From NCBI RefSeq assembly GCF_017979475.1, contig NZ_JAERIT010000008.1, positions 1 to 64,000 on the forward strand: a stretch of DNA of 64,000 nucleotides, in the 5' to 3' direction. This DNA is from Helicobacter pullorum NCTC 12824 (GTDB taxonomy: Bacteria; Campylobacterota; Campylobacteria; Campylobacterales; Helicobacteraceae). The notes under the pieces were generated by a model, which saw only the letters and a list, made by a program, of their open reading frames with translations, searched no databases and was not told the DNA's origin. Positions 1 to 64,000 of this stretch are shown piece by piece; positions within the stretch are counted from its first letter, which is position 1, and the number at the start of each line of letters is the position of its first letter. A program made the translations under genes and the position numbers.

Positions 1-42
1 TGCAGGGTATATTAGATTAGGAGTGTGGTGGTAGGAACTAAG

Positions 43-240
43 ATTGATTGAATTAAATTGGTTGGTTGAATTATTCATCAAATTCATTAATCAAATCAAA
101 TTTAATTCAATCATCAAATTAATTAATGAATGAAACAAATCAAACTTAATTTATTCATTGATTTATCTATCAATCAAATTTGTTAATTAATTAAATCATT
201 AATGAATTGAATCAAATCAAATTTAATTTATTGAATTAAA
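43..240. repeat. AT-rich low-complexity region
   Basis: The first 298 bases carry no supportable gene. From about 43 to 240 the sequence is built from overlapping variants of ATTG, ATTA, ATCA and ATGA. A 19-bp word (AATCAAATCAAATTTAATT) occurs exactly at 89-107 and again at 210-228. All three frames on both strands are full of stops. The far side of the region lies outside the window, so its full extent is unknown. It sits just downstream of the minus-strand gene ending at 299. Confidence 0.7.
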
Positions 241-298
241 AAAAAATTATTTAATGGGAGATTAGAGAATCAAAAGCCAAATGAAAAAATTTAAGATT

Positions 299-1078
299 CT
301 AAAATCTTACCATTTCCCTATCTCTTAATGTATAAGTAGCACATTTATCATACCCTATTTCTTTAGCTAAAGTTTCTAAATACTCTCTTTCAAAGCCGAT
401 TTGCTCTTTGGCATGGGCATCACTTCCAAAGGTGATAGGAATCTCCATACCATAGCACATTTCCAAAATCTCTTTAGAGGGGTATTGCTCTTTAACCTCT
501 TTGCGTAATCCAGCTGCGTTGATTTCTACTGCCATATTTGCTTTTTTAATAGCCCTCAAAGTTTCTTCTAGTTTTTTTCTTAAATCCTTGGTTGGTCGAT
601 GATTAAAAATCTTGAGCAAATCCAAATGTGCCACTATATCAAATTTGCCTGTTTTTGCCATTTGAGTAATGGCATCAAAATATTGCTCCCAACACACATT
701 AATATCTCTTTTGGCGTATTCTCGGATAAACTCTGGATTATCAAATCCCCAATCCCCTAGAAAATGCACCGCTCCGATTCGATAATCTAGCGGCAATTCA
801 AAGATTCTATCTTCCAAATAAGGCGGCAAGAAGTCAATTTCCAAAGCGGTTTTGATTGTGATTTGTGAGGCGTATTTTGCTTTTAACTTCTCAATCTCTT
901 GAAAATAAAAAGGCAGTTCTGCAAAATCCATACGAAACTGCTTATCAAACTCCATTGGGTTATGGCAAGAAAATCCAAAAATATCGATTTTTTGCTCGAT
1001 TGCTTTTTGTATGTATTCCTCCATACTTCCAGCTGCATGCTTGCAAAGATAGGTATGGTTATGCAAATCTACTCTCAT
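299..1078 (-). CDS. PHP-family histidinol-phosphatase
   Basis: Likely histidinol-phosphatase of the PHP (HisK/HisJ) type, which removes phosphate from histidinol phosphate in histidine synthesis. The 259-residue protein begins with the metal-binding HxH of the family (H6 and H8 in DLHNH), has a further metal-ligand candidate in SCHNP (H39), and shows VAHLDL in the middle and FGSDAH near the end, the expected PHP order. It lies 3 bp downstream of the hotdog gene and is probably co-transcribed with it. hisD lies in this window but far away, so histidine genes are scattered. Another PHP phosphoesterase activity cannot be excluded. Confidence 0.8.
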   Translation of the reverse strand: MRVDLHNHTYLCKHAAGSMEEYIQKAIEQKIDIFGFSCHNPMEFDKQFRMDFAELPFYFQEIEKLKAKYASQITIKTALEIDFLPPYLEDRIFELPLDYRIGAVHFLGDWGFDNPEFIREYAKRDINVCWEQYFDAITQMAKTGKFDIVAHLDLLKIFNHRPTKDLRKKLEETLRAIKKANMAVEINAAGLRKEVKEQYPSKEILEMCYGMEIPITFGSDAHAKEQIGFEREYLETLAKEIGYDKCATYTLRDREMVRF

Positions 1079-1081
1079 TGT

Positions 1082-1558
1082 CTAATCCATTCTTTTTTCC
1101 ATTTCTTTTGTGATATGCAGATTCAAAACATGCTTATCAAACACAGCCACATAAAACATTGCATCAAATATTTTAATATCCAACACGAAGCCTTCCACTT
1201 TCACTTCACGCTTTTTTGTATCTTCTTGCAAACTTTGTGCTTTAAAAAGCACTTCATTTCCTAATTCAATAGGTGCTAAAAACTTCATCTCTACGCCAAT
1301 AATAATAGCATTAGGATTATTTACAGCTAATAAGGCACTATATGCTGCGCTAGAATAGAGATTCCCCGAATGCACCAAACCTGTTTTGTCCAAAATCATT
1401 TTGCTTGTTGTCTCTAGCAAAACATTGGCTTGTCCATCTTTTAGTTCTTTGATAATTCCATTACTTGGGTCAATATTTTGACAAACTTTTTGCACCACTG
1501 CATCATAATCTGCTTTGCTTAAAAAATCCCCTTCTTCACTCTCAAACTCTTCTTCCAT
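1082..1558 (-). CDS. Hotdog-fold thioesterase-like protein
   Basis: A 158-residue protein with the features of a PaaI/FapR-like hotdog fold: VHSGNLYSSAAYSAL resembles the central helix, followed by strands ending in a MKFLAPIELGNEVLF pattern typical of acyl-thioester hydrolases. The first 15 residues are very acidic (MEEEFESEEGD). Substrate is unknown. An AAGGCG motif lies 6 nt before the ATG. It is the first gene of a two-gene minus-strand unit with the PHP phosphatase and diverges from pglA. A conserved Campylobacterota protein; the thioesterase function is inferred from fold only. Confidence 0.65.
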   Translation of the reverse strand: MEEEFESEEGDFLSKADYDAVVQKVCQNIDPSNGIIKELKDGQANVLLETTSKMILDKTGLVHSGNLYSSAAYSALLAVNNPNAIIIGVEMKFLAPIELGNEVLFKAQSLQEDTKKREVKVEGFVLDIKIFDAMFYVAVFDKHVLNLHITKEMEKRMD

Positions 1559-1590
1559 TTTATACGCCTTATTTTGACTTAAAAACTAAA

Positions 1591-1596
1591 ATTATA
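1591..1596 (-). promoter_or_regulatory. -10 box for the hotdog/PHP gene pair
   Basis: Minus-strand TATAAT (in context GATATAAT), about 33 bp before the ATG at 1558. A perfect match to the Helicobacter housekeeping -10 hexamer in the 133-bp divergent gap; no clear -35, as usual for this sigma factor. Confidence 0.55.
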
Positions 1597-1638
1597 TCAC
1601 ATTATTACAATGCCACCATAAAATAATATGCCATAAAA

Positions 1639-1647
1639 TGCTATAAT
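1639..1647 (+). promoter_or_regulatory. Extended -10 promoter for pglA-pglC
   Basis: TGCTATAAT, a perfect extended -10, ends 44 bp before the pglA start codon. It is back to back with the minus-strand -10 at 1591-1596. Confidence 0.65.
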
Positions 1648-1691
1648 TAGCCTATTTAAATTCATAAAATTTTAATTACCAAAGGCATTTT

Positions 1692-2837
1692 TTGAAAATT
1701 TTATTTCTTTCCCACACTGATTCTAATCTCTATCGCTTTAGATTGCCTGTAATGATTGCTTTAGTCAAAGAAGGGCATCAAGTCGTCGCTTTAGTCCCCA
1801 AAGGCGAATGTTTTGAAAAATTCTCAAAACACAATATAAAAGCTATAAATTATCCTATACAACGCAGTAGCCTCAATCCCCTAAAAGCCCTAAAAACCAT
1901 TCAAAATATCGCAGAGATTCTCAAACAAGAAAAGCCTGATATTATCCACACTTTTATGCTAAAACCAAATATCTATGGCTCTTTTGCAGCAAAAATCGCA
2001 GGGATTCCCTATGTAATAAACTCACTTACTGGGCTTGGAAGCTTTTATATTCAAAAATCCCTCAAAACAACGCTACTTAGAATCTTGATTGAAAAACTCA
2101 ATTTCTTTGCCTTTAAAATCGCCAAAAAAGTGCTTTTTCAAAATCAAGATGATTTAAATCTCTATGTCCAAAAAGGCTTAGTTCCTAGAGAAAAAACGAT
2201 TTTAATCAAAGGTTCTGGGATTGATACTGCTCTTTTTTCACCATTTTCACAAGATGAGATTCAACAAACTCGCAAAAATCTAAAAATCCCACAAGACAAA
2301 ATCATCATCTTAATGGTCGCCCGTGCTATCTTGCACAAAGGCATCAAAGAATACTATCAAGCTGCAAAAATCATCACACAGCAAAATCCAAAAATCCTAT
2401 TTTTATACATTGGGGGAATTGACAATGGAAATATTGCGCCCATCACACAAGATTTTTTAGAATCTAATCCGCAAGTGCATTATTTGGGAGAAAAAGACAA
2501 TATTAAAGAATGGATTGGGATTTGTGATATTTTTGTGCTTCCAAGCTATCGAGAAGGGATTCCACGCACATTATTAGAAGCTGGAAGTATGGCAAAGCCG
2601 ATTATTACCACTAATGCAGTAGGTTGCAAAGAAGTCGTAGAAGAAGGCAAAAATGGCTTTTTAGTGCCCATTGGAGAAAGTGAGATTTTAGCCCAAAAGA
2701 TTCTTGAACTCTCTTGCAATCAAGCCTTAAGAGAACAATTTGGCAAAAACTCTCAAGAAAAAATCCGCAAAGAATTTAGTGTAGAAACCATCGTAGAATC
2801 CTATCTTAAACTTTATAAAGAGGTAAAAAATGTATAA
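1692..2837 (+). CDS. pglA: N-glycan glycosyltransferase PglA (GT4)
   Basis: Glycosyltransferase of the GT-B, family 4 type. From its close match in layout and many segments to Campylobacter jejuni PglA (opening [59 protein letters not shown]), it should add the first GalNAc to undecaprenyl-linked bacillosamine on the cytoplasmic face. The E-x7-E motif of the family is seen in the [13 protein letters not shown] segment. Start is TTG, giving 381 residues as in C. jejuni. It overlaps pglC by 8 bp. The rest of a pgl locus is not here. The acceptor sugar is inferred, not shown. Confidence 0.85.
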
Positions 2838-3441
2838 AAACCTGATTAAACCTATATTGGATTTTATTTTGGCGTTTTTGTTGATTATTATTTTCTCACC
2901 TATCATTTTGATAGTTGCCTTACTCATCAAACTTAAGCTTGGCTCCCCTATTTTATTTACTCAAGAGCGACCGGGATTAAATGGCAAAATCTTTAGAATC
3001 TACAAATTCCGCACAATGAGTGATGAGAGGGATTCTAAGGGTGATTTGCTAAGTGATGAATTACGGCTTAAAGGCTTTGGTAAATTGATACGCAAAAGTA
3101 GCCTTGATGAACTTCCACAGCTTTTTAATGTCCTAAAGGGCGAAATGAGTTTTGTAGGACCTCGTCCTTTGTTGGTAGAATATTTGAAACTCTATAATCA
3201 AGAACAAGCCAAACGCCATAATGTCAAACCCGGAATCACAGGTTGGGCACAAGTCAATGGGCGAAATGCAATTTCTTGGGAAGAAAAATTCAAACTTGAT
3301 GTGTATTATGTAGAACATATTAGTTTTATGCTAGATTGCAAAATTTTGTATATGACTTTTTTTAAGGTATTAAAACGCAAAGATATTAATTCTAATACAA
3401 ATATTACAATGGAAAAATTCACAGGCAATAAAAGCGAATAA
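2830..3441 (+). CDS. pglC: Phosphoglycosyl transferase PglC
   Basis: Monotopic phosphoglycosyl transferase (bacterial sugar transferase family) that should move phospho-N,N'-diacetylbacillosamine from UDP to undecaprenyl phosphate, the first membrane step of N-glycan assembly. The 203-residue protein has a re-entrant hydrophobic segment at about 8-30, then [19 protein letters not shown] and [19 protein letters not shown] (catalytic Asp-Glu pair in SLDELPQ) and [13 protein letters not shown]. These segments closely resemble C. jejuni PglC, including the length. It overlaps pglA by 8 bp; here pglA comes first. It ends 1 bp before the tRNA-Glu 3' end on the opposite strand. Confidence 0.9.
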
Positions 3442-3442
3442 T

Positions 3443-3518
3443 TGGCGACCCTTGGAAGATTCGAACTTCCGTTGCTGCCGTGAAAGGGCATTATCCTTGG
3501 CCACTAGATGAAAGGGTC
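3443..3518 (-). tRNA. tRNA-Glu (UUC)
   Basis: Read on the minus strand it folds as a 76-nt cloverleaf with 7-bp acceptor stem GACCCTT/AAGGGTC, anticodon TTC in loop CTTTCAC, T loop GTTCGAATC, discriminator G and an encoded CCA (plus-strand TGG at 3443-3445). It lies convergent with pglC. Confidence 0.95.
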
Positions 3519-3524
3519 GGCGAA

Positions 3525-3530
3525 ATTTTA
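3525..3530 (-). promoter_or_regulatory. -10 box of tRNA-Glu
   Basis: Minus-strand TGC-TAAAAT (extended -10) whose last base is 6 nt upstream of the mature tRNA 5' end, so transcription would start very close to the first tRNA base. Confidence 0.5.
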
Positions 3531-3594
3531 GCATAATTTGGTTATTATGAAAATAAATCCTTTCTTTAAAAGCCTCCATTTAGCAATAAAAAAG

Positions 3595-3600
3595 TATAAT
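3595..3600 (+). promoter_or_regulatory. -10 box before the propeller gene
   Basis: TATAAT in context AAAGTATAAT, 48 bp before the ATG at 3649. Confidence 0.5.
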
Positions 3601-3648
3601 ATTTCAAAATCTCCACATAATAAGTATTCTATGACAAGGGGGGCTTGA

Positions 3649-5814
3649 ATGTTTCCATTGCAAAACAAATTAAGGCTCATTGGAAGTGTTTTAGGTGTCG
3701 CAACTAATCAAAATTCTATTATTTGTGCGGATAACTTTTATAATATTTCCACTTTTTCTCTCTCAACCAAAACAATAGACAAAGCCCTACAAGTCGCAAA
3801 AGAAGCAGAACCTTTGCACCCTTTTAGCAAATCTATCGCTATTGGCAATGTTAGCGGAAAAGTTGCTACTGGTTTTGCCACCACTCCAAAGGGTATTGTG
3901 CTAAAAACAGAACCCCAAATCGCCCCAATCTCTTTGCTAACTTGGCAAAAACTTGAAATTTCTAAAATTGCCTTTTCACAAGATGATAATTATCTAGCTA
4001 CCGGCGGAGAAGATGGGAGAGTGTTAGTTTATACCGGAGATAATTACCATTTGCTTTTGAGTTTGCCTCCCTTTCCTGATTATATTTCTTCTATTGTTTT
4101 TAGTGATGGCGGGACGCTTATTTTTAGTGCTTGTTTTGGTAGAAGTGCGATGATTTTTGATATTCTAAAAAATACAAAAATTGTAGATTTCAAAACAGAT
4201 TTGGTAGTCGAAGATGCTTTTTTTTATGATGAGGATACTAAGCTGTTTTGTGTTACAAAAAATGGAACTTTTACCTATGATATCCGCAAACAAGAATTTA
4301 TCTCCAAAAATACTCTCCAAAACTCTTGGCTAACTGTTTGCAAAAAACTCCCCGGAGAAAAATTTGCAATTATCGGCGGAAAATATAATCCTTTACGCAT
4401 TATCAAAATTAGTGATAATTCTGTGGTTGATATTATTCCCTCAGAACAAATAGGAGCCACCTCGCTATTTTTAGATAAAAATACCCTTTATGCTGGATAT
4501 TGTAGCGGTTATATCGAAATTATTCAAATTGACAAAGACAAAGATGAAATGCTTGAATTTATAGCCCAAAATGACTTAAAATCTTGCCTTAAACTCATAC
4601 AAGAAAAAAATTTATTTTTGCAAATCTTGCCTCAATACATACAAAAACTCGATTCTCTGTGGAAAGAAAATCTGCTTCAAGCCATTGATTTGCTTGCAAA
4701 AGACAAACTGCAAGAAGCTAGGAATTTGGTAGAATCCTTTATGCACGACCCCAAAAAGAAAGAAGAGTTTAATTATTATTGGCTCCAAAAAGAAAGTGTA
4801 GCACATTTTATGGATTTAATAGAAGCCAAAAACTACGCTGAAGCTTATAACCTCATCAAACAATATCCATATCTAAAAGATACGATTGCTTATGCTCAAT
4901 TAGAAGAATTGTGGGAAAAATCTTTTGAACTTGCCAAAAGACTACTTGCCCAAGATGCACAACACAATCTCAATCAAGCTCAAGAGCTCCTAAAACCATT
5001 TAGCAATGTTAAAGGCAAAAAAGATTCTATTACAATGCTTTTAAGAAATGTGGATAAATTCCTCCAAGCCGACAAAGAATTTAAAGCAAAAAATTTTATA
5101 GAATATTTTAAACTTTGCGAAAAATTCCCCTTTTTGCAAGAAACAAGAATCTACAAAAATGCACTATTAATCGGGAATCAACTCTCACAAAATATCGCTT
5201 CTTTGGAAAACAAAGGGGATTACAATAAAGCACTTGAAATTTGCAAACTTTTATCTGCAATGTTTCCTTTCAAAAACATCGCCGCTGAAAAATCAAAAAC
5301 CATTCAACTCAAACAAGAGTTTATCCAATATTGCACCACCCAAAAACTTTCAAAAGCTTTTGAAATGGCAGAATCTCACTTTGAATTACATTCTTTGCCC
5401 GAATACAAAAAGCTTTATGAGGATTTCAAGATTCAAGGTAGAAGTGCTTTTGCCTTTGCTTCTAAAGGGGATGGAAAAGGCACTTTAGATACACTCAAAA
5501 ACTATCTTTACATTGATTGCTGGAAAGACAAAGTTGCTTCTATCCTCAAAATCGCCTATCTCACAGAATTTATACAAAATGCCAACCAAGATTCTAAAAA
5601 TATTAATTGGAAAGAAACCTTTCAATACTATATTGAGCGTTACAGCAAAGATGAAGAAATCAAAAAAGTCGCTGCTGAAATGGGAATAAGCGATATTTTA
5701 AATAGTATCCCATTTGATGGGAATCCAAAAGGCTATCTTAATGCTATTATTGCAGATTCATTGCTTTGTATTGACAATCAACCACTACACGAATACCAAA
5801 CCACAAAAGGCTAA
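3649..5814 (+). CDS. WD40-like propeller plus alpha-solenoid protein
   Basis: A 721-residue protein of unknown function. Residues 1 to about 305 contain WD40-like blades (for example ISKIAFSQDDNYLATGGEDG and TSLFLDKNTLYAGYCSGY). From about 310 to the end the sequence changes to amphipathic helices with TPR/solenoid-like periodicity (for example NYAEAYNLIKQYPYLKDT and DYNKALEICKLLSAMFPF). There is no signal peptide or membrane segment, so it should be cytoplasmic. A GGGG motif precedes the ATG. It ends 3 bp before ispG and is probably co-transcribed with it. Related WD40-repeat proteins occur in Campylobacterota; no partner or reaction can be named. Confidence 0.7.
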   Translation: MFPLQNKLRLIGSVLGVATNQNSIICADNFYNISTFSLSTKTIDKALQVAKEAEPLHPFSKSIAIGNVSGKVATGFATTPKGIVLKTEPQIAPISLLTWQKLEISKIAFSQDDNYLATGGEDGRVLVYTGDNYHLLLSLPPFPDYISSIVFSDGGTLIFSACFGRSAMIFDILKNTKIVDFKTDLVVEDAFFYDEDTKLFCVTKNGTFTYDIRKQEFISKNTLQNSWLTVCKKLPGEKFAIIGGKYNPLRIIKISDNSVVDIIPSEQIGATSLFLDKNTLYAGYCSGYIEIIQIDKDKDEMLEFIAQNDLKSCLKLIQEKNLFLQILPQYIQKLDSLWKENLLQAIDLLAKDKLQEARNLVESFMHDPKKKEEFNYYWLQKESVAHFMDLIEAKNYAEAYNLIKQYPYLKDTIAYAQLEELWEKSFELAKRLLAQDAQHNLNQAQELLKPFSNVKGKKDSITMLLRNVDKFLQADKEFKAKNFIEYFKLCEKFPFLQETRIYKNALLIGNQLSQNIASLENKGDYNKALEICKLLSAMFPFKNIAAEKSKTIQLKQEFIQYCTTQKLSKAFEMAESHFELHSLPEYKKLYEDFKIQGRSAFAFASKGDGKGTLDTLKNYLYIDCWKDKVASILKIAYLTEFIQNANQDSKNINWKETFQYYIERYSKDEEIKKVAAEMGISDILNSIPFDGNPKGYLNAIIADSLLCIDNQPLHEYQTTKG

Positions 5815-5817
5815 CAA

Positions 5818-6909
5818 ATGCAAACACTCAAAAAACCCTACCCCACAAAACAAATCCAAGTTGGAGAAGTCAAAATCGGTGGTGGTGCGCCCATCTCTGT
5901 GCAAAGTATGACTTTCTCCAAAACCGCCAACTTACAAGCCACCAAAGAACAAATTGACAGATTACAACTTGCAGGGTGCGATATTGTGCGTGTGGCTGTA
6001 AGCGATGAAGAAGACGCAAATGCACTCAAACAGCTTAAAAATATGATTTCACTTCCGCTAGTAGCTGATATTCACTTCCGCTACAAACTCGCATTAATTG
6101 CCGCTCAATGGGTAGATTGTATCCGCATAAATCCGGGCAATATCGGCTCAAAAGAAAAAATCAAAGCCGTAGTAGAGGCATGCCAAGAACGAAATATACC
6201 CATTAGAATCGGAGTAAATGCGGGAAGTTTGGAGAAGCAGTTTGAAGAAAAATATGGTGCAACTCCAAAAGGAATGGTAGAATCTGCACTTTATAATATT
6301 AAACTTTTGGAGGATTTTGGATTTAGCAATCTCAAAGTTTCCCTCAAAGCTAGTGATGTAGAACGCACAATGGCAGCTTATAGAATGCTACGCCCTTTGG
6401 TAGAATATCCTTTTCACTTAGGAGTTACAGAAGCAGGGGACTTAGAATCTTCAATGATCAAAAGCTCTATGGCACTGGGTGGCTTACTCATGGAAGGAAT
6501 AGGCGACACAATGCGTGTATCTATCACGGGAGAATTAGAAAAGGAAGTAGAAGTAGCACGCTCCATCTTGCGTTATAGCGGGAGACAAAAGGAAGGAATC
6601 ACCTATATTTCTTGCCCTACTTGCGGGAGACTACAAGCTGATTTGGTGCCAATCCTAAAAGAACTCAAAGAAAGAATGCCAAAAATCAAAACTCCAATGC
6701 AACTCTCTGTAATGGGCTGTGCAGTCAATGCCCTAGGAGAAGCCAAACACGCTGATGTTGCTATTGCCTTTGGAAGTGGAGATGGACTTATCATCAAAAA
6801 AGGTGAAATAGTCGGAAAATACAAAGAATCTGAACTCATCGAAGTTTTTATAAAAGAGGTTTTAAACACAGAACAAGAAATGATAAAAAGCCAAGCAAAA
6901 GGAGAATAA
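5818..6909 (+). CDS. ispG: 4-hydroxy-3-methylbut-2-enyl diphosphate synthase
   Basis: IspG (GcpE), the [4Fe-4S] enzyme of the MEP isoprenoid pathway that converts MEcPP to HMBPP. The 363-residue protein is the short bacterial form. N-terminal TIM-barrel features include [20 protein letters not shown] and RINPGNIG. The C-terminal cluster domain shows SCPTCGR (two Cys) and [11 protein letters not shown] (third Cys) with the conserved Glu in NALGEA. It follows the propeller gene after 3 bp. A C12 tract begins directly after its TAA stop. Confidence 0.95.
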
Positions 6910-6921
6910 CCCCCCCCCCCC
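6910..6921. repeat. Homopolymeric C12 tract after ispG
   Basis: Twelve consecutive C directly after the ispG stop codon, so length changes cannot alter IspG. Such tracts are slippage-prone in Campylobacterota. No intact reading frame crosses it. Confidence 0.9.
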
Positions 6922-6955
6922 TCTTTTCTAACTTGCAAATTTGTATAATAACCAA

Positions 6956-7137
6956 ATGCCTTATTTACTTGCTAGATTAATAATCATTTGATAATCCTTA
7001 TCTATGCCATAATTTCTTTTATACAGAAAGACTTTATTGTATATTTAATAGATAACCATACCAAATTAACCCCAAAAGAAGCAGCAATTAAGATTATTAT
7101 TCAAAAAGCCAAAAATCACCAAATACACAAATTCTAA
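6956..7137 (+). pseudogene. Possible remnant of a short gene
   Basis: The gap 6910-7169 contains a frame that reads like coding sequence: 6976-7137 translates without interruption and ends FIVYLIDNHTKLTPKEAAIK... to a TAA at 7135. It has no start codon. An ATG at 6956 opens a different frame (MPYLLARLIII) that stops after 11 codons; a single frameshift near 6976-6990 would join the two into a protein of about 60 residues with one hydrophobic stretch. TATAAT lies at 6944-6949 but no ribosome site precedes the ATG. Product not recognised; it may be noise. Confidence 0.3.
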
Positions 7138-7169
7138 CACACAAGCCCCAAAATGAAGCTTGTTCTACT

Positions 7170-8015
7170 TTAGGGTAAATTCACTTTGAGTATTTTTCCC
7201 TCTGCCATTCTTGGAATCCACAAATTCTTACCATCACTTGCCATATCAGCAGGTCCTTTCATCGCAGGTAAATCCAGCACCTTAATATTTCCTTTTTTGT
7301 CCATTTGATACACAACACCCTTAAGATTCTCGCCCCAATCACTCACTAATAAATCTCCATTTTTCGCAAAAACCACTCCATCTAAAGCCCCCAAAGGCTC
7401 ACTTAATGCCACTTGTTTTTTGCTTTTTAAATCAATGCTCACAATACTACCCTTTGCCTTGCCATTTGGGTCATAACCAACAGCGATAAGGCGATTATTA
7501 TCTTTATCTAGTAATAATCCATTTGGACCACCAAATGCAGAATCTAATTTCACAAAAGTTTCATAACTTGCAGTTTTAACATCTATCTTATGAATAATCC
7601 CTGTGCCTGTATCACTCACAAGCAAATCCCCATTCAATACCACAATATCATTTAAGAAAATAGCATTTTTAATAGGCAGATTAAAAACTTCTTTTTTGCT
7701 TTTCAAATCAAAACCTTTTAGGACATCAATATCTACTACATATAAGATTCCATTAATCGTATTCATACCCTTTGGCGCATGAAGATTTTGCAAAAATTTC
7801 AACTCTACTAAATTTCCATTCTTATCTAATTTAGAAATAAACCCATCATTATCCTTGCTTAATGGCTCCAATTTCTCGCCTACATTGCCGACAAAAATAT
7901 CATCACCCAATATAAATACACTCTCAGGGTGTGAAAATCCTCCAATCTCTTGTGCATTAGCACCAATACTTAAAATACTTGCTAAAGCAATACTTCCTAA
8001 AAACTTTTTTAACAT
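7170..8015 (-). CDS. Secreted SMP-30-like beta-propeller protein
   Basis: A 281-residue periplasmic protein. The signal peptide is MLKKFLGSIALASILSIGANA with cleavage after the Ala. The rest is a repeating beta-propeller of SMP-30/gluconolactonase/NHL type, with blade motifs such as NDIVVLNGDLLVSDTGTG, FGGPNGLLLDKDNNRLIAVG and FAKNGDLLVSDWGENL. I start it at the ATG at 8015, where GAAAGGA lies 6 nt upstream, rather than 27 bp further out. No enzymatic residue set was recognised; it may bind a ligand. It follows the AraC regulator gene on the same strand and has its own -10 box. Confidence 0.7.
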   Translation of the reverse strand: MLKKFLGSIALASILSIGANAQEIGGFSHPESVFILGDDIFVGNVGEKLEPLSKDNDGFISKLDKNGNLVELKFLQNLHAPKGMNTINGILYVVDIDVLKGFDLKSKKEVFNLPIKNAIFLNDIVVLNGDLLVSDTGTGIIHKIDVKTASYETFVKLDSAFGGPNGLLLDKDNNRLIAVGYDPNGKAKGSIVSIDLKSKKQVALSEPLGALDGVVFAKNGDLLVSDWGENLKGVVYQMDKKGNIKVLDLPAMKGPADMASDGKNLWIPRMAEGKILKVNLP

Positions 8016-8049
8016 TTTTTTCCTTTCAATGATAAAAATCAAACAAGAG

Positions 8050-8055
8050 ATTATA
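8050..8055 (-). promoter_or_regulatory. -10 box for the secreted propeller gene
   Basis: Minus-strand TATAAT in context GTCTATAATC, 34 bp before the chosen ATG at 8015, in the 57-bp gap after the AraC gene. A good place for regulation by that AraC protein. Confidence 0.5.
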
Positions 8056-8072
8056 GACGAAATTTCAAATTT

Positions 8073-8969
8073 TTAATGAGTGTTTTTTGATAAAAAATAT
8101 AAGTTTTTTGATTTTTGATATTGTTTGGGTGTAAGTTGGTATTTCTTTTTAAAACGCTCAATAAACCACGAAGAGCTAAAACCACATTCTTGACAAATTT
8201 GATTAATATTTTTATTAGAATATTCCAAATAAAATTTAGCTTTATTAAATCTCTTTTCATCTAACCAACTTTTGGGGGAAATAAAAAAAGTTTGCTTAAA
8301 TTTGCGACTAAAGGTTGCATTATCCATATGTGCAAACTCTGCCATTTGCGAAACGCTTTGAAAATCAGTATTACAATAATCAAAAATCATATTTAATTCA
8401 AAACTAAATTCTTGAATAATACCCTTTAAAAATCCCACAAATACCTCTTTGTATTCCGATAACAAAAACAAAAATAATTCTTCAAACTTATGTGAAACTA
8501 AAGATAATGGAACATTTGGGGATTGTTGCAAGTAATACTCAAAGCTACTTGCTATCAAAGAAAGTATTAAATTTTCTCGCAAACAAAAAAACTCCAAACC
8601 CTCACAAGAATACTCTAATGGTAATTTTTCGCGGTATTTATGGATAAAACGAATAATTTCTGCATTATCAAAAAAAATTAAAATCGCCTCATAAGATTCA
8701 TCTTTTGGTGCAATGTTGCTAAAAAGATAATTTCCAGATTTCAAGAAAAAACCTTCTTTGGCTTTAATTTTGTGTTGTTTATTGTGTGTATGGATTATCT
8801 TTTCGCCCTTTAGCACAATCACTAAACAATGCATTTTTAAATAAACCATTGAATCTCTTGGTATAGGCGGCTTTTGGACAAATCGTGAAAACGCACAATG
8901 TGGTGCAGTAAATAAAATGCTATTAGGAGAATTTTTTAGAAAATCGGGAAAATATGTAAAATTACCCAT
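8073..8969 (-). CDS. AraC-family transcriptional regulator
   Basis: A 298-residue DNA-binding regulator. Residues 1 to about 190 form a cupin-like sensing domain (for example HTHNKQHKIKAKEGFFLKSG). The last 100 residues carry the two helix-turn-helix motifs of the AraC family: SVSQMAEFAHMDNATFSRKFK, then NINQICQECGFSSSWFIERFKKK followed by the conserved TPKQY. The effector is unknown. It is flanked by a chemoreceptor gene upstream and a secreted propeller gene downstream, which suggests local control of an extracellular-sensing group. AraC proteins are uncommon in gastric Helicobacter, which fits an accessory region. Confidence 0.85.
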   Translation of the reverse strand: MGNFTYFPDFLKNSPNSILFTAPHCAFSRFVQKPPIPRDSMVYLKMHCLVIVLKGEKIIHTHNKQHKIKAKEGFFLKSGNYLFSNIAPKDESYEAILIFFDNAEIIRFIHKYREKLPLEYSCEGLEFFCLRENLILSLIASSFEYYLQQSPNVPLSLVSHKFEELFLFLLSEYKEVFVGFLKGIIQEFSFELNMIFDYCNTDFQSVSQMAEFAHMDNATFSRKFKQTFFISPKSWLDEKRFNKAKFYLEYSNKNINQICQECGFSSSWFIERFKKKYQLTPKQYQKSKNLYFLSKNTH

Positions 8970-8978
8970 CTAAAGTTT

Positions 8979-9014
8979 CTTAAAATACAAAGTAAGCCAA
9001 AGAAAGCTTACTTT
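8979..9014 (-). terminator. Intrinsic terminator of the chemoreceptor gene
   Basis: Perfect 9-bp inverted repeat (AAAGTAAGC 8989-8997 and GCTTACTTT 9006-9014) with an 8-nt loop, directly after the chemoreceptor stop codon. On the minus strand it is followed by a T-rich stretch ending TATTTTA. Confidence 0.6.
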
Positions 9015-9017
9015 ATT

Positions 9018-11018
9018 CTAAAATTTCTTTTTATTCACATCTGCTAAGATATCATCTGCTATTTTATTGACAGATTGAGAAATATCATTTGTATTGTTTG
9101 CCACGCTAACATTATCTTGTGTTACGCTTTCTAATTGTGCAATAGCTTCATTGATTTGCGTTACTCCCGCGGTTTGCTCTTTGATAGATTCACTCATATC
9201 ATTCACGCCTTGCACCAATACATTTACATTAGCTTCAATCTCATTGAGAGATTTACCTGTCCTTTCTGCTAATTTCCTAACCTCATCTGCAACAACAGCA
9301 AATCCTCTACCATGCTCCCCTGCTCTTGCTGCTTCAATAGCTGCATTAAGTGCAAGTAAATTTGTTTGGTCTGCAATATCTTTAATCACACTGACAATAT
9401 TTTTAATATCTTCTGCTTGTCTTGTTACCTCATTTGTCTTATCGCTAACATTTTGCATAGAGCTTGTAATCTCTTCAATAGCCGCTGCAGATTCTTGAAG
9501 AGAACTTGCTTGAGAAGCACTGCCATCTAGCAATTTATTCATTGATTCTTGCAAGTCATCTGTCTTTTTTACCAAATCTTTGGCATATCCCTCTGATGAA
9601 AGCAACATTTTGCGAATTTCTTCACCCAAAATATTAGTAGTTACCTCAACATTTCCTGAAGCATTTGGAATTTGTTTTGTGAAATCCAACATTTTATAAG
9701 ATTCAAAAACATCATGAATGATATTCATATTAGAACCCACTCTTCTTTGCAAGGCATCTAGCATTTTATTTAGCACTTCTCTTAACTCTACCAACTGCGG
9801 ATTATGTGGATTTTCTAAAATTCTTGTTGTAAGATCCCCATTTTCAACTTTTTGCGCGGTTTGAGCTGCTTGCTTGATTGTGTTTTCATCTTTTTGTAAG
9901 CCCTCTTTAGTCTTCTCCACATTTTCATTAATCGCTTTTGCCATAACACCAAATTCATCATTTGAGGTGATATGAATCGGCTTTGGAGCTTCTTGTGTTT
10001 CATGGTTGATATAAGCAAAAAGCGCTTCTAAACCTTTTTGAATAGAGGTAATTGGATTGATAAACACTTTGATGATAAAAAATAGAACCAAAACTCCCAC
10101 AATCAACAAAGCAATATTTATCAAACCATCTCGAATTGCTGCTGCATTAACTGCTGCTTTATAATCACTTACATTAGCTGAAACCACCATAATCCAACCA
10201 AATGGCATTACACGATAATGCGCAACACTCTCTGCACCTTTGACATTTTGATAGCTAGCAATTCCTATTGGTTGCTTACTTGCCATATCAGATACAGCAA
10301 CTTCGGATGCTATTTTTTTATTATCTAAAACAAGCTCTGCTTGCTTATGAGAGATAATTTCTCCTTGTTTGTCCATGATAAATACAGAAAGACTTGGAAA
10401 AACTTCTGTAGAAAAGTTCTTAAATCTCTCTTGGAAGCTTCCAATCACTATATCCGCTCCTATCACTCCAGCCATTTTACCATTCTTATAAAAAGGCATA
10501 GAAACTGTCGCAACTTGCTTGCCTTTTAGCGAACCCACTTGAGAGATATAAGCATCACTTACCACAAATCCATTCGCCTTTTTTGCTGCTTGGTACCATG
10601 GTCTTGTCCTCATATCCATTTGCGGTGTATCCCAAACTGCACTAAAATTTACCTTTGGTTCTTTTTGATAAGATTCATCCAAATAACTACCATCTTCCTC
10701 ATATACAATAAAAATATCTGGATATTTCACTGCCTCTACGATATGGGACATCACTTCCCTTTGAGCAACAATATCATTTTTGTCCAACCGAGAAACAGCA
10801 TTTCCAATAAATTCTAAATGCTGTTTAGCTTCTATATTCATAGTGATATTAATTGTCGTATAAGAAGCCTCCAAAATACTTTCTTGTATGGTGCTAAAAA
10901 GCTTATTAGTATTTTCAGCTGTCCCTCTATAATTAAAGAAAATGCTAATACTCATCATCACAACAAATGCAACAATAATTAAACCCGAAATTTTTAATGC
11001 TAAAGATTTCACTTTCAA
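9018..11018 (-). CDS. Methyl-accepting chemotaxis protein, dCache type
   Basis: Membrane chemoreceptor that passes ligand signals to CheA/CheW. One transmembrane helix lies at about 10-30 ([19 protein letters not shown]) and a second near 295-315 ([19 protein letters not shown]). Between them is a double-Cache periplasmic sensor with the typical motifs [15 protein letters not shown] and TRPWYQAA. Then come a HAMP region and the signalling hairpin ([20 protein letters not shown]). It ends with a basic VNKKKF. No ATG is available: GTG 11024 abuts AAAGGGG, so TTG 11018 (5-nt spacing) is chosen and GTG 11012 is possible. The dCache domain suggests a small ligand such as an amino acid, which is not proven. 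Confidence 0.9.
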
Positions 11019-11048
11019 AACCACCCCTTTCTTACTGTTTTATCTAAA

Positions 11049-11054
11049 ATTATA
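11049..11054 (-). promoter_or_regulatory. -10 box for the chemoreceptor gene
   Basis: Minus-strand TATAAT (GTTATAATTT), 30 bp before the likely start codon, in the 42-bp gap after hemC. Confidence 0.5.
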
Positions 11055-11066
11055 ACTCTTGTTACT

Positions 11067-12011
11067 TTAATTTTTATTAAACTCCCATTGTTGTGCTTCT
11101 TGCAAAATCTCTCTTGCACCTTTATCAATCATTTCTAATGCCAACTTTCGCCCTATTTGCCTACACTCTTCTACTCCTTGCACTTGCACTTCCTTAGAAT
11201 CCCTCAAACACTTTGTTCCATCAGGAATCCCCAAAACAGCTTTGATGCTTAGTAGATTGTTTTCTAAGTTTGCATTCACTCCAATAGGGACTTGACAACC
11301 TCCCTCTAATGTCTTTACAAACTCCCTTTCAGCACTTGTCTCAAAACAAGCTTTTTTATCATTAAGAAAATCAAGCATTTCTACGACTTTGCTATCCATT
11401 CTACATTCAATCCCCAAAGCAGCTTGCCCCATAGCCGGTATCATAAAATCAAGGGGGATAATATAGGGTATTTCATTTTCTATTCCTAGCCGATTCACTC
11501 CCGCTTGAGCCAAAATAATAGCATCAAAATCCCCTTCTTTTAATCGCTTAAGTCGAGTTTGGACATTCCCTCTTAGGCTTATACAATCCAAATCTTTACG
11601 CAAAGTATGAATCTGCATTACACGCCTTAATGAAGTTGTCCCTACTTTTGCTCCACTTGGAAGCTCTTCTAGGCTTTTATATTTAAAACTCAAAAAACTA
11701 TCTCGCACATCTTCACGCTTAGTTATTGCTGCTAATCCTAGATTTTCCACAAATTCCACTGGCACATCTTTTAGGCTATGGACTGCAATATCAATTTCTC
11801 CTTTTAGCATCAATTCTTCAAGCTCTTTAGTAAAAAGTCCCTTTCCTCCAATTTTAGCCAAAGGGACATCTAGGATTTTATCTCCTTTGGTTTTTACGAT
11901 TTTTAACTCCACTTCCAAATTAGAATATTGCTCTTCCAAAGCCTTCTTCACAAAGTTAGCCTGCCAAAGTGCCAAAACACTTCCTCTTGTCCCAATAATT
12001 ATCTTCTTCAT
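11067..12011 (-). CDS. hemC: Hydroxymethylbilane synthase
   Basis: Porphobilinogen deaminase, which joins four porphobilinogen units in haem synthesis. The 314-residue protein opens with [18 protein letters not shown], has HSLKDVP and [13 protein letters not shown], and carries the cofactor-attaching cysteine in [13 protein letters not shown]. Length is normal. It is the last gene of a minus-strand run with proS and hemA, as in H. pylori (HP0237-HP0239), and lies 1 bp from the fxsA-like gene. Confidence 0.97.
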
Positions 12012-12012
12012 T

Positions 12013-12423
12013 TCAATCCTTAATTTCTTTTTCTACCACTTCTACATCAATTACTTCGTTATGAGTATTTTTTGTAAATTTTGACTTCACAAAAGGTTTT
12101 ATAAGAACAAAACCAAAAGAGCTAAACTGCATTAAAATCCCTAAAATATCGGTAAAAGCACCGGGCAAAATTAGCAAAAATGCTCCCAAGATTCTAAAAA
12201 TATTAGAACCCACAAAAGCTTCATAAGTAATTTCTCTTGAACGCAATCTCTCTAAAGCCTCTGCAAAAAACAATCTAAAATTAACTAAAATTCCAAATCC
12301 CAAAAAAGCAGTCAAAATAATCTCTAATACAAACCCCAAAACCCCGATTAAATCGATAACTTCATAACTTACAAAAACTTCTATAATAAGATAAACAATC
12401 AACAAAACCAATGGCATAACCAA
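12013..12423 (-). CDS. fxsA: FxsA-family membrane protein
   Basis: A 136-residue membrane protein with the FxsA layout: hydrophobic segments at about 1-18, 25-45 and 75-105 separated by a short charged loop, and the family-like stretch [19 protein letters not shown]. The C-terminal tail is charged ([13 protein letters not shown]). FxsA in E. coli relieves phage exclusion, but the general role of the family is unknown. It sits between proS and hemC and is likely co-transcribed. Confidence 0.75.
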
Positions 12424-12470
12424 TCCTTTGTATTTTTTAGAATCTTAAAACAATTTCATCAAGTCTATCT

Positions 12471-14207
12471 TCATATTTTCAAAATCGCACAAAGAGATTC
12501 CAAAAATCCCTCAAAATCATTTACTTCAAAAATCGTCTTTTCCAAATTTGCCCTACAAACCAACTCAACTTTCCCCTCTTGAATCCCTTTACCCACTATC
12601 AAGGCATAAGGCATACCAATAAGCTCAAAATCCGCCATTTTTGCCCCATAACGCTCATTTCTATCATCTAGCAAACATTCTATTTTTTGTTCGCTAAGAG
12701 CATGATAGATTCTTGTAGCTAGCTCCACTTGCTCACAATCCTTGACATTAGAAATCACAATATCTAGCAAAAATGGTGCTGTAGCCTTTGTCCATTTCAT
12801 GCCTTTCTCATCATAATGCTGCTCGATAATAGCTGCCAAAAGCCTTGAGATTCCAATCCCATAGCACCCCATAATAAAAGGTTTGGATTTTCCATTTTCA
12901 TCTAAAAATGTCGCTCCCATAGCTTGTGAATATTTCTCTCCAAGCTGAAAAATATGCCCAACTTCAATTCCCTTAGTAAAATACAAATGCCCTTTTTGGC
13001 ATTTTTTACAAATATCGCCCTCTTGCACCTCTAATAAATCTTTAAATTCTAAGCCCTCAAATAAGTTCAAATCCACCCCAACGAAATGATAATCCTTTTC
13101 ATTAGCCCCACAAATAAGATTTGAAGCTCCCTCCAACTCTTTATCAAAATAAATATATGGACTTTGAGTAATATTACGCAACGCATAAGGACCAATAAAG
13201 CCGGGAAATAAGCCTATATTTTTGATTTCATCTTCATTGACATCTACAATCTCATTAGCTCCACTAATAGCATTTAAGGCTTTTGTTTCATTCAAAAAAT
13301 CACAACCCCTCAAAAAGAAAAATGCAAATTCACTCTTGCCTCCCTCAAATATAGCCTTTTTCACAACTGCCTTAATCGTCCAAAATGAATCAATCTTAAA
13401 AAACTCTGCAAGAGATTCAATAGTTTTGACATCTGGAGTGTGAAATTTAGTGAAATTCGCTTGTGGTGGTGGCGTTTGTGTGCTTTTTTCAAGACGATTT
13501 GCTGCTTCCAAATTTGCCGCATAAGAGCAATTATCACAAACACAAATTGTATCCTCTCCACTCTCTGCTAGGACCATAAACTCTTTGCTTCCACTTCCCC
13601 CAATTGCACCACTATCTGCCTCAACTGCCCTAAAATCTAACCCCAACTTAGAAAAAATTACACTATAAGTTCGCTCCATTTCATCAAATTCTCTCTTTAA
13701 GTCCTCATAACTACTATGGAAGCTATAACCATCTTTCATTATAAATTCTCTTCCTCGCATAAGTCCAAAACGAGGGCGAATCTCATCACGAAATTTTGTT
13801 TGTATTTGATAAAGGTGCAAAGGCAATTGCTTGTAGCTTTTGACATAAGTTTTGACTAATTCTGTAATCGTCTCTTCATGGGTTGGACCAAAAACAAATT
13901 CATTTTCCTTCCTGTCTTTGAATCTCAAAAGTTCTTTGCCATATCTCTCATAACGACCACTAGCTTGCCACAAACTAGCAGGGGTTACACAGCCAAGCAA
14001 AACTTCATTTGCCCCTGCATTATCCATTTCTTGCTTGACAATTTTTGAGATTTTATCCAAAACTCTTTTTCCTAATGGCAAAAAGTTATAAATTCCGCTA
14101 CCAATCTGCTGAATAAATCCTCCACGCAATAAATACTCATGACTTTTTAAAACAACATCTTTGGGAGTTTCTTTAAGAGTGGGGATAAAAAAATTAGAAA
14201 ATCTCAT
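12471..14207 (-). CDS. proS: Prolyl-tRNA synthetase
   Basis: Class II aminoacyl-tRNA synthetase charging tRNA-Pro. The 578-residue protein is the bacterial form with a YbaK-like editing insertion between motifs 2 and 3 (about 225-400). Motif 1 region [18 protein letters not shown], motif 2 region [19 protein letters not shown] and motif 3 region [14 protein letters not shown] are all present, followed by a C-terminal anticodon-binding domain. It lies 2 bp downstream of hemA. H. pylori has the same order. Confidence 0.97.
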
Positions 14208-14209
14208 CT

Positions 14210-15541
14210 TTATTCCTTTAGAGCTATGATTTTATCATCTGAATATTCACATTTATATTTTTCTACCATAAAAGGCTCTGTGTTTTGCTCAAACAAAAAT
14301 CTCAAAGATTCGACAACACCATCACCTTTGGGAGTATTTGCAATCGATTTAAGATTGATTGTGAGATTATGCAAAAAACTATTAAAGGCATTATGCAATG
14401 TCTTCTCGATATTTTTTTCATATTCTTGTGGCAAATAACCTTTTGTAATCCCCTTTTGGATTTCCTTTAAGCTCGCCTCTTTGGCTTGTTGGCGAATCAT
14501 TTTAATCAAAGGTTCTACATTAAGCGTCTGCAACCATGCAAAAAAATCTTGCGTATGACGACCAACGATTCCATAAGCTATTTTTGCTTGTTCCTCCCGC
14601 AATGCAAGATTTTTATTAACAATATCTTGCAAATCATCAACAGCAAAAACACAAATATTTTCATCACAAATCTTATCAATATCCCTAGGCACCGCCAAAT
14701 CAAACCAATAACGCTTTTCTTTTTGGGATTCCACCATATCTTGTGTAATAATTGTATGTGGTGCTCCTGTTGCTGTAAATACAAGTGGAATTTGATTAAT
14801 CAATGCTCCCAATTCCCCAAAACTCTCTACTTGTATCTGCACTCCAGAGTGATTTTTTGAAATTTCACTAGCAAGATTTTCTGCATTTTTAATATCTCTA
14901 TTAATTAGCACGATTTTAGCCTGCTGATTGACCAAATGCTTTACACATAAAGAACTCATTTCCCCAGCACCAATTACCAATGCTTCTTTTTCTTTTAAAA
15001 CTCCCAAAATTTCCTTTGCTTTAGCCACAGCAGTAGAAGCAACAGAAACAGAATTTTGCGAAATGCTTGTAGAATTTCTCACACTTGCAGCACACCTAAA
15101 AGCAAAATGAATCGCACGCGAAATTTCCAAAGAGCAACAACCTAAGTCATAAGAATATTTAAACGCATTTTTAAGTTGCCCTGAAATTTGTGTCTCTCCG
15201 ACAACTAAGCTATCCAATGAACTTGCCACACTAAAGAGATGATGGATTGCTGCGATATTTTCATAAGAATCTGCGCGTTGTTTTAATGTATCTATGTCTA
15301 TTTTACAAAAATCACTCAATTTAGCCAATAAAAATTCTTCTGCTTTTTGTGCATTATACACACTCAAAATAAACTCTATACGATTACAAGTTGAGAGTAT
15401 CACAGCTTCTTCTATAAATTTATTCTCCACTAATTCTAATAAGAAAGTCTTAGTTTGCGGATTTTTGGTATCCAATGCCATTCTCTCACGCAATGCAATA
15501 TCGGTATTTTTATGGGAGTAGCTTAAAATATAATATTCCAT
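14210..15541 (-). CDS. hemA: Glutamyl-tRNA reductase
   Basis: First enzyme of C5 haem synthesis: reduces glutamyl-tRNA to glutamate-1-semialdehyde with NADPH. The 443-residue protein has the nucleophile Cys52 in [25 protein letters not shown] in the catalytic domain, the NADPH-binding [10 protein letters not shown] and a C-terminal helical dimerisation domain. It lies between ispB (8-bp gap) and proS (2-bp gap). It uses the same charged tRNA-Glu as translation; the only tRNA-Glu gene seen here is at 3443-3518. Confidence 0.97.
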
Positions 15542-15549
15542 TTCCTGCC

Positions 15550-16470
15550 TTAAAAATCTCTATTAATCATTTCTTGCATTATTTTTATAAGTTTATCACA
15601 AGAATGGTTGGAAATAGCTTCAATTCCAACTTCTCCCAAATGTTTTGCCAAATCTATGCTCTTTTGGATAGCTCCACTTGCCTTAAGATTCTCCAAAATC
15701 CAATCTTGCTCTTTTTGCTCCAATTCCTTGCCAAAAGCATTTTCAAGGCGTTTTTTATCGATTGTGTTTAAACTATGGTACAAATAAATATAAGGCAAGG
15801 TAGTTTTGCCTTCCTTAAAATCGCTCAAAGCCGGTTTTCCAAGAGTTTGTGTGCTAGAGACAATATCCAAAACATCATCAATAATTTGAAATGCTATCCC
15901 CAAATTCCTCCCATAGATTCGAAAACTTTTTGCCTCTTCTTGATTTCTCCCCGACAAAAAAGCAGCCGCATAAGCAGTGGATTCTATCAATGATGCGGTT
16001 TTATGCTCCACCATTGTAAGATACTTCGCCTCATTAGCATTAAATTGTTTTGCTAATTCTACATCTTCCATTTCACCTATTGCCAAAGTTGTTACAGCAT
16101 TAGCAACAATGCGAGGAATCATAGGGAAATTTTCTTGAAATTGTGTCAATTCACAAAATGCTTTAGAATACAAAATATCGCCCAGCATAATTGCATTTTT
16201 ATCTCCGGCAATTGCATTAATAGAAGGCTTTGAGCGACGCATTGTCGCATTATCTATCACATCATCATGAAGCAAAGAGGCACTTTGTATCATCTCAATA
16301 ATTGCACACAGCAAAATACATTCTTCACTCTCAGTAGCAATATTCAAAGCCAACTTACTACGCAGCATTTTACCTCTTTGAATCTTGCTAGATAATTCTA
16401 AAACAATCGGGGATTCTAGCTCTTCTAAAAAATCTTCTATTTTTTGATTAATTTGTTCCAAAGCCTCCAT
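15550..16470 (-). CDS. ispB: All-trans polyprenyl diphosphate synthase
   Basis: Long-chain polyprenyl diphosphate synthase, which builds the side chain of menaquinone from IPP. Both Asp-rich motifs are present: LLHDDVIDNATMRR and AFQIIDDVLDI. I start it at ATG 16470 (306 residues), where AAAGGAAA lies about 7 nt upstream; the frame could extend 48 bp further. It overlaps the upstream secreted-protein gene by 23 bp. Corresponds to H. pylori HP0240, directly before hemA. Confidence 0.92.
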   Translation of the reverse strand: MEALEQINQKIEDFLEELESPIVLELSSKIQRGKMLRSKLALNIATESEECILLCAIIEMIQSASLLHDDVIDNATMRRSKPSINAIAGDKNAIMLGDILYSKAFCELTQFQENFPMIPRIVANAVTTLAIGEMEDVELAKQFNANEAKYLTMVEHKTASLIESTAYAAAFLSGRNQEEAKSFRIYGRNLGIAFQIIDDVLDIVSSTQTLGKPALSDFKEGKTTLPYIYLYHSLNTIDKKRLENAFGKELEQKEQDWILENLKASGAIQKSIDLAKHLGEVGIEAISNHSCDKLIKIMQEMINRDF

Positions 16471-16885
16471 TTGGCACTTTCCTTTCATCAATGATATTAA
16501 AATCTCTTCCGCCTTCATAAAGATAGAAATTTAAAGTAGCGATTTTATCTACCCTTTTATAATCCTTAAAACATAACAAAAAATAAGGTTCTTGGCTATA
16601 ATATCTCTCTTGTGCTTTCCACAAATTTATTTGATAACAATTCCTTTGATAATCCTCATACAAAACAAATTGATGAGGAAAAGAATCATAATTCAAATGC
16701 ACTACTAAACCCTCATTTTTTAACAAAGTCCAACGAAAATACAAAGTCTTTTGTGCTTGATTAGCTTGCAATTTTATCACATAAAATTCATCTTTTTTAA
16801 GCTCAATTGTCTTATTAGCCTTCCATTGTATAGGTGCAAAAAGCCACGAAATACAACAAAACAACAAAAAAAAGATTCTATTCAT
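16448..16885 (-). CDS. Conserved secreted protein, HP0241-like
   Basis: A 145-residue protein of unknown function. It starts with a signal peptide (MNRIFFLLFCCISWLFAPIQ) and is then beta-rich with aromatic residues (YFRWTLLKNEGLVVHLNYD). Two later Cys (NCYQ and LLCF) could form a disulfide in the periplasm. It overlaps DUF2018 by 8 bp at its start and ispB by 23 bp at its end, so the three are translationally linked. Its position equals HP0241 of H. pylori; assignment rests on position and general character. Confidence 0.7.
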   Translation of the reverse strand: MNRIFFLLFCCISWLFAPIQWKANKTIELKKDEFYVIKLQANQAQKTLYFRWTLLKNEGLVVHLNYDSFPHQFVLYEDYQRNCYQINLWKAQERYYSQEPYFLLCFKDYKRVDKIATLNFYLYEGGRDFNIIDERKVPNGGFGTN

Positions 16886-17144
16886 TTTGCGTGAGAATAT
16901 TCCCCATAGATTCTATTGCTAGATTTTGTGTATGGCGGTGAATCTCCTCAGCAACCTCCTCACTTTTTAAAAGATATTGCAATTCTTCTTCCCAAGTCTC
17001 TCCCAAACGCTTTTCCAATAAAATTTCCATCGCAGCAAGCCTTTCTAATATCCTTATCAATTCTGCACTTGTGAGGTTATTAGAAGCATTAAAAATAATT
17101 TCCAACCACTTATCTTTTGGTAACCCTTCAAAAATATGTTCCAT
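16878..17144 (-). CDS. DUF2018 family protein, HP0242-like
   Basis: An 88-residue all-helical protein of the DUF2018 family, matching the H. pylori HP0242 family in length, in gene position (two genes before the polyprenyl synthase) and in segments such as ELIRILERLAAMEILLEKRL. HP0242 forms a knotted homodimer in crystal structures; its cellular role is unknown. It lies 3 bp downstream of hisD. Confidence 0.8.
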   Translation of the reverse strand: MEHIFEGLPKDKWLEIIFNASNNLTSAELIRILERLAAMEILLEKRLGETWEEELQYLLKSEEVAEEIHRHTQNLAIESMGNILTQNE

Positions 17145-17147
17145 AAT

Positions 17148-18455
17148 TTATTCCTTATTTTTATCTTCCAATCTTGCCAAAACAGAATTCCTATGTGCGT
17201 CTAATCCTTCAGTATGAGCCAAGATTCCACATTCTCTTCCAAGTTCTATAATTCCCTGTTTAGAAAAGGAAATAATAGAGCTTTTTTTCATAAAATGTTC
17301 CACACCAAGAGGAGAAAAAAACTTTGCACTACCACCTGTTGGCAATGTGTGATTAGGACCTGCGATATAATCCCCAATAGGTTCTGGAGTATTTTCACCA
17401 ATAAAAATTGCACCTGCGTGCTTGATTTTTGGCAAAACTTCAAGAGGATTCTCCACCAATAATTCCAAATGCTCTGGTGCAATCTCATTCATCAAAGAAA
17501 TAGCTTCATTAATATCTTTGGTAATGATAATAGCCCCACGCTCGTTAATGGATTTGGCTGTTATTTCCTTCCTTGGGAGTGTTTGGAGACATTCTTCTAT
17601 TTTCAATGCCACTTCTTTAGCTAATTTCTCACAAGGCGTAATCAAAATAGAGCTTGCCATTTCATCATGTTCAGCTTGAGAAAGCAAATCCCACGCAAGA
17701 TATTCCACTCTAGCTTGTGAAGTCGCCAAAATTCCAATTTCGCTTGGTCCTGCTATCATATCAATATTCACTTCACCAAACACAAGTTTTTTTGCTGTTG
17801 CAACATAAATATTACCCGGACCAGTAATCACATCTACTTTTTTTACACTGCCACAACCATAAGCCATCATACCAACAGCACTTGCCCCACCTACTTTATA
17901 CGCCTCTTTAATACCACAAAGATACATCGCTGCTAAGAGCAATTCATTGACTTCATTATTAGGAGTTGGAGTGCATACAACAATCTCTTTTACCCCTGCA
18001 ACAATAGCAGGAATCGCATTCATCAAAAGCGAACTAGGATAAGCCGCCTTACCTCCGGGTATATAAAGCCCTGCCCTATCCACAGGATTCACTTTCTGTC
18101 CCAAAATACTTCCATTTTCTTCAAAGTCCAACCAAGTCTTTGGCTTTTGCTTAGAATGAAAAGCAAAGATTCTTTCATACGCTTTTTGCAAAGAATCTTT
18201 CAAAGGTTTTTGCAAAGATTCATAGGCTTTTTGCATAGAATCTTGAGTGATTTTTAATTCTTCCAAATTTTTGGGATTCCACAAATCAAACTTTGCAATG
18301 TGTGAAACAATAGCGTTTTCTCCATTTTCTTTAATTTCAGACAAAAGATTCTTCACTCTCTCTTCAACATTGCAAATATCCATTGCACCACGCTTTAAAA
18401 GCTCTCCAAAACGGCTTTTAAAATCCAAATCTTGTGTGCTAAATGTAGCAATCAT
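17148..18455 (-). CDS. hisD: Histidinol dehydrogenase
   Basis: Zn-dependent enzyme catalysing the last two steps of histidine synthesis (histidinol to histidine with two NAD). The 435-residue protein has VDRAGLYIPGGKAAYPSS, ITGPGNIYVATAK, DMIAGPSEIGILA, SQAEHDE (catalytic Glu/His) and GPNHTLPTGG. It is separated from other his genes; the likely histidinol-phosphatase is about 16 kb away. It heads the ispB-hemA-proS run, with only 3 bp to the next gene. A ribosome site (AAAGGA) precedes its ATG. Confidence 0.97.
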   Translation of the reverse strand: MIATFSTQDLDFKSRFGELLKRGAMDICNVEERVKNLLSEIKENGENAIVSHIAKFDLWNPKNLEELKITQDSMQKAYESLQKPLKDSLQKAYERIFAFHSKQKPKTWLDFEENGSILGQKVNPVDRAGLYIPGGKAAYPSSLLMNAIPAIVAGVKEIVVCTPTPNNEVNELLLAAMYLCGIKEAYKVGGASAVGMMAYGCGSVKKVDVITGPGNIYVATAKKLVFGEVNIDMIAGPSEIGILATSQARVEYLAWDLLSQAEHDEMASSILITPCEKLAKEVALKIEECLQTLPRKEITAKSINERGAIIITKDINEAISLMNEIAPEHLELLVENPLEVLPKIKHAGAIFIGENTPEPIGDYIAGPNHTLPTGGSAKFFSPLGVEHFMKKSSIISFSKQGIIELGRECGILAHTEGLDAHRNSVLARLEDKNKE

Positions 18456-18480
18456 TCTTAATCCTTTAAGCTTTGTGGCA

Positions 18481-20502
18481 CTAACACTCTAGCATTTCTT
18501 CTTTGAGTGCAACAAGCACTAGAGAATAAAGAGAATGTTTGGTGTATTCTGCAAAACCATTTTTAGTATTAGGACACACCTCTGTGCATAAAAGATAATA
18601 TTTTTGATCAATTTTGATAATTTTCTTAAAATCTTTGAGATTTTTAAAATCAATCTTATCTTCTAACTGATAACCCTCAAAAGTAAATTCCGGATTTGTA
18701 GTAGCTAAAATATTCTTTTGGCTATCAAATACCACTGTAAAAATTTCGCTTTTGTCAGAAATGATGGGAGAACCCTTTGGCATAATATCATTAATCAAAG
18801 AAGATACTCTTTTAATATCCAACACAAAAGCTAACCCTCCAATAACACGCACACCCTCTTTAATTCCAGCATACACAATCATTGTAGAATCACCATCATA
18901 CAAAGGTGAAGCCTCATAATTAGAAATCATCACTCCATTATTATGTACAGAATTGCCAAGTCGTTCAATGATATTTAATTTTTCGTTATCATATTTTGCA
19001 TCTTCAAGAGAATTGTGCAAGATATTTCCATCTTTATCAAAGAAAACAATATTATAGTAATTTTTCAAATTTTCACCCAAACATTCCAAAAGAGATTTTG
19101 TTTTTTCTTTGACATTTAATGAAGTCTTATCTTGTATCCCTTCAAGCAAATACCTTCTAAACTCTGGAGCGTTTTTAATCCAACTAATCTCACAAACGCA
19201 TTCTCTCAAAAAATTATCCATTGCCACTACTGCATATTTAGAATAATATCCAATAGTATTAAAAAGTGCGCCATAAATACCCTTTTGTAATTCTTCCGCA
19301 GATTGAATACACAAAGTATTCATTTCTTCACTTAAAATTCGAATATTATTTAAGATTGGATTTAGTGTATAAGAATGGCTTTTTGAGGCGATAATCTCTC
19401 CATTAATGACTGCATCGCCTAATTCTTCATTGATATTTTCTCCCTCAGCAATCACCGCATCTAATTCATCTGTAATCAACAATGAATCTTTTAAAATATC
19501 TGGATTAATTTTTTCATTATTTTGTTTTTTAATATCAAAAGCAACATACAAAGGGAGGATTCTACATACTTTCCAATTTTCTACAATATTTTTAGTTTGC
19601 AATGAACCAATTTCATTTTGAGCAAAAATACAAGTTTTAGAGCGAAACTCTATGAAATGATACCCCTCAAGAGTGTTTGTTTTGAGCGAACTTCCCACAG
19701 GAAAATTTTTAGGATTATCCGAAAATAAAACAACATTTTTTTGATTTGTGATGACAAGATTTGATTGAACAAGACGATAAGGAAAACAATTATTAAGCCA
19801 TTCAAAAATGCCTTGAAAATCCAATACAAACACAGCAACAAAGTTCGCTGGCTGCTCTGCTTCTTTACGCAAAGGCAATACGAAGAAAAACTCCATTCTT
19901 TCCTCTAGCAAAGCCCCTTGCTGATAAAAATCAACCTTGCTAAAAAAATCACCAAAAGATTCAATTTTATGAGCCTCCAAAATCGCTGCTAAAGCTGTTT
20001 TTGGCGCAACTTTTGGCAAAAGTGCCTCTAAGGTGTTTCCCTTATCATCAAACAATAGCACATCTTTATAGGCACCACTATTTTTAGCAAACTCTTTGAG
20101 ATAATCAAAAATCGCTTGCTGTACTTCTTTGGTTTTTTCCTCTTGATTGTCCATGCAATTTTCTAAAACATCACTTCTTAAAAGAGCCAAAATTTCTTCA
20201 TAACGACTTTGCAAATAAGCATTTAGAAGTTCTGAAAGCACCTTTGATGAAGTTTGCGCCTCTTCATAGACATTTAAAAAATTCTGCTCCATAATGGTTT
20301 TTATTAGTTTTTCTTGCAATTCTTCAAATTTTTCTTGAGTTTGTTCCATATAATCAAAAAGATTCTCTGCAATATCCAAAGAGCTAATTTTGCCCGTCAA
20401 TGTCGTTTTGCTAAGAAGTGTATTAAGTGATGAAAATTGAGATTTATAGCGTTGTGCCATCGGCATATAACTACCTAATAAATTAAGAGTTGATTGCTCC
20501 AT
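18481..20502 (-). CDS. Soluble tandem Cache-like sensor protein
   Basis: A 673-residue protein without signal peptide or membrane segment. It contains two similar halves: about 140-300 (VLLFDDKGNTLEALLPKV, FVAVFVLDFQGIFEWLNN, YHFIEFRSKTCIFA) and about 495-660 (IVFFDKDGNILHNSLEDA, GLAFVLDIKRVSSLIND, YYLLCTEVC). Each resembles a Cache sensor domain with the preceding long helix. No output domain follows. I start it at ATG 20502, 9 nt after AAGGA; ATG 20511 is directly against that motif. hisD begins 25 bp downstream. Function unknown; a cytoplasmic metabolite sensor is inference. Confidence 0.7.
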   Translation of the reverse strand: MEQSTLNLLGSYMPMAQRYKSQFSSLNTLLSKTTLTGKISSLDIAENLFDYMEQTQEKFEELQEKLIKTIMEQNFLNVYEEAQTSSKVLSELLNAYLQSRYEEILALLRSDVLENCMDNQEEKTKEVQQAIFDYLKEFAKNSGAYKDVLLFDDKGNTLEALLPKVAPKTALAAILEAHKIESFGDFFSKVDFYQQGALLEERMEFFFVLPLRKEAEQPANFVAVFVLDFQGIFEWLNNCFPYRLVQSNLVITNQKNVVLFSDNPKNFPVGSSLKTNTLEGYHFIEFRSKTCIFAQNEIGSLQTKNIVENWKVCRILPLYVAFDIKKQNNEKINPDILKDSLLITDELDAVIAEGENINEELGDAVINGEIIASKSHSYTLNPILNNIRILSEEMNTLCIQSAEELQKGIYGALFNTIGYYSKYAVVAMDNFLRECVCEISWIKNAPEFRRYLLEGIQDKTSLNVKEKTKSLLECLGENLKNYYNIVFFDKDGNILHNSLEDAKYDNEKLNIIERLGNSVHNNGVMISNYEASPLYDGDSTMIVYAGIKEGVRVIGGLAFVLDIKRVSSLINDIMPKGSPIISDKSEIFTVVFDSQKNILATTNPEFTFEGYQLEDKIDFKNLKDFKKIIKIDQKYYLLCTEVCPNTKNGFAEYTKHSLYSLVLVALKEEMLEC

Positions 20503-20535
20503 ATTTGTCATTCCTTATGCGATTGTATTTTATCT

Positions 20536-20541
20536 ATTATA
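20536..20541 (-). promoter_or_regulatory. -10 box for the Cache-like gene
   Basis: Minus-strand TATAAT (TTGTTATAATAG), 33 bp before the chosen start; probably also serves hisD and the genes after it. Confidence 0.5.
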
Positions 20542-20621
20542 ACAATTTATTGTTTAAGAAAAAGTATAAAAAATTCTAATTACAGAAAATGTAGATTGAA
20601 TATAAAAAGCATCTAATTATC

Positions 20622-21170
20622 TTAAAGTTTTTCCCACTGCAAGATTAATTCTTTTTGTTGTATAAAATCATCAAAATGATGCGAACCACCCTCTTGTATC
20701 ACAAGCTTAGAATCTCTAAACTTCTGCTCTGCAATTCTATAATCCAAAACCCTATCTCCCTTTTGGAGCAACACACAATAAAGCTCTGGACTAATCAAAT
20801 CAACAAAATATTGCTTAAGACTTTCTACCAAATCAAGTGTCCAAAGGAAACTTTCACCATTATAAGAAACATCAACCTTCCCAATTGCAGGAAGCAATGT
20901 CTTATAGGCATCAACCACGGGATTTACAAGCACTGCTTTTAGATGATACTTCTCTGCCAAAAAAGTTGCATAATATCCACCAAGCGAACTTCCAATCAGA
21001 CAAATTTTATGATTTTTTTGATGCTTTTCTATCAAAGATTGTGCAAGATTCATCGCCAAAGATGGCACATAAGGAAGGTTTGGTGTGAGTGCATTAGGAC
21101 TAAACTTAGCTATCAAACTACCTTTATAACAAAGCCCAATACTCCTAAATCCATGCAGATATAAAAGCAC
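20622..21170 (-). CDS. YqiA-like alpha/beta-hydrolase esterase
   Basis: A 182-residue esterase of the UPF0227/YqiA type. It begins MLLYLHGFRS, has the nucleophile elbow LIGSSLGGYYATFLAEKY with Ser in GSSLG, a likely acid in LLQKGDRVLDY and the catalytic His in GGSHHFDDF. It should be a cytoplasmic short-chain esterase; the natural substrate is unknown. Start is GTG behind a strong AAGGAGG (4-nt gap). Confidence 0.8.
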   Translation of the reverse strand: MLLYLHGFRSIGLCYKGSLIAKFSPNALTPNLPYVPSLAMNLAQSLIEKHQKNHKICLIGSSLGGYYATFLAEKYHLKAVLVNPVVDAYKTLLPAIGKVDVSYNGESFLWTLDLVESLKQYFVDLISPELYCVLLQKGDRVLDYRIAEQKFRDSKLVIQEGGSHHFDDFIQQKELILQWEKL

Positions 21171-21253
21171 ACAACCTCCTTATTTTGCTAGGGCTTTAGG
21201 ACTAACCCACTCTTGCCTAGCAATTTTAATTTCTATCTAAAATCTATCAACAC

Positions 21254-21748
21254 CTATTTAACTGCCGCTAAAGCCGCATCATAATTTGGCTCATTTGTTA
21301 CTTCACTCACAATTTCCTTATGCACCACCTTACCTTCTGGATTTACTACAAACACAGCTCTTGTAAGCAATCCCTCCAATGGCGAACCTGCCAAAATCAC
21401 ACCATAAGATTCACCAAAAGCCTTGTTTTTGAAATCACTCAACGCCACAACATTTTGAATACCCTCTATGCTACAAAATCTACCTTGTGCAAAAGGCAAA
21501 TCAAGAGAAACTACAAACACTTCAGCATTAGACAAGCTTGCAGCTTTTTCATTGAATTTTCTTGTTTGTGTAGCACACACACCTGTATCAAGTGAAGGCA
21601 CAACATTAATAATTTGAAACTTCCCACTTGCTCCGCCTACGCTTTTTGTGCTTAAATCCCCAGCGATAAGCTCAACTTTGGGTGCGCTATCACCTACATT
21701 GATTTCTTTACCTTTCAAACTAACTGCATTTCCTTTAAAAGTAACCAT
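21254..21748 (-). CDS. tpx: Thiol peroxidase
   Basis: Atypical 2-Cys peroxiredoxin that reduces hydrogen peroxide and alkyl peroxides with thioredoxin. The 164-residue protein has the peroxidatic Cys58 in PSLDTGVCATQTRKF and the resolving Cys92 in GRFCSIEGI, both intact. Its electron donors TrxA and TrxB are encoded at 25580 and 26401. The gene is monocistronic with its own promoter. Confidence 0.96.
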   Translation of the reverse strand: MVTFKGNAVSLKGKEINVGDSAPKVELIAGDLSTKSVGGASGKFQIINVVPSLDTGVCATQTRKFNEKAASLSNAEVFVVSLDLPFAQGRFCSIEGIQNVVALSDFKNKAFGESYGVILAGSPLEGLLTRAVFVVNPEGKVVHKEIVSEVTNEPNYDAALAAVK

Positions 21749-21785
21749 AATTTTATCCTTATTAAAAATTTTTATAAAGATATAT

Positions 21786-21791
21786 TTTATA
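21786..21791 (-). promoter_or_regulatory. -10 box for tpx
   Basis: Minus-strand TATAAA in context GCTACTATAAAATA, 38 bp before the tpx ATG. Imperfect match, but the only candidate close to the gene. Confidence 0.4.
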
Positions 21792-21840
21792 GTAGCTATT
21801 CTAAACTAACAATAAAACCAAATTCTTAATACGGCATATT

Positions 21841-21972
21841 TTCCTTTCTCTTCTCTTAATCTCTTATTCAACCCACACGCTTTTTTTTGCAAACAAAGTA
21901 AGCAAAGGGTTTATAAGGGAATAAATTACAAGACAGAGAGACATTGTAGCTTTGATAATCCCCCCCCCCCCC
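21841..21972 (-). pseudogene. Relic of the 3' end of a poly-G contingency gene
   Basis: Most of the 381-bp tpx-ansB gap is explained by this relic. Read on the minus strand, 13 G (21972-21960) are followed by about 115 bases that align, with few gaps, to the DNA after the G12 tract of the acyltransferase gene (37106-37228). Shared words include ATTATCAAA, CTTACTT, TTTGCAAAA and GTTGAATA. One frame still encodes KATMSLCLVIYSLINPLL..., which matches the off-frame, not the coding frame, of the intact gene. A TAG lies about 21 bp before the tract, so nothing full-length remains. Confidence 0.75.
21960..21972. repeat. Homopolymeric C13 tract
   Basis: Thirteen consecutive C (G on the minus strand) at one end of the relic. 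It lies about 120 bp upstream of the ansB -10 box. Slippage-prone. Confidence 0.9.
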
Positions 21973-22088
21973 GCAGAGAGTTTTTAAAAATTTTCTATCT
22001 TTTTGTATCTTTTAGTAACAAAAAAGTTAAGTTTTAAATTCCCAAAATACAAAACCTTTTTAATCCAACCGCCATTAATAAACAAAAG

Positions 22089-22097
22089 TGCTAAAAT
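22089..22097 (+). promoter_or_regulatory. Extended -10 promoter of ansB
   Basis: TGCTAAAAT, 32 bp before the ansB ATG; AGGAGG follows at the usual ribosome-site distance. Confidence 0.5.
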
Positions 22098-22129
22098 TAA
22101 ATTACAAACTTAATAAATAGGAGGACACT

Positions 22130-23179
22130 ATGAAAAAAATTTTATTGGGGGTGCTTTTCATGCTAGGAATTAGCATAGCTGCTTTTGCTAAACCAAACAT
22201 TGTGATTCTAGCCACAGGTGGGACAATTGCTGGAGAGGCAAAGAGTGATCTTGCAACCACAGGATACAAAGCAGGGAGCGTAAGTGTTGATGTGCTTATC
22301 AAGGCTGTTCCAGAGCTTCAAAATATCGCAAACATTCAAGCAGAACAAATTGCCAACATTGATAGCTCTAATATGACTGATGAAATTTGGCTCAAACTCG
22401 CAAAACGCATCAACGCACTTTTAAAAGATTCCAAAGTTGATGGTATTGTTATCACCCATGGGACAGATACTATGGAAGAAACTGCGTATTTTTTGAATCT
22501 TGTCATCAAAAGTGATAAACCAGTAGTTTTAACCGGTGCAATGCGTCCTGCAACTGCGATTAGTGCAGATGGTCCAAAAAATCTCTACAATGCAGTCAGT
22601 CTTGCTGGAGATAAAAATGCTAAAGGCAAAGGTGTGATGATTGCTATGAATGACAAAATTCACGCCGCAAGAGAAGTTACCAAAACTCATACGCTCAATG
22701 TTGAAACTTTTAAATCTCCAAATAGCGGAGAAATCGGCTATATCATCGATGGAAAAGTCTTTTTTGATACCGCATCAATCAAGCCAAACACTCTAAAAGC
22801 ACCTTTTAGCGTAGAAAATTTAGATTCTTTGCCTAAGGTAGATATTATTTATACTTATTCTAATGATGGCTCAAAAGTCGCTGTTGAAGCGTTTTTAAAA
22901 GCAGGTTCCAAAGGATTGGTTGTCGCTGGAAGCGGTGCTGGAAGTATCCATGAAAATCAAAAAAACTACCTGATTGAATTACTAAAAGATAAAAAATTAG
23001 CAGTAGTAAAAAGCTCTCGTGTAGGCTCTGGAATCGTCCCTCTAAGCGATGAAGAAGTTACACAAGGATTCATCTCTGCAAACAATCTCAATCCGCAAAA
23101 AGCAAGAGTGCTTTTGATGCTAGCTCTTACCAAAACTAGCGATCCTCAAAAAATCGCACAATATTTTGAAGAGTTTTAA
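22130..23179 (+). CDS. ansB: Periplasmic L-asparaginase type II
   Basis: Type II L-asparaginase releasing ammonia from asparagine (and possibly glutamine) in the periplasm. A signal peptide (MKKILLGVLFMLGISIAAFA) precedes the mature protein. Both catalytic threonine motifs are present: ILATGGTIAGEA and VITHGTDTMEETAYFL, plus the conserved GAMRPATAISADGPKNL. The 349-residue length is typical. It ends tail to tail with gpsA, the two stop codons overlapping. In Campylobacter and Helicobacter the secreted enzyme supports amino-acid use and affects host cells (known for the family). Confidence 0.95.
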   Translation: MKKILLGVLFMLGISIAAFAKPNIVILATGGTIAGEAKSDLATTGYKAGSVSVDVLIKAVPELQNIANIQAEQIANIDSSNMTDEIWLKLAKRINALLKDSKVDGIVITHGTDTMEETAYFLNLVIKSDKPVVLTGAMRPATAISADGPKNLYNAVSLAGDKNAKGKGVMIAMNDKIHAAREVTKTHTLNVETFKSPNSGEIGYIIDGKVFFDTASIKPNTLKAPFSVENLDSLPKVDIIYTYSNDGSKVAVEAFLKAGSKGLVVAGSGAGSIHENQKNYLIELLKDKKLAVVKSSRVGSGIVPLSDEEVTQGFISANNLNPQKARVLLMLALTKTSDPQKIAQYFEEF

Positions 23180-24066
23180 CCCATCCTCTTCATCAAATCC
23201 AAAAGGCTTTCTTTTGGATTCTTACCTCCCATTATCAAAGCCACTTCTTTGGCAATGGGGGTATAAATATCATTCTTTTGAGCCAAAGCATAAATCTCTT
23301 TGGAAGTCTCCACACCCTCTGCTACTTCACCCAAACTTTCAAGAATCTCATCTAAAGCCTTATTTTGAGCCAATCCAAGCCCCACTCTAAAATTCCTTGA
23401 AAGCGTAGAATTTGCAGTCAAAAACAAATCCCCAGCACCTGATAAGCCCAAAAAAGTCTCTTCTTCTGCCCCAAAAAACTTCCCAAAACGCGTCATCTCT
23501 ACAAGCCCTCTAGCCACCAAAGAAGCCCTTGCATTATTCCCAAGTCCCATTCCCTCACAAATCCCACTAGCAATGGCAATGACATTTTTATACGCCCCGC
23601 CAATCTCTCCACCCATCACATCACAATTTGCATAAGGCTTGATAAAACTAGGGAATAACCCCAACCATTCTTGTGCATTTTCTAGCTTATTAGAATGCAC
23701 ATTTAACGCACAAGGCAGAGATTGTGCAACTTCTTTGGCAAAGCTTGGACCTGCTAAGAAACTCAAAGTAGCCTTAGGATAAAATTTTTCAAAAATCTCA
23801 CTTACAAAAAGCCCCTTTGCCACTCCCTTAGAAGCTACCAACACCTTAGAATCTTGCGGGATAGGACAATCTTTTAGCCATTCTTCTAATGCAGAACTAC
23901 AAATTGCCACGACAAAAAAATCGCTATCTTGTGCTTCTTGCAAGCTAATTTGATAAGCACAATCAAGATTCCGCCTTGAGATAATCCCTGCTTGATTTTT
24001 CTCACCAAATGCAAAGCACAATGCCCTTCCCCAAGCACCACCGCCAAATACACTTACTTTTGCCAT
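23176..24066 (-). CDS. gpsA: Glycerol-3-phosphate dehydrogenase [NAD(P)+]
   Basis: GpsA makes sn-glycerol 3-phosphate from dihydroxyacetone phosphate for phospholipid synthesis. The 296-residue protein has an N-terminal Rossmann motif VFGGGAWGRAL, FLAGPSFAKEV, the catalytic Lys in GGAYKNVIAIASG, and LGLSGAGDLFLT. It is slightly shorter than the E. coli enzyme, as in other Campylobacterota. Its stop codon overlaps that of ansB on the other strand. Confidence 0.95.
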   Translation of the reverse strand: MAKVSVFGGGAWGRALCFAFGEKNQAGIISRRNLDCAYQISLQEAQDSDFFVVAICSSALEEWLKDCPIPQDSKVLVASKGVAKGLFVSEIFEKFYPKATLSFLAGPSFAKEVAQSLPCALNVHSNKLENAQEWLGLFPSFIKPYANCDVMGGEIGGAYKNVIAIASGICEGMGLGNNARASLVARGLVEMTRFGKFFGAEEETFLGLSGAGDLFLTANSTLSRNFRVGLGLAQNKALDEILESLGEVAEGVETSKEIYALAQKNDIYTPIAKEVALIMGGKNPKESLLDLMKRMG

Positions 24067-24175
24067 TCTTATCCTTAGAGCTATTATTTTACAAAATTAC
24101 AAAAAGAGGAATTTTAATAAAAATATATTAAAATCCCAAAATTTATTTTAAAAATTATCTGCAAAAAGAGTTTTT

Positions 24176-25474
24176 ATGTCTTTAACCAATCTTAGAGAAC
24201 GGCTTAATGGTTTGAATCTTTCCCCTGTTTTTGGATTAGTTACCAAAGTTGAGCAAGGATTCTTATCTGCAAATGGACTTTCACCAAGAATTGGAGATAT
24301 TGTAAGAATCACAAACGAAAATGGCAATAGCATGGGAATGGTAACAACCCTTGAAGCAAATAGTTTCAAAATCACACCCTTTTCTTTTGTAGAAGGCACA
24401 AAGGTAGGTGATAAAGTCTATCTCAACACCAAAGGCTTACAAATCCCTGTTGGTTTAGAACTTCTAGGAAGAGTGATTAATCCATTAGGCGAACCCATTG
24501 ATGGCAAAGGAGAGCTTAGAGCAGAAGGCTTAATGCCTATCATTAGGCAACCCATTGCGGCTATGAAAAGGGGCATGATTGATGAAGTCTTTAGCGTGGG
24601 AGTAAAAAGCATTGATGGACTTTTGACTTGTGGCAAAGGGCAAAAACTTGGAATCTTTGCAGGGAGCGGTGTTGGAAAATCCACTCTAATGGGAATGATT
24701 GTGCGAGGTGCTCAAGCAAAAATCAAAGTTATTGCACTCATTGGCGAGAGAGGTAGAGAGGTGCCGGAGTTTGTCGAGAAAAATCTAGGTGGAGATTTAA
24801 CCAACACTGTTTTAGTCGTCGCTACAAGCGATGATTCACCTTTGATGCGAAAATATGGTGCATTTGCCGCAATGAGTGTGGCAGAATATTTCAAAGCCAA
24901 GGGTGAAGATGTGCTTTTTATGATGGATTCTGTTACACGCTTTGCTATGGCACAAAGAGAGATTGGATTAACCTTAGGAGAACCGCCTACAAGCAAGGGC
25001 TATCCACCCTCTGTTTTAACTCTGCTTCCACAATTAATGGAACGCGCTGGCAAAGAGGAAGGAAAAGGCTCAATTACTGCATATTTCACGGTTTTAGTAG
25101 AAGGCGATGATATGAGTGATCCTATTGCCGACCAAAGTCGGAGTATTTTAGATGGGCATATTGTTTTAGATAGGAGTTTGACAGACTTTGGAATCTACCC
25201 ACCCATTAATATCCTAAACTCCGCTTCAAGGCTAATGGGAGATGTCGCACAAAAAGAACATATTTTAGCCGCAAGGAAATTCCGCCGTCTTTATTCTATG
25301 CTTAAAGAAAATGAAGTTTTAATCCGCATTGGTGCTTATCAAGCCGGGAGCGATAAAGAAATCGATGAAGCCATCGCAAAAAAATCCGATATGGAAGATT
25401 ACCTAAGACAGAATTATGATGAATCTTGGGATTACACTAAGAGCGTCAATCGACTAATTGAACTAATGCAATAA
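24176..25474 (+). CDS. fliI: Flagellar export ATPase FliI
   Basis: ATPase of the flagellar type III export apparatus. The 432-residue protein contains Walker A GSGVGKST, ALIGERGREVPEF, the Walker B stretch DVLFMMDSVTRFAMAQREIG and the family segment PPTSKGYPPSVLTLLPQLMERAG. Length is normal. It stands alone among housekeeping genes, as is common in Campylobacterota where flagellar genes are scattered. It diverges from gpsA over 109 bp. Confidence 0.96.
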   Translation: MSLTNLRERLNGLNLSPVFGLVTKVEQGFLSANGLSPRIGDIVRITNENGNSMGMVTTLEANSFKITPFSFVEGTKVGDKVYLNTKGLQIPVGLELLGRVINPLGEPIDGKGELRAEGLMPIIRQPIAAMKRGMIDEVFSVGVKSIDGLLTCGKGQKLGIFAGSGVGKSTLMGMIVRGAQAKIKVIALIGERGREVPEFVEKNLGGDLTNTVLVVATSDDSPLMRKYGAFAAMSVAEYFKAKGEDVLFMMDSVTRFAMAQREIGLTLGEPPTSKGYPPSVLTLLPQLMERAGKEEGKGSITAYFTVLVEGDDMSDPIADQSRSILDGHIVLDRSLTDFGIYPPINILNSASRLMGDVAQKEHILAARKFRRLYSMLKENEVLIRIGAYQAGSDKEIDEAIAKKSDMEDYLRQNYDESWDYTKSVNRLIELMQ

Positions 25475-25539
25475 AATTACACATAAAACATTTTTTTAAA
25501 TTAATTGATAAAGTTTTAAATTTTTTAAGTTATTTATCG

Positions 25540-25545
25540 TATAAT
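25540..25545 (+). promoter_or_regulatory. -10 box for trxA-trxB
   Basis: TATAAT (TCGTATAATGC), 34 bp before the trxA ATG; GAGGAG gives the ribosome site. Confidence 0.6.
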
Positions 25546-25579
25546 GCTATGGATAAAAATTATTATTTGAGGAGAAAAA

Positions 25580-25897
25580 ATGGCTGGTTATATTGAATTA
25601 ACTGAAGCAAATTTTGATGAAACAATTAAAGATGGTGTAGTAATGGTAGATTTTTGGGCGCCATGGTGTGGTCCTTGCAGAATGATTGCACCTGTAATTG
25701 ACAAATTAGCAGGAGAATATGCAGGAAAAGCTAAGATTTGCAAAGTCAATACTGATGAGCAACAAGAATTAGCATCTAAATTTGGCATTCGCTCTATCCC
25801 TACAATCTTTTTTTACAAAAATGGTGAAAAGGTTGATGAGATGATTGGTGCAGCAACAGAAGCTGCTTTCAAAGATAAAATCGACAAATTACTTTAA
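25580..25897 (+). CDS. trxA: Thioredoxin
   Basis: Cytoplasmic thioredoxin of 105 residues with the active site WCGPC (Cys30 and Cys33) and the cis-proline in IRSIPTIFF. It donates electrons to Tpx and other reductases. It is the first gene of trxA - small membrane protein - trxB; in H. pylori trxA and trxB are adjacent. Confidence 0.98.
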   Translation: MAGYIELTEANFDETIKDGVVMVDFWAPWCGPCRMIAPVIDKLAGEYAGKAKICKVNTDEQQELASKFGIRSIPTIFFYKNGEKVDEMIGAATEAAFKDKIDKLL

Positions 25898-25927
25898 TAG
25901 TACAATGTTAGGAAAATCCCAAAATCA

Positions 25928-26398
25928 ATGAAAAAATGTTGTCCGGGATTCCCTATTGCCTTTATGATAGTTTTTATCATAGGGGCTTTTTTGTATTATT
26001 TTTATTCGTTTAAATCAATTGCAGAAATTGATTTTGGCAAAGATGTCTTTTACCAAACAAAAGGCGGAGAAATTAGCCTTTTTGAACCAAAAGCAACAAA
26101 ATATCAATTATGCTTTTATAGTTCTTATATTCCAAAATGGGAAGAAACATTGGCATTAAAACAAAATATACCTTTATTGGCATTAGATATCTATCAGCAA
26201 GGCGAAATCCAAAAGCACAGCGTTTTTAACCTAAAGGTTTCTAGTGAGATTTTATTGAAACTTATACACAATTTCAATTTAAGAGATTTGCCTAAATGCT
26301 TTATAATAGCACAAGATAAAGAAAATTCAATGGTTTATAGATATTTAAGAGATGATGGAATCTATAAAGTATTGAATTTTAATAAATTAGGAGAATAA
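25928..26398 (+). CDS. Membrane-anchored thioredoxin-like protein without CXXC
   Basis: A 156-residue protein with one N-terminal membrane helix (about 8-27, [18 protein letters not shown]) and a short MKKCCPGF start. The remaining soluble part resembles a degenerate thioredoxin fold: a strand leading into [18 protein letters not shown] where CXXC would be, then IPLLALDIY, and [10 protein letters not shown], where the Pro could be the cis-proline. No CXXC is present. It lies 2 bp before trxB and 30 bp after trxA. The fold is my inference; no function is assigned. Confidence 0.6.
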
Positions 26399-26400
26399 TT

Positions 26401-27339
26401 ATGATAGATTTAGCAATTATTGGTGGTGGTCCTGCTGGACTAAGTGCTGGATTATATGCCACTAGAGGTGGATTAAAAAATGTTGTAATGTTTGAAAAAG
26501 GAATGCCCGGTGGGCAGATTACCTCAAGTAGTGAAATGGAAAACTATCCCGGAGTAGCCGAAGTAAAAAGCGGTTTTGATTTTATGATGCCATGGCAAGA
26601 ACAATGTTTCCGCTTTGGTCTTAAACATGAGATGAAAGAGGTTTTAAGAGTAAAGAAAACCGGAGATTATTTTAATATTATCTTTACTGATGGGAGTCAA
26701 GAAGAAGCAAAAGCGGTTATTGTTGCCACAGGGGGCAGCCCAAAACGCTCTGGTGTTAAAGGCGAAGATACCTACTGGGGCAAAGGCGTAAGCTCTTGTG
26801 CAACTTGCGATGGTTTCTTTTATAAAAACAAAGAAGTTGCCGTACTTGGTGGTGGAGATACCGCAGTAGAAGAATCCATTTATCTAGCTAAAATTTGCTC
26901 CAAAGTTACACTAATCCACAGAAGAAATGAATTTAGAGCTTCTCCAATTACTCTTCAAAGAGCCAAAAATGAGCCAAAAATTGAATTTTTAACCCCCTAT
27001 GGAATTGACGAAATTTGCGGAGATAATTCTGGAGTTACAGGGCTAAAACTTAAAAATCTTCAAGATAGCAGCACAAAAGAAATCAATATCGATGGAATCT
27101 TTGTGCTTATCGGTTATAATGTCAATAACTCTGTGCTTATACAAGAAGATGGCACAGCATTATGCGATATTAATGAAAGCGGACAAGCTATTGTGAATCT
27201 AAAAATGGAAACAAGCATTCCGGGCTTATTTGCAGCTGGAGACTTGCGTAAAGATGCACCCAAACAAGTCGTATGTGCCGCCGCTGATGGTGCAACAGCA
27301 GCCTTAGCAGCGATTGAATTCATCGAGCATCACAAATAA
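26401..27339 (+). CDS. trxB: Thioredoxin reductase
   Basis: NADPH-dependent FAD enzyme that reduces TrxA. The 312-residue protein has the FAD motif [15 protein letters not shown], the redox pair CATC (Cys133, Cys136), the NADPH motif [12 protein letters not shown] and the C-terminal FAD motif GLFAAGDLR. Complete and of normal length. Confidence 0.97.
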
Positions 27340-27358
27340 CTATATTTAAAGGATAACA

Positions 27359-28129
27359 ATGTTGAAAATTGGAGTTTTTGGAGCGGGCGGAAGAGTTGGA
27401 AAACTAATCGTTGATCTTGCTAAAAATAGTAATGAAATCAAATTAGAAAGCGTATATGCAAGAAGAGAGCTAGATTTTTCTATTGAACCGGGCACACTTA
27501 TCACAAGCGATTTAAAAGTCTTTTTGGAAAGCTGCGAAGTGATTATTGACTTCACCACAGCACAAGGCACACAACAACTTTTAGAAGTAGCCCTACAATA
27601 CCCAAAACCCATTGTTATAGGAACTACAGGCTTAGAATCTCACCATGAAAATCTCATCAAAGAAGCTGCAAAAAAAATGCCTATTTTGTATGCTAGCAAT
27701 ATGTCGTTAGGAATTGCTATTCTCAATAAAGCTATCAAGCTTGTTGCAAGCACATTGCGTGACTTTGATATTGAAATTGTAGAAACTCATCACCATTTCA
27801 AAAAAGATTCTCCAAGTGGAACTGCATTAAAACTTGCAAAATCTTGTGCAGAAGCTAGAAATCTTGATTTAGACAAAGTAAGAATTAGCGGAAGAAATGG
27901 AAATATCGGGGCTCGCTCTAAAGATGAAATTGGTGTAATGGCATTACGCGGAGGCGATGTTGCTGGAATCCATAATGTTGGATTTTATGGCGAGGGAGAA
28001 TATTTGGAATTTATCCACACTGCCACTTCAAGAGTTACTTTTGCACAAGGTGCCATCAAAGCAGCTCTTTGGCTAAAAAATCAGCCTAGCGGTTTATATA
28101 GCATTGAAGATTCGCTAAATATAGGATAA
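27359..28129 (+). CDS. dapB: 4-hydroxy-tetrahydrodipicolinate reductase
   Basis: DapB of the diaminopimelate/lysine pathway. The 256-residue protein shows the Rossmann motif GVFGAGGRVGK, VIGTTGL, ASNMSLGI and the signature ETHHHFKKDSPSGTALKLA with catalytic His and Lys. It follows trxB after 19 bp and precedes purF by 4 bp. Confidence 0.97.
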   Translation: MLKIGVFGAGGRVGKLIVDLAKNSNEIKLESVYARRELDFSIEPGTLITSDLKVFLESCEVIIDFTTAQGTQQLLEVALQYPKPIVIGTTGLESHHENLIKEAAKKMPILYASNMSLGIAILNKAIKLVASTLRDFDIEIVETHHHFKKDSPSGTALKLAKSCAEARNLDLDKVRISGRNGNIGARSKDEIGVMALRGGDVAGIHNVGFYGEGEYLEFIHTATSRVTFAQGAIKAALWLKNQPSGLYSIEDSLNIG

Positions 28130-28133
28130 ACTA

Positions 28134-29504
28134 GTGGAAAATAGAAATTGGAATGAAGAATGTGCAGTAGTTGGCGTATATAATGCCCCAAATGCTGCAA
28201 GTATCGCTTATTACTCATTATTCTCTATGCAACACAGAGGGCAAGAAGCCACCGGTATTGCTTCAAGCAATGGAGAAAAAATCACCGCTATTAAAGATCA
28301 CGGATTAGTAACAGATGTTTTTTGTGATGAAACACTAAAAAAACTCAAAGGCTTTAGTGCTGTTGGACACAATCGATATGCTACTGCTGGGGAAGATTCA
28401 CTAAGTGATGCACAGCCAATATTTGCACGCTATGATTTAGGCGAAATTGCAATTGTGCATAATGGTAATCTTACAAATGCCGAAAAAATACGCAATGAGC
28501 TAATCAAAGAAGGCGCTATCTTCCAAAGTCACATGGATACAGAAAATCTTATTCATCTTATTGCCAAATCCAAACATGAGAATCTAGCAGAACGCATTAA
28601 AGAGGCTGTATTGAAGGTAGAGGGTGCGTTTTGTTTTATTATTTTAAGTCGCAAAAAAATGTTTGTAATTCGCGATAGAAATGGATTCCGCCCTTTAAGT
28701 CTTGGAAAAATCAAAAACAATGATGGAAGTATAGGCTATATTGTAGCAAGTGAAACCTGTGCTTTTGATTTGGTGGGAGCAGAATATATACGCGATGTTG
28801 AAGCAGGGGAGATGCTAATACTTTCAGAAAAAGGCATTGAAAGTCATCATATTATGCCCAAAAACCCTTATCCTTGTGTTTTTGAATATGTTTATTTTGC
28901 GCGCCCAGATAGCCATGTATTTGGAAGATTAGTTTATAATATTAGAAAAGCAATGGGAGTAGAGCTTGCAAAAGAAAATCCTATTGATGCTGATTTGGTA
29001 ATCCCAGTCCCCGATAGCGGTGTAGCAGCTGCTCTAGGCTATTCCCAACAAAGCGGGATACCTTTTGAGCTAGGCATTATTCGCAACCACTATGTGGGAA
29101 GAACATTTATTGAACCCACACAACAAATACGGGAACTAAAGGTAAAATTAAAGCTCAATCCCATAAAAGAACTTATTGAAAATAAACGCATTATCGTCAT
29201 TGATGATTCTGTAGTTAGGGGGACGACTAGCAAACAGATTATAAAAATCCTACGCGATTGCGGTGCCAAAGAAATCCATATGAAAATCTCTTCTCCACCA
29301 ACTATTTCCCCCTGTTATTATGGAGTAGATACGCCAAGCAAAGAAGAGTTAATTAGTGCAAAAATGAGCAATGAGGAAGTTTGTGAGTTTATTCAAGCTG
29401 ATTCTCTTTCGTTTTTATCCTTAGAAGGTTTAAAGCGAAGCATAGGGATAGAAAACTATCAATTTTGTCAAGCCTGTTTTGATGGCAATTACATTGTAAA
29501 ATAA
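28134..29504 (+). CDS. purF: Amidophosphoribosyltransferase
   Basis: PurF makes phosphoribosylamine from PRPP and glutamine, the first step of purine synthesis. The start is GTG. Cys10 (in NWNEECAVVGVYN) would become the N-terminal nucleophile after removal of a 9-residue propeptide. The glutaminase domain includes GHNRYATAG; the PRPP-binding loop is IIVIDDSVVRGTTSKQI. The last Cys residues (CQACF) match the type with a C-terminal Cys pair. 456 residues, intact. Confidence 0.96.
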   Translation: MENRNWNEECAVVGVYNAPNAASIAYYSLFSMQHRGQEATGIASSNGEKITAIKDHGLVTDVFCDETLKKLKGFSAVGHNRYATAGEDSLSDAQPIFARYDLGEIAIVHNGNLTNAEKIRNELIKEGAIFQSHMDTENLIHLIAKSKHENLAERIKEAVLKVEGAFCFIILSRKKMFVIRDRNGFRPLSLGKIKNNDGSIGYIVASETCAFDLVGAEYIRDVEAGEMLILSEKGIESHHIMPKNPYPCVFEYVYFARPDSHVFGRLVYNIRKAMGVELAKENPIDADLVIPVPDSGVAAALGYSQQSGIPFELGIIRNHYVGRTFIEPTQQIRELKVKLKLNPIKELIENKRIIVIDDSVVRGTTSKQIIKILRDCGAKEIHMKISSPPTISPCYYGVDTPSKEELISAKMSNEEVCEFIQADSLSFLSLEGLKRSIGIENYQFCQACFDGNYIVK

Positions 29505-29512
29505 GGTCTCCC

Positions 29513-30475
29513 TTGAAACAAATGCTTACTTTTGGACGCTATTGCAAGCGTCGCTTTGGAGAAAGAGTTAGAAAAGTCCCCATTGCATTAGCAGGTTTTA
29601 CTTGCCCAAATATCGATGGAACAGTAGCTAAGGGAGGTTGCATTTTTTGCAAAAATGAAAGTTTTTCCCCCACTTTAGAACATGAGCCAAAAGCCCCTCT
29701 AAAAGTAAATCCTAATATGCAAGAAAATCCATTATTGCCTATGCAGCTAAAGCAACTTCACAGCCAATACCAATGGCAAACTGATTTTCACAAAAATAAA
29801 TTTGGGGTTGGAAAATATATGATTTATTTTCAATCATTTACCAACACCTATGCACCCTTCTCTACATTGCAAAAACTCTACACAGAAGCACTCAATCTCC
29901 CTAATGTAGTTGGAATGTCTATTGGCACTAGAACTGATAGTGTGAATTTGGAATTGCTAGACTATCTTGCAGAATTGCAAAAAATTAAAGGACAAGAGAT
30001 TTGGATAGAATATGGAATCCAATCTGTTTATGATGAGACACTAAAGCTCATCAACCGAGGACATGGAACAGAAGAAATGGAATATTGGATTTCACAAACC
30101 AAACAAAGAGGTTTGAAAGTCTGCTCACATATCATCTATGGCTTACCTAATGAAACCAAAGAAATGATGCTACACAGCCTCAATAAAGTATTAGAATGGG
30201 GAAGCGATGGAATCAAAGTGCATCCTCTCTATATTATAGAAAAAACCATTTTAGCCCTTATGCACAAAAAAGGTGAATACAAGCCAATTCCACTGAATGA
30301 TTATATTGAATTAATTGTAGAATCCCTCAAAATCATTCCACAAAATGTCGTAATTCATCGCGTGAGTGCTGGGGTTAGGAATGATACCCTCATTGCACCT
30401 AAATGGTGTTTTGACAAAAACATTCAAATGCGTGCAATCCGTGATGCACTAAGAAATGCAGGGATTGAATATTAA
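29513..30475 (+). CDS. TIGR01212/YhcC-type radical SAM protein
   Basis: A 320-residue radical SAM protein. The cluster Cys residues sit in the spaced form typical of the YhcC/TIGR01212 family: C31 in FTCPNIDG, then C43 and C46 in GGCIFC. Later family segments include YFQSFTNTYAP, GMSIGTRTDS, EYGIQSVYDETL and KVHPLYII. The reaction is unknown. Start is taken at TTG 29513; ATG 29522 is an alternative. Likely co-transcribed with purF (8-bp gap). Confidence 0.85.
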   Translation: MKQMLTFGRYCKRRFGERVRKVPIALAGFTCPNIDGTVAKGGCIFCKNESFSPTLEHEPKAPLKVNPNMQENPLLPMQLKQLHSQYQWQTDFHKNKFGVGKYMIYFQSFTNTYAPFSTLQKLYTEALNLPNVVGMSIGTRTDSVNLELLDYLAELQKIKGQEIWIEYGIQSVYDETLKLINRGHGTEEMEYWISQTKQRGLKVCSHIIYGLPNETKEMMLHSLNKVLEWGSDGIKVHPLYIIEKTILALMHKKGEYKPIPLNDYIELIVESLKIIPQNVVIHRVSAGVRNDTLIAPKWCFDKNIQMRAIRDALRNAGIEY

Positions 30476-30484
30476 AGGGAGAAT

Positions 30485-31054
30485 ATGCCATCTTATATTC
30501 CAAAACAACAAGCTAGATTAAACCCAAAAGAATGCGTTTTTATCTGCATTGATATACAAGAAAAACTCTTTAATGTTATGCAAAATAAAGATAAAATGCT
30601 AAAAAACGCCAACAAACTCTTAGAAGGTGCAAAAATCTTTGGAGCAAACTCCATTGTATTAGAGCAATACCCTCAAGGCTTAGGCAGAGCATTGTTAAGA
30701 AATCAAGAAAATCCCAAAGAATCTTTAATAGAAAAAATTTCTTTTAGTGCTTTTGGGGAACAGAATTTTTGTAAAGCCCTAGAAAAATTACAAGCTACAA
30801 CCCTCATTTTATTTGGCATTGAAACTCATATTTGCGTCAAAGAAAGTGCATTTGATGCCAAAGAAAAAGGCTTCAAAGTCCTAATTGCAGAAGATGCTTG
30901 CTCTTCTAGGGAATTACACAGCCATTCCCTAGCCATACAAGAAATGCGTGATTTAAAAATCCAAATTTCTAGCACAGAGAGCATTCTTTTTTCGTTTTTA
31001 TTACACGCCAAAGAAACGAACTTTAAAGCCATTAGCACATTGATTAAAAACTAA
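30485..31054 (+). CDS. Isochorismatase-like cysteine hydrolase
   Basis: A 189-residue hydrolase of the isochorismatase/nicotinamidase superfamily. The proposed Asp-Lys-Cys triad is D23 (FICIDIQEKLF), K84 (EKISFSAF) and C117 (FGIETHICVKESAFDA). Substrate is unknown; close relatives in many bacteria are annotated only as YcaC-like hydrolases. It lies 9 bp after the radical SAM gene. Confidence 0.85.
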   Translation: MPSYIPKQQARLNPKECVFICIDIQEKLFNVMQNKDKMLKNANKLLEGAKIFGANSIVLEQYPQGLGRALLRNQENPKESLIEKISFSAFGEQNFCKALEKLQATTLILFGIETHICVKESAFDAKEKGFKVLIAEDACSSRELHSHSLAIQEMRDLKIQISSTESILFSFLLHAKETNFKAISTLIKN

Positions 31055-31132
31055 ATACCAAAGCAAAAAATCAAATAAAAAATGTTATACTAAAAATGTA
31101 TCAAAAAAATCTTATCAAACAAGGATAATAAA

Positions 31133-31438
31133 TTGCCAAAACAAGCACAGCTTGAAAATACAACTGAAACCTTAGAAAAAACCACAGAACCTATCCGATA
31201 CAAAGTTATTTTATTAAATGATGATTATACAACCCAAGATTTTGTTATTGAAGTTTTACAAAAAGTCTTTCACAAGGATTTTGAGGCTTCTCTCAATCTT
31301 ATGTTGCAAATCCACCACAATGGACGCGGAATGTGCGGAATCTATCCCTATGATATTGCCGAAACAAAAGCATTAGAGGTGCGAAAAATGGCAAAAGCAA
31401 AACAATTTCCACTAAGAGCAATTTTAGAAAAACTATAA
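31133..31438 (+). CDS. clpS: ATP-dependent Clp protease adaptor ClpS
   Basis: ClpS delivers N-end-rule substrates to ClpAP. The 101-residue protein has YKVILLNDDYTTQDFVIEVL with the substrate-binding Asn-Asp, the His in QIHHNGRGMCGIY, and the C-terminal helix region. Start is TTG with AAGGATAA upstream. clpA follows after 11 bp, the expected pairing. Confidence 0.95.
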   Translation: MPKQAQLENTTETLEKTTEPIRYKVILLNDDYTTQDFVIEVLQKVFHKDFEASLNLMLQIHHNGRGMCGIYPYDIAETKALEVRKMAKAKQFPLRAILEKL

Positions 31439-31449
31439 AAGACAAACCC

Positions 31450-33663
31450 ATGATAGAAATTAGCAAAGAATTAAATTATGTTTTACAAAATGCACAAAAC
31501 CGCGCTAAACACTTAGGGCATGAATACCTCACATTAGAGCATATCTTTCAATCCCTACTTGAAAACCCAACCATCATCAAAGCCTTGCAAGAATGCGGAG
31601 GCAATATTCAAACTATTAAAAGTCAAATCGAGCGTTATTTATTGCATTTTTTACAGCCCTACTCTAATAGTAATGAAACGCCTATGGAAACTCTAGCTGT
31701 TACGCGAGTTATTGAAATTATGATAAGCCATGTCAAAGGCTCTCAACGCAAAGAAGCACAAGTGGGGGACTTATTAGCAGCAATCCTAGAAGAAGACAAA
31801 GCCTTTTGCACACAAGTTTTAAAAGCCCAAGGGATTACTCGCCTTAATATTTTAGAATACATTACAGAAAATATACAATCCCTACAAACCCCAAAAAACA
31901 AAAATGAAAATCAGCAAGAAAGTATTTTAGAAAAATACTGCATCAACCTCACAAAAGAAGCCAAAGAAGGCAGAATCGATCCTATTATCGGCAGAGATGC
32001 AGAGATTGAGCGATGCTTAGAAGTATTGCTTAGACGCAAAAAAAATAATCCTCTTTTAGTAGGTGAGCCCGGTGTTGGTAAAACCGCAATTGCAGAAGGT
32101 TTGGCACTTAAAATTATCCAAAAAGATAATCCGCTTTTGGGCAATGAGATTTTTGCACTCAATATAGGTGCATTAGTGGCAGGGACAAAATATAGAGGGG
32201 ACTTTGAAAAACGCATCAAAGCCTTAAGTGATGAAATGTTGGAGCGAAAAAATGCAATTTTATTTATCGATGAGATTCACACACTCATCGGTGCTGGTGC
32301 TACAAGTGGCGGGAGTATGGACGCTAGCAACCTCTTAAAACCTATGCTTGCAAGTGGAAAATTCAAATGTATTGGTGCTAGCACTTATGCAGAATACAGA
32401 AACTTTTTAGATAAAGACAAGGCATTTTCAAGACGCTTTGCCAAAATTGATGTTGATGAACCAAGTCAAGAAGAGACGATTTTAATCCTACAAGGGCTAA
32501 AAAAATACTACGAAAAACACCACAATGTAATCTACCCATTAGAATCAATTAAACTAGCCGTAGAACTCTCTAGCCGCTATCTACACGATAGATTCTTGCC
32601 TGATAAGGCAATTGATGTGATTGATGAAGTTGGTGCAGCCTATAAACTTGCAGGCAAAAAAGGCAAAATATCTCTTGCAAGCATCAAACAAATGGTAGCC
32701 AAAATGGCAAAGATTCCAGAAATTGAAGCCACAAAAAACGACAAATCCCTTTTGAAAAATCTACAAAAACACTTACAAAGCAGAATCTTCGGACAAGATC
32801 TCGCAATTACAGAAATCGTAACTGCACTCAAACGCAACAAAGCTGGGCTTAATGCACCAAATAAGCCTATCGGTTCTTTTCTTTTTAGCGGACCAAGTGG
32901 AGTTGGGAAAACAGAATTAGCAAAAGAAATTGCCAAAGCATTAGGGATTAATTTTGAACGCATTGATATGAGTGAATATATGGAAAAATACTCCATTTCT
33001 GGACTTATCGGTGCTCCTGCAGGATATGTAGGGTATGATAAAGGGGGGATTTTAACAGAAATGATCAAAAAAAATCCACATACACTTTTGCTGTTAGATG
33101 AAATTGAAAAAGCCCACCCTGATGTTTTAAATCTTTTCTTGCAGGTAATGGACAATGCAAAATTAACTGACAACAATGGAGAAAGTGCGGATTTCTCTTC
33201 AGTGATTCTTATTATGACCTCTAATGTTGGCTCCAAAGAAGCCCCAACTCTTGGATTCACACAAGATTCTAATTCCAAATTCCAATCAGCCATCAAAGAT
33301 AGTTTTTCACCAGAATTTAGAAATCGCCTTGATGCAATCATTGCCTTTAATCCTTTAAACAAGCAAGAAATACTCAAAATTGTGGATAAAAACATTCAAG
33401 ATTTAAATCAACAAATCGCAAATAAAAATATAGAAGTGATTTTAGATAAAACCGCCAAAGAATACCTAGCCCAAATAGGCTTTAATCAAGAATTAGGAGC
33501 AAGACCTCTAGCATTGAAAATTCAAGAAAAAATCAAAAATACTTTGAGTGATTTAATGCTTTTTGGGGAATTGCAAAAGGGCGGAAAAATCACTTTCTCC
33601 CACTCTAATAAAAGCGATACACTTCAATATAAAATCTCTCCTAACAAAGAAATGAAGAAATGA
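31450..33663 (+). CDS. clpA: ATP-dependent Clp protease ATPase subunit ClpA
   Basis: Hexameric unfoldase that feeds ClpP. The 737-residue protein has the N-terminal Clp repeat domain (about 1-140, with LGHEYLTLEHIFQSLLE), a first AAA+ module with Walker A GEPGVGKT near residue 205, a second with GPSGVGKT near 483, and IGAPAGYVGYDKGGILTEM. No long M-domain is inserted, which separates it from ClpB. Its stop overlaps the next start by 4 bp. Confidence 0.95.
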   Translation: MIEISKELNYVLQNAQNRAKHLGHEYLTLEHIFQSLLENPTIIKALQECGGNIQTIKSQIERYLLHFLQPYSNSNETPMETLAVTRVIEIMISHVKGSQRKEAQVGDLLAAILEEDKAFCTQVLKAQGITRLNILEYITENIQSLQTPKNKNENQQESILEKYCINLTKEAKEGRIDPIIGRDAEIERCLEVLLRRKKNNPLLVGEPGVGKTAIAEGLALKIIQKDNPLLGNEIFALNIGALVAGTKYRGDFEKRIKALSDEMLERKNAILFIDEIHTLIGAGATSGGSMDASNLLKPMLASGKFKCIGASTYAEYRNFLDKDKAFSRRFAKIDVDEPSQEETILILQGLKKYYEKHHNVIYPLESIKLAVELSSRYLHDRFLPDKAIDVIDEVGAAYKLAGKKGKISLASIKQMVAKMAKIPEIEATKNDKSLLKNLQKHLQSRIFGQDLAITEIVTALKRNKAGLNAPNKPIGSFLFSGPSGVGKTELAKEIAKALGINFERIDMSEYMEKYSISGLIGAPAGYVGYDKGGILTEMIKKNPHTLLLLDEIEKAHPDVLNLFLQVMDNAKLTDNNGESADFSSVILIMTSNVGSKEAPTLGFTQDSNSKFQSAIKDSFSPEFRNRLDAIIAFNPLNKQEILKIVDKNIQDLNQQIANKNIEVILDKTAKEYLAQIGFNQELGARPLALKIQEKIKNTLSDLMLFGELQKGGKITFSHSNKSDTLQYKISPNKEMKK

Positions 33664-34418
33664 AAAATTTTTCTTGGGACTGCATAAAATATCCTGCCGC
33701 AATTTATCGCAGTAGCGGATATTTGCATGAAATTAGCGAAATTGAAAAAAATAGCTTTGAATCCCTCCACAATCTCCAAAAAGAAATCAAACTTTTGTGT
33801 GCAAACACAGAGGCTTTTCTTTTTGAAAATTTGGGAGTAAATGTCCTGCTTTGGGGTGCTAGAGGTTGTGGAAAATCTTCACTCATCAAAGCGCTTTTGC
33901 CAAAATATGCCAAAGATGGCTTAAGAATCTTGCAAATTCTCAAACAAGATTTAGAAATTTTGCCCGAAATTTTTGACTTTCTCCGCACAAAACCTTATAA
34001 ATTCATCATATTTTGCGATGATTTAAGCTTTGATGAGGGCGATAAAGAATACAAAGCCCTAAAAACTATCTTAGAAGGTAGCATCGAATCTTTCCCACAA
34101 AATATCCGCATTTACACCACCTCTAATCGTCGCCATTTAATGCCAGAATTTCATGATGAAAATGAACTTTTTGGATTTGAAGGCAACGAAGATAAAATCG
34201 CACTTTTTGATAGATTTCCTCTTTGTATCGGTTTTTATACTTATGGTAATCAAGAATATTTGGAGATTTTAGAAAACTACTTCAAAGAATCCCCACAAGA
34301 ATGGGAAAAGCTCAAAACAAAAGCAATTTGGTTTGCAACCCAAAGAGGTTCAAAAAATCCAAGAGTGGCTGCACAATTTTTTAAACTTTACAAAAGCGGC
34401 TTAATTGATCTTATTTAA
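33660..34418 (+). CDS. DUF815-family AAA ATPase
   Basis: A 252-residue P-loop ATPase. Walker A is GARGCGKSS within NVLLWGARGCGKSSLIKALL; Walker B region is FIIFCDDLSFDEGD; YTTSNRRHLMPE follows as a typical DUF815 sensor segment. The family is of unknown role, though predicted AAA+. It overlaps clpA by 4 bp, so it may be made together with the Clp unfoldase. Confidence 0.85.
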   Translation: MKNFSWDCIKYPAAIYRSSGYLHEISEIEKNSFESLHNLQKEIKLLCANTEAFLFENLGVNVLLWGARGCGKSSLIKALLPKYAKDGLRILQILKQDLEILPEIFDFLRTKPYKFIIFCDDLSFDEGDKEYKALKTILEGSIESFPQNIRIYTTSNRRHLMPEFHDENELFGFEGNEDKIALFDRFPLCIGFYTYGNQEYLEILENYFKESPQEWEKLKTKAIWFATQRGSKNPRVAAQFFKLYKSGLIDLI

Positions 34419-34427
34419 GGAGAAAGA

Positions 34428-35255
34428 ATGATTAAAAAATGTTTATTCCCAGCAGCAGGATATGGAACGAGATTCTTACCAGCTACCAAAGCAATGCCAA
34501 AAGAAATGCTACCCATTGTCAATAAACCGCTCATTCAATATGGCGTAGAAGAAGCCATAGAGGCTGGAATCTTTAATATGGCGATTGTAACAGGGAGGGG
34601 CAAACGCTCTTTGGAGGATCATTTTGATATTAGTTATGAATTAGAGCACCAAATCCAAGGCACAAGCAAAGAAGACTATCTAAAAGAAATTCGCCATATT
34701 CTTAATACTTGCACCTTTTCTTATACGCGACAAATGGAAATGAAAGGCTTAGGGCACGCGATTTTAATGGGCGAAAACCTCATTGGCAATGAGCCTTTTG
34801 CAGTCGTTTTGAGTGATGATTTGTGCGATAATGAAGGTGGCGTTGGTGTGTTATCCCAAATGCGTAAAATCTATGAAAAATACCGATGCTCGATTGTAGC
34901 AGTAGAAGAAGTCTCCAAAGAAGAAGTTAGCAAATATGGAGTAATTTCCGGTAGAGAAGTGGATAATAATACCTTTATGGTAGATAATATGATTGAAAAA
35001 CCAAAACCACAAGAAGCTCCAAGCAATCTAGCAATCATAGGGCGTTATATCCTAACACCTGATATTTTTGAGATTTTAAAACACACTAAGCCCGGCAAAA
35101 ATGGCGAGATTCAAATTACAGATGCCCTGCTAGAGCAATGCAAAAAAGGCATGGTTTTAGCCTATAAATTCCAAGGCAAGCGTTATGATTGTGGAAGTGT
35201 TGATGGGTTTGTAAAAGCCACTAATATTTTTTATCAAAAATTCCAAGGCAAGTGA
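34428..35255 (+). CDS. galU: UTP-glucose-1-phosphate uridylyltransferase
   Basis: GalU makes UDP-glucose for lipopolysaccharide and other surface sugars. The 275-residue protein begins with the nucleotide-binding FPAAGYGTRFLPATKAMPKEM and has VVLSDDLC, GVISGREV, IEKPKP and FQGKRYDCGSVDGFV. H. pylori has the same order galU-(HP0647)-murA. Confidence 0.96.
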   Translation: MIKKCLFPAAGYGTRFLPATKAMPKEMLPIVNKPLIQYGVEEAIEAGIFNMAIVTGRGKRSLEDHFDISYELEHQIQGTSKEDYLKEIRHILNTCTFSYTRQMEMKGLGHAILMGENLIGNEPFAVVLSDDLCDNEGGVGVLSQMRKIYEKYRCSIVAVEEVSKEEVSKYGVISGREVDNNTFMVDNMIEKPKPQEAPSNLAIIGRYILTPDIFEILKHTKPGKNGEIQITDALLEQCKKGMVLAYKFQGKRYDCGSVDGFVKATNIFYQKFQGK

Positions 35256-35704
35256 TGTATAATCTTAATTTTTATCTTTTTATTTGGATTGCGCTTTTTG
35301 TGAGTATGCTACCCTTTATGCTGCTCTCTAGTGCTTTTTTGATTTTGGGCAAAATCCAAGCTTATCTTGAAGCACAAAAAAGCCGTGAAAAAATGCTAAA
35401 AAATATCCGTTATCTTATCTCGCTATTGCAAAATAACCCCGATAAAGAAACTTTGGATGAGGCTTTGGATTCTTTTAAAAAAAACTTTCTTGTTTTTGGC
35501 AATCTCAAAAAAGACAACAAAGACTACCAAGATAGAATGGATTTCATCTCTGCACTAGCGTGGTGTCCTTTGATTGATATTGATAGTGTAGCACGATACA
35601 GAGAAGAATTTATCAAAGCAAATCCGAATTTTAAAAAAGAGATTGAAACAATTATTAGTTCTGCTTTAAAAAACCGCGAAAAGAGCGAAAAAGATAAGAA
35701 ATAG
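35255..35704 (+). CDS. Conserved membrane protein, HP0647-like
   Basis: A 149-residue protein with one N-terminal membrane helix (about 3-28, LFIWIALFVSMLPFMLLSS) and a charged helical cytoplasmic part. Function unknown. ATG 35255 overlaps the last base of the galU stop codon; GTG one codon earlier is possible. Position between galU and murA equals HP0647 in H. pylori. Its own neighbour on the right is an inserted acyltransferase absent from that H. pylori arrangement. Confidence 0.7.
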   Translation: MYNLNFYLFIWIALFVSMLPFMLLSSAFLILGKIQAYLEAQKSREKMLKNIRYLISLLQNNPDKETLDEALDSFKKNFLVFGNLKKDNKDYQDRMDFISALAWCPLIDIDSVARYREEFIKANPNFKKEIETIISSALKNREKSEKDKK

Positions 35705-35723
35705 AGGAAATCAAAGGAATAAA

Positions 35724-37229
35724 ATGCAAAAACATCTTAAGGAAAATGGCAATATTATTTATGGAGATTTAACCAAACAAGTTAATTTTAAATGCGATTT
35801 TAAGGGGAAAAATAACATTGTATTTTTTGCTGGGGGAAGCAGGAATGTGAATATAACGTGTCATGGAAATAATGCATTAATTTTTATTGGTAATAATGTT
35901 AGGGCAAATGGTGGCATTAGTATATGTAGTGATGGAGTGTGCTTTGTTGATGATTCTTCTAGTTTTAATGGAACTACAATGCGTGTTTATGAAGCAAAAA
36001 ATATTATTTTTGGTAGGGATTGTATGTTTTCATGGGGGATTTGGCTTTCTACCTGTGACCACCATTTGATTATAGATTCTACAAGCAATCATAGAATTAA
36101 TTTTTCAAAAAGCATTTACATCGGCGACCATGTTTGGTGCGGACAAGAATCAAGCATACTAAAAGGCTCTTTTATTGCCTCTGGAGCTATTGCGGGTGCA
36201 AAAACTTGTGTCGCCTCCAAACAATATTACTCAAATACAATCAATGCAGGAATGCCTGCTAAAGAAGTAAAACAAGGTGTTTTTTGGCTAAGAGATGACC
36301 CCACTGCTGGGAACTGGACTAAAGAACAAACCGCACAAAACATTCATAAAGAAATAGACGACTTCAAATACACTTATGATAAATCTCAATTCCTTTCTCC
36401 AAAAGCCATAGAATCAAAACTCGATTCTCTAAATACTGCCTATGAAAAACTTGAATTTCTCTATGATGCTCTCTATTGCAACAAAAATAAAAATCGCTTT
36501 GCTTATTTCAAAGATTGCCAATACGATATTCCCTTGCCAAAATACGAAAAAAGATTCAAAAATCTCAACTTTACAGAAATCAAACCAGAGCCTATTACAC
36601 CTTCCAAACCAGAGCCTACACCACAAGAATTAGAAATCAAATCCCTCAAGGCTTCTCTTGATTCTACAAAGAAACAATTAGAATCTAAAAATAAAATCTT
36701 AGAATCTATGAATAAAACTTTAGAATCCCAAACAAAAGAAATGGATTTTACTCTCCACTATGGCACAGCAAAGAATAGAATCCACAACCACCTCTCTTAT
36801 AAATTAGGTAAAGCAATGATAGAAAATTCTAAAAGTATTCTAGGATATATTAGAATGCCTTATGTGTTATCTTATATTAAAGAACAACACAATAAAGAAC
36901 AAAAACAATACCAAGAACAAATCAAAAAGAATCCTAATCTAAAACTTCCAAAACTAGAATCTTATAAAGATTACAAAGAAGCCTTAAAAGAAAAAGAATG
37001 TTTCACTTATAAATTAGGGGAAGCATTTATTAGAGCAAATACTCTTAAGAGCAAAAATAACATAAACAACAATACTAATAATATTAGTGGGGGGGGGGGG
37101 CAGATATTATCAAAACCACACTATCTCTCTACCCTACAATCTATTCTCTACAAACCCATTGCTTACTTCAAATTTGCAAAAGAAGTGCGTGAGTTGAATA
37201 GGGAATTAGCATTAAAAAGGAAAGGATAA
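35724..37229 (+). CDS. Phase-variable hexapeptide acyltransferase-like protein
   Basis: A 501-residue protein. Residues 1 to about 195 form a left-handed beta-helix of the hexapeptide acyltransferase type ([65 protein letters not shown]), as in O-acetyltransferases of surface sugars. About 215-345 is helical with a Pro-Glu repeat ([15 protein letters not shown]) and a coiled coil. The C-terminal part repeats a YKLGxA motif ([13 protein letters not shown] and [12 protein letters not shown]), seen in Helicobacter/Campylobacter surface-sugar proteins. A G12 tract encodes SGGGG near residue 456; this length keeps the frame open. It interrupts the galU-HP0647-murA order, suggesting insertion. Substrate unknown. 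Confidence 0.8.
37089..37100 (+). repeat. Homopolymeric G12 contingency tract
   Basis: Twelve G inside the acyltransferase gene, in frame as GGGG. With one G less the frame stops at TGA 37195-37197; with one G more at TGA 37190-37192. Either change replaces most of the last 42 residues. Confidence 0.95.
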
Positions 37230-37236
37230 GACAATA

Positions 37237-38505
37237 ATGGATTTTTTAAAAATTATCGGGGAATCAAAACTGCAAGGCTCTATTGGAATCTCTGGAGCAA
37301 AAAACTCCGCCTTGCCGCTCATTGCTCTAAGCACATTAGCAAAAAATGAGATTACATTAGAAAATTTGCCTGAAGTAGTTGATATCAAAACTTTTCTATC
37401 CCTGCTTAGTATGCTTGGATGTGGTATTCAAGAAATCGACAATCATACTAAAACCATCATAACTTCTACTTTAAACAATACCAAAGCAAACTATGACATT
37501 GTCCGAAAAATGCGTGCTTCAATCCTTGTTTTAGGACCACTTTTGGGAAGATTTGGGTATTGCGAAGTTAGTTTGCCCGGTGGTTGTGCAATTGGTGCTA
37601 GACCCGTAGATTTGCATATCAAAGCCCTAAAAAAAATGGGAGCAAAGATTCAAATACAAGGGGGCTATATCATTGCAGAAGCCAAAAATGGCTTAAAGGG
37701 AAATGTAATAAATTTTGACAAAATCACTGTTACAGGCACAGAAAATATCCTCATGGCAGCAGCAATGGCTAAGGGCAAAACCAAAATTATCAATGCCGCA
37801 AAAGAACCAGAAGTGGTGCAACTTTGTGAAGTCCTAAAAGAAAGTGGGATTGATATTCAAGGTATCGGAAGTGATGAAATTGAAATTTATGGGACAGATA
37901 TGCAACCACTAATTTTCCCAAAACCCATTTGCGTCATTCCTGATAGAATTGAAGCGGGAACTTATCTTTGCGCTGGTGCAATCACAAACTCTCAAATTAC
38001 GCTTAACAACATTAATCCAACGCATTTAGAAGCAATTATTTCTAAGCTTGAAGAGATTGGCTTCAAACTGCAATTTAGTCAAGATTCTATCACGATTTAT
38101 CCCACACAAAACCCACAAGCATTTGAGCTTTCAACAACAGAATATCCCGGTTTTCCAACAGATATGCAAGCTCAATTTATGGCTTTAGCCACACAATGTG
38201 AAGGGAGCAGCATTATCCAAGAGCGTCTTTTTGAAAATCGCTTTATGCATGTAAGCGAACTCCAAAGAATGGGTGCAAACATCACGCTAAAGGGCAATAC
38301 AGCAACCATTCAAGGCAAAAGCAAGCTTTATGGGACAGATGTAATGGCAACAGATTTGCGTGCTTCTAGTGCATTGGTTTTAGCTGCTCTTGTCGCTAAG
38401 GGAGAAAGCAATATCCATCGCATCTACCACCTTGATAGAGGCTATGAATCTTTAGAATCTAAACTCACCAAACTTGGTGCTAAAATCACAAGAGAAAAAG
38501 AATGA
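37237..38505 (+). CDS. murA: UDP-GlcNAc enolpyruvyl transferase
   Basis: MurA catalyses the first committed step of peptidoglycan synthesis. The 422-residue protein has [12 protein letters not shown], the active-site Cys117 in [15 protein letters not shown] (so fosfomycin-sensitive type), and [13 protein letters not shown]. It overlaps rsmH by 4 bp. Confidence 0.97.
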
Positions 38506-39437
38506 ATCCTCCACATATTTCAGTTTTAAAACAAGAAGTTTTAGAGACTTTTGAGAATGAACTAATTACAAAAAATGGAGGAATTTTGATTGATTGCACA
38601 CTTGGTTTTGGGGGGCATAGCCTAGCACTCTTAGAAAAATATCCAAAACTAAAAATCATTGGCATTGATCAAGACAATGACGCTATTGCTCTTGCAACAA
38701 GACGATTAGAAAACTTTAAAGACCGCTTTAGCATAAAATATGGCAAATTTAGCGAAACCCTAAAAACAATCCTCTCTCAAGAACAAAATATCGTAGGAAT
38801 ATTAGCCGATATTGGTGTTTCATCAATGCAATTTGACAACAAAGAAAGAGGATTTTCCTTTGAATCTGAAACTTTGGATATGCGAATGGATAAAACTAAA
38901 AATTTCAATGCCAAAGACATTATCAACACCTACTCTCTCCCAGAACTAGAGCGAATCTTTAAAAATTTTGGAGAGATTAGAGAATACAAAAAACTAGCCC
39001 ATTGCATCATAGAATTACGCAAAAAAGAAAAAATCACTAGCGCAAAAATACTTAGCGAGTTTATTGCTAGGCATTTCAAACACCCCAAAATCCACCCAGC
39101 CACCCTAGCCTTTCAAGCCCTACGGATTGAAGTCAATGATGAATTAGGCGAACTTGAAAGATTATTGCAAATTTTTGAAACTCACAAAATACAAAATGGA
39201 GCTAGACTTTGCATTATTTCTTTCCATTCATTAGAAGATAGGATAATAAAAACTTATTTTAAAAAATGGGAAAATCCTTGCATTTGCCCACAAGAAGCTA
39301 TGTTGTGCAAATGTGGAAAAAACCACCAAAAAGGCAAGAATCTCTACAAAAAGCCACTCACAGCCACAGCCCAAGAAATTCAAGAAAACCCTCGCTCTCG
39401 CAGTGCAAAATTGCGTGCATTTGAATTTTTTAGCTAA
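38502..39437 (+). CDS. rsmH: 16S rRNA m4C1402 methyltransferase
   Basis: RsmH (MraW) methylates N4 of C1402 in 16S rRNA. The 311-residue protein has [11 protein letters not shown] at the start, the SAM site [35 protein letters not shown], and the C-terminal [14 protein letters not shown]. It is followed by an FtsL-like gene, which is the classic cell-division cluster order. Confidence 0.96.
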
Positions 39438-39448
39438 AGGAAGATAAG

Positions 39449-39982
39449 ATGGAATCTTATGGTGATTTACGCCTCAAAGAAAGCGACAAAATCCAAAAAA
39501 CCAACTTCCTAAACAAGATTTTTAAAAAAGAAAGTGAAATCACTCAAGAAAATTTAGAATTCCTAGAAGAACACGCCAGCCACGCAACAATGCACAATCA
39601 GCCCAACCAAACTTCACAACTAGAATCACTCCCCGAAGATTCTACTTCCTTAGATTCTATTTCTTCTAATTCTACTGCCAATCAAGAATCTCCAAATATC
39701 ACCCTTGATACACAAGAAAAAGAGGAACTCAACGAGCTTTCTATTGATGAACCCACAAAGGAAATTCCTTTTAAAATGGTGTGCATTACATTTGGGGTAA
39801 TGTTTTTTGTGCTTTTACTTTTTATTCCCAAAATTTATATTCGCAATAATATTTATTACACTAGCCGCAACATCGTGCAGCTGCAGACACAACTTGATTC
39901 ACTCAACGAAGAAAACAAACAAATTAAAAAACAATTAGAAGATATTAAATTTAGAAATTTAACGCATGAACTAGATTTTTAG
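39449..39982 (+). CDS. FtsL-like bitopic membrane protein
   Basis: A 177-residue protein. Residues 1-108 are acidic, Ser/Thr/Asn-rich and probably unstructured. One membrane helix lies at about 109-130 (MVCITFGVMFFVLLLFIPKIYI). After it comes a short coiled coil (VQLQTQLDSLNEENKQIKKQ). Topology, coiled coil and position directly after rsmH fit FtsL, which links FtsB and the septal synthase, but the sequence itself is poorly conserved. The long cytoplasmic part is unusual for FtsL. Confidence 0.55.
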   Translation: MESYGDLRLKESDKIQKTNFLNKIFKKESEITQENLEFLEEHASHATMHNQPNQTSQLESLPEDSTSLDSISSNSTANQESPNITLDTQEKEELNELSIDEPTKEIPFKMVCITFGVMFFVLLLFIPKIYIRNNIYYTSRNIVQLQTQLDSLNEENKQIKKQLEDIKFRNLTHELDF

Positions 39983-39987
39983 GAATT

Positions 39988-40064
<77 letters not shown>

Positions 40065-40099
40065 ATAAGAATTATTAAAAAATTGAAAGATTTTGAAAG

Positions 40100-40174
40100 T
40101 GGCTGGGGTACAAGGATTCGAACCTCGGAATGGCTGGACCAAAACCAGCTGCCTTACCGCTTGGCGATACCCCA
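40100..40174 (-). tRNA. tRNA-Gln (UUG)
   Basis: A 75-nt cloverleaf on the minus strand with acceptor stem TGGGGTA/TACCCCA, anticodon TTG in loop TTTTGGT, T loop GTTCGAATC, discriminator G and encoded CCA. It lies 35 bp before the initiator tRNA and is likely co-transcribed with it. Confidence 0.95.
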
Positions 40175-40192
40175 ACAAATTTAAGAAGTGAA

Positions 40193-40198
40193 ATTATA
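40193..40198 (-). promoter_or_regulatory. -10 box for tRNA-Gln and tRNA-fMet
   Basis: Minus-strand TATAAT (GGCTATAATTT) ending 18 nt before the tRNA-Gln 5' end. Confidence 0.6.
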
Positions 40199-40304
40199 GC
40201 CAAATTATTTATTAATGTCAATATAAACTTTGATTTTATATCACTCATTAAATTATTTTGCCTGATTTTAATAATAGTTTAACAATATTTCATAATGTAT
40301 TATT

Positions 40305-40448
40305 AATATATTGAGAATATATTATTTAATAGTATTTTACATATTGATTATATGTTTAAAATATGTTTATTACTATTAATTACATATTAATTACATTATT
40401 TATTATATATTGGTTATATATTGAATACATATTATTTAACTATATTCT
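40305..40448. repeat. Degenerate 11-bp tandem array (about 13 units)
   Basis: The 330-bp gap between tRNA-Gln and ribB holds about 13 units of near 11 bp with consensus A(C/T)ATATT(G/A)ATT. Examples: AATATATTGAG 40305, AATATATTATT 40316, ACATATTGATT 40339, ATATGTTTAAA 40350, ATATGTTTATT 40361, ACATATTAATT 40382, ATATATTGGTT 40405, ATATATTGAAT 40416, ACATATTATTT 40427. ATTAATTACAT is perfectly repeated in tandem at 40375-40385 and 40386-40396. Unit length stays at 10-12. No reading frame is present. Confidence 0.8.
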
Positions 40449-40462
40449 AATAGAAACTCTTG

Positions 40463-40468
40463 TATAAT
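40463..40468 (+). promoter_or_regulatory. -10 box for ribB
   Basis: TATAAT (CTTGTATAATCC), 36 bp before the ATG at 40505 and 14 bp after the 11-bp array. Confidence 0.6.
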
Positions 40469-40504
40469 CCCTCACATTTACAAATTAATTACATGGTATA
40501 ACTT

Positions 40505-41536
40505 ATGGAAACAATTATAAGAGTAGAAGAAGCAATCAAAGCTATCAAAAATGGCGAAATGATTATTATAATGGATGATGAAGATAGAGAAAATGAGGGC
40601 GATTTGGTTATGGCAGGGATCTTTAGCACCCCTGAAAAAATCAACTTTATGGCACAAGAAGCTAGAGGATTGATTTGCGTTTCTATCACAAAAGAAATTG
40701 CACAATCGCTAGATTTACCCCCCATGGTTAGCAATAATAGCTCCAACCATGAAACCGCCTTTACTGTATCCATTGACGCAAAAGAAGCCAAAACCGGAAT
40801 CTCTGCCTATGAGCGAGATTTGACTATCAATCTAATGTGCAAAGCCAATGCCAATCCAAATGACTTTGTGCGTCCAGGGCACATTTTCCCTTTAATTGCC
40901 AAAGAAGGCGGAGTATTAGAACGCACAGGGCATACTGAAGCAAGTGTAGATATTTGCCGTCTTGCTGGATTAAAACCCATTAGCGTAATTTGTGAGATTA
41001 TGAAAGAAGATGGAATGATGGCAAAAAGAGGAGATAGATTCTTAAGTGAGTTTTCCACAAAACACAATTTAAAGATTCTTTATGTTTCTGACTTGATTCA
41101 ATACCGCCTAAAATTCGAAAAACTCACCACAATCATCTCTCAAGAGGAAGTAGAATTTTTTGATACAAAAGCAACAAAAATAAAAATCAAAGATCACCTC
41201 AATCAAATCCATAGTATTTTTAAATTTGGTAATCCCACACAAAAACCCTTAGTCAAATTCCACACTATCAAAGAGGATTTGGAGCTTTTGGAAAACACAA
41301 TAAGCTTCAAAGGCTTAATGCGTTCTATTGAAATTTTGAAAAAAGAAGGTGGTTACTTAGTGTTTTTAAAAACCAAAACTAGCAAAGATATTAAAGAACT
41401 TGGAATTGGCGCACAAATCCTAAAGAGCTTTGAAATTGAAGATTTTAGACTGCTTACAACTTCCAACTTTGACGAAAATGAGTGCAGTATGCTTAGTGGA
41501 TTTAACCTAAAAATACTAGAAAGGATTGAAGTATAA
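40505..41536 (+). CDS. ribB: DHBP synthase with degenerate RibA-like tail
   Basis: 3,4-dihydroxy-2-butanone 4-phosphate synthase of riboflavin synthesis. Residues 1 to about 205 form the RibB domain with DDEDRENEGDLV, RPGHIFPLIAKEGGVLERTGHTEAS and CEIMKEDGMMAKR. Residues 210-343 align in shape to GTP cyclohydrolase II but lack the three zinc Cys and the RQEGRGIGL-type active-site segment; only the end (ELGIGAQIL, FRLLTTSNF, LKILERIEV) is recognisable. The H. pylori homologue HP0804 is likewise a two-domain protein with a non-functional RibA part. A separate RibA must exist elsewhere. Confidence 0.9.
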   Translation: METIIRVEEAIKAIKNGEMIIIMDDEDRENEGDLVMAGIFSTPEKINFMAQEARGLICVSITKEIAQSLDLPPMVSNNSSNHETAFTVSIDAKEAKTGISAYERDLTINLMCKANANPNDFVRPGHIFPLIAKEGGVLERTGHTEASVDICRLAGLKPISVICEIMKEDGMMAKRGDRFLSEFSTKHNLKILYVSDLIQYRLKFEKLTTIISQEEVEFFDTKATKIKIKDHLNQIHSIFKFGNPTQKPLVKFHTIKEDLELLENTISFKGLMRSIEILKKEGGYLVFLKTKTSKDIKELGIGAQILKSFEIEDFRLLTTSNFDENECSMLSGFNLKILERIEV

Positions 41537-41601
41537 AAGCATTATCCATTTTAAGTTTGCAACAATCGCACAAACCAAATCAAAATACAACAAGGTAACA
41601 A

Positions 41602-42567
41602 ATGCAAAAAAATACACCCAAAAAAGCTATTATCCTTTTAAATATGGGGGGAGCAAGCTCCCTTAATGAAGTAGAAATTTTTTTGAAAAATATGTTTAAT
41701 GACCCCTATATCCTGCCTATCAAAAGTGATTTTTTTCGCAAGATTCTAGCAAATTTCATTACCCACAAACGCCTTGAAGAATCCCAAAATAATTATAAAA
41801 AAATCGGCGGAAAATCTCCCATAATAGAGCATACATTTAAACTATGCCAAACTCTAGAATCGCTAGATGAAAGCTATTTTTATACTTATGCGATGCGTTA
41901 TACTCCGCCTTTTGCCAATATGGTAGCCAAGGAACTACAAAGCAAAAATATCCAAGAAATCGTGCTTTTTAGCATGTATCCACATTTTAGCTACACCACT
42001 ACTCAAAGTTCTTATGAGGATTTTTTATATGCTTTAAAGACTTTGAATTATCACCCAAAAATACATTTTATTAAAAATTATTTTGATGATTTAGATTACA
42101 ATAAAGCTATCATTCATCGCATTAAAGAATCCCTTAATAATGAAGATTCTAATGATTTTCACCTCATCTTTTCTGCCCACTCTCTCCCACAAAAAAATAT
42201 CGATAGGGGCGACCCTTATCAAAAAGAGATTCTAGCTAATGTCAATATCCTAAAAAAGTTATTGCCACAAGAAGGACTAAACTTTGCTAGCATTCAAGTG
42301 GCTTATCAATCAAAACTTGGACCCATTAAGTGGCTAGAACCAAGCTTAGAGAATACTTTAAAAAAATATAAGAACAAAAAAGTTATAATTTACCCCATTG
42401 CTTTTAGTATGGACAATTCAGAAACAGACTTTGAACTTTCCATTCAGTATAAAGAAGTATCACAGAATTTAGGAATTTTAGACTATCGTGTAGCAAGATG
42501 CCTCAATGATAGCAAAGAATTTGCAAATTTCATTATCAAAAAAGGAAATGAATGCACAAAAGCATAA
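41602..42567 (+). CDS. hemH: Ferrochelatase
   Basis: HemH inserts ferrous iron into protoporphyrin IX, the last step of haem synthesis. The 321-residue protein shows LLNMGGASSLNEVEIFL, a catalytic His in IFSAHSLPQKNI, and the C-terminal Glu-containing FSMDNSETDFELSIQY. It precedes the cytochrome c biogenesis pair, as in H. pylori (HP0376-HP0378). Confidence 0.95.
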   Translation: MQKNTPKKAIILLNMGGASSLNEVEIFLKNMFNDPYILPIKSDFFRKILANFITHKRLEESQNNYKKIGGKSPIIEHTFKLCQTLESLDESYFYTYAMRYTPPFANMVAKELQSKNIQEIVLFSMYPHFSYTTTQSSYEDFLYALKTLNYHPKIHFIKNYFDDLDYNKAIIHRIKESLNNEDSNDFHLIFSAHSLPQKNIDRGDPYQKEILANVNILKKLLPQEGLNFASIQVAYQSKLGPIKWLEPSLENTLKKYKNKKVIIYPIAFSMDNSETDFELSIQYKEVSQNLGILDYRVARCLNDSKEFANFIIKKGNECTKA

Positions 42568-42605
42568 AAGTGCATATCTAAAATCACTAAACTAAAAGGT
42601 AAAAA

Positions 42606-43202
42606 ATGAAAAAAATCATACAAATTTGGTGCATAGTTTTGGCATTTTTTCTAGTTGGTTGCGAAGAAAAAATAGATTCAAATATCGTCTCTAGTGGCAC
42701 AAAAAATACACAAGAGCAGCTTGATGCAATGCAAAATGTAGATAAAAATTCTTACAAAGAAGTCGCTGATGTGTTTTTAGAAACACAAACCATCTCTACT
42801 AAAGACAACAAACCCTATTTTTTGGTTTTTGCGGCAAATGGTTGTATTTATTGCGATAAATTAAAGGAATTAATCCGCAGCAACAATGAAATAAAAAAGA
42901 TTCTACAAGAACAATTTTCTCCCTATTATATCAATCTTAGCTATTCTAAAACACACGCTATTGATTTTTTGGAAAAACCTCAAGAAACAGCACAATTTGC
43001 ACAAATCTACAATATCAAACCTACTCCCACCCTTGTTTTTCTCACACCAAAGGGAAAAATCCTCTTTATTTATCCGGGTTATATGCCAAAAGAAAGGTTT
43101 ATGGCAACTTTAGAATTCCTGCAAAATCCCAGCCTAGAATCCAAAGAACAAAAAGAAATTTCCCAAGAATTGCAAGCCATCTTTGAATCTAAAAACATTT
43201 AA
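42606..43202 (+). CDS. Thioredoxin-like lipoprotein, HP0377-like
   Basis: A 198-residue lipoprotein. The lipobox FLVGC puts the lipidated residue at Cys19. The soluble part is a thioredoxin fold with redox motif CIYC (ANGCIYCDKLKEL) and a cis-proline in IKPTPTLVF. Between hemH and ccsBA it matches H. pylori HP0377, a periplasmic thiol reductase that keeps apocytochrome c reduced for haem attachment. The gap to ccsBA is 66 bp. Confidence 0.85.
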   Translation: MKKIIQIWCIVLAFFLVGCEEKIDSNIVSSGTKNTQEQLDAMQNVDKNSYKEVADVFLETQTISTKDNKPYFLVFAANGCIYCDKLKELIRSNNEIKKILQEQFSPYYINLSYSKTHAIDFLEKPQETAQFAQIYNIKPTPTLVFLTPKGKILFIYPGYMPKERFMATLEFLQNPSLESKEQKEISQELQAIFESKNI

Positions 43203-43268
43203 TTGTTTATCAATGGTTATTTTTAGATATTGTAGAATCCAAAATTCATTCTTTGTGGAAAGGACTTT

Positions 43269-46055
43269 ATGAATCAACTGCGTATTTTGATTAACAACAC
43301 AATCAAGGGATTTTGTAATTTTTGGATTACAATTGTTTTGCTTTTGGCTTATGGTAGTGCTTGTGCTGTCGCAACTTTTGTAGAAAATGACTATGGAACT
43401 CCCTCCGCAAAAGCACTTGTATATAATACACAATGGTTTGATTTATTGCATATTCTTTTGGTTTTAAATCTTATAGGACTCCTCTTACTTTCTCGTGCTT
43501 GGCAAAGAAAAAAATATGCGAGCTTTCTTTTTCATTCCTCTTTGGTTGTAATTTTTATCGGTGCTGCTATGACTAGATATTATGGATTTGAAGGGGTAAT
43601 GCACATACGCGAGGGGCAAAAGAGCAATACCCTACAATCTCAAGAAGAATTTTTAACTATCTTTGCAAAACTAGATGGCAAATATTATCGTGCATTTTTC
43701 CCCACAACACTTACCCCTTTAGTGCAAGATAAATTTAATTACACCTTGCCTTTTGATAATGATGAACTAAAAATAAAATTTCTTGATTATACCCCCGCAA
43801 AGGATAAAACTACACTTGATACCTTAAAAGTAGAAATCAGCTATCAAGGCTTCACACAAATTACAGAAATAGAAAAAAATGTAATGGGACAATCTCCAAT
43901 CCCCTTTAACCTAGGAAATTCACAATTTGCACTAGAATGGGGGACAAGAACAATCACCCTACCCTTTAGCATTGAATTAAAAGACTTTCAACTAGACCGG
44001 TATGCTGGTTCTATGAGTCCTTCTTCTTATGCTTCTGAAATTATTGTAATTGACGAAACAAAAAACTTAGAAAAACCTTATCGCATCTTTATGAACAATG
44101 TCTTAGATTATGGAGGTTTTCGTTTCTTTCAATCCTCTTATGATCAAGATGAACAAGGCACAATTTTATCCGTCAATCGCGATCCGGGCAAAATACCCAC
44201 TTATATCGGTTATGCTATGCTGACATTAGGGCTTTTATGGTCGTTTTTTGCCAAAAATGGTCGCTTCTATAAACTTAGTCGCTATCTCAAAGCACAAAAT
44301 CTCGTTTTTGCTGCCTCTTTGGCTTTGAGTGCCTTTGCCCTCCAAACCCCTTTAAATGCGACACAAAATGATGCTACAATTCCAGAGATTCCGCCAATCA
44401 CAAACGAAAGTGTTTTGGACTTAATCCAAAATCTCAAAGAAAAATCCGCTCCACATTCTGCACTTTTTGGGAAAATACTTGTTCAAGATTTTGGGGGCAG
44501 AATCAAACCTATGGACACCCTTGCCATGGAATATATCCACAAAATGACCAAAAAAGATAATTTTTTGGGGCTTAGCAATATGCAACTTTTTTTGGGTATG
44601 ATGATGTATCCTAATGAATTTAAAAAAATTAAGATGATTGCAATTTCTACCCCAAAACTTAAAGAACTCATCGGAGTAGAAAAAAATCAAAAATATATTG
44701 CTTTTGAAGATGTTTTTGTCGATAATCAATATAAACTTCTCAATTATCTTGAAGAGGCAAATCGCAAAAAACCAGCAATGAGAGATAAATTTGATAAAGA
44801 TATTATTGAAGTTGATGAAAGAATCAATGTAGCCTATCTTATCTATACCGCTCAATCACTTAGAATCATACCAGATTTTAGCAGACAAACTACCACTTGG
44901 TATGCCCCAACAGAAGCCATGGCAGGCTTTCAAGAAAAAGATAGAGAGCAGATTCACAAACTTTTTAACGCATATTTTATGAGTTTTCATCAAGGTTTAG
45001 TAGAAAATAATTGGGAAAATGCAAATTTAGCCATAGAAGCACTCAAAAATATCCAAAGCAAATTTGGCACTGACCTTCTCCCACCACAAAGCAAAATCGA
45101 CTTAGAAATTCTTTTAAATCACTATAATATCTTTGATAATCTAACTCCTTTATACATTTTAGCAGGTGTTATATTATTTATTATTGTTTTGGTGCAGATT
45201 TTTAGAAACAAAAGCGTTAATATCTTTGCTAACAAAGCCATTCATATTTTCATTGCTTTATTGGTTTTAATCCACACAATCGGACTTGGAGTGCGTTGGT
45301 ATGTCGGAGGGCATGCCCCTTGGAGCAATGCTTATGAATCAATGATTTATATTGCATGGGCAGCAGGGATTGCGGGAGTAATTTTCTTCAAAAAAAGCTA
45401 CCTTGCCCTTGCCACTGCTAGTTTTCTAGCAGGAATCTCGCTTTTTGTGGCACATTTGGGCTTTATGAATCCACAAATTGGTAATCTTGTCCCTGTTTTA
45501 AAATCCTATTGGCTTAATATCCATGTTTCCATTATTACAGCTAGCTATGGTTTCTTGGGACTTTGCTTTATGCTTGGGGCTATCACTTTGGGATTATTTA
45601 TTTTTAGAAGTTCAAAATACCCTCAAATAGACAATACTATTTTAACCTTACACACCATCAATGAAATGGCTATGATTCTAGGGCTTGCCATGCTTACAAT
45701 TGGAAACTTCTTAGGTGGAGTATGGGCAAATGAATCTTGGGGAAGATATTGGGGTTGGGACCCAAAAGAAACTTGGGCGTTAATTTCCATTGTTGTTTAT
45801 ATTATCGTCCTTCACATAAGATTCTTGCCAAAAGGTGATAATCCTTATGTTTTTGCAACATTATCTGTAATTGGATTTTATTCAATCTTAATGACTTACT
45901 TTGGAGTAAATTTTTACCTCTCTGGGTTACATTCCTATGCCGCAGGAGATCCTATTCCAGTCCCAGCATTCCTATATTATTTTGTTGCTGCAACCATTCT
46001 TTTAATCCTATTAGCTGCACGAAAAAGCGATTTGCAATCCCCCAAACTTAATTAA
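43269..46055 (+). CDS. ccsBA: Fused cytochrome c synthase CcsBA
   Basis: Single-chain system II cytochrome c synthase that exports haem and attaches it to CXXCH motifs. The 928-residue protein starts with the CcsB/ResB part (membrane helices at about 15-35, 58-75 and 85-102, periplasmic domain to about 310), and ends with the CcsA/ResC part (several helices from about 615). The tryptophan-rich haem site is seen in WANESWGRYWGWDPKETWAL, and conserved His residues in LVLIHTIGLG, VAHLGFM and LHSYAAG. The 3' end forms one arm of a terminator hairpin. Confidence 0.95.
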   Translation: MNQLRILINNTIKGFCNFWITIVLLLAYGSACAVATFVENDYGTPSAKALVYNTQWFDLLHILLVLNLIGLLLLSRAWQRKKYASFLFHSSLVVIFIGAAMTRYYGFEGVMHIREGQKSNTLQSQEEFLTIFAKLDGKYYRAFFPTTLTPLVQDKFNYTLPFDNDELKIKFLDYTPAKDKTTLDTLKVEISYQGFTQITEIEKNVMGQSPIPFNLGNSQFALEWGTRTITLPFSIELKDFQLDRYAGSMSPSSYASEIIVIDETKNLEKPYRIFMNNVLDYGGFRFFQSSYDQDEQGTILSVNRDPGKIPTYIGYAMLTLGLLWSFFAKNGRFYKLSRYLKAQNLVFAASLALSAFALQTPLNATQNDATIPEIPPITNESVLDLIQNLKEKSAPHSALFGKILVQDFGGRIKPMDTLAMEYIHKMTKKDNFLGLSNMQLFLGMMMYPNEFKKIKMIAISTPKLKELIGVEKNQKYIAFEDVFVDNQYKLLNYLEEANRKKPAMRDKFDKDIIEVDERINVAYLIYTAQSLRIIPDFSRQTTTWYAPTEAMAGFQEKDREQIHKLFNAYFMSFHQGLVENNWENANLAIEALKNIQSKFGTDLLPPQSKIDLEILLNHYNIFDNLTPLYILAGVILFIIVLVQIFRNKSVNIFANKAIHIFIALLVLIHTIGLGVRWYVGGHAPWSNAYESMIYIAWAAGIAGVIFFKKSYLALATASFLAGISLFVAHLGFMNPQIGNLVPVLKSYWLNIHVSIITASYGFLGLCFMLGAITLGLFIFRSSKYPQIDNTILTLHTINEMAMILGLAMLTIGNFLGGVWANESWGRYWGWDPKETWALISIVVYIIVLHIRFLPKGDNPYVFATLSVIGFYSILMTYFGVNFYLSGLHSYAAGDPIPVPAFLYYFVAATILLILLAARKSDLQSPKLN

Positions 46056-46110
46056 TCTCAAAAAGACTTTTTCTTTTAGAGATTAATTAAGCCATATTTT
46101 TTATTTTTTT
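46048..46110 (+). terminator. Intrinsic terminator after ccsBA
   Basis: Perfect 12-bp inverted repeat TTAATTAATCTC (46048-46059) and GAGATTAATTAA (46079-46090), followed by a run dominated by T up to 46110. The left arm overlaps the ccsBA stop codon. Confidence 0.65.
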
Positions 46111-46119
46111 TGCTATAAT
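46111..46119 (+). promoter_or_regulatory. Extended -10 promoter for thrS-infC-rpmI-rplT
   Basis: TGCTATAAT directly after a T run, 35 bp before the thrS ATG. Confidence 0.7.
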
Positions 46120-46154
46120 CTTTCCCAATTTTCATTTCAAAAGGCAATATTTTA

Positions 46155-47972
46155 ATGTCCCAAATCATTGGTTTTAAGATAAATAGCGAGATTTATGATA
46201 CACAAACTGCTTCTGAACTTGGATTAGAAGGCGCACCTATCTATTTTGATAATTCTCAAGAATCCCTATCAATTATGCGACATACTTGCGCTCATTTGAT
46301 GGCAGAAGCGATTAAAAGCCTCTATCCTGAAGCACAATTTTTTGTTGGTCCTGTGGTGGAAGAAGGCTTTTATTATGATTTTAGAGTAAATCAAAAAATT
46401 AGCGAAGAAGATTTAAAAAACATCGAATCCAAAATGAAAGAAATCGCCAAAAAAGGCGAAAAAATCACAAAATATTATTTACCTCGCGACAAAGCCATTG
46501 AAAAATTCAAAAATGACGATTTAAAACAAGCAGTTATTAGTAGGATTCCTGAAGGCGATGGGAGATTAAGTATTTATTCACAAGGCGATTTTGAAGATCT
46601 TTGTCGCGGTCCCCATCTACCAACACTAAAACTTCTCAATGCTTTTAAACTCACCAAGATTGCTGGAGCTTATTTGGGGGGTGATGAAAAAGCAGAAATG
46701 TTAGTAAGAATCTATGGAATTGCTTTTGCTGACAAAGAAAGCTTAAATCAATATCTACACCAAATGGAAGAAGCTAAAAAACGCGACCATAGAAAAGTTG
46801 GTACTGAAATGGAGCTTTTTACTTTTGATGAAGAAATCGGAGCTGGATTGCCCATTTGGCTACCAAAAGGCTCTAGGTTACGCAGAAATATTGAAAATCT
46901 CTTAACCAAAGCCCTAATTCAAAGAGGTTATGAGCCTGTAAGAGGTCCTGAGATTCTTAAAAGTGCTGTTTGGAAAACAAGCGGACATTATGCTAACTAT
47001 GGTGAAAATATGTATTTTACAACCATTGATGGCGTAGAATATGGAATTAAACCTATGAATTGTGTAGGACATATCAAAGTTTATCAAAGCGCTTTACGAA
47101 GCTATAGAGAATTGCCTTTACGCTTCTATGAATATGGAGTAGTCCATAGGCATGAGAAAAGTGGGGTATTGCATGGGCTTTTACGCGTTAGAGAATTTAC
47201 ACAAGATGATGCACATATTTTTTGTCGTCCAAGCCAAATTGGAATAGAAGTAGAAAATATCATTGATTTTACCAAAAAAATTATGGATTCTTTTGGCTTT
47301 AGCTATGAAATGGAAATCTCCACACGCCCACAAAAATCCATTGGTAGCGATGAAGTATGGGAAGAAGCCACAGAAGCATTAAAAAATGCCTTGAATCGCT
47401 GCAATATCCCTTATAAAATCGATGAAGGTGGTGGAGCTTTTTATGGTCCCAAAATAGACATCAAAATCACAGATGCTATTGGCAGAAAATGGCAATGTGG
47501 GACTGTGCAAATTGATATGAATCTCCCCGATAGATTCAAGTTAGAATACACTGATGAAAATAACTCTTCCAAACAGCCAGTTATGATTCATAGGGCTATT
47601 TTAGGTAGTTTTGAGAGATTTATTGCGATTTTAACCGAACACTTTGGTGGAGAATTCCCATTTTTCATTGCTCCAACACAAGCTATCATTATTCCAATCG
47701 GGGAATCCCAAGAATCCTATGCAAAAGAATTGCGTAATACTCTTTTGAATGTCGGTGTTTATACAGAAATTGACAACAAAAACGAAACGCTTAATAAACG
47801 CATTAGAAATGCAGAAAAACAAAGAGTTCCTATGATACTCATCTTGGGTGCTAAAGAACAAGAAGAGAGAATCATTGCAATCCGCGATAGAAGAGAGAAA
47901 CAACAATCCACTATGGGGTTTGATGAATTTATTAAATTTTCAAAGGAGAAAATGCGTGAGGTCAGCTTTTGA
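46155..47972 (+). CDS. thrS: Threonyl-tRNA synthetase
   Basis: Class II synthetase charging tRNA-Thr. The 605-residue protein has only a short stub (about 40 residues) where other bacteria carry the TGS domain, a known Campylobacterota trait. The editing domain has [10 protein letters not shown] and later DLCRGPHLP. The catalytic core has the zinc ligands in [12 protein letters not shown], motif 2 [19 protein letters not shown] and motif 3 [18 protein letters not shown]. The stop overlaps the infC TTG start by 2 bp. Confidence 0.97.
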
Positions 47973-48484
47973 GTAAAAATGTAGATGTAATCCTCAATGA
48001 GGAGATTGATTTTCCAGAGATTCGTTGTGTAGGTGATGATGGTGAGCAATATGGACTAATCAGCTCACAAGAAGCATTAAAAATTGCAGAAGATAAGGGC
48101 TTGGATTTGGTGCTAATTGCTCCAGATGCAAAGCCTCCTGTATGCAAGATAATGGATTATGGAAAATTCCGTTATCAACAAGAAAAAAAGCAAAAAGAGG
48201 CAAAGAAAAAACAAAAGCAAATTGAAATTAAAGAAATTAAACTTTCAGTAAAAATTGCTATAAATGACATTAATTACAAAGTCAAACATGCAAAAGAGTT
48301 TTTAAAAGAAAACAAACATGTTCGATTCCGAGTATTTTTGCGTGGAAGAGAAGTAAGCGAACCTCAAGTAGGTTTTGAAGTGCTAAACAAAGTTGCCTCA
48401 ATGCTCGAAGATGTTGCAAATATCGATAGAGATTATAAAGTTGAGGGGCGTTATGTCAATATGCTAGTAACGCCAAAAAAATAA
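47969..48484 (+). CDS. infC: Translation initiation factor IF-3
   Basis: IF-3 controls start-codon selection and subunit dissociation. The 171-residue protein has the N-domain ([41 protein letters not shown]), a lysine-rich linker and the C-domain ([19 protein letters not shown]). The start is TTG, so a non-ATG start as in many bacteria where IF-3 discriminates against its own start. It is fourth-to-last in the conserved thrS-infC-rpmI-rplT order. Confidence 0.95.
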
Positions 48485-48508
48485 TTTATCTTATGAAAGG
48501 AGAAAGCA

Positions 48509-48703
48509 ATGCCAAAGATGAAAACAAATCGTGGTGCAGCAAAGAGATTTAAACTCAAAAAAAATCTCATTAAACGCGGTTCTGCTTTTAAAAGTCATAT
48601 TTTGACAAAAAAGCGTCCAAGAAAAATTGCAAATCTTAATGCACCAAAATATGTTCATGATGCCAACATTGAATCAGTTAAAAAAATGCTTTGTATGGCA
48701 TAA
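48509..48703 (+). CDS. rpmI: 50S ribosomal protein L35
   Basis: A 64-residue basic protein with the L35 signature [15 protein letters not shown] and a C-terminal [18 protein letters not shown] precedes the ATG. It sits between infC and rplT. Confidence 0.97.
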
Positions 48704-48739
48704 AGTTTAAAGTTTCATACAATTTAGAGTATGTCATTC

Positions 48740-48774
48740 CCCTAGTTTATAGGGCAAGTTTGGTAGAAATACCA
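48740..48774 (+). promoter_or_regulatory. Two small hairpins in the rpmI-rplT gap
   Basis: CCCTA/TAGGG (48740-48754, loop GTTTA) followed by TGGTA/TACCA (48761-48774) with a GAAA tetraloop, ending 26 nt before the rplT ATG. L20 represses its operon through RNA structure in other bacteria; whether these hairpins serve that role is inference. Confidence 0.35.
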
Positions 48775-48800
48775 CACCACAATATGGTAAAGGATTTTAT

Positions 48801-49154
48801 ATGGCAAGAGTAAAAACAGGTGTCGTCCGCAGAAGAAGACACAAAAAGATTCTAAAATTAGCACGCGGATTTTATAGTGCAAGGCACAAACACTTTAGAA
48901 AAGCAAAAGAACAGCTAGAAAGAAGTCTATGCTATGCCTTCCGCGATAGAAAACAAAAGAAAAGAGACTTTAGAAAGCTTTGGATTGTAAGGATTAATGC
49001 AGCTTGCAGAATCAATGCAATTAGCTATTCAAGATTTATGTTTGGCTTAAAAAAAGCTGGAATTGCATTAGATAGAAAGATTCTAGCAGATATTGCAATG
49101 AATGAACCACAAAGTTTTGCAAAAATTGTAGAAAGTGCAAAAAAAGCTTTATAA
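48801..49154 (+). CDS. rplT: 50S ribosomal protein L20
   Basis: A 117-residue L20 protein: [24 protein letters not shown] at the start (long basic N-terminal extension into 23S rRNA) and [20 protein letters not shown] in the globular part. Complete. Confidence 0.97.
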
Positions 49155-49161
49155 AACCAAC

Positions 49162-49187
49162 GATTCCCTACTTGGGAATCCTTTTAT
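49162..49187 (+). terminator. Intrinsic terminator after rplT
   Basis: Stem GATTCCC (49162-49168) and GGGAATC (49174-49180), loop TACTT, then CTTTTAT. Eight bp after the rplT stop. Confidence 0.75.
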
Positions 49188-49194
49188 ATTAAGG

Positions 49195-49200
49195 TATAAT
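49195..49200 (+). promoter_or_regulatory. -10 box for the SIMPL-like gene
   Basis: TATAAT (AAGGTATAATTT), 29 bp before the ATG at 49230 and just after the rplT terminator. Confidence 0.55.
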
Positions 49201-49229
49201 TTTTCATCTTAATATCAAAGGATTTCCAA

Positions 49230-49955
49230 ATGACTAAAAAATTCTTATTTATCGCCGCTTTTAGCTCTGTTAGCCTTTTTGCCAATGAAATGCTCATCAA
49301 ACAAAATGTAAGCATTGATGCAAAAATATCCCCAACAACCTATTTTTCAAATATCCAAGTAATAGGCAATGATAAACTACGCAAAGAAAAAAATCTCTCT
49401 TTAAAAGACAAAAATTCTCTCATAAAAACCTTCAATTCGCTTAATGATTTCATTAAAAATAGCGAAATTTGCAAAGGTGGCAACTTTAGTATCACACCTT
49501 TTTATGAATACAAAGACAACAAAAAGGAACAAGCAGGCTTTGAGAGTAATTATCACCTAGATTGCGAATTCAAAGAAGAAGCTACCGAAGATTTTAATGC
49601 TATTTTGGACTTTATCCAAAAAGAAACACAAGAGAATCCTTATTTGATTTTCCCTATTCCAAAAATTACTAAAAACATCAAAGAAGAGGATTTAAAGGCA
49701 TTAGATGATACTCTCAATCAAAAATTGATACAAAAAGCCAATGCAATGGCATTAGAGTATTCCAAGATTCTTAACAAAAAATGTTTAATCAAAGAAATCA
49801 CTCTAGGTGAAGATTCGCAAATAGAAAACCCCATACTTTATAGAACACAAGCCTTAGCAAAGTCCAATGACAATGCTTTGGAGAAAATCGAAATGCCAAC
49901 TGCCAAAGAAATAACAAAAAGTGCTGATGGAAAAGTAGTTTTTATTTGCAAATAA
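49230..49955 (+). CDS. Periplasmic SIMPL-domain-like protein
   Basis: A 241-residue protein with a signal peptide (MTKKFLFIAAFSSVSLFANE) and then a SIMPL (DUF541)-like pattern: an N-terminal strand with repeated polar residues, a central helix-strand region, and KANAMALEYSKILNKKCLIKEITLG, which matches the helix-strand typical of the family. Three or four Cys may form disulfides. Function unknown. It has its own promoter and ends convergent with cmeC over 7 bp. Confidence 0.55.
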   Translation: MTKKFLFIAAFSSVSLFANEMLIKQNVSIDAKISPTTYFSNIQVIGNDKLRKEKNLSLKDKNSLIKTFNSLNDFIKNSEICKGGNFSITPFYEYKDNKKEQAGFESNYHLDCEFKEEATEDFNAILDFIQKETQENPYLIFPIPKITKNIKEEDLKALDDTLNQKLIQKANAMALEYSKILNKKCLIKEITLGEDSQIENPILYRTQALAKSNDNALEKIEMPTAKEITKSADGKVVFICK

Positions 49956-49973
49956 AGAGGTTTTATTCCTCTT
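49955..49973. terminator. Hairpin between SIMPL-like gene and cmeC
   Basis: AAGAGG (49955-49960) and CCTCTT (49968-49973) with a 7-nt loop in the convergent gap, overlapping both gene ends. No strong T run on either side, so a weak two-way terminator at best. Confidence 0.35.
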
Positions 49974-51363
49974 GTGCATATTTGCTTTTATCCCAACCAC
50001 CACCAAACGCTTTATAGAGGTTAATTACAGCAGATAGATTCTCTAAGTTTGCACTCTGTTGAGTTAATTCTGCAGCAAAAAGATTGCTTTGTGTTGTTAA
50101 AACTTCCAAATAATTAGTATAGCCCTCTTTATATCGCATTTCTGCCAATACCAAAGTGCGTCTTAGTGCCTCTACTTGCTCATCAAGGCTTTTCAATCTC
50201 TCATCACTCATACCATAATTATAAAGATAATTTCTCACCTCTCCAAATGCCTGCCTCACAGTATTGCCATAATTTAATAACATCTCTCTATATTGAGATT
50301 TACTAAGCTCTACATTTGCACTTGTGCGTCCAAAATCAATTACATTTCCTACAAAAGTCCCACCATAATTCCAAGTAGAAGAAGAGCTTTGGAATAATTC
50401 ATTTAATTCTGGACTTACATAGCCCACAAGACCTGTTAGGGATATTGTGGGGAAGTAAGCTGCCCTAGCTACTCCGATAGAAAAATTTGCAGCTTTTAGA
50501 TTCTGAGTAGCCATTTCAATATCTGGACGCTGTTCCAAAAGTGTTGATGGCAATCCTGTTGGGACTTTTGGTGCTTTAGGCAACATTTGTGCCTCTGTAG
50601 GAAGCTCCACATTGAAGATTCCTTGAGGATCCCTACCAAGCAATATCAATAAAGAAGTCTGTGCAGAATTTCTCTCCATCAACAAACTTTGCAATTGTGC
50701 TCTTACAGAAGCCATTTCGGACTTTGCTTGTTGCATATCAATTTCAGAAATTTTCCCAGCTTCAAACTCTTTTTTGCGGTATTCATAGCTCTCTTCACGG
50801 CTTTTTAAGGTATTTTGAGAAATTTGCACTTGATTATTCAGTGTTAAAATACCAAAATAACTCTCCACAACATTAGCTATCAAGCTCAAACGAACAGTAT
50901 CGCGATTAGCTTTATTAGCCAACAAAGTTGCATAAGCACTCCTATCAGTATCTCTAGCTCTCCCCCACAAATCAAGCTCAAAACTCAAAACACCACTCAA
51001 AGAAAAATTATTATAATTATCATACATTCCCTGACTAGGATTTTCTTTGTTTCTCGTAGCTTCACCTTGAGCAGAAATAGTAGGATACCTATCACTTCTA
51101 GCATAACTCCAAGAACTTCTTGCTTGTGAAACTCTCTCCATAGCCACCGCTAAATCATAATTATTTTTCAAAGCTTCTTCAACAATATTATTCAAATATT
51201 CATCATTAAAGTCTTTCCACCAAGTTTGACTAATACTTTCTTTTGAAGCTTCTACACCAAAATCTTGTGGTAAATTAGTTTTTGGTTGTTCATATTTTGG
51301 CGAAAGCGAACAACCTCCTACTAATATCCCTAAGCAGACTAAAGCTAATATACTTTTATTCAT
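49963..51363 (-). CDS. cmeC: Outer membrane efflux lipoprotein CmeC
   Basis: TolC-family outer membrane channel (NodT type) of a tripartite efflux pump. The 466-residue protein has a lipoprotein signal with Cys18 ([12 protein letters not shown]), two outer membrane efflux repeats (about 60-240 and 265-450) and the family segment [24 protein letters not shown]. It overlaps cmeB by 8 bp, so translation is coupled. Named by similarity to Campylobacter CmeC. Confidence 0.9.
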
Positions 51364-54300
51364 GTCTATTCCTTAAATTGGAAATAAATTCACTCAACCT
51401 TGCAAAATAGGTATAAAACAATGGAATAAAGAAAGTTGCAATAAAGGTTGCTGCCAACATTCCCCCAATGACCCCTGTACCAATAGCATGGCGACTAGCT
51501 GCACCTGCTCCACTACTAATTGCTAGCGGTAAAACACCGATAGTAAATGCTAAAGAAGTCATTACAATAGGGCGGAATCTCAATCTAGCTGCCTCAACTG
51601 CTGCATCATAAATATTTTTACCTTGCTTTTCTCTAGCTTCCATTGCAAATTCAATAATCAAAATTGCATTTTTTGCAGCAAGCGCGATAAGCATCACAAG
51701 CCCGATTTGGAAATAAATGTCATTATTCAAACCTCGTAGCCAAGTCGCCAAAATCGCTCCAAATACAGCAAATGGAACTGCTGTTAAAACCGCCAAAGGC
51801 ATAAGCCAACGCTCATATTGAGCCGCTAATATCAAAAATACAAACACTAGCCCAAAAATAAAGGCAATCGTTCCAGTCCCACCTGCATTTTTTTCTTGAT
51901 AAGAGCTACCAGAAAATGCAACCGTATAGCCATCAGGCAAAACTTGATTTGCCACTTCTTCAATCGCTTTTAACGCATCTCCAGAAGAATATCCACTAGC
52001 TGCATCTCCCATAAGTTTAGCCGCTGGGAATAGATTGAATCTTTCTAAAATATCCGAACCAATTACTCTCTCAAAAGTTACCAAAGAGCTAATAGGTATC
52101 AAATCCCCATTGCTTGAACGCACAAAAACATTACGCAAATCATTAGGAGTTTCTCTAAATTCACTTTCAGACTGCATGCTTACCTTAAATGTTCTTCCAT
52201 AGAGATTAAAATCATTCACATAATAAGAACCAAAAGTCGATTGAAGTGTCGTGAAAACATCATCTACATTTACTCCAAGCGATTTTGCTTTTTGCCTATC
52301 AAGCTGCACATTGTATTGTGGCACATTTACACTTAAAGTCGTTCGGACACCTGTAAGCTCCGGACGCTTTTGTGCTTCTTGCAAAACAAGTTGAGTGTAT
52401 TTTTGTAAATCCTGTATAGAACCTCCGGTGCGATTTTGGATATACATCTCAAATCCATCTGTCAAACTAAGGCCCATAATTGGCGGAGGATTCAAAGCAA
52501 AAATCACTGCATTAGGATTTTGCATTAACTGCGCTGTAAAAGTTTGTGCTAAAGCTTGAGATTTTTGGTTATCTTCCTTACGCAAATCCCAATCTTTAAG
52601 CTTCACAAAAGCAGTCCCTCCAAATGTCCTAACAGCACTTGAGAGCATATCATACCCTGCCAACGCCATAACAGCTTCTACATTAGGATTATTTCTAATA
52701 GTGCTTTCCATAAAAGAAGCCATCTCTGTGGTCTTGCTAAGTGCAGTAGCAGGTGGAAGCTGCATTGAAACAAGCAACATTCCTTTATCTTCTGCTGGGA
52801 CAAGCCCCGTTGGCACTCTAGTAAATAATCCATAAGTTACAGCAATCAACCCAACAAACAAAATTACATAAAATACTCCTCGTCTAATAGCATGGGCAAC
52901 TTTATCTGTAAATTGATGTGTAAGCCATTCAAAAAAGTCATTAAATTTCTTTACAATCCAAAAAGGTTTAGGTTCATGTGTCTTCAAAATAGATACACAA
53001 AGTGCTGGAGTAAGTGTCAAAGCAACAAACCCTGAAATTACCACAGAAATAACAATGGTAATTGCAAATTGCTTATAAATCTCTCCACTAAAACCACCAA
53101 TAAATGCTACTGGGATAAATACCGCAGAAAGCACCAATACAATAGCAATAACAGGACTTGCAATCTCATCCATTGCCTTCATCGTTGCGTCTTTAACACT
53201 CAGCTTCTCTTCATGAATGAGCCTTTCAACATTTTCAATAACAATAATCGCATCATCCACAACAATACCAATAGCCAAAATCAGCCCAAAGAGTGTTAAT
53301 AGATTAATGGAGAATCCCAACATATACATTCCCGCAAAAGTCCCTATAATCGAAACTGGAACAGCCAATACCGGAATAATTGTTGCTCTAAAATTTTGCA
53401 AAAAGAAATAAATTACAATTACAACCAAAATAATTGCTTCAATAAAAGTTTTAATTACTTCTTTGATAGAAACATCTACAAACGAAGTTGTATCATAAGG
53501 GATTGCATATTGCAAACCTTCTGGGAAAGTTTGAGATAATTCTTCTAATTTTTTAGCAACACCTTCTGCAACATTCAACGCATTTGCCCCCGGTTGCAAA
53601 AACAATCCAAAAGCAACAGCTGGACGCCCATTATAAAACGCATTTACACTATAATCCTCTGCACCAAGCTCTACTCTTGCTAAGTCTTTTAAACGCAAAG
53701 AAGAACCATCAGAATTAGTGCGAATCAAGATATTTTCAAATTCTTGAGGAGTTGTGAATCTCCCTTGAGTAGTTACAGTATAAGTAAAGTCCAAATCTTT
53801 TCTCACTGGCTCTTGCCCAAAGAATCCTGCTGCAAATTGCGAATTTTGCTCTTGCACCAAAGCAATCACCTCAGCAGGAGTGAGATTGTATTTGGTGAGT
53901 TTATCAGGAGAAAGCCAGATTCTCATTGAATATTCTTGACGGCTAAAAAGTGCTGCATCACCAACTCCGGGGACCCTTTTTAATTCCTCCAAAATATTAA
54001 TAGCTGCATAATTAGCAATAAATATTCTATCATGTGCTGGTGAATCTGAAAAAAGCGAATAAACCGCCAAAATCGTAGAAGATCTTTTATCGACTGTTAC
54101 CCCTTGCCTTTGAACTTCTTGAGGAAGAGAGCTTAACACAGCTTGAACGCGATTATTGACATTGATTGTTGCTTGATCAGGATCTGTTTCATTCGTGAAA
54201 TAAATATTAATATTTAAACTACCGCTCGAAGTTGAAGAGGATTGCATATAAATCATTCCTTCAACACCATTAATGCTATTTTCCAATACACTTGCTACAC

Positions 54301-54481
54301 TCGAAGAAATAACCTCTGCACTCGCTCCGGGATAAGTTGCTTGAACAACAACTTGTGGAGGGGTAACTTGTGGGTATTCCTCTACCGCAAGAGAAAAAAT
54401 TGATAATCCTCCAGCAATGACAATAATAATAGACATTACCATTGCTAAAACAGGACGATTAATAAAAAACTTTGAAAACAT
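51356..54481 (-). CDS. cmeB: RND multidrug efflux transporter CmeB
   Basis: Inner-membrane proton/drug antiporter of the HAE1/AcrB type, 1041 residues. It has the N-terminal helix ([20 protein letters not shown]), two large periplasmic porter domains, 12 membrane helices, and the proton-relay Asp pair in helix 4 ([18 protein letters not shown]). It should pump bile salts and antibiotics, as known for the family. It lies 15 bp after cmeA. Confidence 0.95.
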
Positions 54482-54496
54482 GCCTCACCTTTGAAT

Positions 54497-55615
54497 TTAT
54501 TGAGCTTGATTTGCTTGATTATTAATTGGATTGACAGGGGCTCCCGGACGAAGCTTTACAAGCTGATTAGTGATAATAACATCGCCTTCTTGCAAACCAG
54601 ATTGAATCAAAAAGGTATTCCCAACACTATGCCCTAAGACTACTTTTGCTTGAGTGGCTTTACCATCAACAATTTTATAGACATAACTTCCTTGTGCATC
54701 TTGCAGTAATGCGGCTTGTGGAATTGTAATAGTATCTTTTGCGATAAAACCTTCTAATTTGATTCTTGAAAATTCACCCGGCACCAAAAGAAAATCTTTA
54801 TTTTCTACAACTGCTCTAGCCTTGATTGTCGCTGTGCTTGAATCTACAACACTATCAATAAAATCTATCTTTCCTTCTTTATCATAAAGATTACCACTTG
54901 GCAAAATATAAGAAACTTTCAAATTATCACGATTTAATGTTCTCAAAAAATAATAATCATTGCTCGGGATTGAAAATTCTGCTTGAATAGGATCAAGCTG
55001 AGTAATTGTTACAAGTGCATTATTGCTAGAAGCAGACCCTACAAGATTCCCCAAATCATAATTTGTAAGTCCAATTTTTCCACTTGCAGTTGCAATTACA
55101 TCTGTATATCCCAAATCTATCATTGCATTATCCAAATTTGCTTTTGCATTTGCTACATTCGCACTTGCATTTTCATAAGTAGATAAGGATTGATCTCTTT
55201 CTTTGGGGCTTAATGCTTTTTGTTCAAACAATTTCTTAGAACGCTCCCAATCTCTTGAAGCTTCTTTGAGAGTGGCTTGTGCTGAAAGTAATTGAGCTTT
55301 TGCAATATTTACATTAGCTTGATACTTTGCAGGATCAATTTTAAAAAGCTTCTGCCCTTCTTTGACTACACCACCTTCTATGAAATTTTGCTCCAAAAGT
55401 GTCCCTTCCACTCTTGCATAAATATCCACTCTTTGAGGGCTTGTAAGCTGTGTAGGATATTCAAAAGATACAGGCGTATCTTGCTTTTTGACAACATAAG
55501 TGCTAACAGGAATAACCATAGTTTGCTGTTGGGCTTGCTTATCTTTTTCTCCACATCCTGCAAACATTACCAAACTGCAAAATGTTCCCAATAAAAATTT
55601 CTGATAACTTTTCAT
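54497..55615 (-). CDS. cmeA: Periplasmic efflux adaptor CmeA
   Basis: Membrane fusion protein connecting CmeB and CmeC, 372 residues. The lipobox FAGC puts the lipidated residue at Cys21. Lipoyl and helical hairpin parts are seen (VDIYARVEGTLLEQNFIEGG; LSAQATLKEASRDWERSKKLFEQ), then a beta-barrel domain (FSRIKLEGFIAKDTI). It is the first gene of cmeABC, with promoter and palindrome upstream. Confidence 0.93.
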   Translation of the reverse strand: MKSYQKFLLGTFCSLVMFAGCGEKDKQAQQQTMVIPVSTYVVKKQDTPVSFEYPTQLTSPQRVDIYARVEGTLLEQNFIEGGVVKEGQKLFKIDPAKYQANVNIAKAQLLSAQATLKEASRDWERSKKLFEQKALSPKERDQSLSTYENASANVANAKANLDNAMIDLGYTDVIATASGKIGLTNYDLGNLVGSASSNNALVTITQLDPIQAEFSIPSNDYYFLRTLNRDNLKVSYILPSGNLYDKEGKIDFIDSVVDSSTATIKARAVVENKDFLLVPGEFSRIKLEGFIAKDTITIPQAALLQDAQGSYVYKIVDGKATQAKVVLGHSVGNTFLIQSGLQEGDVIITNQLVKLRPGAPVNPINNQANQAQ

Positions 55616-55656
55616 TATCTAACTTCCTTTTTCAAAATAAAATTAACATTTTGATA

Positions 55657-55687
55657 ATTATACTACCTTAGAGTAACTATCTGTCAA
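55657..55687 (-). promoter_or_regulatory. cmeABC promoter
   Basis: On the minus strand a perfect -35 TTGACA (55687-55682) and a perfect -10 TATAAT (55662-55657) are separated by 19 bp, slightly longer than optimal. The -10 ends about 41 bp before the cmeA ATG. A full -35 hexamer is rare in Helicobacter promoters. Confidence 0.65.
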
Positions 55688-55696
55688 TATATAAGA

Positions 55697-55718
55697 TAAT
55701 GTAATTTTTATTACATTA
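55697..55718. promoter_or_regulatory. CmeR-like palindromic operator
   Basis: TAATGTAAT-TTTT-ATTACATTA, a perfect 9+9 inverted repeat with a 4-nt spacer, 9 bp upstream of the cmeABC -35. Its core TGTAAT-N4-ATTACA has the same half-sites as the CmeR-binding repeat I recall from C. jejuni (TGTAATAAATATTACA). No TetR-type gene is found nearby. Confidence 0.7.
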
Positions 55719-55792
55719 AATTTTAGAAGCGTAATAGTAGCATTTTTTTTTTAAAATAATCTGAAAAAAATTCATTTGAAATGCCACCAATA

Positions 55793-57004
55793 TCAACTAT
55801 TTCGGTGCTTGTAATCCTCATAAGAATAACTCTTAAAAATCTGAAATTTTCCTTCTTTGTCAATCATACCGATACTTGGCAAAGGGATTCCATTAAAGGT
55901 ATTATTCTTGACAATTGTATAATGCACCATATCTTCAAAAATGATTCTATCACCTATTTTGAGAGGCTCTCTAAAACTATAATCCCCTATAATATCTCCT
56001 GCCAAACAAGTAGGACCGCCAAAACGATAAGAATATTTTTTTTCACCCTTTAGCTTCAAATGTCCATTTTTTTGCACTGCTTTTACTCCATAGCTATTCC
56101 TTACCATCGGACGATAAGGCATCTCAAGACAATCTGGCATATGTGCTGCAGCACTCACATCCAAAATTGCAATATCCACTCCATTATGGACAATATCTAT
56201 TACACTCCCTATCAAAAACCCGCACTGCCACCCTACTGCTTCACCCGGCTCCAAATAAACTTCTGTGTGGAATTTATCCTTAAAATTTTTAATAATCTTA
56301 ACCAAAAGTTCTCTATCATAATCTTTCCGTGTAATATGATGTCCTCCACCAAAATTAATCCATTGCATTTGCGGGATATAATCTCCAAAATGCTTGATAA
56401 AATGCTTCAAAGTTCGCTTGAGTGCATCGCTATTTTGCTCACAATGTGTATGAAAATGCAATCCACTAATCCCCTCCAAACCATATTTCTTTACACCTTT
56501 TTTAAACTCTTTTGGCGGAATCCCAAGCCTTGATCCTTCAATGCAAGGATTATAAATTTCTGGCGTAACCTCACTATAAAGAGGATTCACCCTCAATCCA
56601 ACTTCAATTTTGCTTTCACGCATTTTATTAGCTTCATCAATCATAGGTTTAAAAGTCTGCCACTGCACAAAAGAATTAAAAATAATATGATTAGAAATCT
56701 TCACCAATTCTTGCATTTCTTCTTTTTTATAAGAAGGGCTAAAGGTTGTAATTTCTCCACCAAAAGTTTCATACCCAAGCCTAGCTTCATACAATCCACT
56801 TGCAGTAACACCACTTAGATATTTCTTAGCAATCTCAAAACTTCTCCAAAGTGCATAACCCTTAAGTGCTAGCAAAATCTTTGCTCCACTTTGCTTTTGA
56901 ATAGAATCTAAAATTTCTAGATTCTTAATAAACTTTTCTTCTTCTAACACATAACAAGGGCTTGGAATCTCTTTAAAATTCTTAGGATAATGTTTAGTTA
57001 GCAT
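55793..57004 (-). CDS. nspC: Carboxynorspermidine decarboxylase
   Basis: PLP enzyme of the alanine-racemase-fold decarboxylases that makes spermidine or norspermidine in the carboxyspermidine route. The 403-residue protein has the PLP lysine in ILLALKGYALW, GLHFHTHCEQ, WINFGGGHHIT and the C-terminal HMPDCLEMPYRP with the active-site Asp. I start at ATG 57004, with GGAGA upstream; the TTG 12 bp earlier lies inside that ribosome site. It is 18 bp after the exonuclease gene. Confidence 0.93.
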   Translation of the reverse strand: MLTKHYPKNFKEIPSPCYVLEEEKFIKNLEILDSIQKQSGAKILLALKGYALWRSFEIAKKYLSGVTASGLYEARLGYETFGGEITTFSPSYKKEEMQELVKISNHIIFNSFVQWQTFKPMIDEANKMRESKIEVGLRVNPLYSEVTPEIYNPCIEGSRLGIPPKEFKKGVKKYGLEGISGLHFHTHCEQNSDALKRTLKHFIKHFGDYIPQMQWINFGGGHHITRKDYDRELLVKIIKNFKDKFHTEVYLEPGEAVGWQCGFLIGSVIDIVHNGVDIAILDVSAAAHMPDCLEMPYRPMVRNSYGVKAVQKNGHLKLKGEKKYSYRFGGPTCLAGDIIGDYSFREPLKIGDRIIFEDMVHYTIVKNNTFNGIPLPSIGMIDKEGKFQIFKSYSYEDYKHRNS

Positions 57005-57022
57005 TAATTTCTCCAAATCATT

Positions 57023-57766
57023 TTATGATACAAATTTTATCAAATCCTCACTTGTATAAATATTTTTGTTTAAATTTTTTAATCCCGTTTTAAAAACCTC
57101 TAATGCTACTTTTGCATCTTCTAAAGCACGATGCAAAGGACTATGATTGATACTAAGAAATCCATTTAGAAATTCCAAAGAATAACGAGGGGCTTGAAAT
57201 GTTTTTTGTGCAAGCTTAATCGTGCAAAGAGAGGGATTATAAAGATACCCAAAACCATAATGATGAAGTGAATTGCTCAAAAAACCATAATCAAATCCTA
57301 CATTATGTGCCACAAAAACACAATCCCCCAAAAAAATCCTAAAAGATTCCAAAACCTGATGAATAGGTGGGGCATTCCTCAACATCTCTGTGGTAATATT
57401 TGTAATTTTTGTAATATATTCTGGAATCTCTTCACAAAAGACAAAACTTTGGAATTCTTTTTGCACTATACCATTTTGGTACAAAATGGCTCCAATCTCT
57501 ATTGGCTGGTGCAAAAAAGGATTATGTCCATTTGTTTCAATATCTACAATACAAAATTTTTGCTCTTTTATGGGAGTAAGAGTAGTTTGCAAATAAACCT
57601 TATTGTGTGCAAATATCAAAGGGATTCCAGAAGACTTAATAATCTCTAATTCACTCTCTCTATCGCCAAATAATCCCCCTACTTCATCTAATAACAACCA
57701 AAATTCATTCTGACTAAGCGGGCGTTTTTTAAGCTTAGAAATAATTTTATCATAGCGGTGTGGCAT
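57023..57766 (-). CDS. DnaQ-like 3'-5' exonuclease
   Basis: A 247-residue DEDDh exonuclease. The ExoI motif is FCIVDIETNGHNPF (Asp and Glu), ExoII includes VFVAHNVGFDYGFL and ExoIII HRALEDAKVALEVF, so all catalytic residues are present. An 80-residue helical N-terminal extension precedes the nuclease domain. It may be the proofreading epsilon subunit of DNA polymerase III or a related exonuclease. ATG 57766 is preferred over a TTG 18 bp further out. Confidence 0.85.
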   Translation of the reverse strand: MPHRYDKIISKLKKRPLSQNEFWLLLDEVGGLFGDRESELEIIKSSGIPLIFAHNKVYLQTTLTPIKEQKFCIVDIETNGHNPFLHQPIEIGAILYQNGIVQKEFQSFVFCEEIPEYITKITNITTEMLRNAPPIHQVLESFRIFLGDCVFVAHNVGFDYGFLSNSLHHYGFGYLYNPSLCTIKLAQKTFQAPRYSLEFLNGFLSINHSPLHRALEDAKVALEVFKTGLKNLNKNIYTSEDLIKFVS

Positions 57767-57887
57767 CTCATTCCCAAAAATCAAAATCTATTATTAATGT
57801 ATATAGAATATTAACCTTTTGAATCTTAAAGTTTTTCAAGATATTATTTTATTTGATAACTCAAAATTACTAAATTCAAGGCTCAAA

Positions 57888-58538
57888 ATGACAAAAAATA
57901 AAATCATTTTATTTGACTTAGATGGGACTTTGATTGATTCTACAGAAGCCGTTTATGAAGGATTCTGCGAAACTTTTAAGCACCACAACAAAGAAATTCC
58001 ACACAAAGAATCTGTCAGCACACTCATCGGACATACACTTGAAGATATGTTTCACTCACTAGGCATACCAAAAAATGAATGCGAAAAATATATCAATATC
58101 TACAAAGAACATTATAGGAAAATTTGTAACAAAAAAACTACTTTGCTAAAAAATGCCAAAGAATCTATTTTGAAAGCCGATGAATTTGCATATTTGGGAA
58201 TTGTTACAACAAAAACTGGCTTATATTCCAAAGCGTTGCTAGAACACTTTAATGTGTTACAATATTTCCAATGTGTGATAGGTAGAGAAAATGTAACATA
58301 TGCCAAACCTGATAAAGAACCTATCTTAAAAGCTTTAGAATCTTTCCCAAAAAACATTGCAAAGCAAGATACATTTATGATTGGGGACACTCCATTAGAT
58401 ATTCTAGCAGCAGATAATGCAGAAATAAAATCTTTTGGAGTATTAAGCGGTTATTCATCTTTGGAATTGTTACAAAAATATACAAATAATCTTGCAAAAG
58501 ATTCTTTAGATGCAGTTTGCAAAATACAGCATTTATAG
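57888..58538 (+). CDS. HAD-superfamily phosphatase (Gph-like)
   Basis: A 216-residue HAD hydrolase of the phosphoglycolate phosphatase group. Motif I is LFDLDGTLID, motif II GIVTTKT, motif III has Lys in YAKPDKEP and motif IV MIGDTPLDILAADNA. The cap lies between about 20 and 85. ATG 57888, with AAGG upstream, is preferred to an earlier in-frame start. Substrate not known. Confidence 0.85.
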   Translation: MTKNKIILFDLDGTLIDSTEAVYEGFCETFKHHNKEIPHKESVSTLIGHTLEDMFHSLGIPKNECEKYINIYKEHYRKICNKKTTLLKNAKESILKADEFAYLGIVTTKTGLYSKALLEHFNVLQYFQCVIGRENVTYAKPDKEPILKALESFPKNIAKQDTFMIGDTPLDILAADNAEIKSFGVLSGYSSLELLQKYTNNLAKDSLDAVCKIQHL

Positions 58539-58668
58539 CTATTTCAATCCATTTTTTAGGGAATTTCAGCATAATGCCATAGAAAGCAAAATTGATTTAT
58601 TGCCAAAAAAGAAAAATATTTTTTTACCATTATTGCTTAGAACAAGTCATTTTTAAGTGCTGTTTTTT

Positions 58669-58674
58669 TATAAT
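58669..58674 (+). promoter_or_regulatory. -10 box for porCDAB
   Basis: TATAAT after a T run (TTTTTTATAATTAG), 30 bp before the porC ATG. Confidence 0.55.
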
Positions 58675-58704
58675 TAGAAGTGCAATAAAATTTTAGGAGA
58701 TAAT

Positions 58705-59265
58705 ATGCTTGAGATTAGATGGCATAGCCGTGCAGGGCAAGGTGCAGTAACAGGCGCCAAAGGTTTAGCAGATGTGGTTGCAGGAACAGGCAAAGAAGTT
58801 CAAGCCTTTGCTTTCTATGGTTCAGCAAAAAGAGGTGCAGCAATGACTGCATATAACCGCATTGATGAACAGCCCATTTTAAATCACGAAAAATTCATGA
58901 TTCCAGATTATGTTTTGGTGATTGATCCGGGGTTGGTTTATATTACCGATATTTGTGCTAATGAAAAATCTGACACAAAATACATTATTACCACACATCT
59001 TAGCAAAGAGGAATTTCTTAAAACAAAGCCAGAGCTTCAAAACAAAGAGGTTTATACCCTAGATTGTATCGGACTTTCTTTAGAGGCTTTTGGTAAATCT
59101 ATTCCCAATGCACCAATGCTTGGAGCATTTTTAAAAATTTCTCAAATTCTTGATTTAGATTTCTTCTTAGAATCTTTCAAAAAAGTCTTAGGCAAAAAAC
59201 TTCCCCAAAAAATCATTGATGCAAATATGGAAGTTATCAAAAAAGCTTACAATGAAGTGAAATAG
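58705..59265 (+). CDS. porC: Pyruvate oxidoreductase gamma subunit
   Basis: Gamma subunit (186 residues) of the four-subunit pyruvate:flavodoxin/ferredoxin oxidoreductase that makes acetyl-CoA. Family segments: EIRWHSRAGQGAVTGAKGLA, FYGSAKRGAAMTAYNRI and PNAPMLGAFLKI. First gene of porCDAB, matching H. pylori HP1108-HP1111. The enzyme is essential and oxygen-sensitive in H. pylori. Confidence 0.95.
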   Translation: MLEIRWHSRAGQGAVTGAKGLADVVAGTGKEVQAFAFYGSAKRGAAMTAYNRIDEQPILNHEKFMIPDYVLVIDPGLVYITDICANEKSDTKYIITTHLSKEEFLKTKPELQNKEVYTLDCIGLSLEAFGKSIPNAPMLGAFLKISQILDLDFFLESFKKVLGKKLPQKIIDANMEVIKKAYNEVK

Positions 59266-59273
59266 GAGTAGAA

Positions 59274-59672
59274 ATGGAATATAAAGGTTGGAATGAATTT
59301 GAAATAGGTTCTGTATTATTTCCTTTTGAAAAAAAGGGTGATGAAATTGTGCAAGAACATGCAGACAAAAGAGAATATCGCCCAGATAGCTCTTATAAAG
59401 CAAGCGTAGCTCATTGGAGAGTTGAAAAACCAGTTTATAATAATCAACATTGTATTAATTGTTATTTCTGTTGGGTTTATTGCCCTGATTCCTCTATTCT
59501 TGTTCGCGATGAGAAAATGACAGGGGTTGATTATGTGCATTGTAAAGGCTGTGGAGTGTGCGTAGATGTCTGCCCTACAAATCCAAAATCACTTTTAATG
59601 TTCAATGACTATGAAAGCAATGAAGTGGCACTCTCAAAATGGCCCGCAAAAGAAGAAAAGAAAAAGGATTAA
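59274..59672 (+). CDS. porD: Pyruvate oxidoreductase delta subunit
   Basis: Ferredoxin-like delta subunit (132 residues) with two 4Fe-4S motifs: CINCYFCWVYCP and CKGCGVCVDVCP. It carries electrons from the TPP site to the soluble acceptor. The gap to porC is 8 bp and to porA 2 bp. Confidence 0.96.
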   Translation: MEYKGWNEFEIGSVLFPFEKKGDEIVQEHADKREYRPDSSYKASVAHWRVEKPVYNNQHCINCYFCWVYCPDSSILVRDEKMTGVDYVHCKGCGVCVDVCPTNPKSLLMFNDYESNEVALSKWPAKEEKKKD

Positions 59673-59674
59673 AG

Positions 59675-60892
59675 ATGGCAGAAATTTATGAATTACAAGA
59701 AGTAGAAGTATGGGATGGGAATATGGCGGCAAGCCATGCTATGCGACAAGCACAAATTGATGTTGTTTCAGCCTATCCAATTACCCCTTCAACTCCCATA
59801 GTCCAAAATTATGCAAGTTTTTTGGCAAATGGATACATTGATGGGGAATTTGTAATGGTTGAATCTGAACATGCCGCTATGAGTGGCTGTGTTGGGGCAG
59901 CAGCAGCTGGAGGGCGAGTAGCTACTGCGACAAGTTCTCAAGGCTTTGCCCTTATGGTAGAGGTGCTTTATCAAGCCTCTGGTATGCGTTTGCCTATTGT
60001 CCTAAATGTCGTCAATCGTGCTTTGGCGAGCCCATTAAATGTAAATGGCGATCATTCAGATATGTATTTAGGGCGAGATGCAGGCTGGATTAATCTCTGC
60101 ACTTACAATCCACAAGAAGCTTATGATTTTAATCTAATGGCTTTTAAAATAGCAGAAGATTATGATGTAAGACTTCCTGTAATGGTGCATCAAGATGGTT
60201 TTATCTGTTCTCATACTGCACAAAGTGTGCGTCCTCTCAAAGATGATATTGCCTATAAATTCATCGGAGATTACAAGCCCAAAAATGCAATGCTTGATTT
60301 TAGCAAACCTGCAACTTATGGTGCTCAAACAGAAGAAGATTGGCATTTTGAACACAAAGCACAACTCCACAATGCCATAATGAATTCAATGCCAATCATT
60401 GAACGCACTTTCAAAGAATTTGAAGCATTAACCGGCAGAAAATACAATGTTGTAGAACAATACGATACTCAAGATGCAGAAGTTATTATCGTCGCTTTGG
60501 GGACAACTGTAGAATCCGCTAGAATCGCAGCCAAAAAAGCTAGAGAAAATGGAATCAAAGCAGGAGTAGTTAGTATTCGCGTATTACGCCCATTCCCTTA
60601 TGAAGCCTTAGGGGAAGCACTAAAAAACTGCAAAGCTGTCGCATTTTTGGATAGAAGCCTGCCAGCAGGTGCTATGGGAATGCTCTTTAATGAAGGAGTT
60701 GCGGCACTCTATGCAATGGCAAATAAACCTATTGTTAGCAATTATATTTATGGGCTTGGCGGTAGAGATTTGACACAAAACCATTTACAAGAAATTTTCA
60801 AAGAATTAGATGCTGATTGCAAAGCAGGAAAACTTACCCACAAAACACAACAATTCATTGGACTTCGTGGTCCAAAATTGGGCTATATCTAA
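59675..60892 (+). CDS. porA: Pyruvate oxidoreductase alpha subunit
   Basis: Alpha subunit (405 residues). Family segments are DVVSAYPITPSTPIVQ, VESEHAAMSGCVGAAAAGGRV, RALASPLNVNGDHSDMY and GLGGRDLTQNHLQEIF. I start at ATG 59675 after AAAGGATTA; the frame continues 36 bp upstream inside porD. Two bases separate the genes. Confidence 0.95.
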   Translation: MAEIYELQEVEVWDGNMAASHAMRQAQIDVVSAYPITPSTPIVQNYASFLANGYIDGEFVMVESEHAAMSGCVGAAAAGGRVATATSSQGFALMVEVLYQASGMRLPIVLNVVNRALASPLNVNGDHSDMYLGRDAGWINLCTYNPQEAYDFNLMAFKIAEDYDVRLPVMVHQDGFICSHTAQSVRPLKDDIAYKFIGDYKPKNAMLDFSKPATYGAQTEEDWHFEHKAQLHNAIMNSMPIIERTFKEFEALTGRKYNVVEQYDTQDAEVIIVALGTTVESARIAAKKARENGIKAGVVSIRVLRPFPYEALGEALKNCKAVAFLDRSLPAGAMGMLFNEGVAALYAMANKPIVSNYIYGLGGRDLTQNHLQEIFKELDADCKAGKLTHKTQQFIGLRGPKLGYI

Positions 60893-60902
60893 GGAGGGAA
60901 TT

Positions 60903-61847
60903 ATGAGTGAAATCAAAAATCTAAAACAATTTTCAAAAGCAGCAGAGAGATTTGAAGGTGCAAATTTATTATGCCCCGGTTGTGCACATGGTATCATTGT
61001 AAGAGAAGTTTTAAACGCCACAGATTACCCATTACTGATAGCCACTTCAACAGGTTGTTTAGAGGTAAGCACTGCTGTTTATCCTTATACTTCTTGGGAT
61101 GTTCCTTGGATTCATATTGGTTTTGAAAATAGCTCTACTGCTATTGCTGGTGCCGAAGCAATGTATAAAGCACTCAAACGCAAAGGACGCCTTTATAGCG
61201 ACAAAGAGCCAAAATTTGTAGCCTTTGGCGGAGATGGCTCTACCTATGATATTGGATTTCAGTTTATTAGTGGCTGTTTTGAGAGAGGACACAACTTCAC
61301 TTATGTGTGCTTAGATAATGAAGTTTATGCAAACACCGGAGGTCAAAGAAGTGGCTCTACTCCCCTTGGTGCTTCTACCACAACAACACCAGCAGGACGC
61401 GTAAGCTATGGTAAAAAAGACAAGAAAAAAGACTTGCTTTCTATTATGGCAGCCCATGGCTCACCCTATGTTGCACAAGTCGCCCCAAACAAATGGAAGG
61501 ATATGAGCAAAAAAATCAAAACCGCCATTGAAACAGAAGGTCCAACTTTCATCAATGCTATGAGTGCCTGCACAACAGAATGGAGATTCCCCTCTAATCA
61601 AACTATTGAAATGAGTGATTTAGCTGTGGATTCTCTTGTATTTCCGCTTTATGAAATTATCAATGGAAGAGAACTAAGAATTACCTATCGCCCCAAAAAT
61701 GTTATCCCTGTTCGTGATTATTTGGGTGCTCAAGCGAGATTTAAGCACCTCTTTAAGCCCGAAAACGAACACATTATAGAACAATGGCAAAAAGATGTGG
61801 ATGCGTATTGGGAATATCTCCAAAGAAGAGAAGAGGCAAAAATTTAG
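60903..61847 (+). CDS. porB: Pyruvate oxidoreductase beta subunit
   Basis: TPP-binding beta subunit (314 residues). LLCPGCAHGI carries two of the Fe-S cysteines; the TPP/Mg motif is GGDGSTYDIGFQF with LDNEVYANTGGQ. Start is ATG 60903 behind AAGGAGG. The C-terminal part (KHLFKPENEHII) is complete. Confidence 0.96.
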   Translation: MSEIKNLKQFSKAAERFEGANLLCPGCAHGIIVREVLNATDYPLLIATSTGCLEVSTAVYPYTSWDVPWIHIGFENSSTAIAGAEAMYKALKRKGRLYSDKEPKFVAFGGDGSTYDIGFQFISGCFERGHNFTYVCLDNEVYANTGGQRSGSTPLGASTTTTPAGRVSYGKKDKKKDLLSIMAAHGSPYVAQVAPNKWKDMSKKIKTAIETEGPTFINAMSACTTEWRFPSNQTIEMSDLAVDSLVFPLYEIINGRELRITYRPKNVIPVRDYLGAQARFKHLFKPENEHIIEQWQKDVDAYWEYLQRREEAKI

Positions 61848-61922
61848 CCCTCTTTTCTCACTCTTTTCAAACAATCTTAAAATCCTTATTTTCAAATATT
61901 TACCTTATTTTTACTGACTTTA

Positions 61923-61931
61923 TGCCATAAT
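61923..61931 (+). promoter_or_regulatory. Candidate glmS promoter
   Basis: TGCCATAAT (extended -10) ends 31 bp before the glmS ATG. A second perfect TATAAT at 61938-61943 would leave a leader of only about 12 nt, so the first is preferred. Confidence 0.45.
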
Positions 61932-61962
61932 ATGGTTTATAATAATTTTTTGGAGTATAGCA

Positions 61963-63750
61963 ATGTGTGGAATCGTCGGTTACATAGGCAATAATGAAAA
62001 AAAACAAATCCTTCTAAATGGGCTAAAAGAACTAGAATACAGAGGCTATGATAGTGCAGGGATTGCGGTATTAGCCAATACTCAAATCCAAACTTTCAAG
62101 GCAGTGGGGAAGATTGCCAATCTTGAAGAAAAATGCAAAGACTTCTCTTCACAAGGCTTTGGACTAGGCATAGGGCATACACGTTGGGCTACCCATGGCA
62201 AACCCACAGAGGCAAACGCCCACCCACATTTTGCAGAATTTAGCAATGTCGTACATAATGGCATTATCGAAAATTACGCCCAAATCAAGCAAGCCCTTCA
62301 AGACAAAGGACATCAATTCATTAGCCAAACCGATACTGAAGTCATCGTGCATTTGTTTGAAGAGAATCTCAAAACACACAAAACCCCAATAGAAGCTTTC
62401 ACGCACACTATAGAATCTCTCCATGGCGCGTATGCAATCTTGCTTATTACCAAAGCTGATGAAAATGCGATATTCTATGCCAAAAAGGGCTCGCCACTCA
62501 TCATCGCCAAAGGCAGCGATGGTGTGTATTTTGCCAGCTCGGACGCCCCGCTTGTAGGGCTTGCAAATAAAGTGCATTATGTAGAAGATGGCACGATTGG
62601 GCGTATGGATCTCCAAAGCTTTGAATCTCTACCCAATATTAAAGAACTTACCATTACCAAATCGTATGCGCAAAAAGATGGTTATCGATTTTTTATGGAA
62701 AAAGAAATCTATGAGCAGCACAAAGTCCTGCTAGAAACGATGATGGGACGCGTGAGTGATGAGTTTATCGGGTTTGAAGAAGTCGGAGGTGAGTTTTTTG
62801 ATGGTATTGAAGAAATCACGATTTGTGCGTGTGGGACAAGCTACCACGCAGGACTTAGCGCCAAATACCTCCTAGAGCGACTAGCCAAAGTCCGCACCAA
62901 TGTCGTGTTTGCTAGTGAGTTTCGCTATGCACAGCCTGTAATGCACAAAAATGAGCTTTTTGTATGTATCTCCCAAAGCGGTGAAACCGCCGATACACTC
63001 GAAGCCCTCAAACTTGCTAAAACCAATGGACTAAAAACACTTGCTATCTGCAATGTCGATAATAGCTCCATAGTGCGTGAATCTGATAGGACAATCCTCA
63101 CACGTGCAGGGATAGAAAAGGGTGTAGCAAGCACCAAGGCTTTCGCCACGCAAGTAATGGTGCTTTGGATTTTGAGTGTGTATTTGGGACATTTACGCGG
63201 ACATATTCGCACACAGGAGCTCAAACACCACGCCAAAACAATGCTTAATGCCACCAAGCTTACAGAGGTAGATTCTCAACTCCACGATAGACTGAAGCGA
63301 CTTTCTAAGCGGTATTTGCACGGACATGGATTTTTCTTTATCGGGCGAGATATTTTCTATCCTCTTGCACTAGAGGGCGCACTCAAACTCAAAGAGATTA
63401 GTTATCTCCACGCTGAAGGCTACCCAAGCGGTGAGATGAAGCACGGACCTATTGCCCTAGCTGATGCCGAGCTATTTTGTCTGGCACTCTTACCCAAACA
63501 CCTGCTATTTGACAAAATCAAAAGCAATGTCCAAGAGCTAGGTGCGCGTGATACGACAATTTGTGCGATTTGTAGTGAAGAGATACAAGAAGCCGATGAT
63601 ATGGTGTATATCCCTAAGTGTAACGAGTATATGGAGGAATTTTATGCGATGATGGTAGTATTACAACTCCTAGCCCTAGAAATCGCCACCAAGCTAGGCA
63701 ATGATGTGGATATGCCAAGAAACCTTGCCAAAAGTGTAACAGTAGAATAA
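61963..63750 (+). CDS. glmS: Glucosamine-fructose-6-phosphate aminotransferase
   Basis: GlmS makes glucosamine-6-phosphate from fructose-6-phosphate and glutamine for peptidoglycan and lipopolysaccharide. The 595-residue protein begins MCGIVGYIGN with Cys2 as glutaminase nucleophile, has HTRWATHGKP, the first SIS domain (CACGTSYHAGL, SQSGETADTL) and the second (GRDIFYPLALEGALKLKE), ending DMPRNLAKSVTVE. The C-terminal DNA is much richer in GC than the N-terminal DNA (see findings). No riboswitch is seen. Confidence 0.96.
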   Translation: MCGIVGYIGNNEKKQILLNGLKELEYRGYDSAGIAVLANTQIQTFKAVGKIANLEEKCKDFSSQGFGLGIGHTRWATHGKPTEANAHPHFAEFSNVVHNGIIENYAQIKQALQDKGHQFISQTDTEVIVHLFEENLKTHKTPIEAFTHTIESLHGAYAILLITKADENAIFYAKKGSPLIIAKGSDGVYFASSDAPLVGLANKVHYVEDGTIGRMDLQSFESLPNIKELTITKSYAQKDGYRFFMEKEIYEQHKVLLETMMGRVSDEFIGFEEVGGEFFDGIEEITICACGTSYHAGLSAKYLLERLAKVRTNVVFASEFRYAQPVMHKNELFVCISQSGETADTLEALKLAKTNGLKTLAICNVDNSSIVRESDRTILTRAGIEKGVASTKAFATQVMVLWILSVYLGHLRGHIRTQELKHHAKTMLNATKLTEVDSQLHDRLKRLSKRYLHGHGFFFIGRDIFYPLALEGALKLKEISYLHAEGYPSGEMKHGPIALADAELFCLALLPKHLLFDKIKSNVQELGARDTTICAICSEEIQEADDMVYIPKCNEYMEEFYAMMVVLQLLALEIATKLGNDVDMPRNLAKSVTVE

Positions 63751-63751
63751 A

Positions 63752-63768
63752 TGCAAGAAATTCTTGCA
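63752..63768. terminator. Hairpin between glmS and argD
   Basis: TGCAAG (63752-63757) and CTTGCA (63763-63768) with a 5-nt loop in the convergent 33-bp gap. No T run; weak. Confidence 0.3.
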
Positions 63769-63783
63769 AGATTCTACGCCAAA

Positions 63784-64000
63784 CTACATTGTTTTTAATG
63801 CAGTTTCAATCCTATTAAACCCCTCATCTATCTCTTCTTTTGTGATAGTCAAAGAAGGCAAGAATCTCGCAGTATTTTTGCCACTTTTTAGAACCAAAAC
63901 TCCATTTTCATAAGCTTTTTGCAAAAAATGTGTCAATGTATCCAAATCCCTTACTCGCAAACCTCGCATAAGCCCAAGCCCTATTTCTTCTATAAAAATC
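63784..64000 (-). CDS. argD: Acetylornithine aminotransferase, 3' part
   Basis: C-terminal end of a class III PLP aminotransferase, cut by the window edge. The visible frame runs from IFIEEIGLGLMRGLRV through LQKAYENGVLVLKSGKNTARFLPSL to ETALKTM. GLMRG and the NTARFLPSLTIT segment fit ArgD of arginine synthesis; other class III enzymes (BioA, GabT-like) are less likely. PLP lysine and most of the protein lie beyond 64000. Confidence 0.7.
   Translation of the reverse strand, partial: IFIEEIGLGLMRGLRVRDLDTLTHFLQKAYENGVLVLKSGKNTARFLPSLTITKEEIDEGFNRIETALKTM

Follow-up and report, generated by a model that had tools for sequence, protein, structure and literature searches.

In the gap of 381 bases between tpx and ansB of Helicobacter pullorum NCTC 12824 a run of 13 G followed by a decayed tail is found on the minus strand, and we consider it very probable that this relic represents the decayed 3' part of a gene that has been lost and that belonged to a multi-copy family of transferases. 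The gap belongs to a stretch of 64,000 nucleotides (positions 1 to 64,000 of contig NZ_JAERIT010000008.1, here called the window), which also carries a living member of the family (Table 1). The relic is the 3' end of a gene and not a gene itself, a real fossil of an ordinary sort, derived from a phase-variable gene of a known kind.

Table 1: Features of the window that are discussed in the text (positions as in the window).
Feature	Position	Strand	Evidence or remark
tpx (Pfam Redoxin), downstream of the relic	21254–21748	-	Pfam match
tpx leader, conserved with G003–G005	21752–21816	-	local alignment 60 (G003) and 54 (G004), raw scores without shuffles
Decayed tail of the relic, homologous to the final ~120 bases of the living gene	21842–21959	-	alignment, shuffles, window scan
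G13 tract of the relic (C13 on the plus strand), 5' limit of the similarity	21960–21972	-	sequence, alignment
ansB upstream region, no similarity to the upstream part of the living gene	21973–22129	+	alignment
ansB (Pfam Asparaginase), other side of the relic	22130–23179	+	Pfam match
Living member of the family, made up of a hexapeptide acyltransferase part, the shared C-terminal domain, the tract and the tail	35724–37229	+	absent here in G003–G005
Shared C-terminal domain of the living gene	36747–37043	+	matches in 16 of 19 genus genomes
G12 tract of the living gene	37089–37100	+	sequence
Tail of the living gene, to which the relic is homologous	37101–37229	+	alignment

A copy of the poly-G tract with its tail had been claimed at this place in the initial annotation, with a pairwise alignment as the check, and this alignment bears the claim out. 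When the reverse complement of positions 21841–21959 was aligned with positions 37101–37229, both tracts being left out, a score of 76 was obtained, far above that of 2000 shuffled sequences of the same dinucleotide composition (mean 16.3, standard deviation 2.5, maximum 33). Of the 119 bases of the relic 118 are included in the alignment, which has 93 identical and 20 differing positions in addition to 13 gap positions and extends to a few bases from the living gene's stop codon. Scanning the window on both strands with 1596 overlapping segments of 160 bases gave scores above 35 only for segments overlapping the relic or the living tail, so the copy is real and its tail is homologous to that of the living gene. 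The similarity also starts at the tract and is absent upstream of it, just as had been described: similarity to the living gene 5' of the relic tract was sought by alignment against shuffles and none was found, the score being 25 against a shuffle mean of 20.9 and a maximum of 29 in a second set of 300 shuffles.

The reading frame of the relic has decayed, as gaps in comparison with the living tail change the frame. In any frame at most 13 stop-free codons lie upstream of the tract and 35 downstream, and with such a short stretch in front of it the tract is not located inside an open gene, as it would be in a gene with C-terminal phase variation. The suggestion that the open frame of the relic matches an off-frame of the living gene is right in part, since by eye its first half follows one off-frame and its second half the other. 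The frame of 35 codons continues from the tract and might be taken as a hint that the relic still codes for a small protein or an RNA, which we regard as extremely improbable in view of the several gaps against the living tail, a stop in that frame four codons upstream of the tract and a length of about 26 residues at most when read from a start codon. The relic probably does nothing now. The same tail, the frameshifts, the missing upstream frame and family remnants at the same place and in the same orientation in three relatives (G003–G005, see below) all support the alternative given in the initial annotation, that a sister gene has left its dead 3' end in the gap.

The living gene shows what such a gene looks like when intact. 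Its G12 tract is preceded by 473 stop-free codons, and 46 codons lie between the start of the tract and the stop, an arrangement typical of phase variation by a 3' poly-G tract; the three frames after the tract code for 42, 30 and 31 residues, that is for alternative C-termini. A Pfam search with the living protein found no family, and the acyltransferase part (residues about 80–185) is recognized by NCBIfam hexapeptide models, all of these matches being under their cut-offs. The shared C-terminal domain (residues 348–445) is matched by NF058596, the model for the CJJ1420 family of MeOPN transferases, with 85.9 bits against a curated cut-off of 600 and over 98 of the 596 model positions. As this match is confined to the domain and lies far under the cut-off, it points to a shared domain and not to membership in that family. 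The living acyltransferase gene (window positions 35704–37237) lies exactly between two genes that adjoin each other in G003–G005.

At an E-value of 0.001 the C-terminal domain was matched in 16 of the 19 genus genomes, from 1 to 21 times in each and 6 times in this genome, and from a longer list 68 matches, largely the stronger ones, were examined. Among these 68 copies 43 possess a G9–13 tract no more than 120 bases behind the domain match, 15 a GG motif without tract and 8 other ends (some with an interrupted tract), while two are cut by the end of a contig; L246 was counted in the ‘GGY’ class, although its end differs from the WxxGGY type. The number of tracts was derived from the match coordinates, and a cruder motif rule, which gave 39 of 68 (72 loci, four of them without motif), was discarded as it had chosen the wrong site in some loci, e.g. 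L145 and L146. The three frames after the tract were nevertheless read in the 39 copies from the motif rule, of which 38 remained, as L138 is truncated where its contig stops. In 36 of these 38 copies, which are not independent as they include near-identical copies from one genome and two beheaded-looking ones, the longest frame and the most basic one coincide; L211, which lacks a long tail, is a tie, and L092 is an exception. The assembly shows the longest frame in 14 of the 38, L211 among them, and about one third is the expectation for free slippage among three frames.

The domain is not bound to one type of catalytic part. The copy L134 of G003 carries this end behind a different front, as only residues 312–500 of the living protein match this copy, and its front part resembles, as we assume, a sulfotransferase. 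The C-terminal end is thus a shared module. Copies of the domain are also found in Campylobacter, where six of 11 loci (L119, L121, L123, L125, L131 and L132) carry G8–G9 after it, and this run sits where copies without a tract have a WYKGGY-like motif. When one pair of copies per genome was compared, the 3' ends turned out to be 94–100% identical over 227–408 bases in eight of 14 genomes, and the pairs from the remaining six, this genome included, were just 71–84% identical. The high identity in the eight genomes suggests that the 3' ends of the family are likely to recombine between copies.

A different origin of the relic would be a tract and tail that move or recombine by themselves as one unit and were inserted between tpx and ansB, as had also been proposed. 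The similarity beginning exactly at the tract of the relic would fit such a unit, and so would the near-identical gene ends with tract that G013 carries on two contigs (96.5% over 227 bases). The distribution of the tail argues against it. This genome has 38 long G tracts (at least 9 G) and the tail is present only at the living gene and the relic, the other 36 tracts being without it (35 were scored downstream and reached 26 at most, and the third tract of the window was covered by the scan); the further tract-plus-tail copies for which a genome-wide search had been suggested were thus not found among the 38 tracts. For this the stretches around the tracts were read, because a nucleotide search of the whole genome with the living tail returned the gene itself and 22 matches at chance level (best E 0.055), missed the known relic and is therefore too insensitive. 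Furthermore, the 5' limits of the remnants vary: the copy on contig C28 of G013 begins inside the tail without a tract, and the remnants of G003–G005 begin inside the C-terminal domain. In G013 tails occur on four contigs, two with tract, one without and one starting inside the tail. The block common to two copies of a genome extends over about 200–410 bases in 13 of 14 genomes and over 769 in the other and includes the C-terminal domain. Repeated copies with constant ends, by which a mobile element would be recognized, are therefore lacking, with two tail locations for 38 tracts and no constant 5' end across genomes, and we regard a travelling unit as very unlikely. In the pairs from G003 and from this genome, which differ in their tail types, the main common block ends where the domain is nearly complete, about 10 and 50 bases short of the tract, respectively, so that exchange may often take place around the tract.

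A closer look at the neighbourhood supports the reading of the relic as the end of a lost family gene. The relatives G003, G004 and G005 are the nearest ones with a tpx match, which is 90% identical compared to 80–84% in the other 14. Their gap upstream of tpx holds a 3' remnant of the family on the tpx strand, which starts within the C-terminal domain and comprises the end of this domain followed by a WYKGGY tail without tract. Aligned with the relic it scores 23 in each of the three genomes, which is background when compared to 18–25 in the other 14 genomes. As it has the other type of tail and does not align with the relic, one common insertion is not required. The remaining 14 genomes that have tpx show a different gene, which we take to be tsaD-like, after a short gap (the frame was read in G010 and the 13 others were judged by eye). 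G013, an assembly of about 210 contigs, gave no tpx match. We also tried to explain the 157 bases between tract and ansB as an old ansB leader, but the observed score was reached by 119 (G003), 73 (G004) and 18 (G005) of 1000 shuffles, which is not significant for the first two and weak for G005. With the similarity being that weak the junction is not fixed, and the breakpoint could lie anywhere in 21973–22129.

For the larger gene order we use the names ribBA, hemH and metY, which we presume to be the correct ones in this neighbourhood. In G003–G005 tpx adjoins ribBA and not ansB, and the block from ansB to ribBA (window positions 22130–41536, about 19 kb) is inverted in this genome relative to them, the living acyltransferase gene being absent there. 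The relic lies at a synteny breakpoint relative to G003–G005. The other end of the block is less simple: as metY adjoins ansB in G003–G005 and hemH adjoins ribBA in this genome, a single clean inversion cannot explain both block ends, and a single inversion from the G003 order was accordingly rejected, since the ribBA–hemH end does not fit and more than one step is needed. No match to metY was found in this genome at E 1e-60, an absence that is uncertain as the genome is 93% complete; metY is present in 17 of the 19 genus genomes, G007 being the other one without it. In G004, G007 and G012 hemH is directly followed by a gene related to the acyltransferase part, which indicates that family genes occupy different sites in different species.

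Gene remnants are an ordinary kind of pseudogene at rearrangement breakpoints. The relic resembles them in being a frameshifted 3' fragment at a synteny break and differs from them in the uninterrupted G13 tract at its edge. Taking these observations together, the following model might explain how it arose. Living members of the family combine varied catalytic parts with one C-terminal domain, followed in many of them by a poly-G tract and a tail, and slippage at the tract would choose among three C-terminal ends. One member would once have been located upstream of tpx, on the tpx strand. The similar ends of the family are natural substrates for recombination, both for an exchange of ends and for rearrangements between copies, and such a rearrangement or a deletion could have taken everything up to about the tract and left tract and tail beside the upstream region of ansB. 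In the version that we prefer, recombination between family copies would have made the breakpoint by cutting the gene upstream of tpx, with loss of its portion ahead of the tract and decay of the rest since then.

Slightly odd for old dead sequence is the unbroken G13 next to a tail in which 20 of 113 aligned bases are mismatched. It could mean that the tract has come to serve as a length switch in front of ansB or tpx, i.e. for transcriptional phase variation, as poly-G tracts associated with promoters are listed for H. canadensis (PMC2823697, Table 1) and one weak promoter-like match (21930–21959, plus strand) ends at the base adjoining the tract. Yet the tract is 157 bases away from the start of ansB and 211 from that of tpx, the three promoter-like matches are close to the shuffle mean of 1.5 (standard deviation 1.3), and none of the other 17 genomes with tpx has a G or C run of 7 or more within 600 bases upstream of it. 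Other remnants of the family are also informative here. Seven broken-looking loci were read, and three of them, L245 (G001), L246 (G008) and L247 (G010), look beheaded as judged by the extent of similarity; L245 and L247 keep tracts of G12 and G13. Copies that look beheaded can thus retain their tracts without any function being required, and the uninterrupted tract of the relic is no sign of use, so that we regard the switch as very unlikely. Of the remaining loci L241 (G018) has stop codons within the domain and a G12 tract after it, L223 and L240 either retain a larger portion of the gene or are damaged in another way, and the tail fragment of G013 (L094) has another gene behind it. A C10 run and a G12 run are found about 250 bases apart in the beheaded-looking end L245 of G001 (positions 836 and 1099 in reverse strand numbering).

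C-terminal phase variation by 3' poly-G tracts has been published for Helicobacter canadensis (Snyder et al. 2010, PMC2823697), and that paper lists eight such genes. One of them, HCAN_1332 (Table 2 therein), encodes 445 amino acids and has a G12 tract followed by 17, 19 and 30 residues in the three frames. The copy L134 of G003 also shows G12 and 17, 19 and 30 residues, with an open frame of 456 residues or 445 from the first methionine, and from this agreement in tract, protein length and tail lengths both are almost certainly the same gene. Sequencing reads of the HCAN_1332 tract range from G10 to G13 (PMC2823697), which gives some support to slippage in the family, even if the authors note that the sequencing method struggles with such runs. 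As far as described there, the H. canadensis genes and the living gene are alike in having a poly-G run of at least 10 near the 3' end, slippage at which alters only the C-terminus. In contrast to that description, the tract analyzed here follows a 3' domain common to many genes, and a dead copy is present. A word search of PMC2823697 gave no hit for ‘recombin’, ‘duplicat’, ‘paralog’ or ‘pseudogene’, and in a limited search of open papers for a 3' cassette common to Helicobacter genes this was the only one directly on the subject.

Another parallel comes from Campylobacter jejuni, where the MeOPN transferases cj1421c and cj1422c are described as phase-variable and as sharing a common region of about 1000 bp with frequent recombination (PMC6321876). 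According to the same paper, these two genes are the only evidence in Campylobacter for similar tract-flanking sequence by recombination between loci. Our family resembles these genes in having a shared region that probably recombines, and also through the NF058596 match to the shared C-terminal domain, a match that is limited to this domain.

The relic itself is ordinary, and the part worth following is the shared and probably recombining 3' end that bears the tract. The setting of the relic suggests that C-terminal phase variation is partly a family property of a gene end shared in 16 of 19 related genomes, and that such ends recombine and leave remnants, here at a point of rearrangement. 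With this it becomes testable how hypermutable tracts spread between genes. A wider proposal, which we find nearly as easy to believe as to doubt, is that domain, poly-G tract and basic tail form a recombining 3' cassette in dozens of genes of this Helicobacter group, with otherwise unrelated catalytic parts. Copying of gene ends would then have spread C-terminal switching, inverted copies would break chromosomes, and beheaded ends like the relic would be the scars. Variation of protein sequence by repeats has reportedly been studied in the gonococcus as well.

Two further observations on G tracts were made in this genome. A C12 tract (window positions 6910–6921) directly follows the stop codon of a gene for 363 amino acids (5818–6909), and contig C11 with its 282205 bases has G tracts at both ends (44–57 and 282196–282205), so that the assembly seems to break at tracts.
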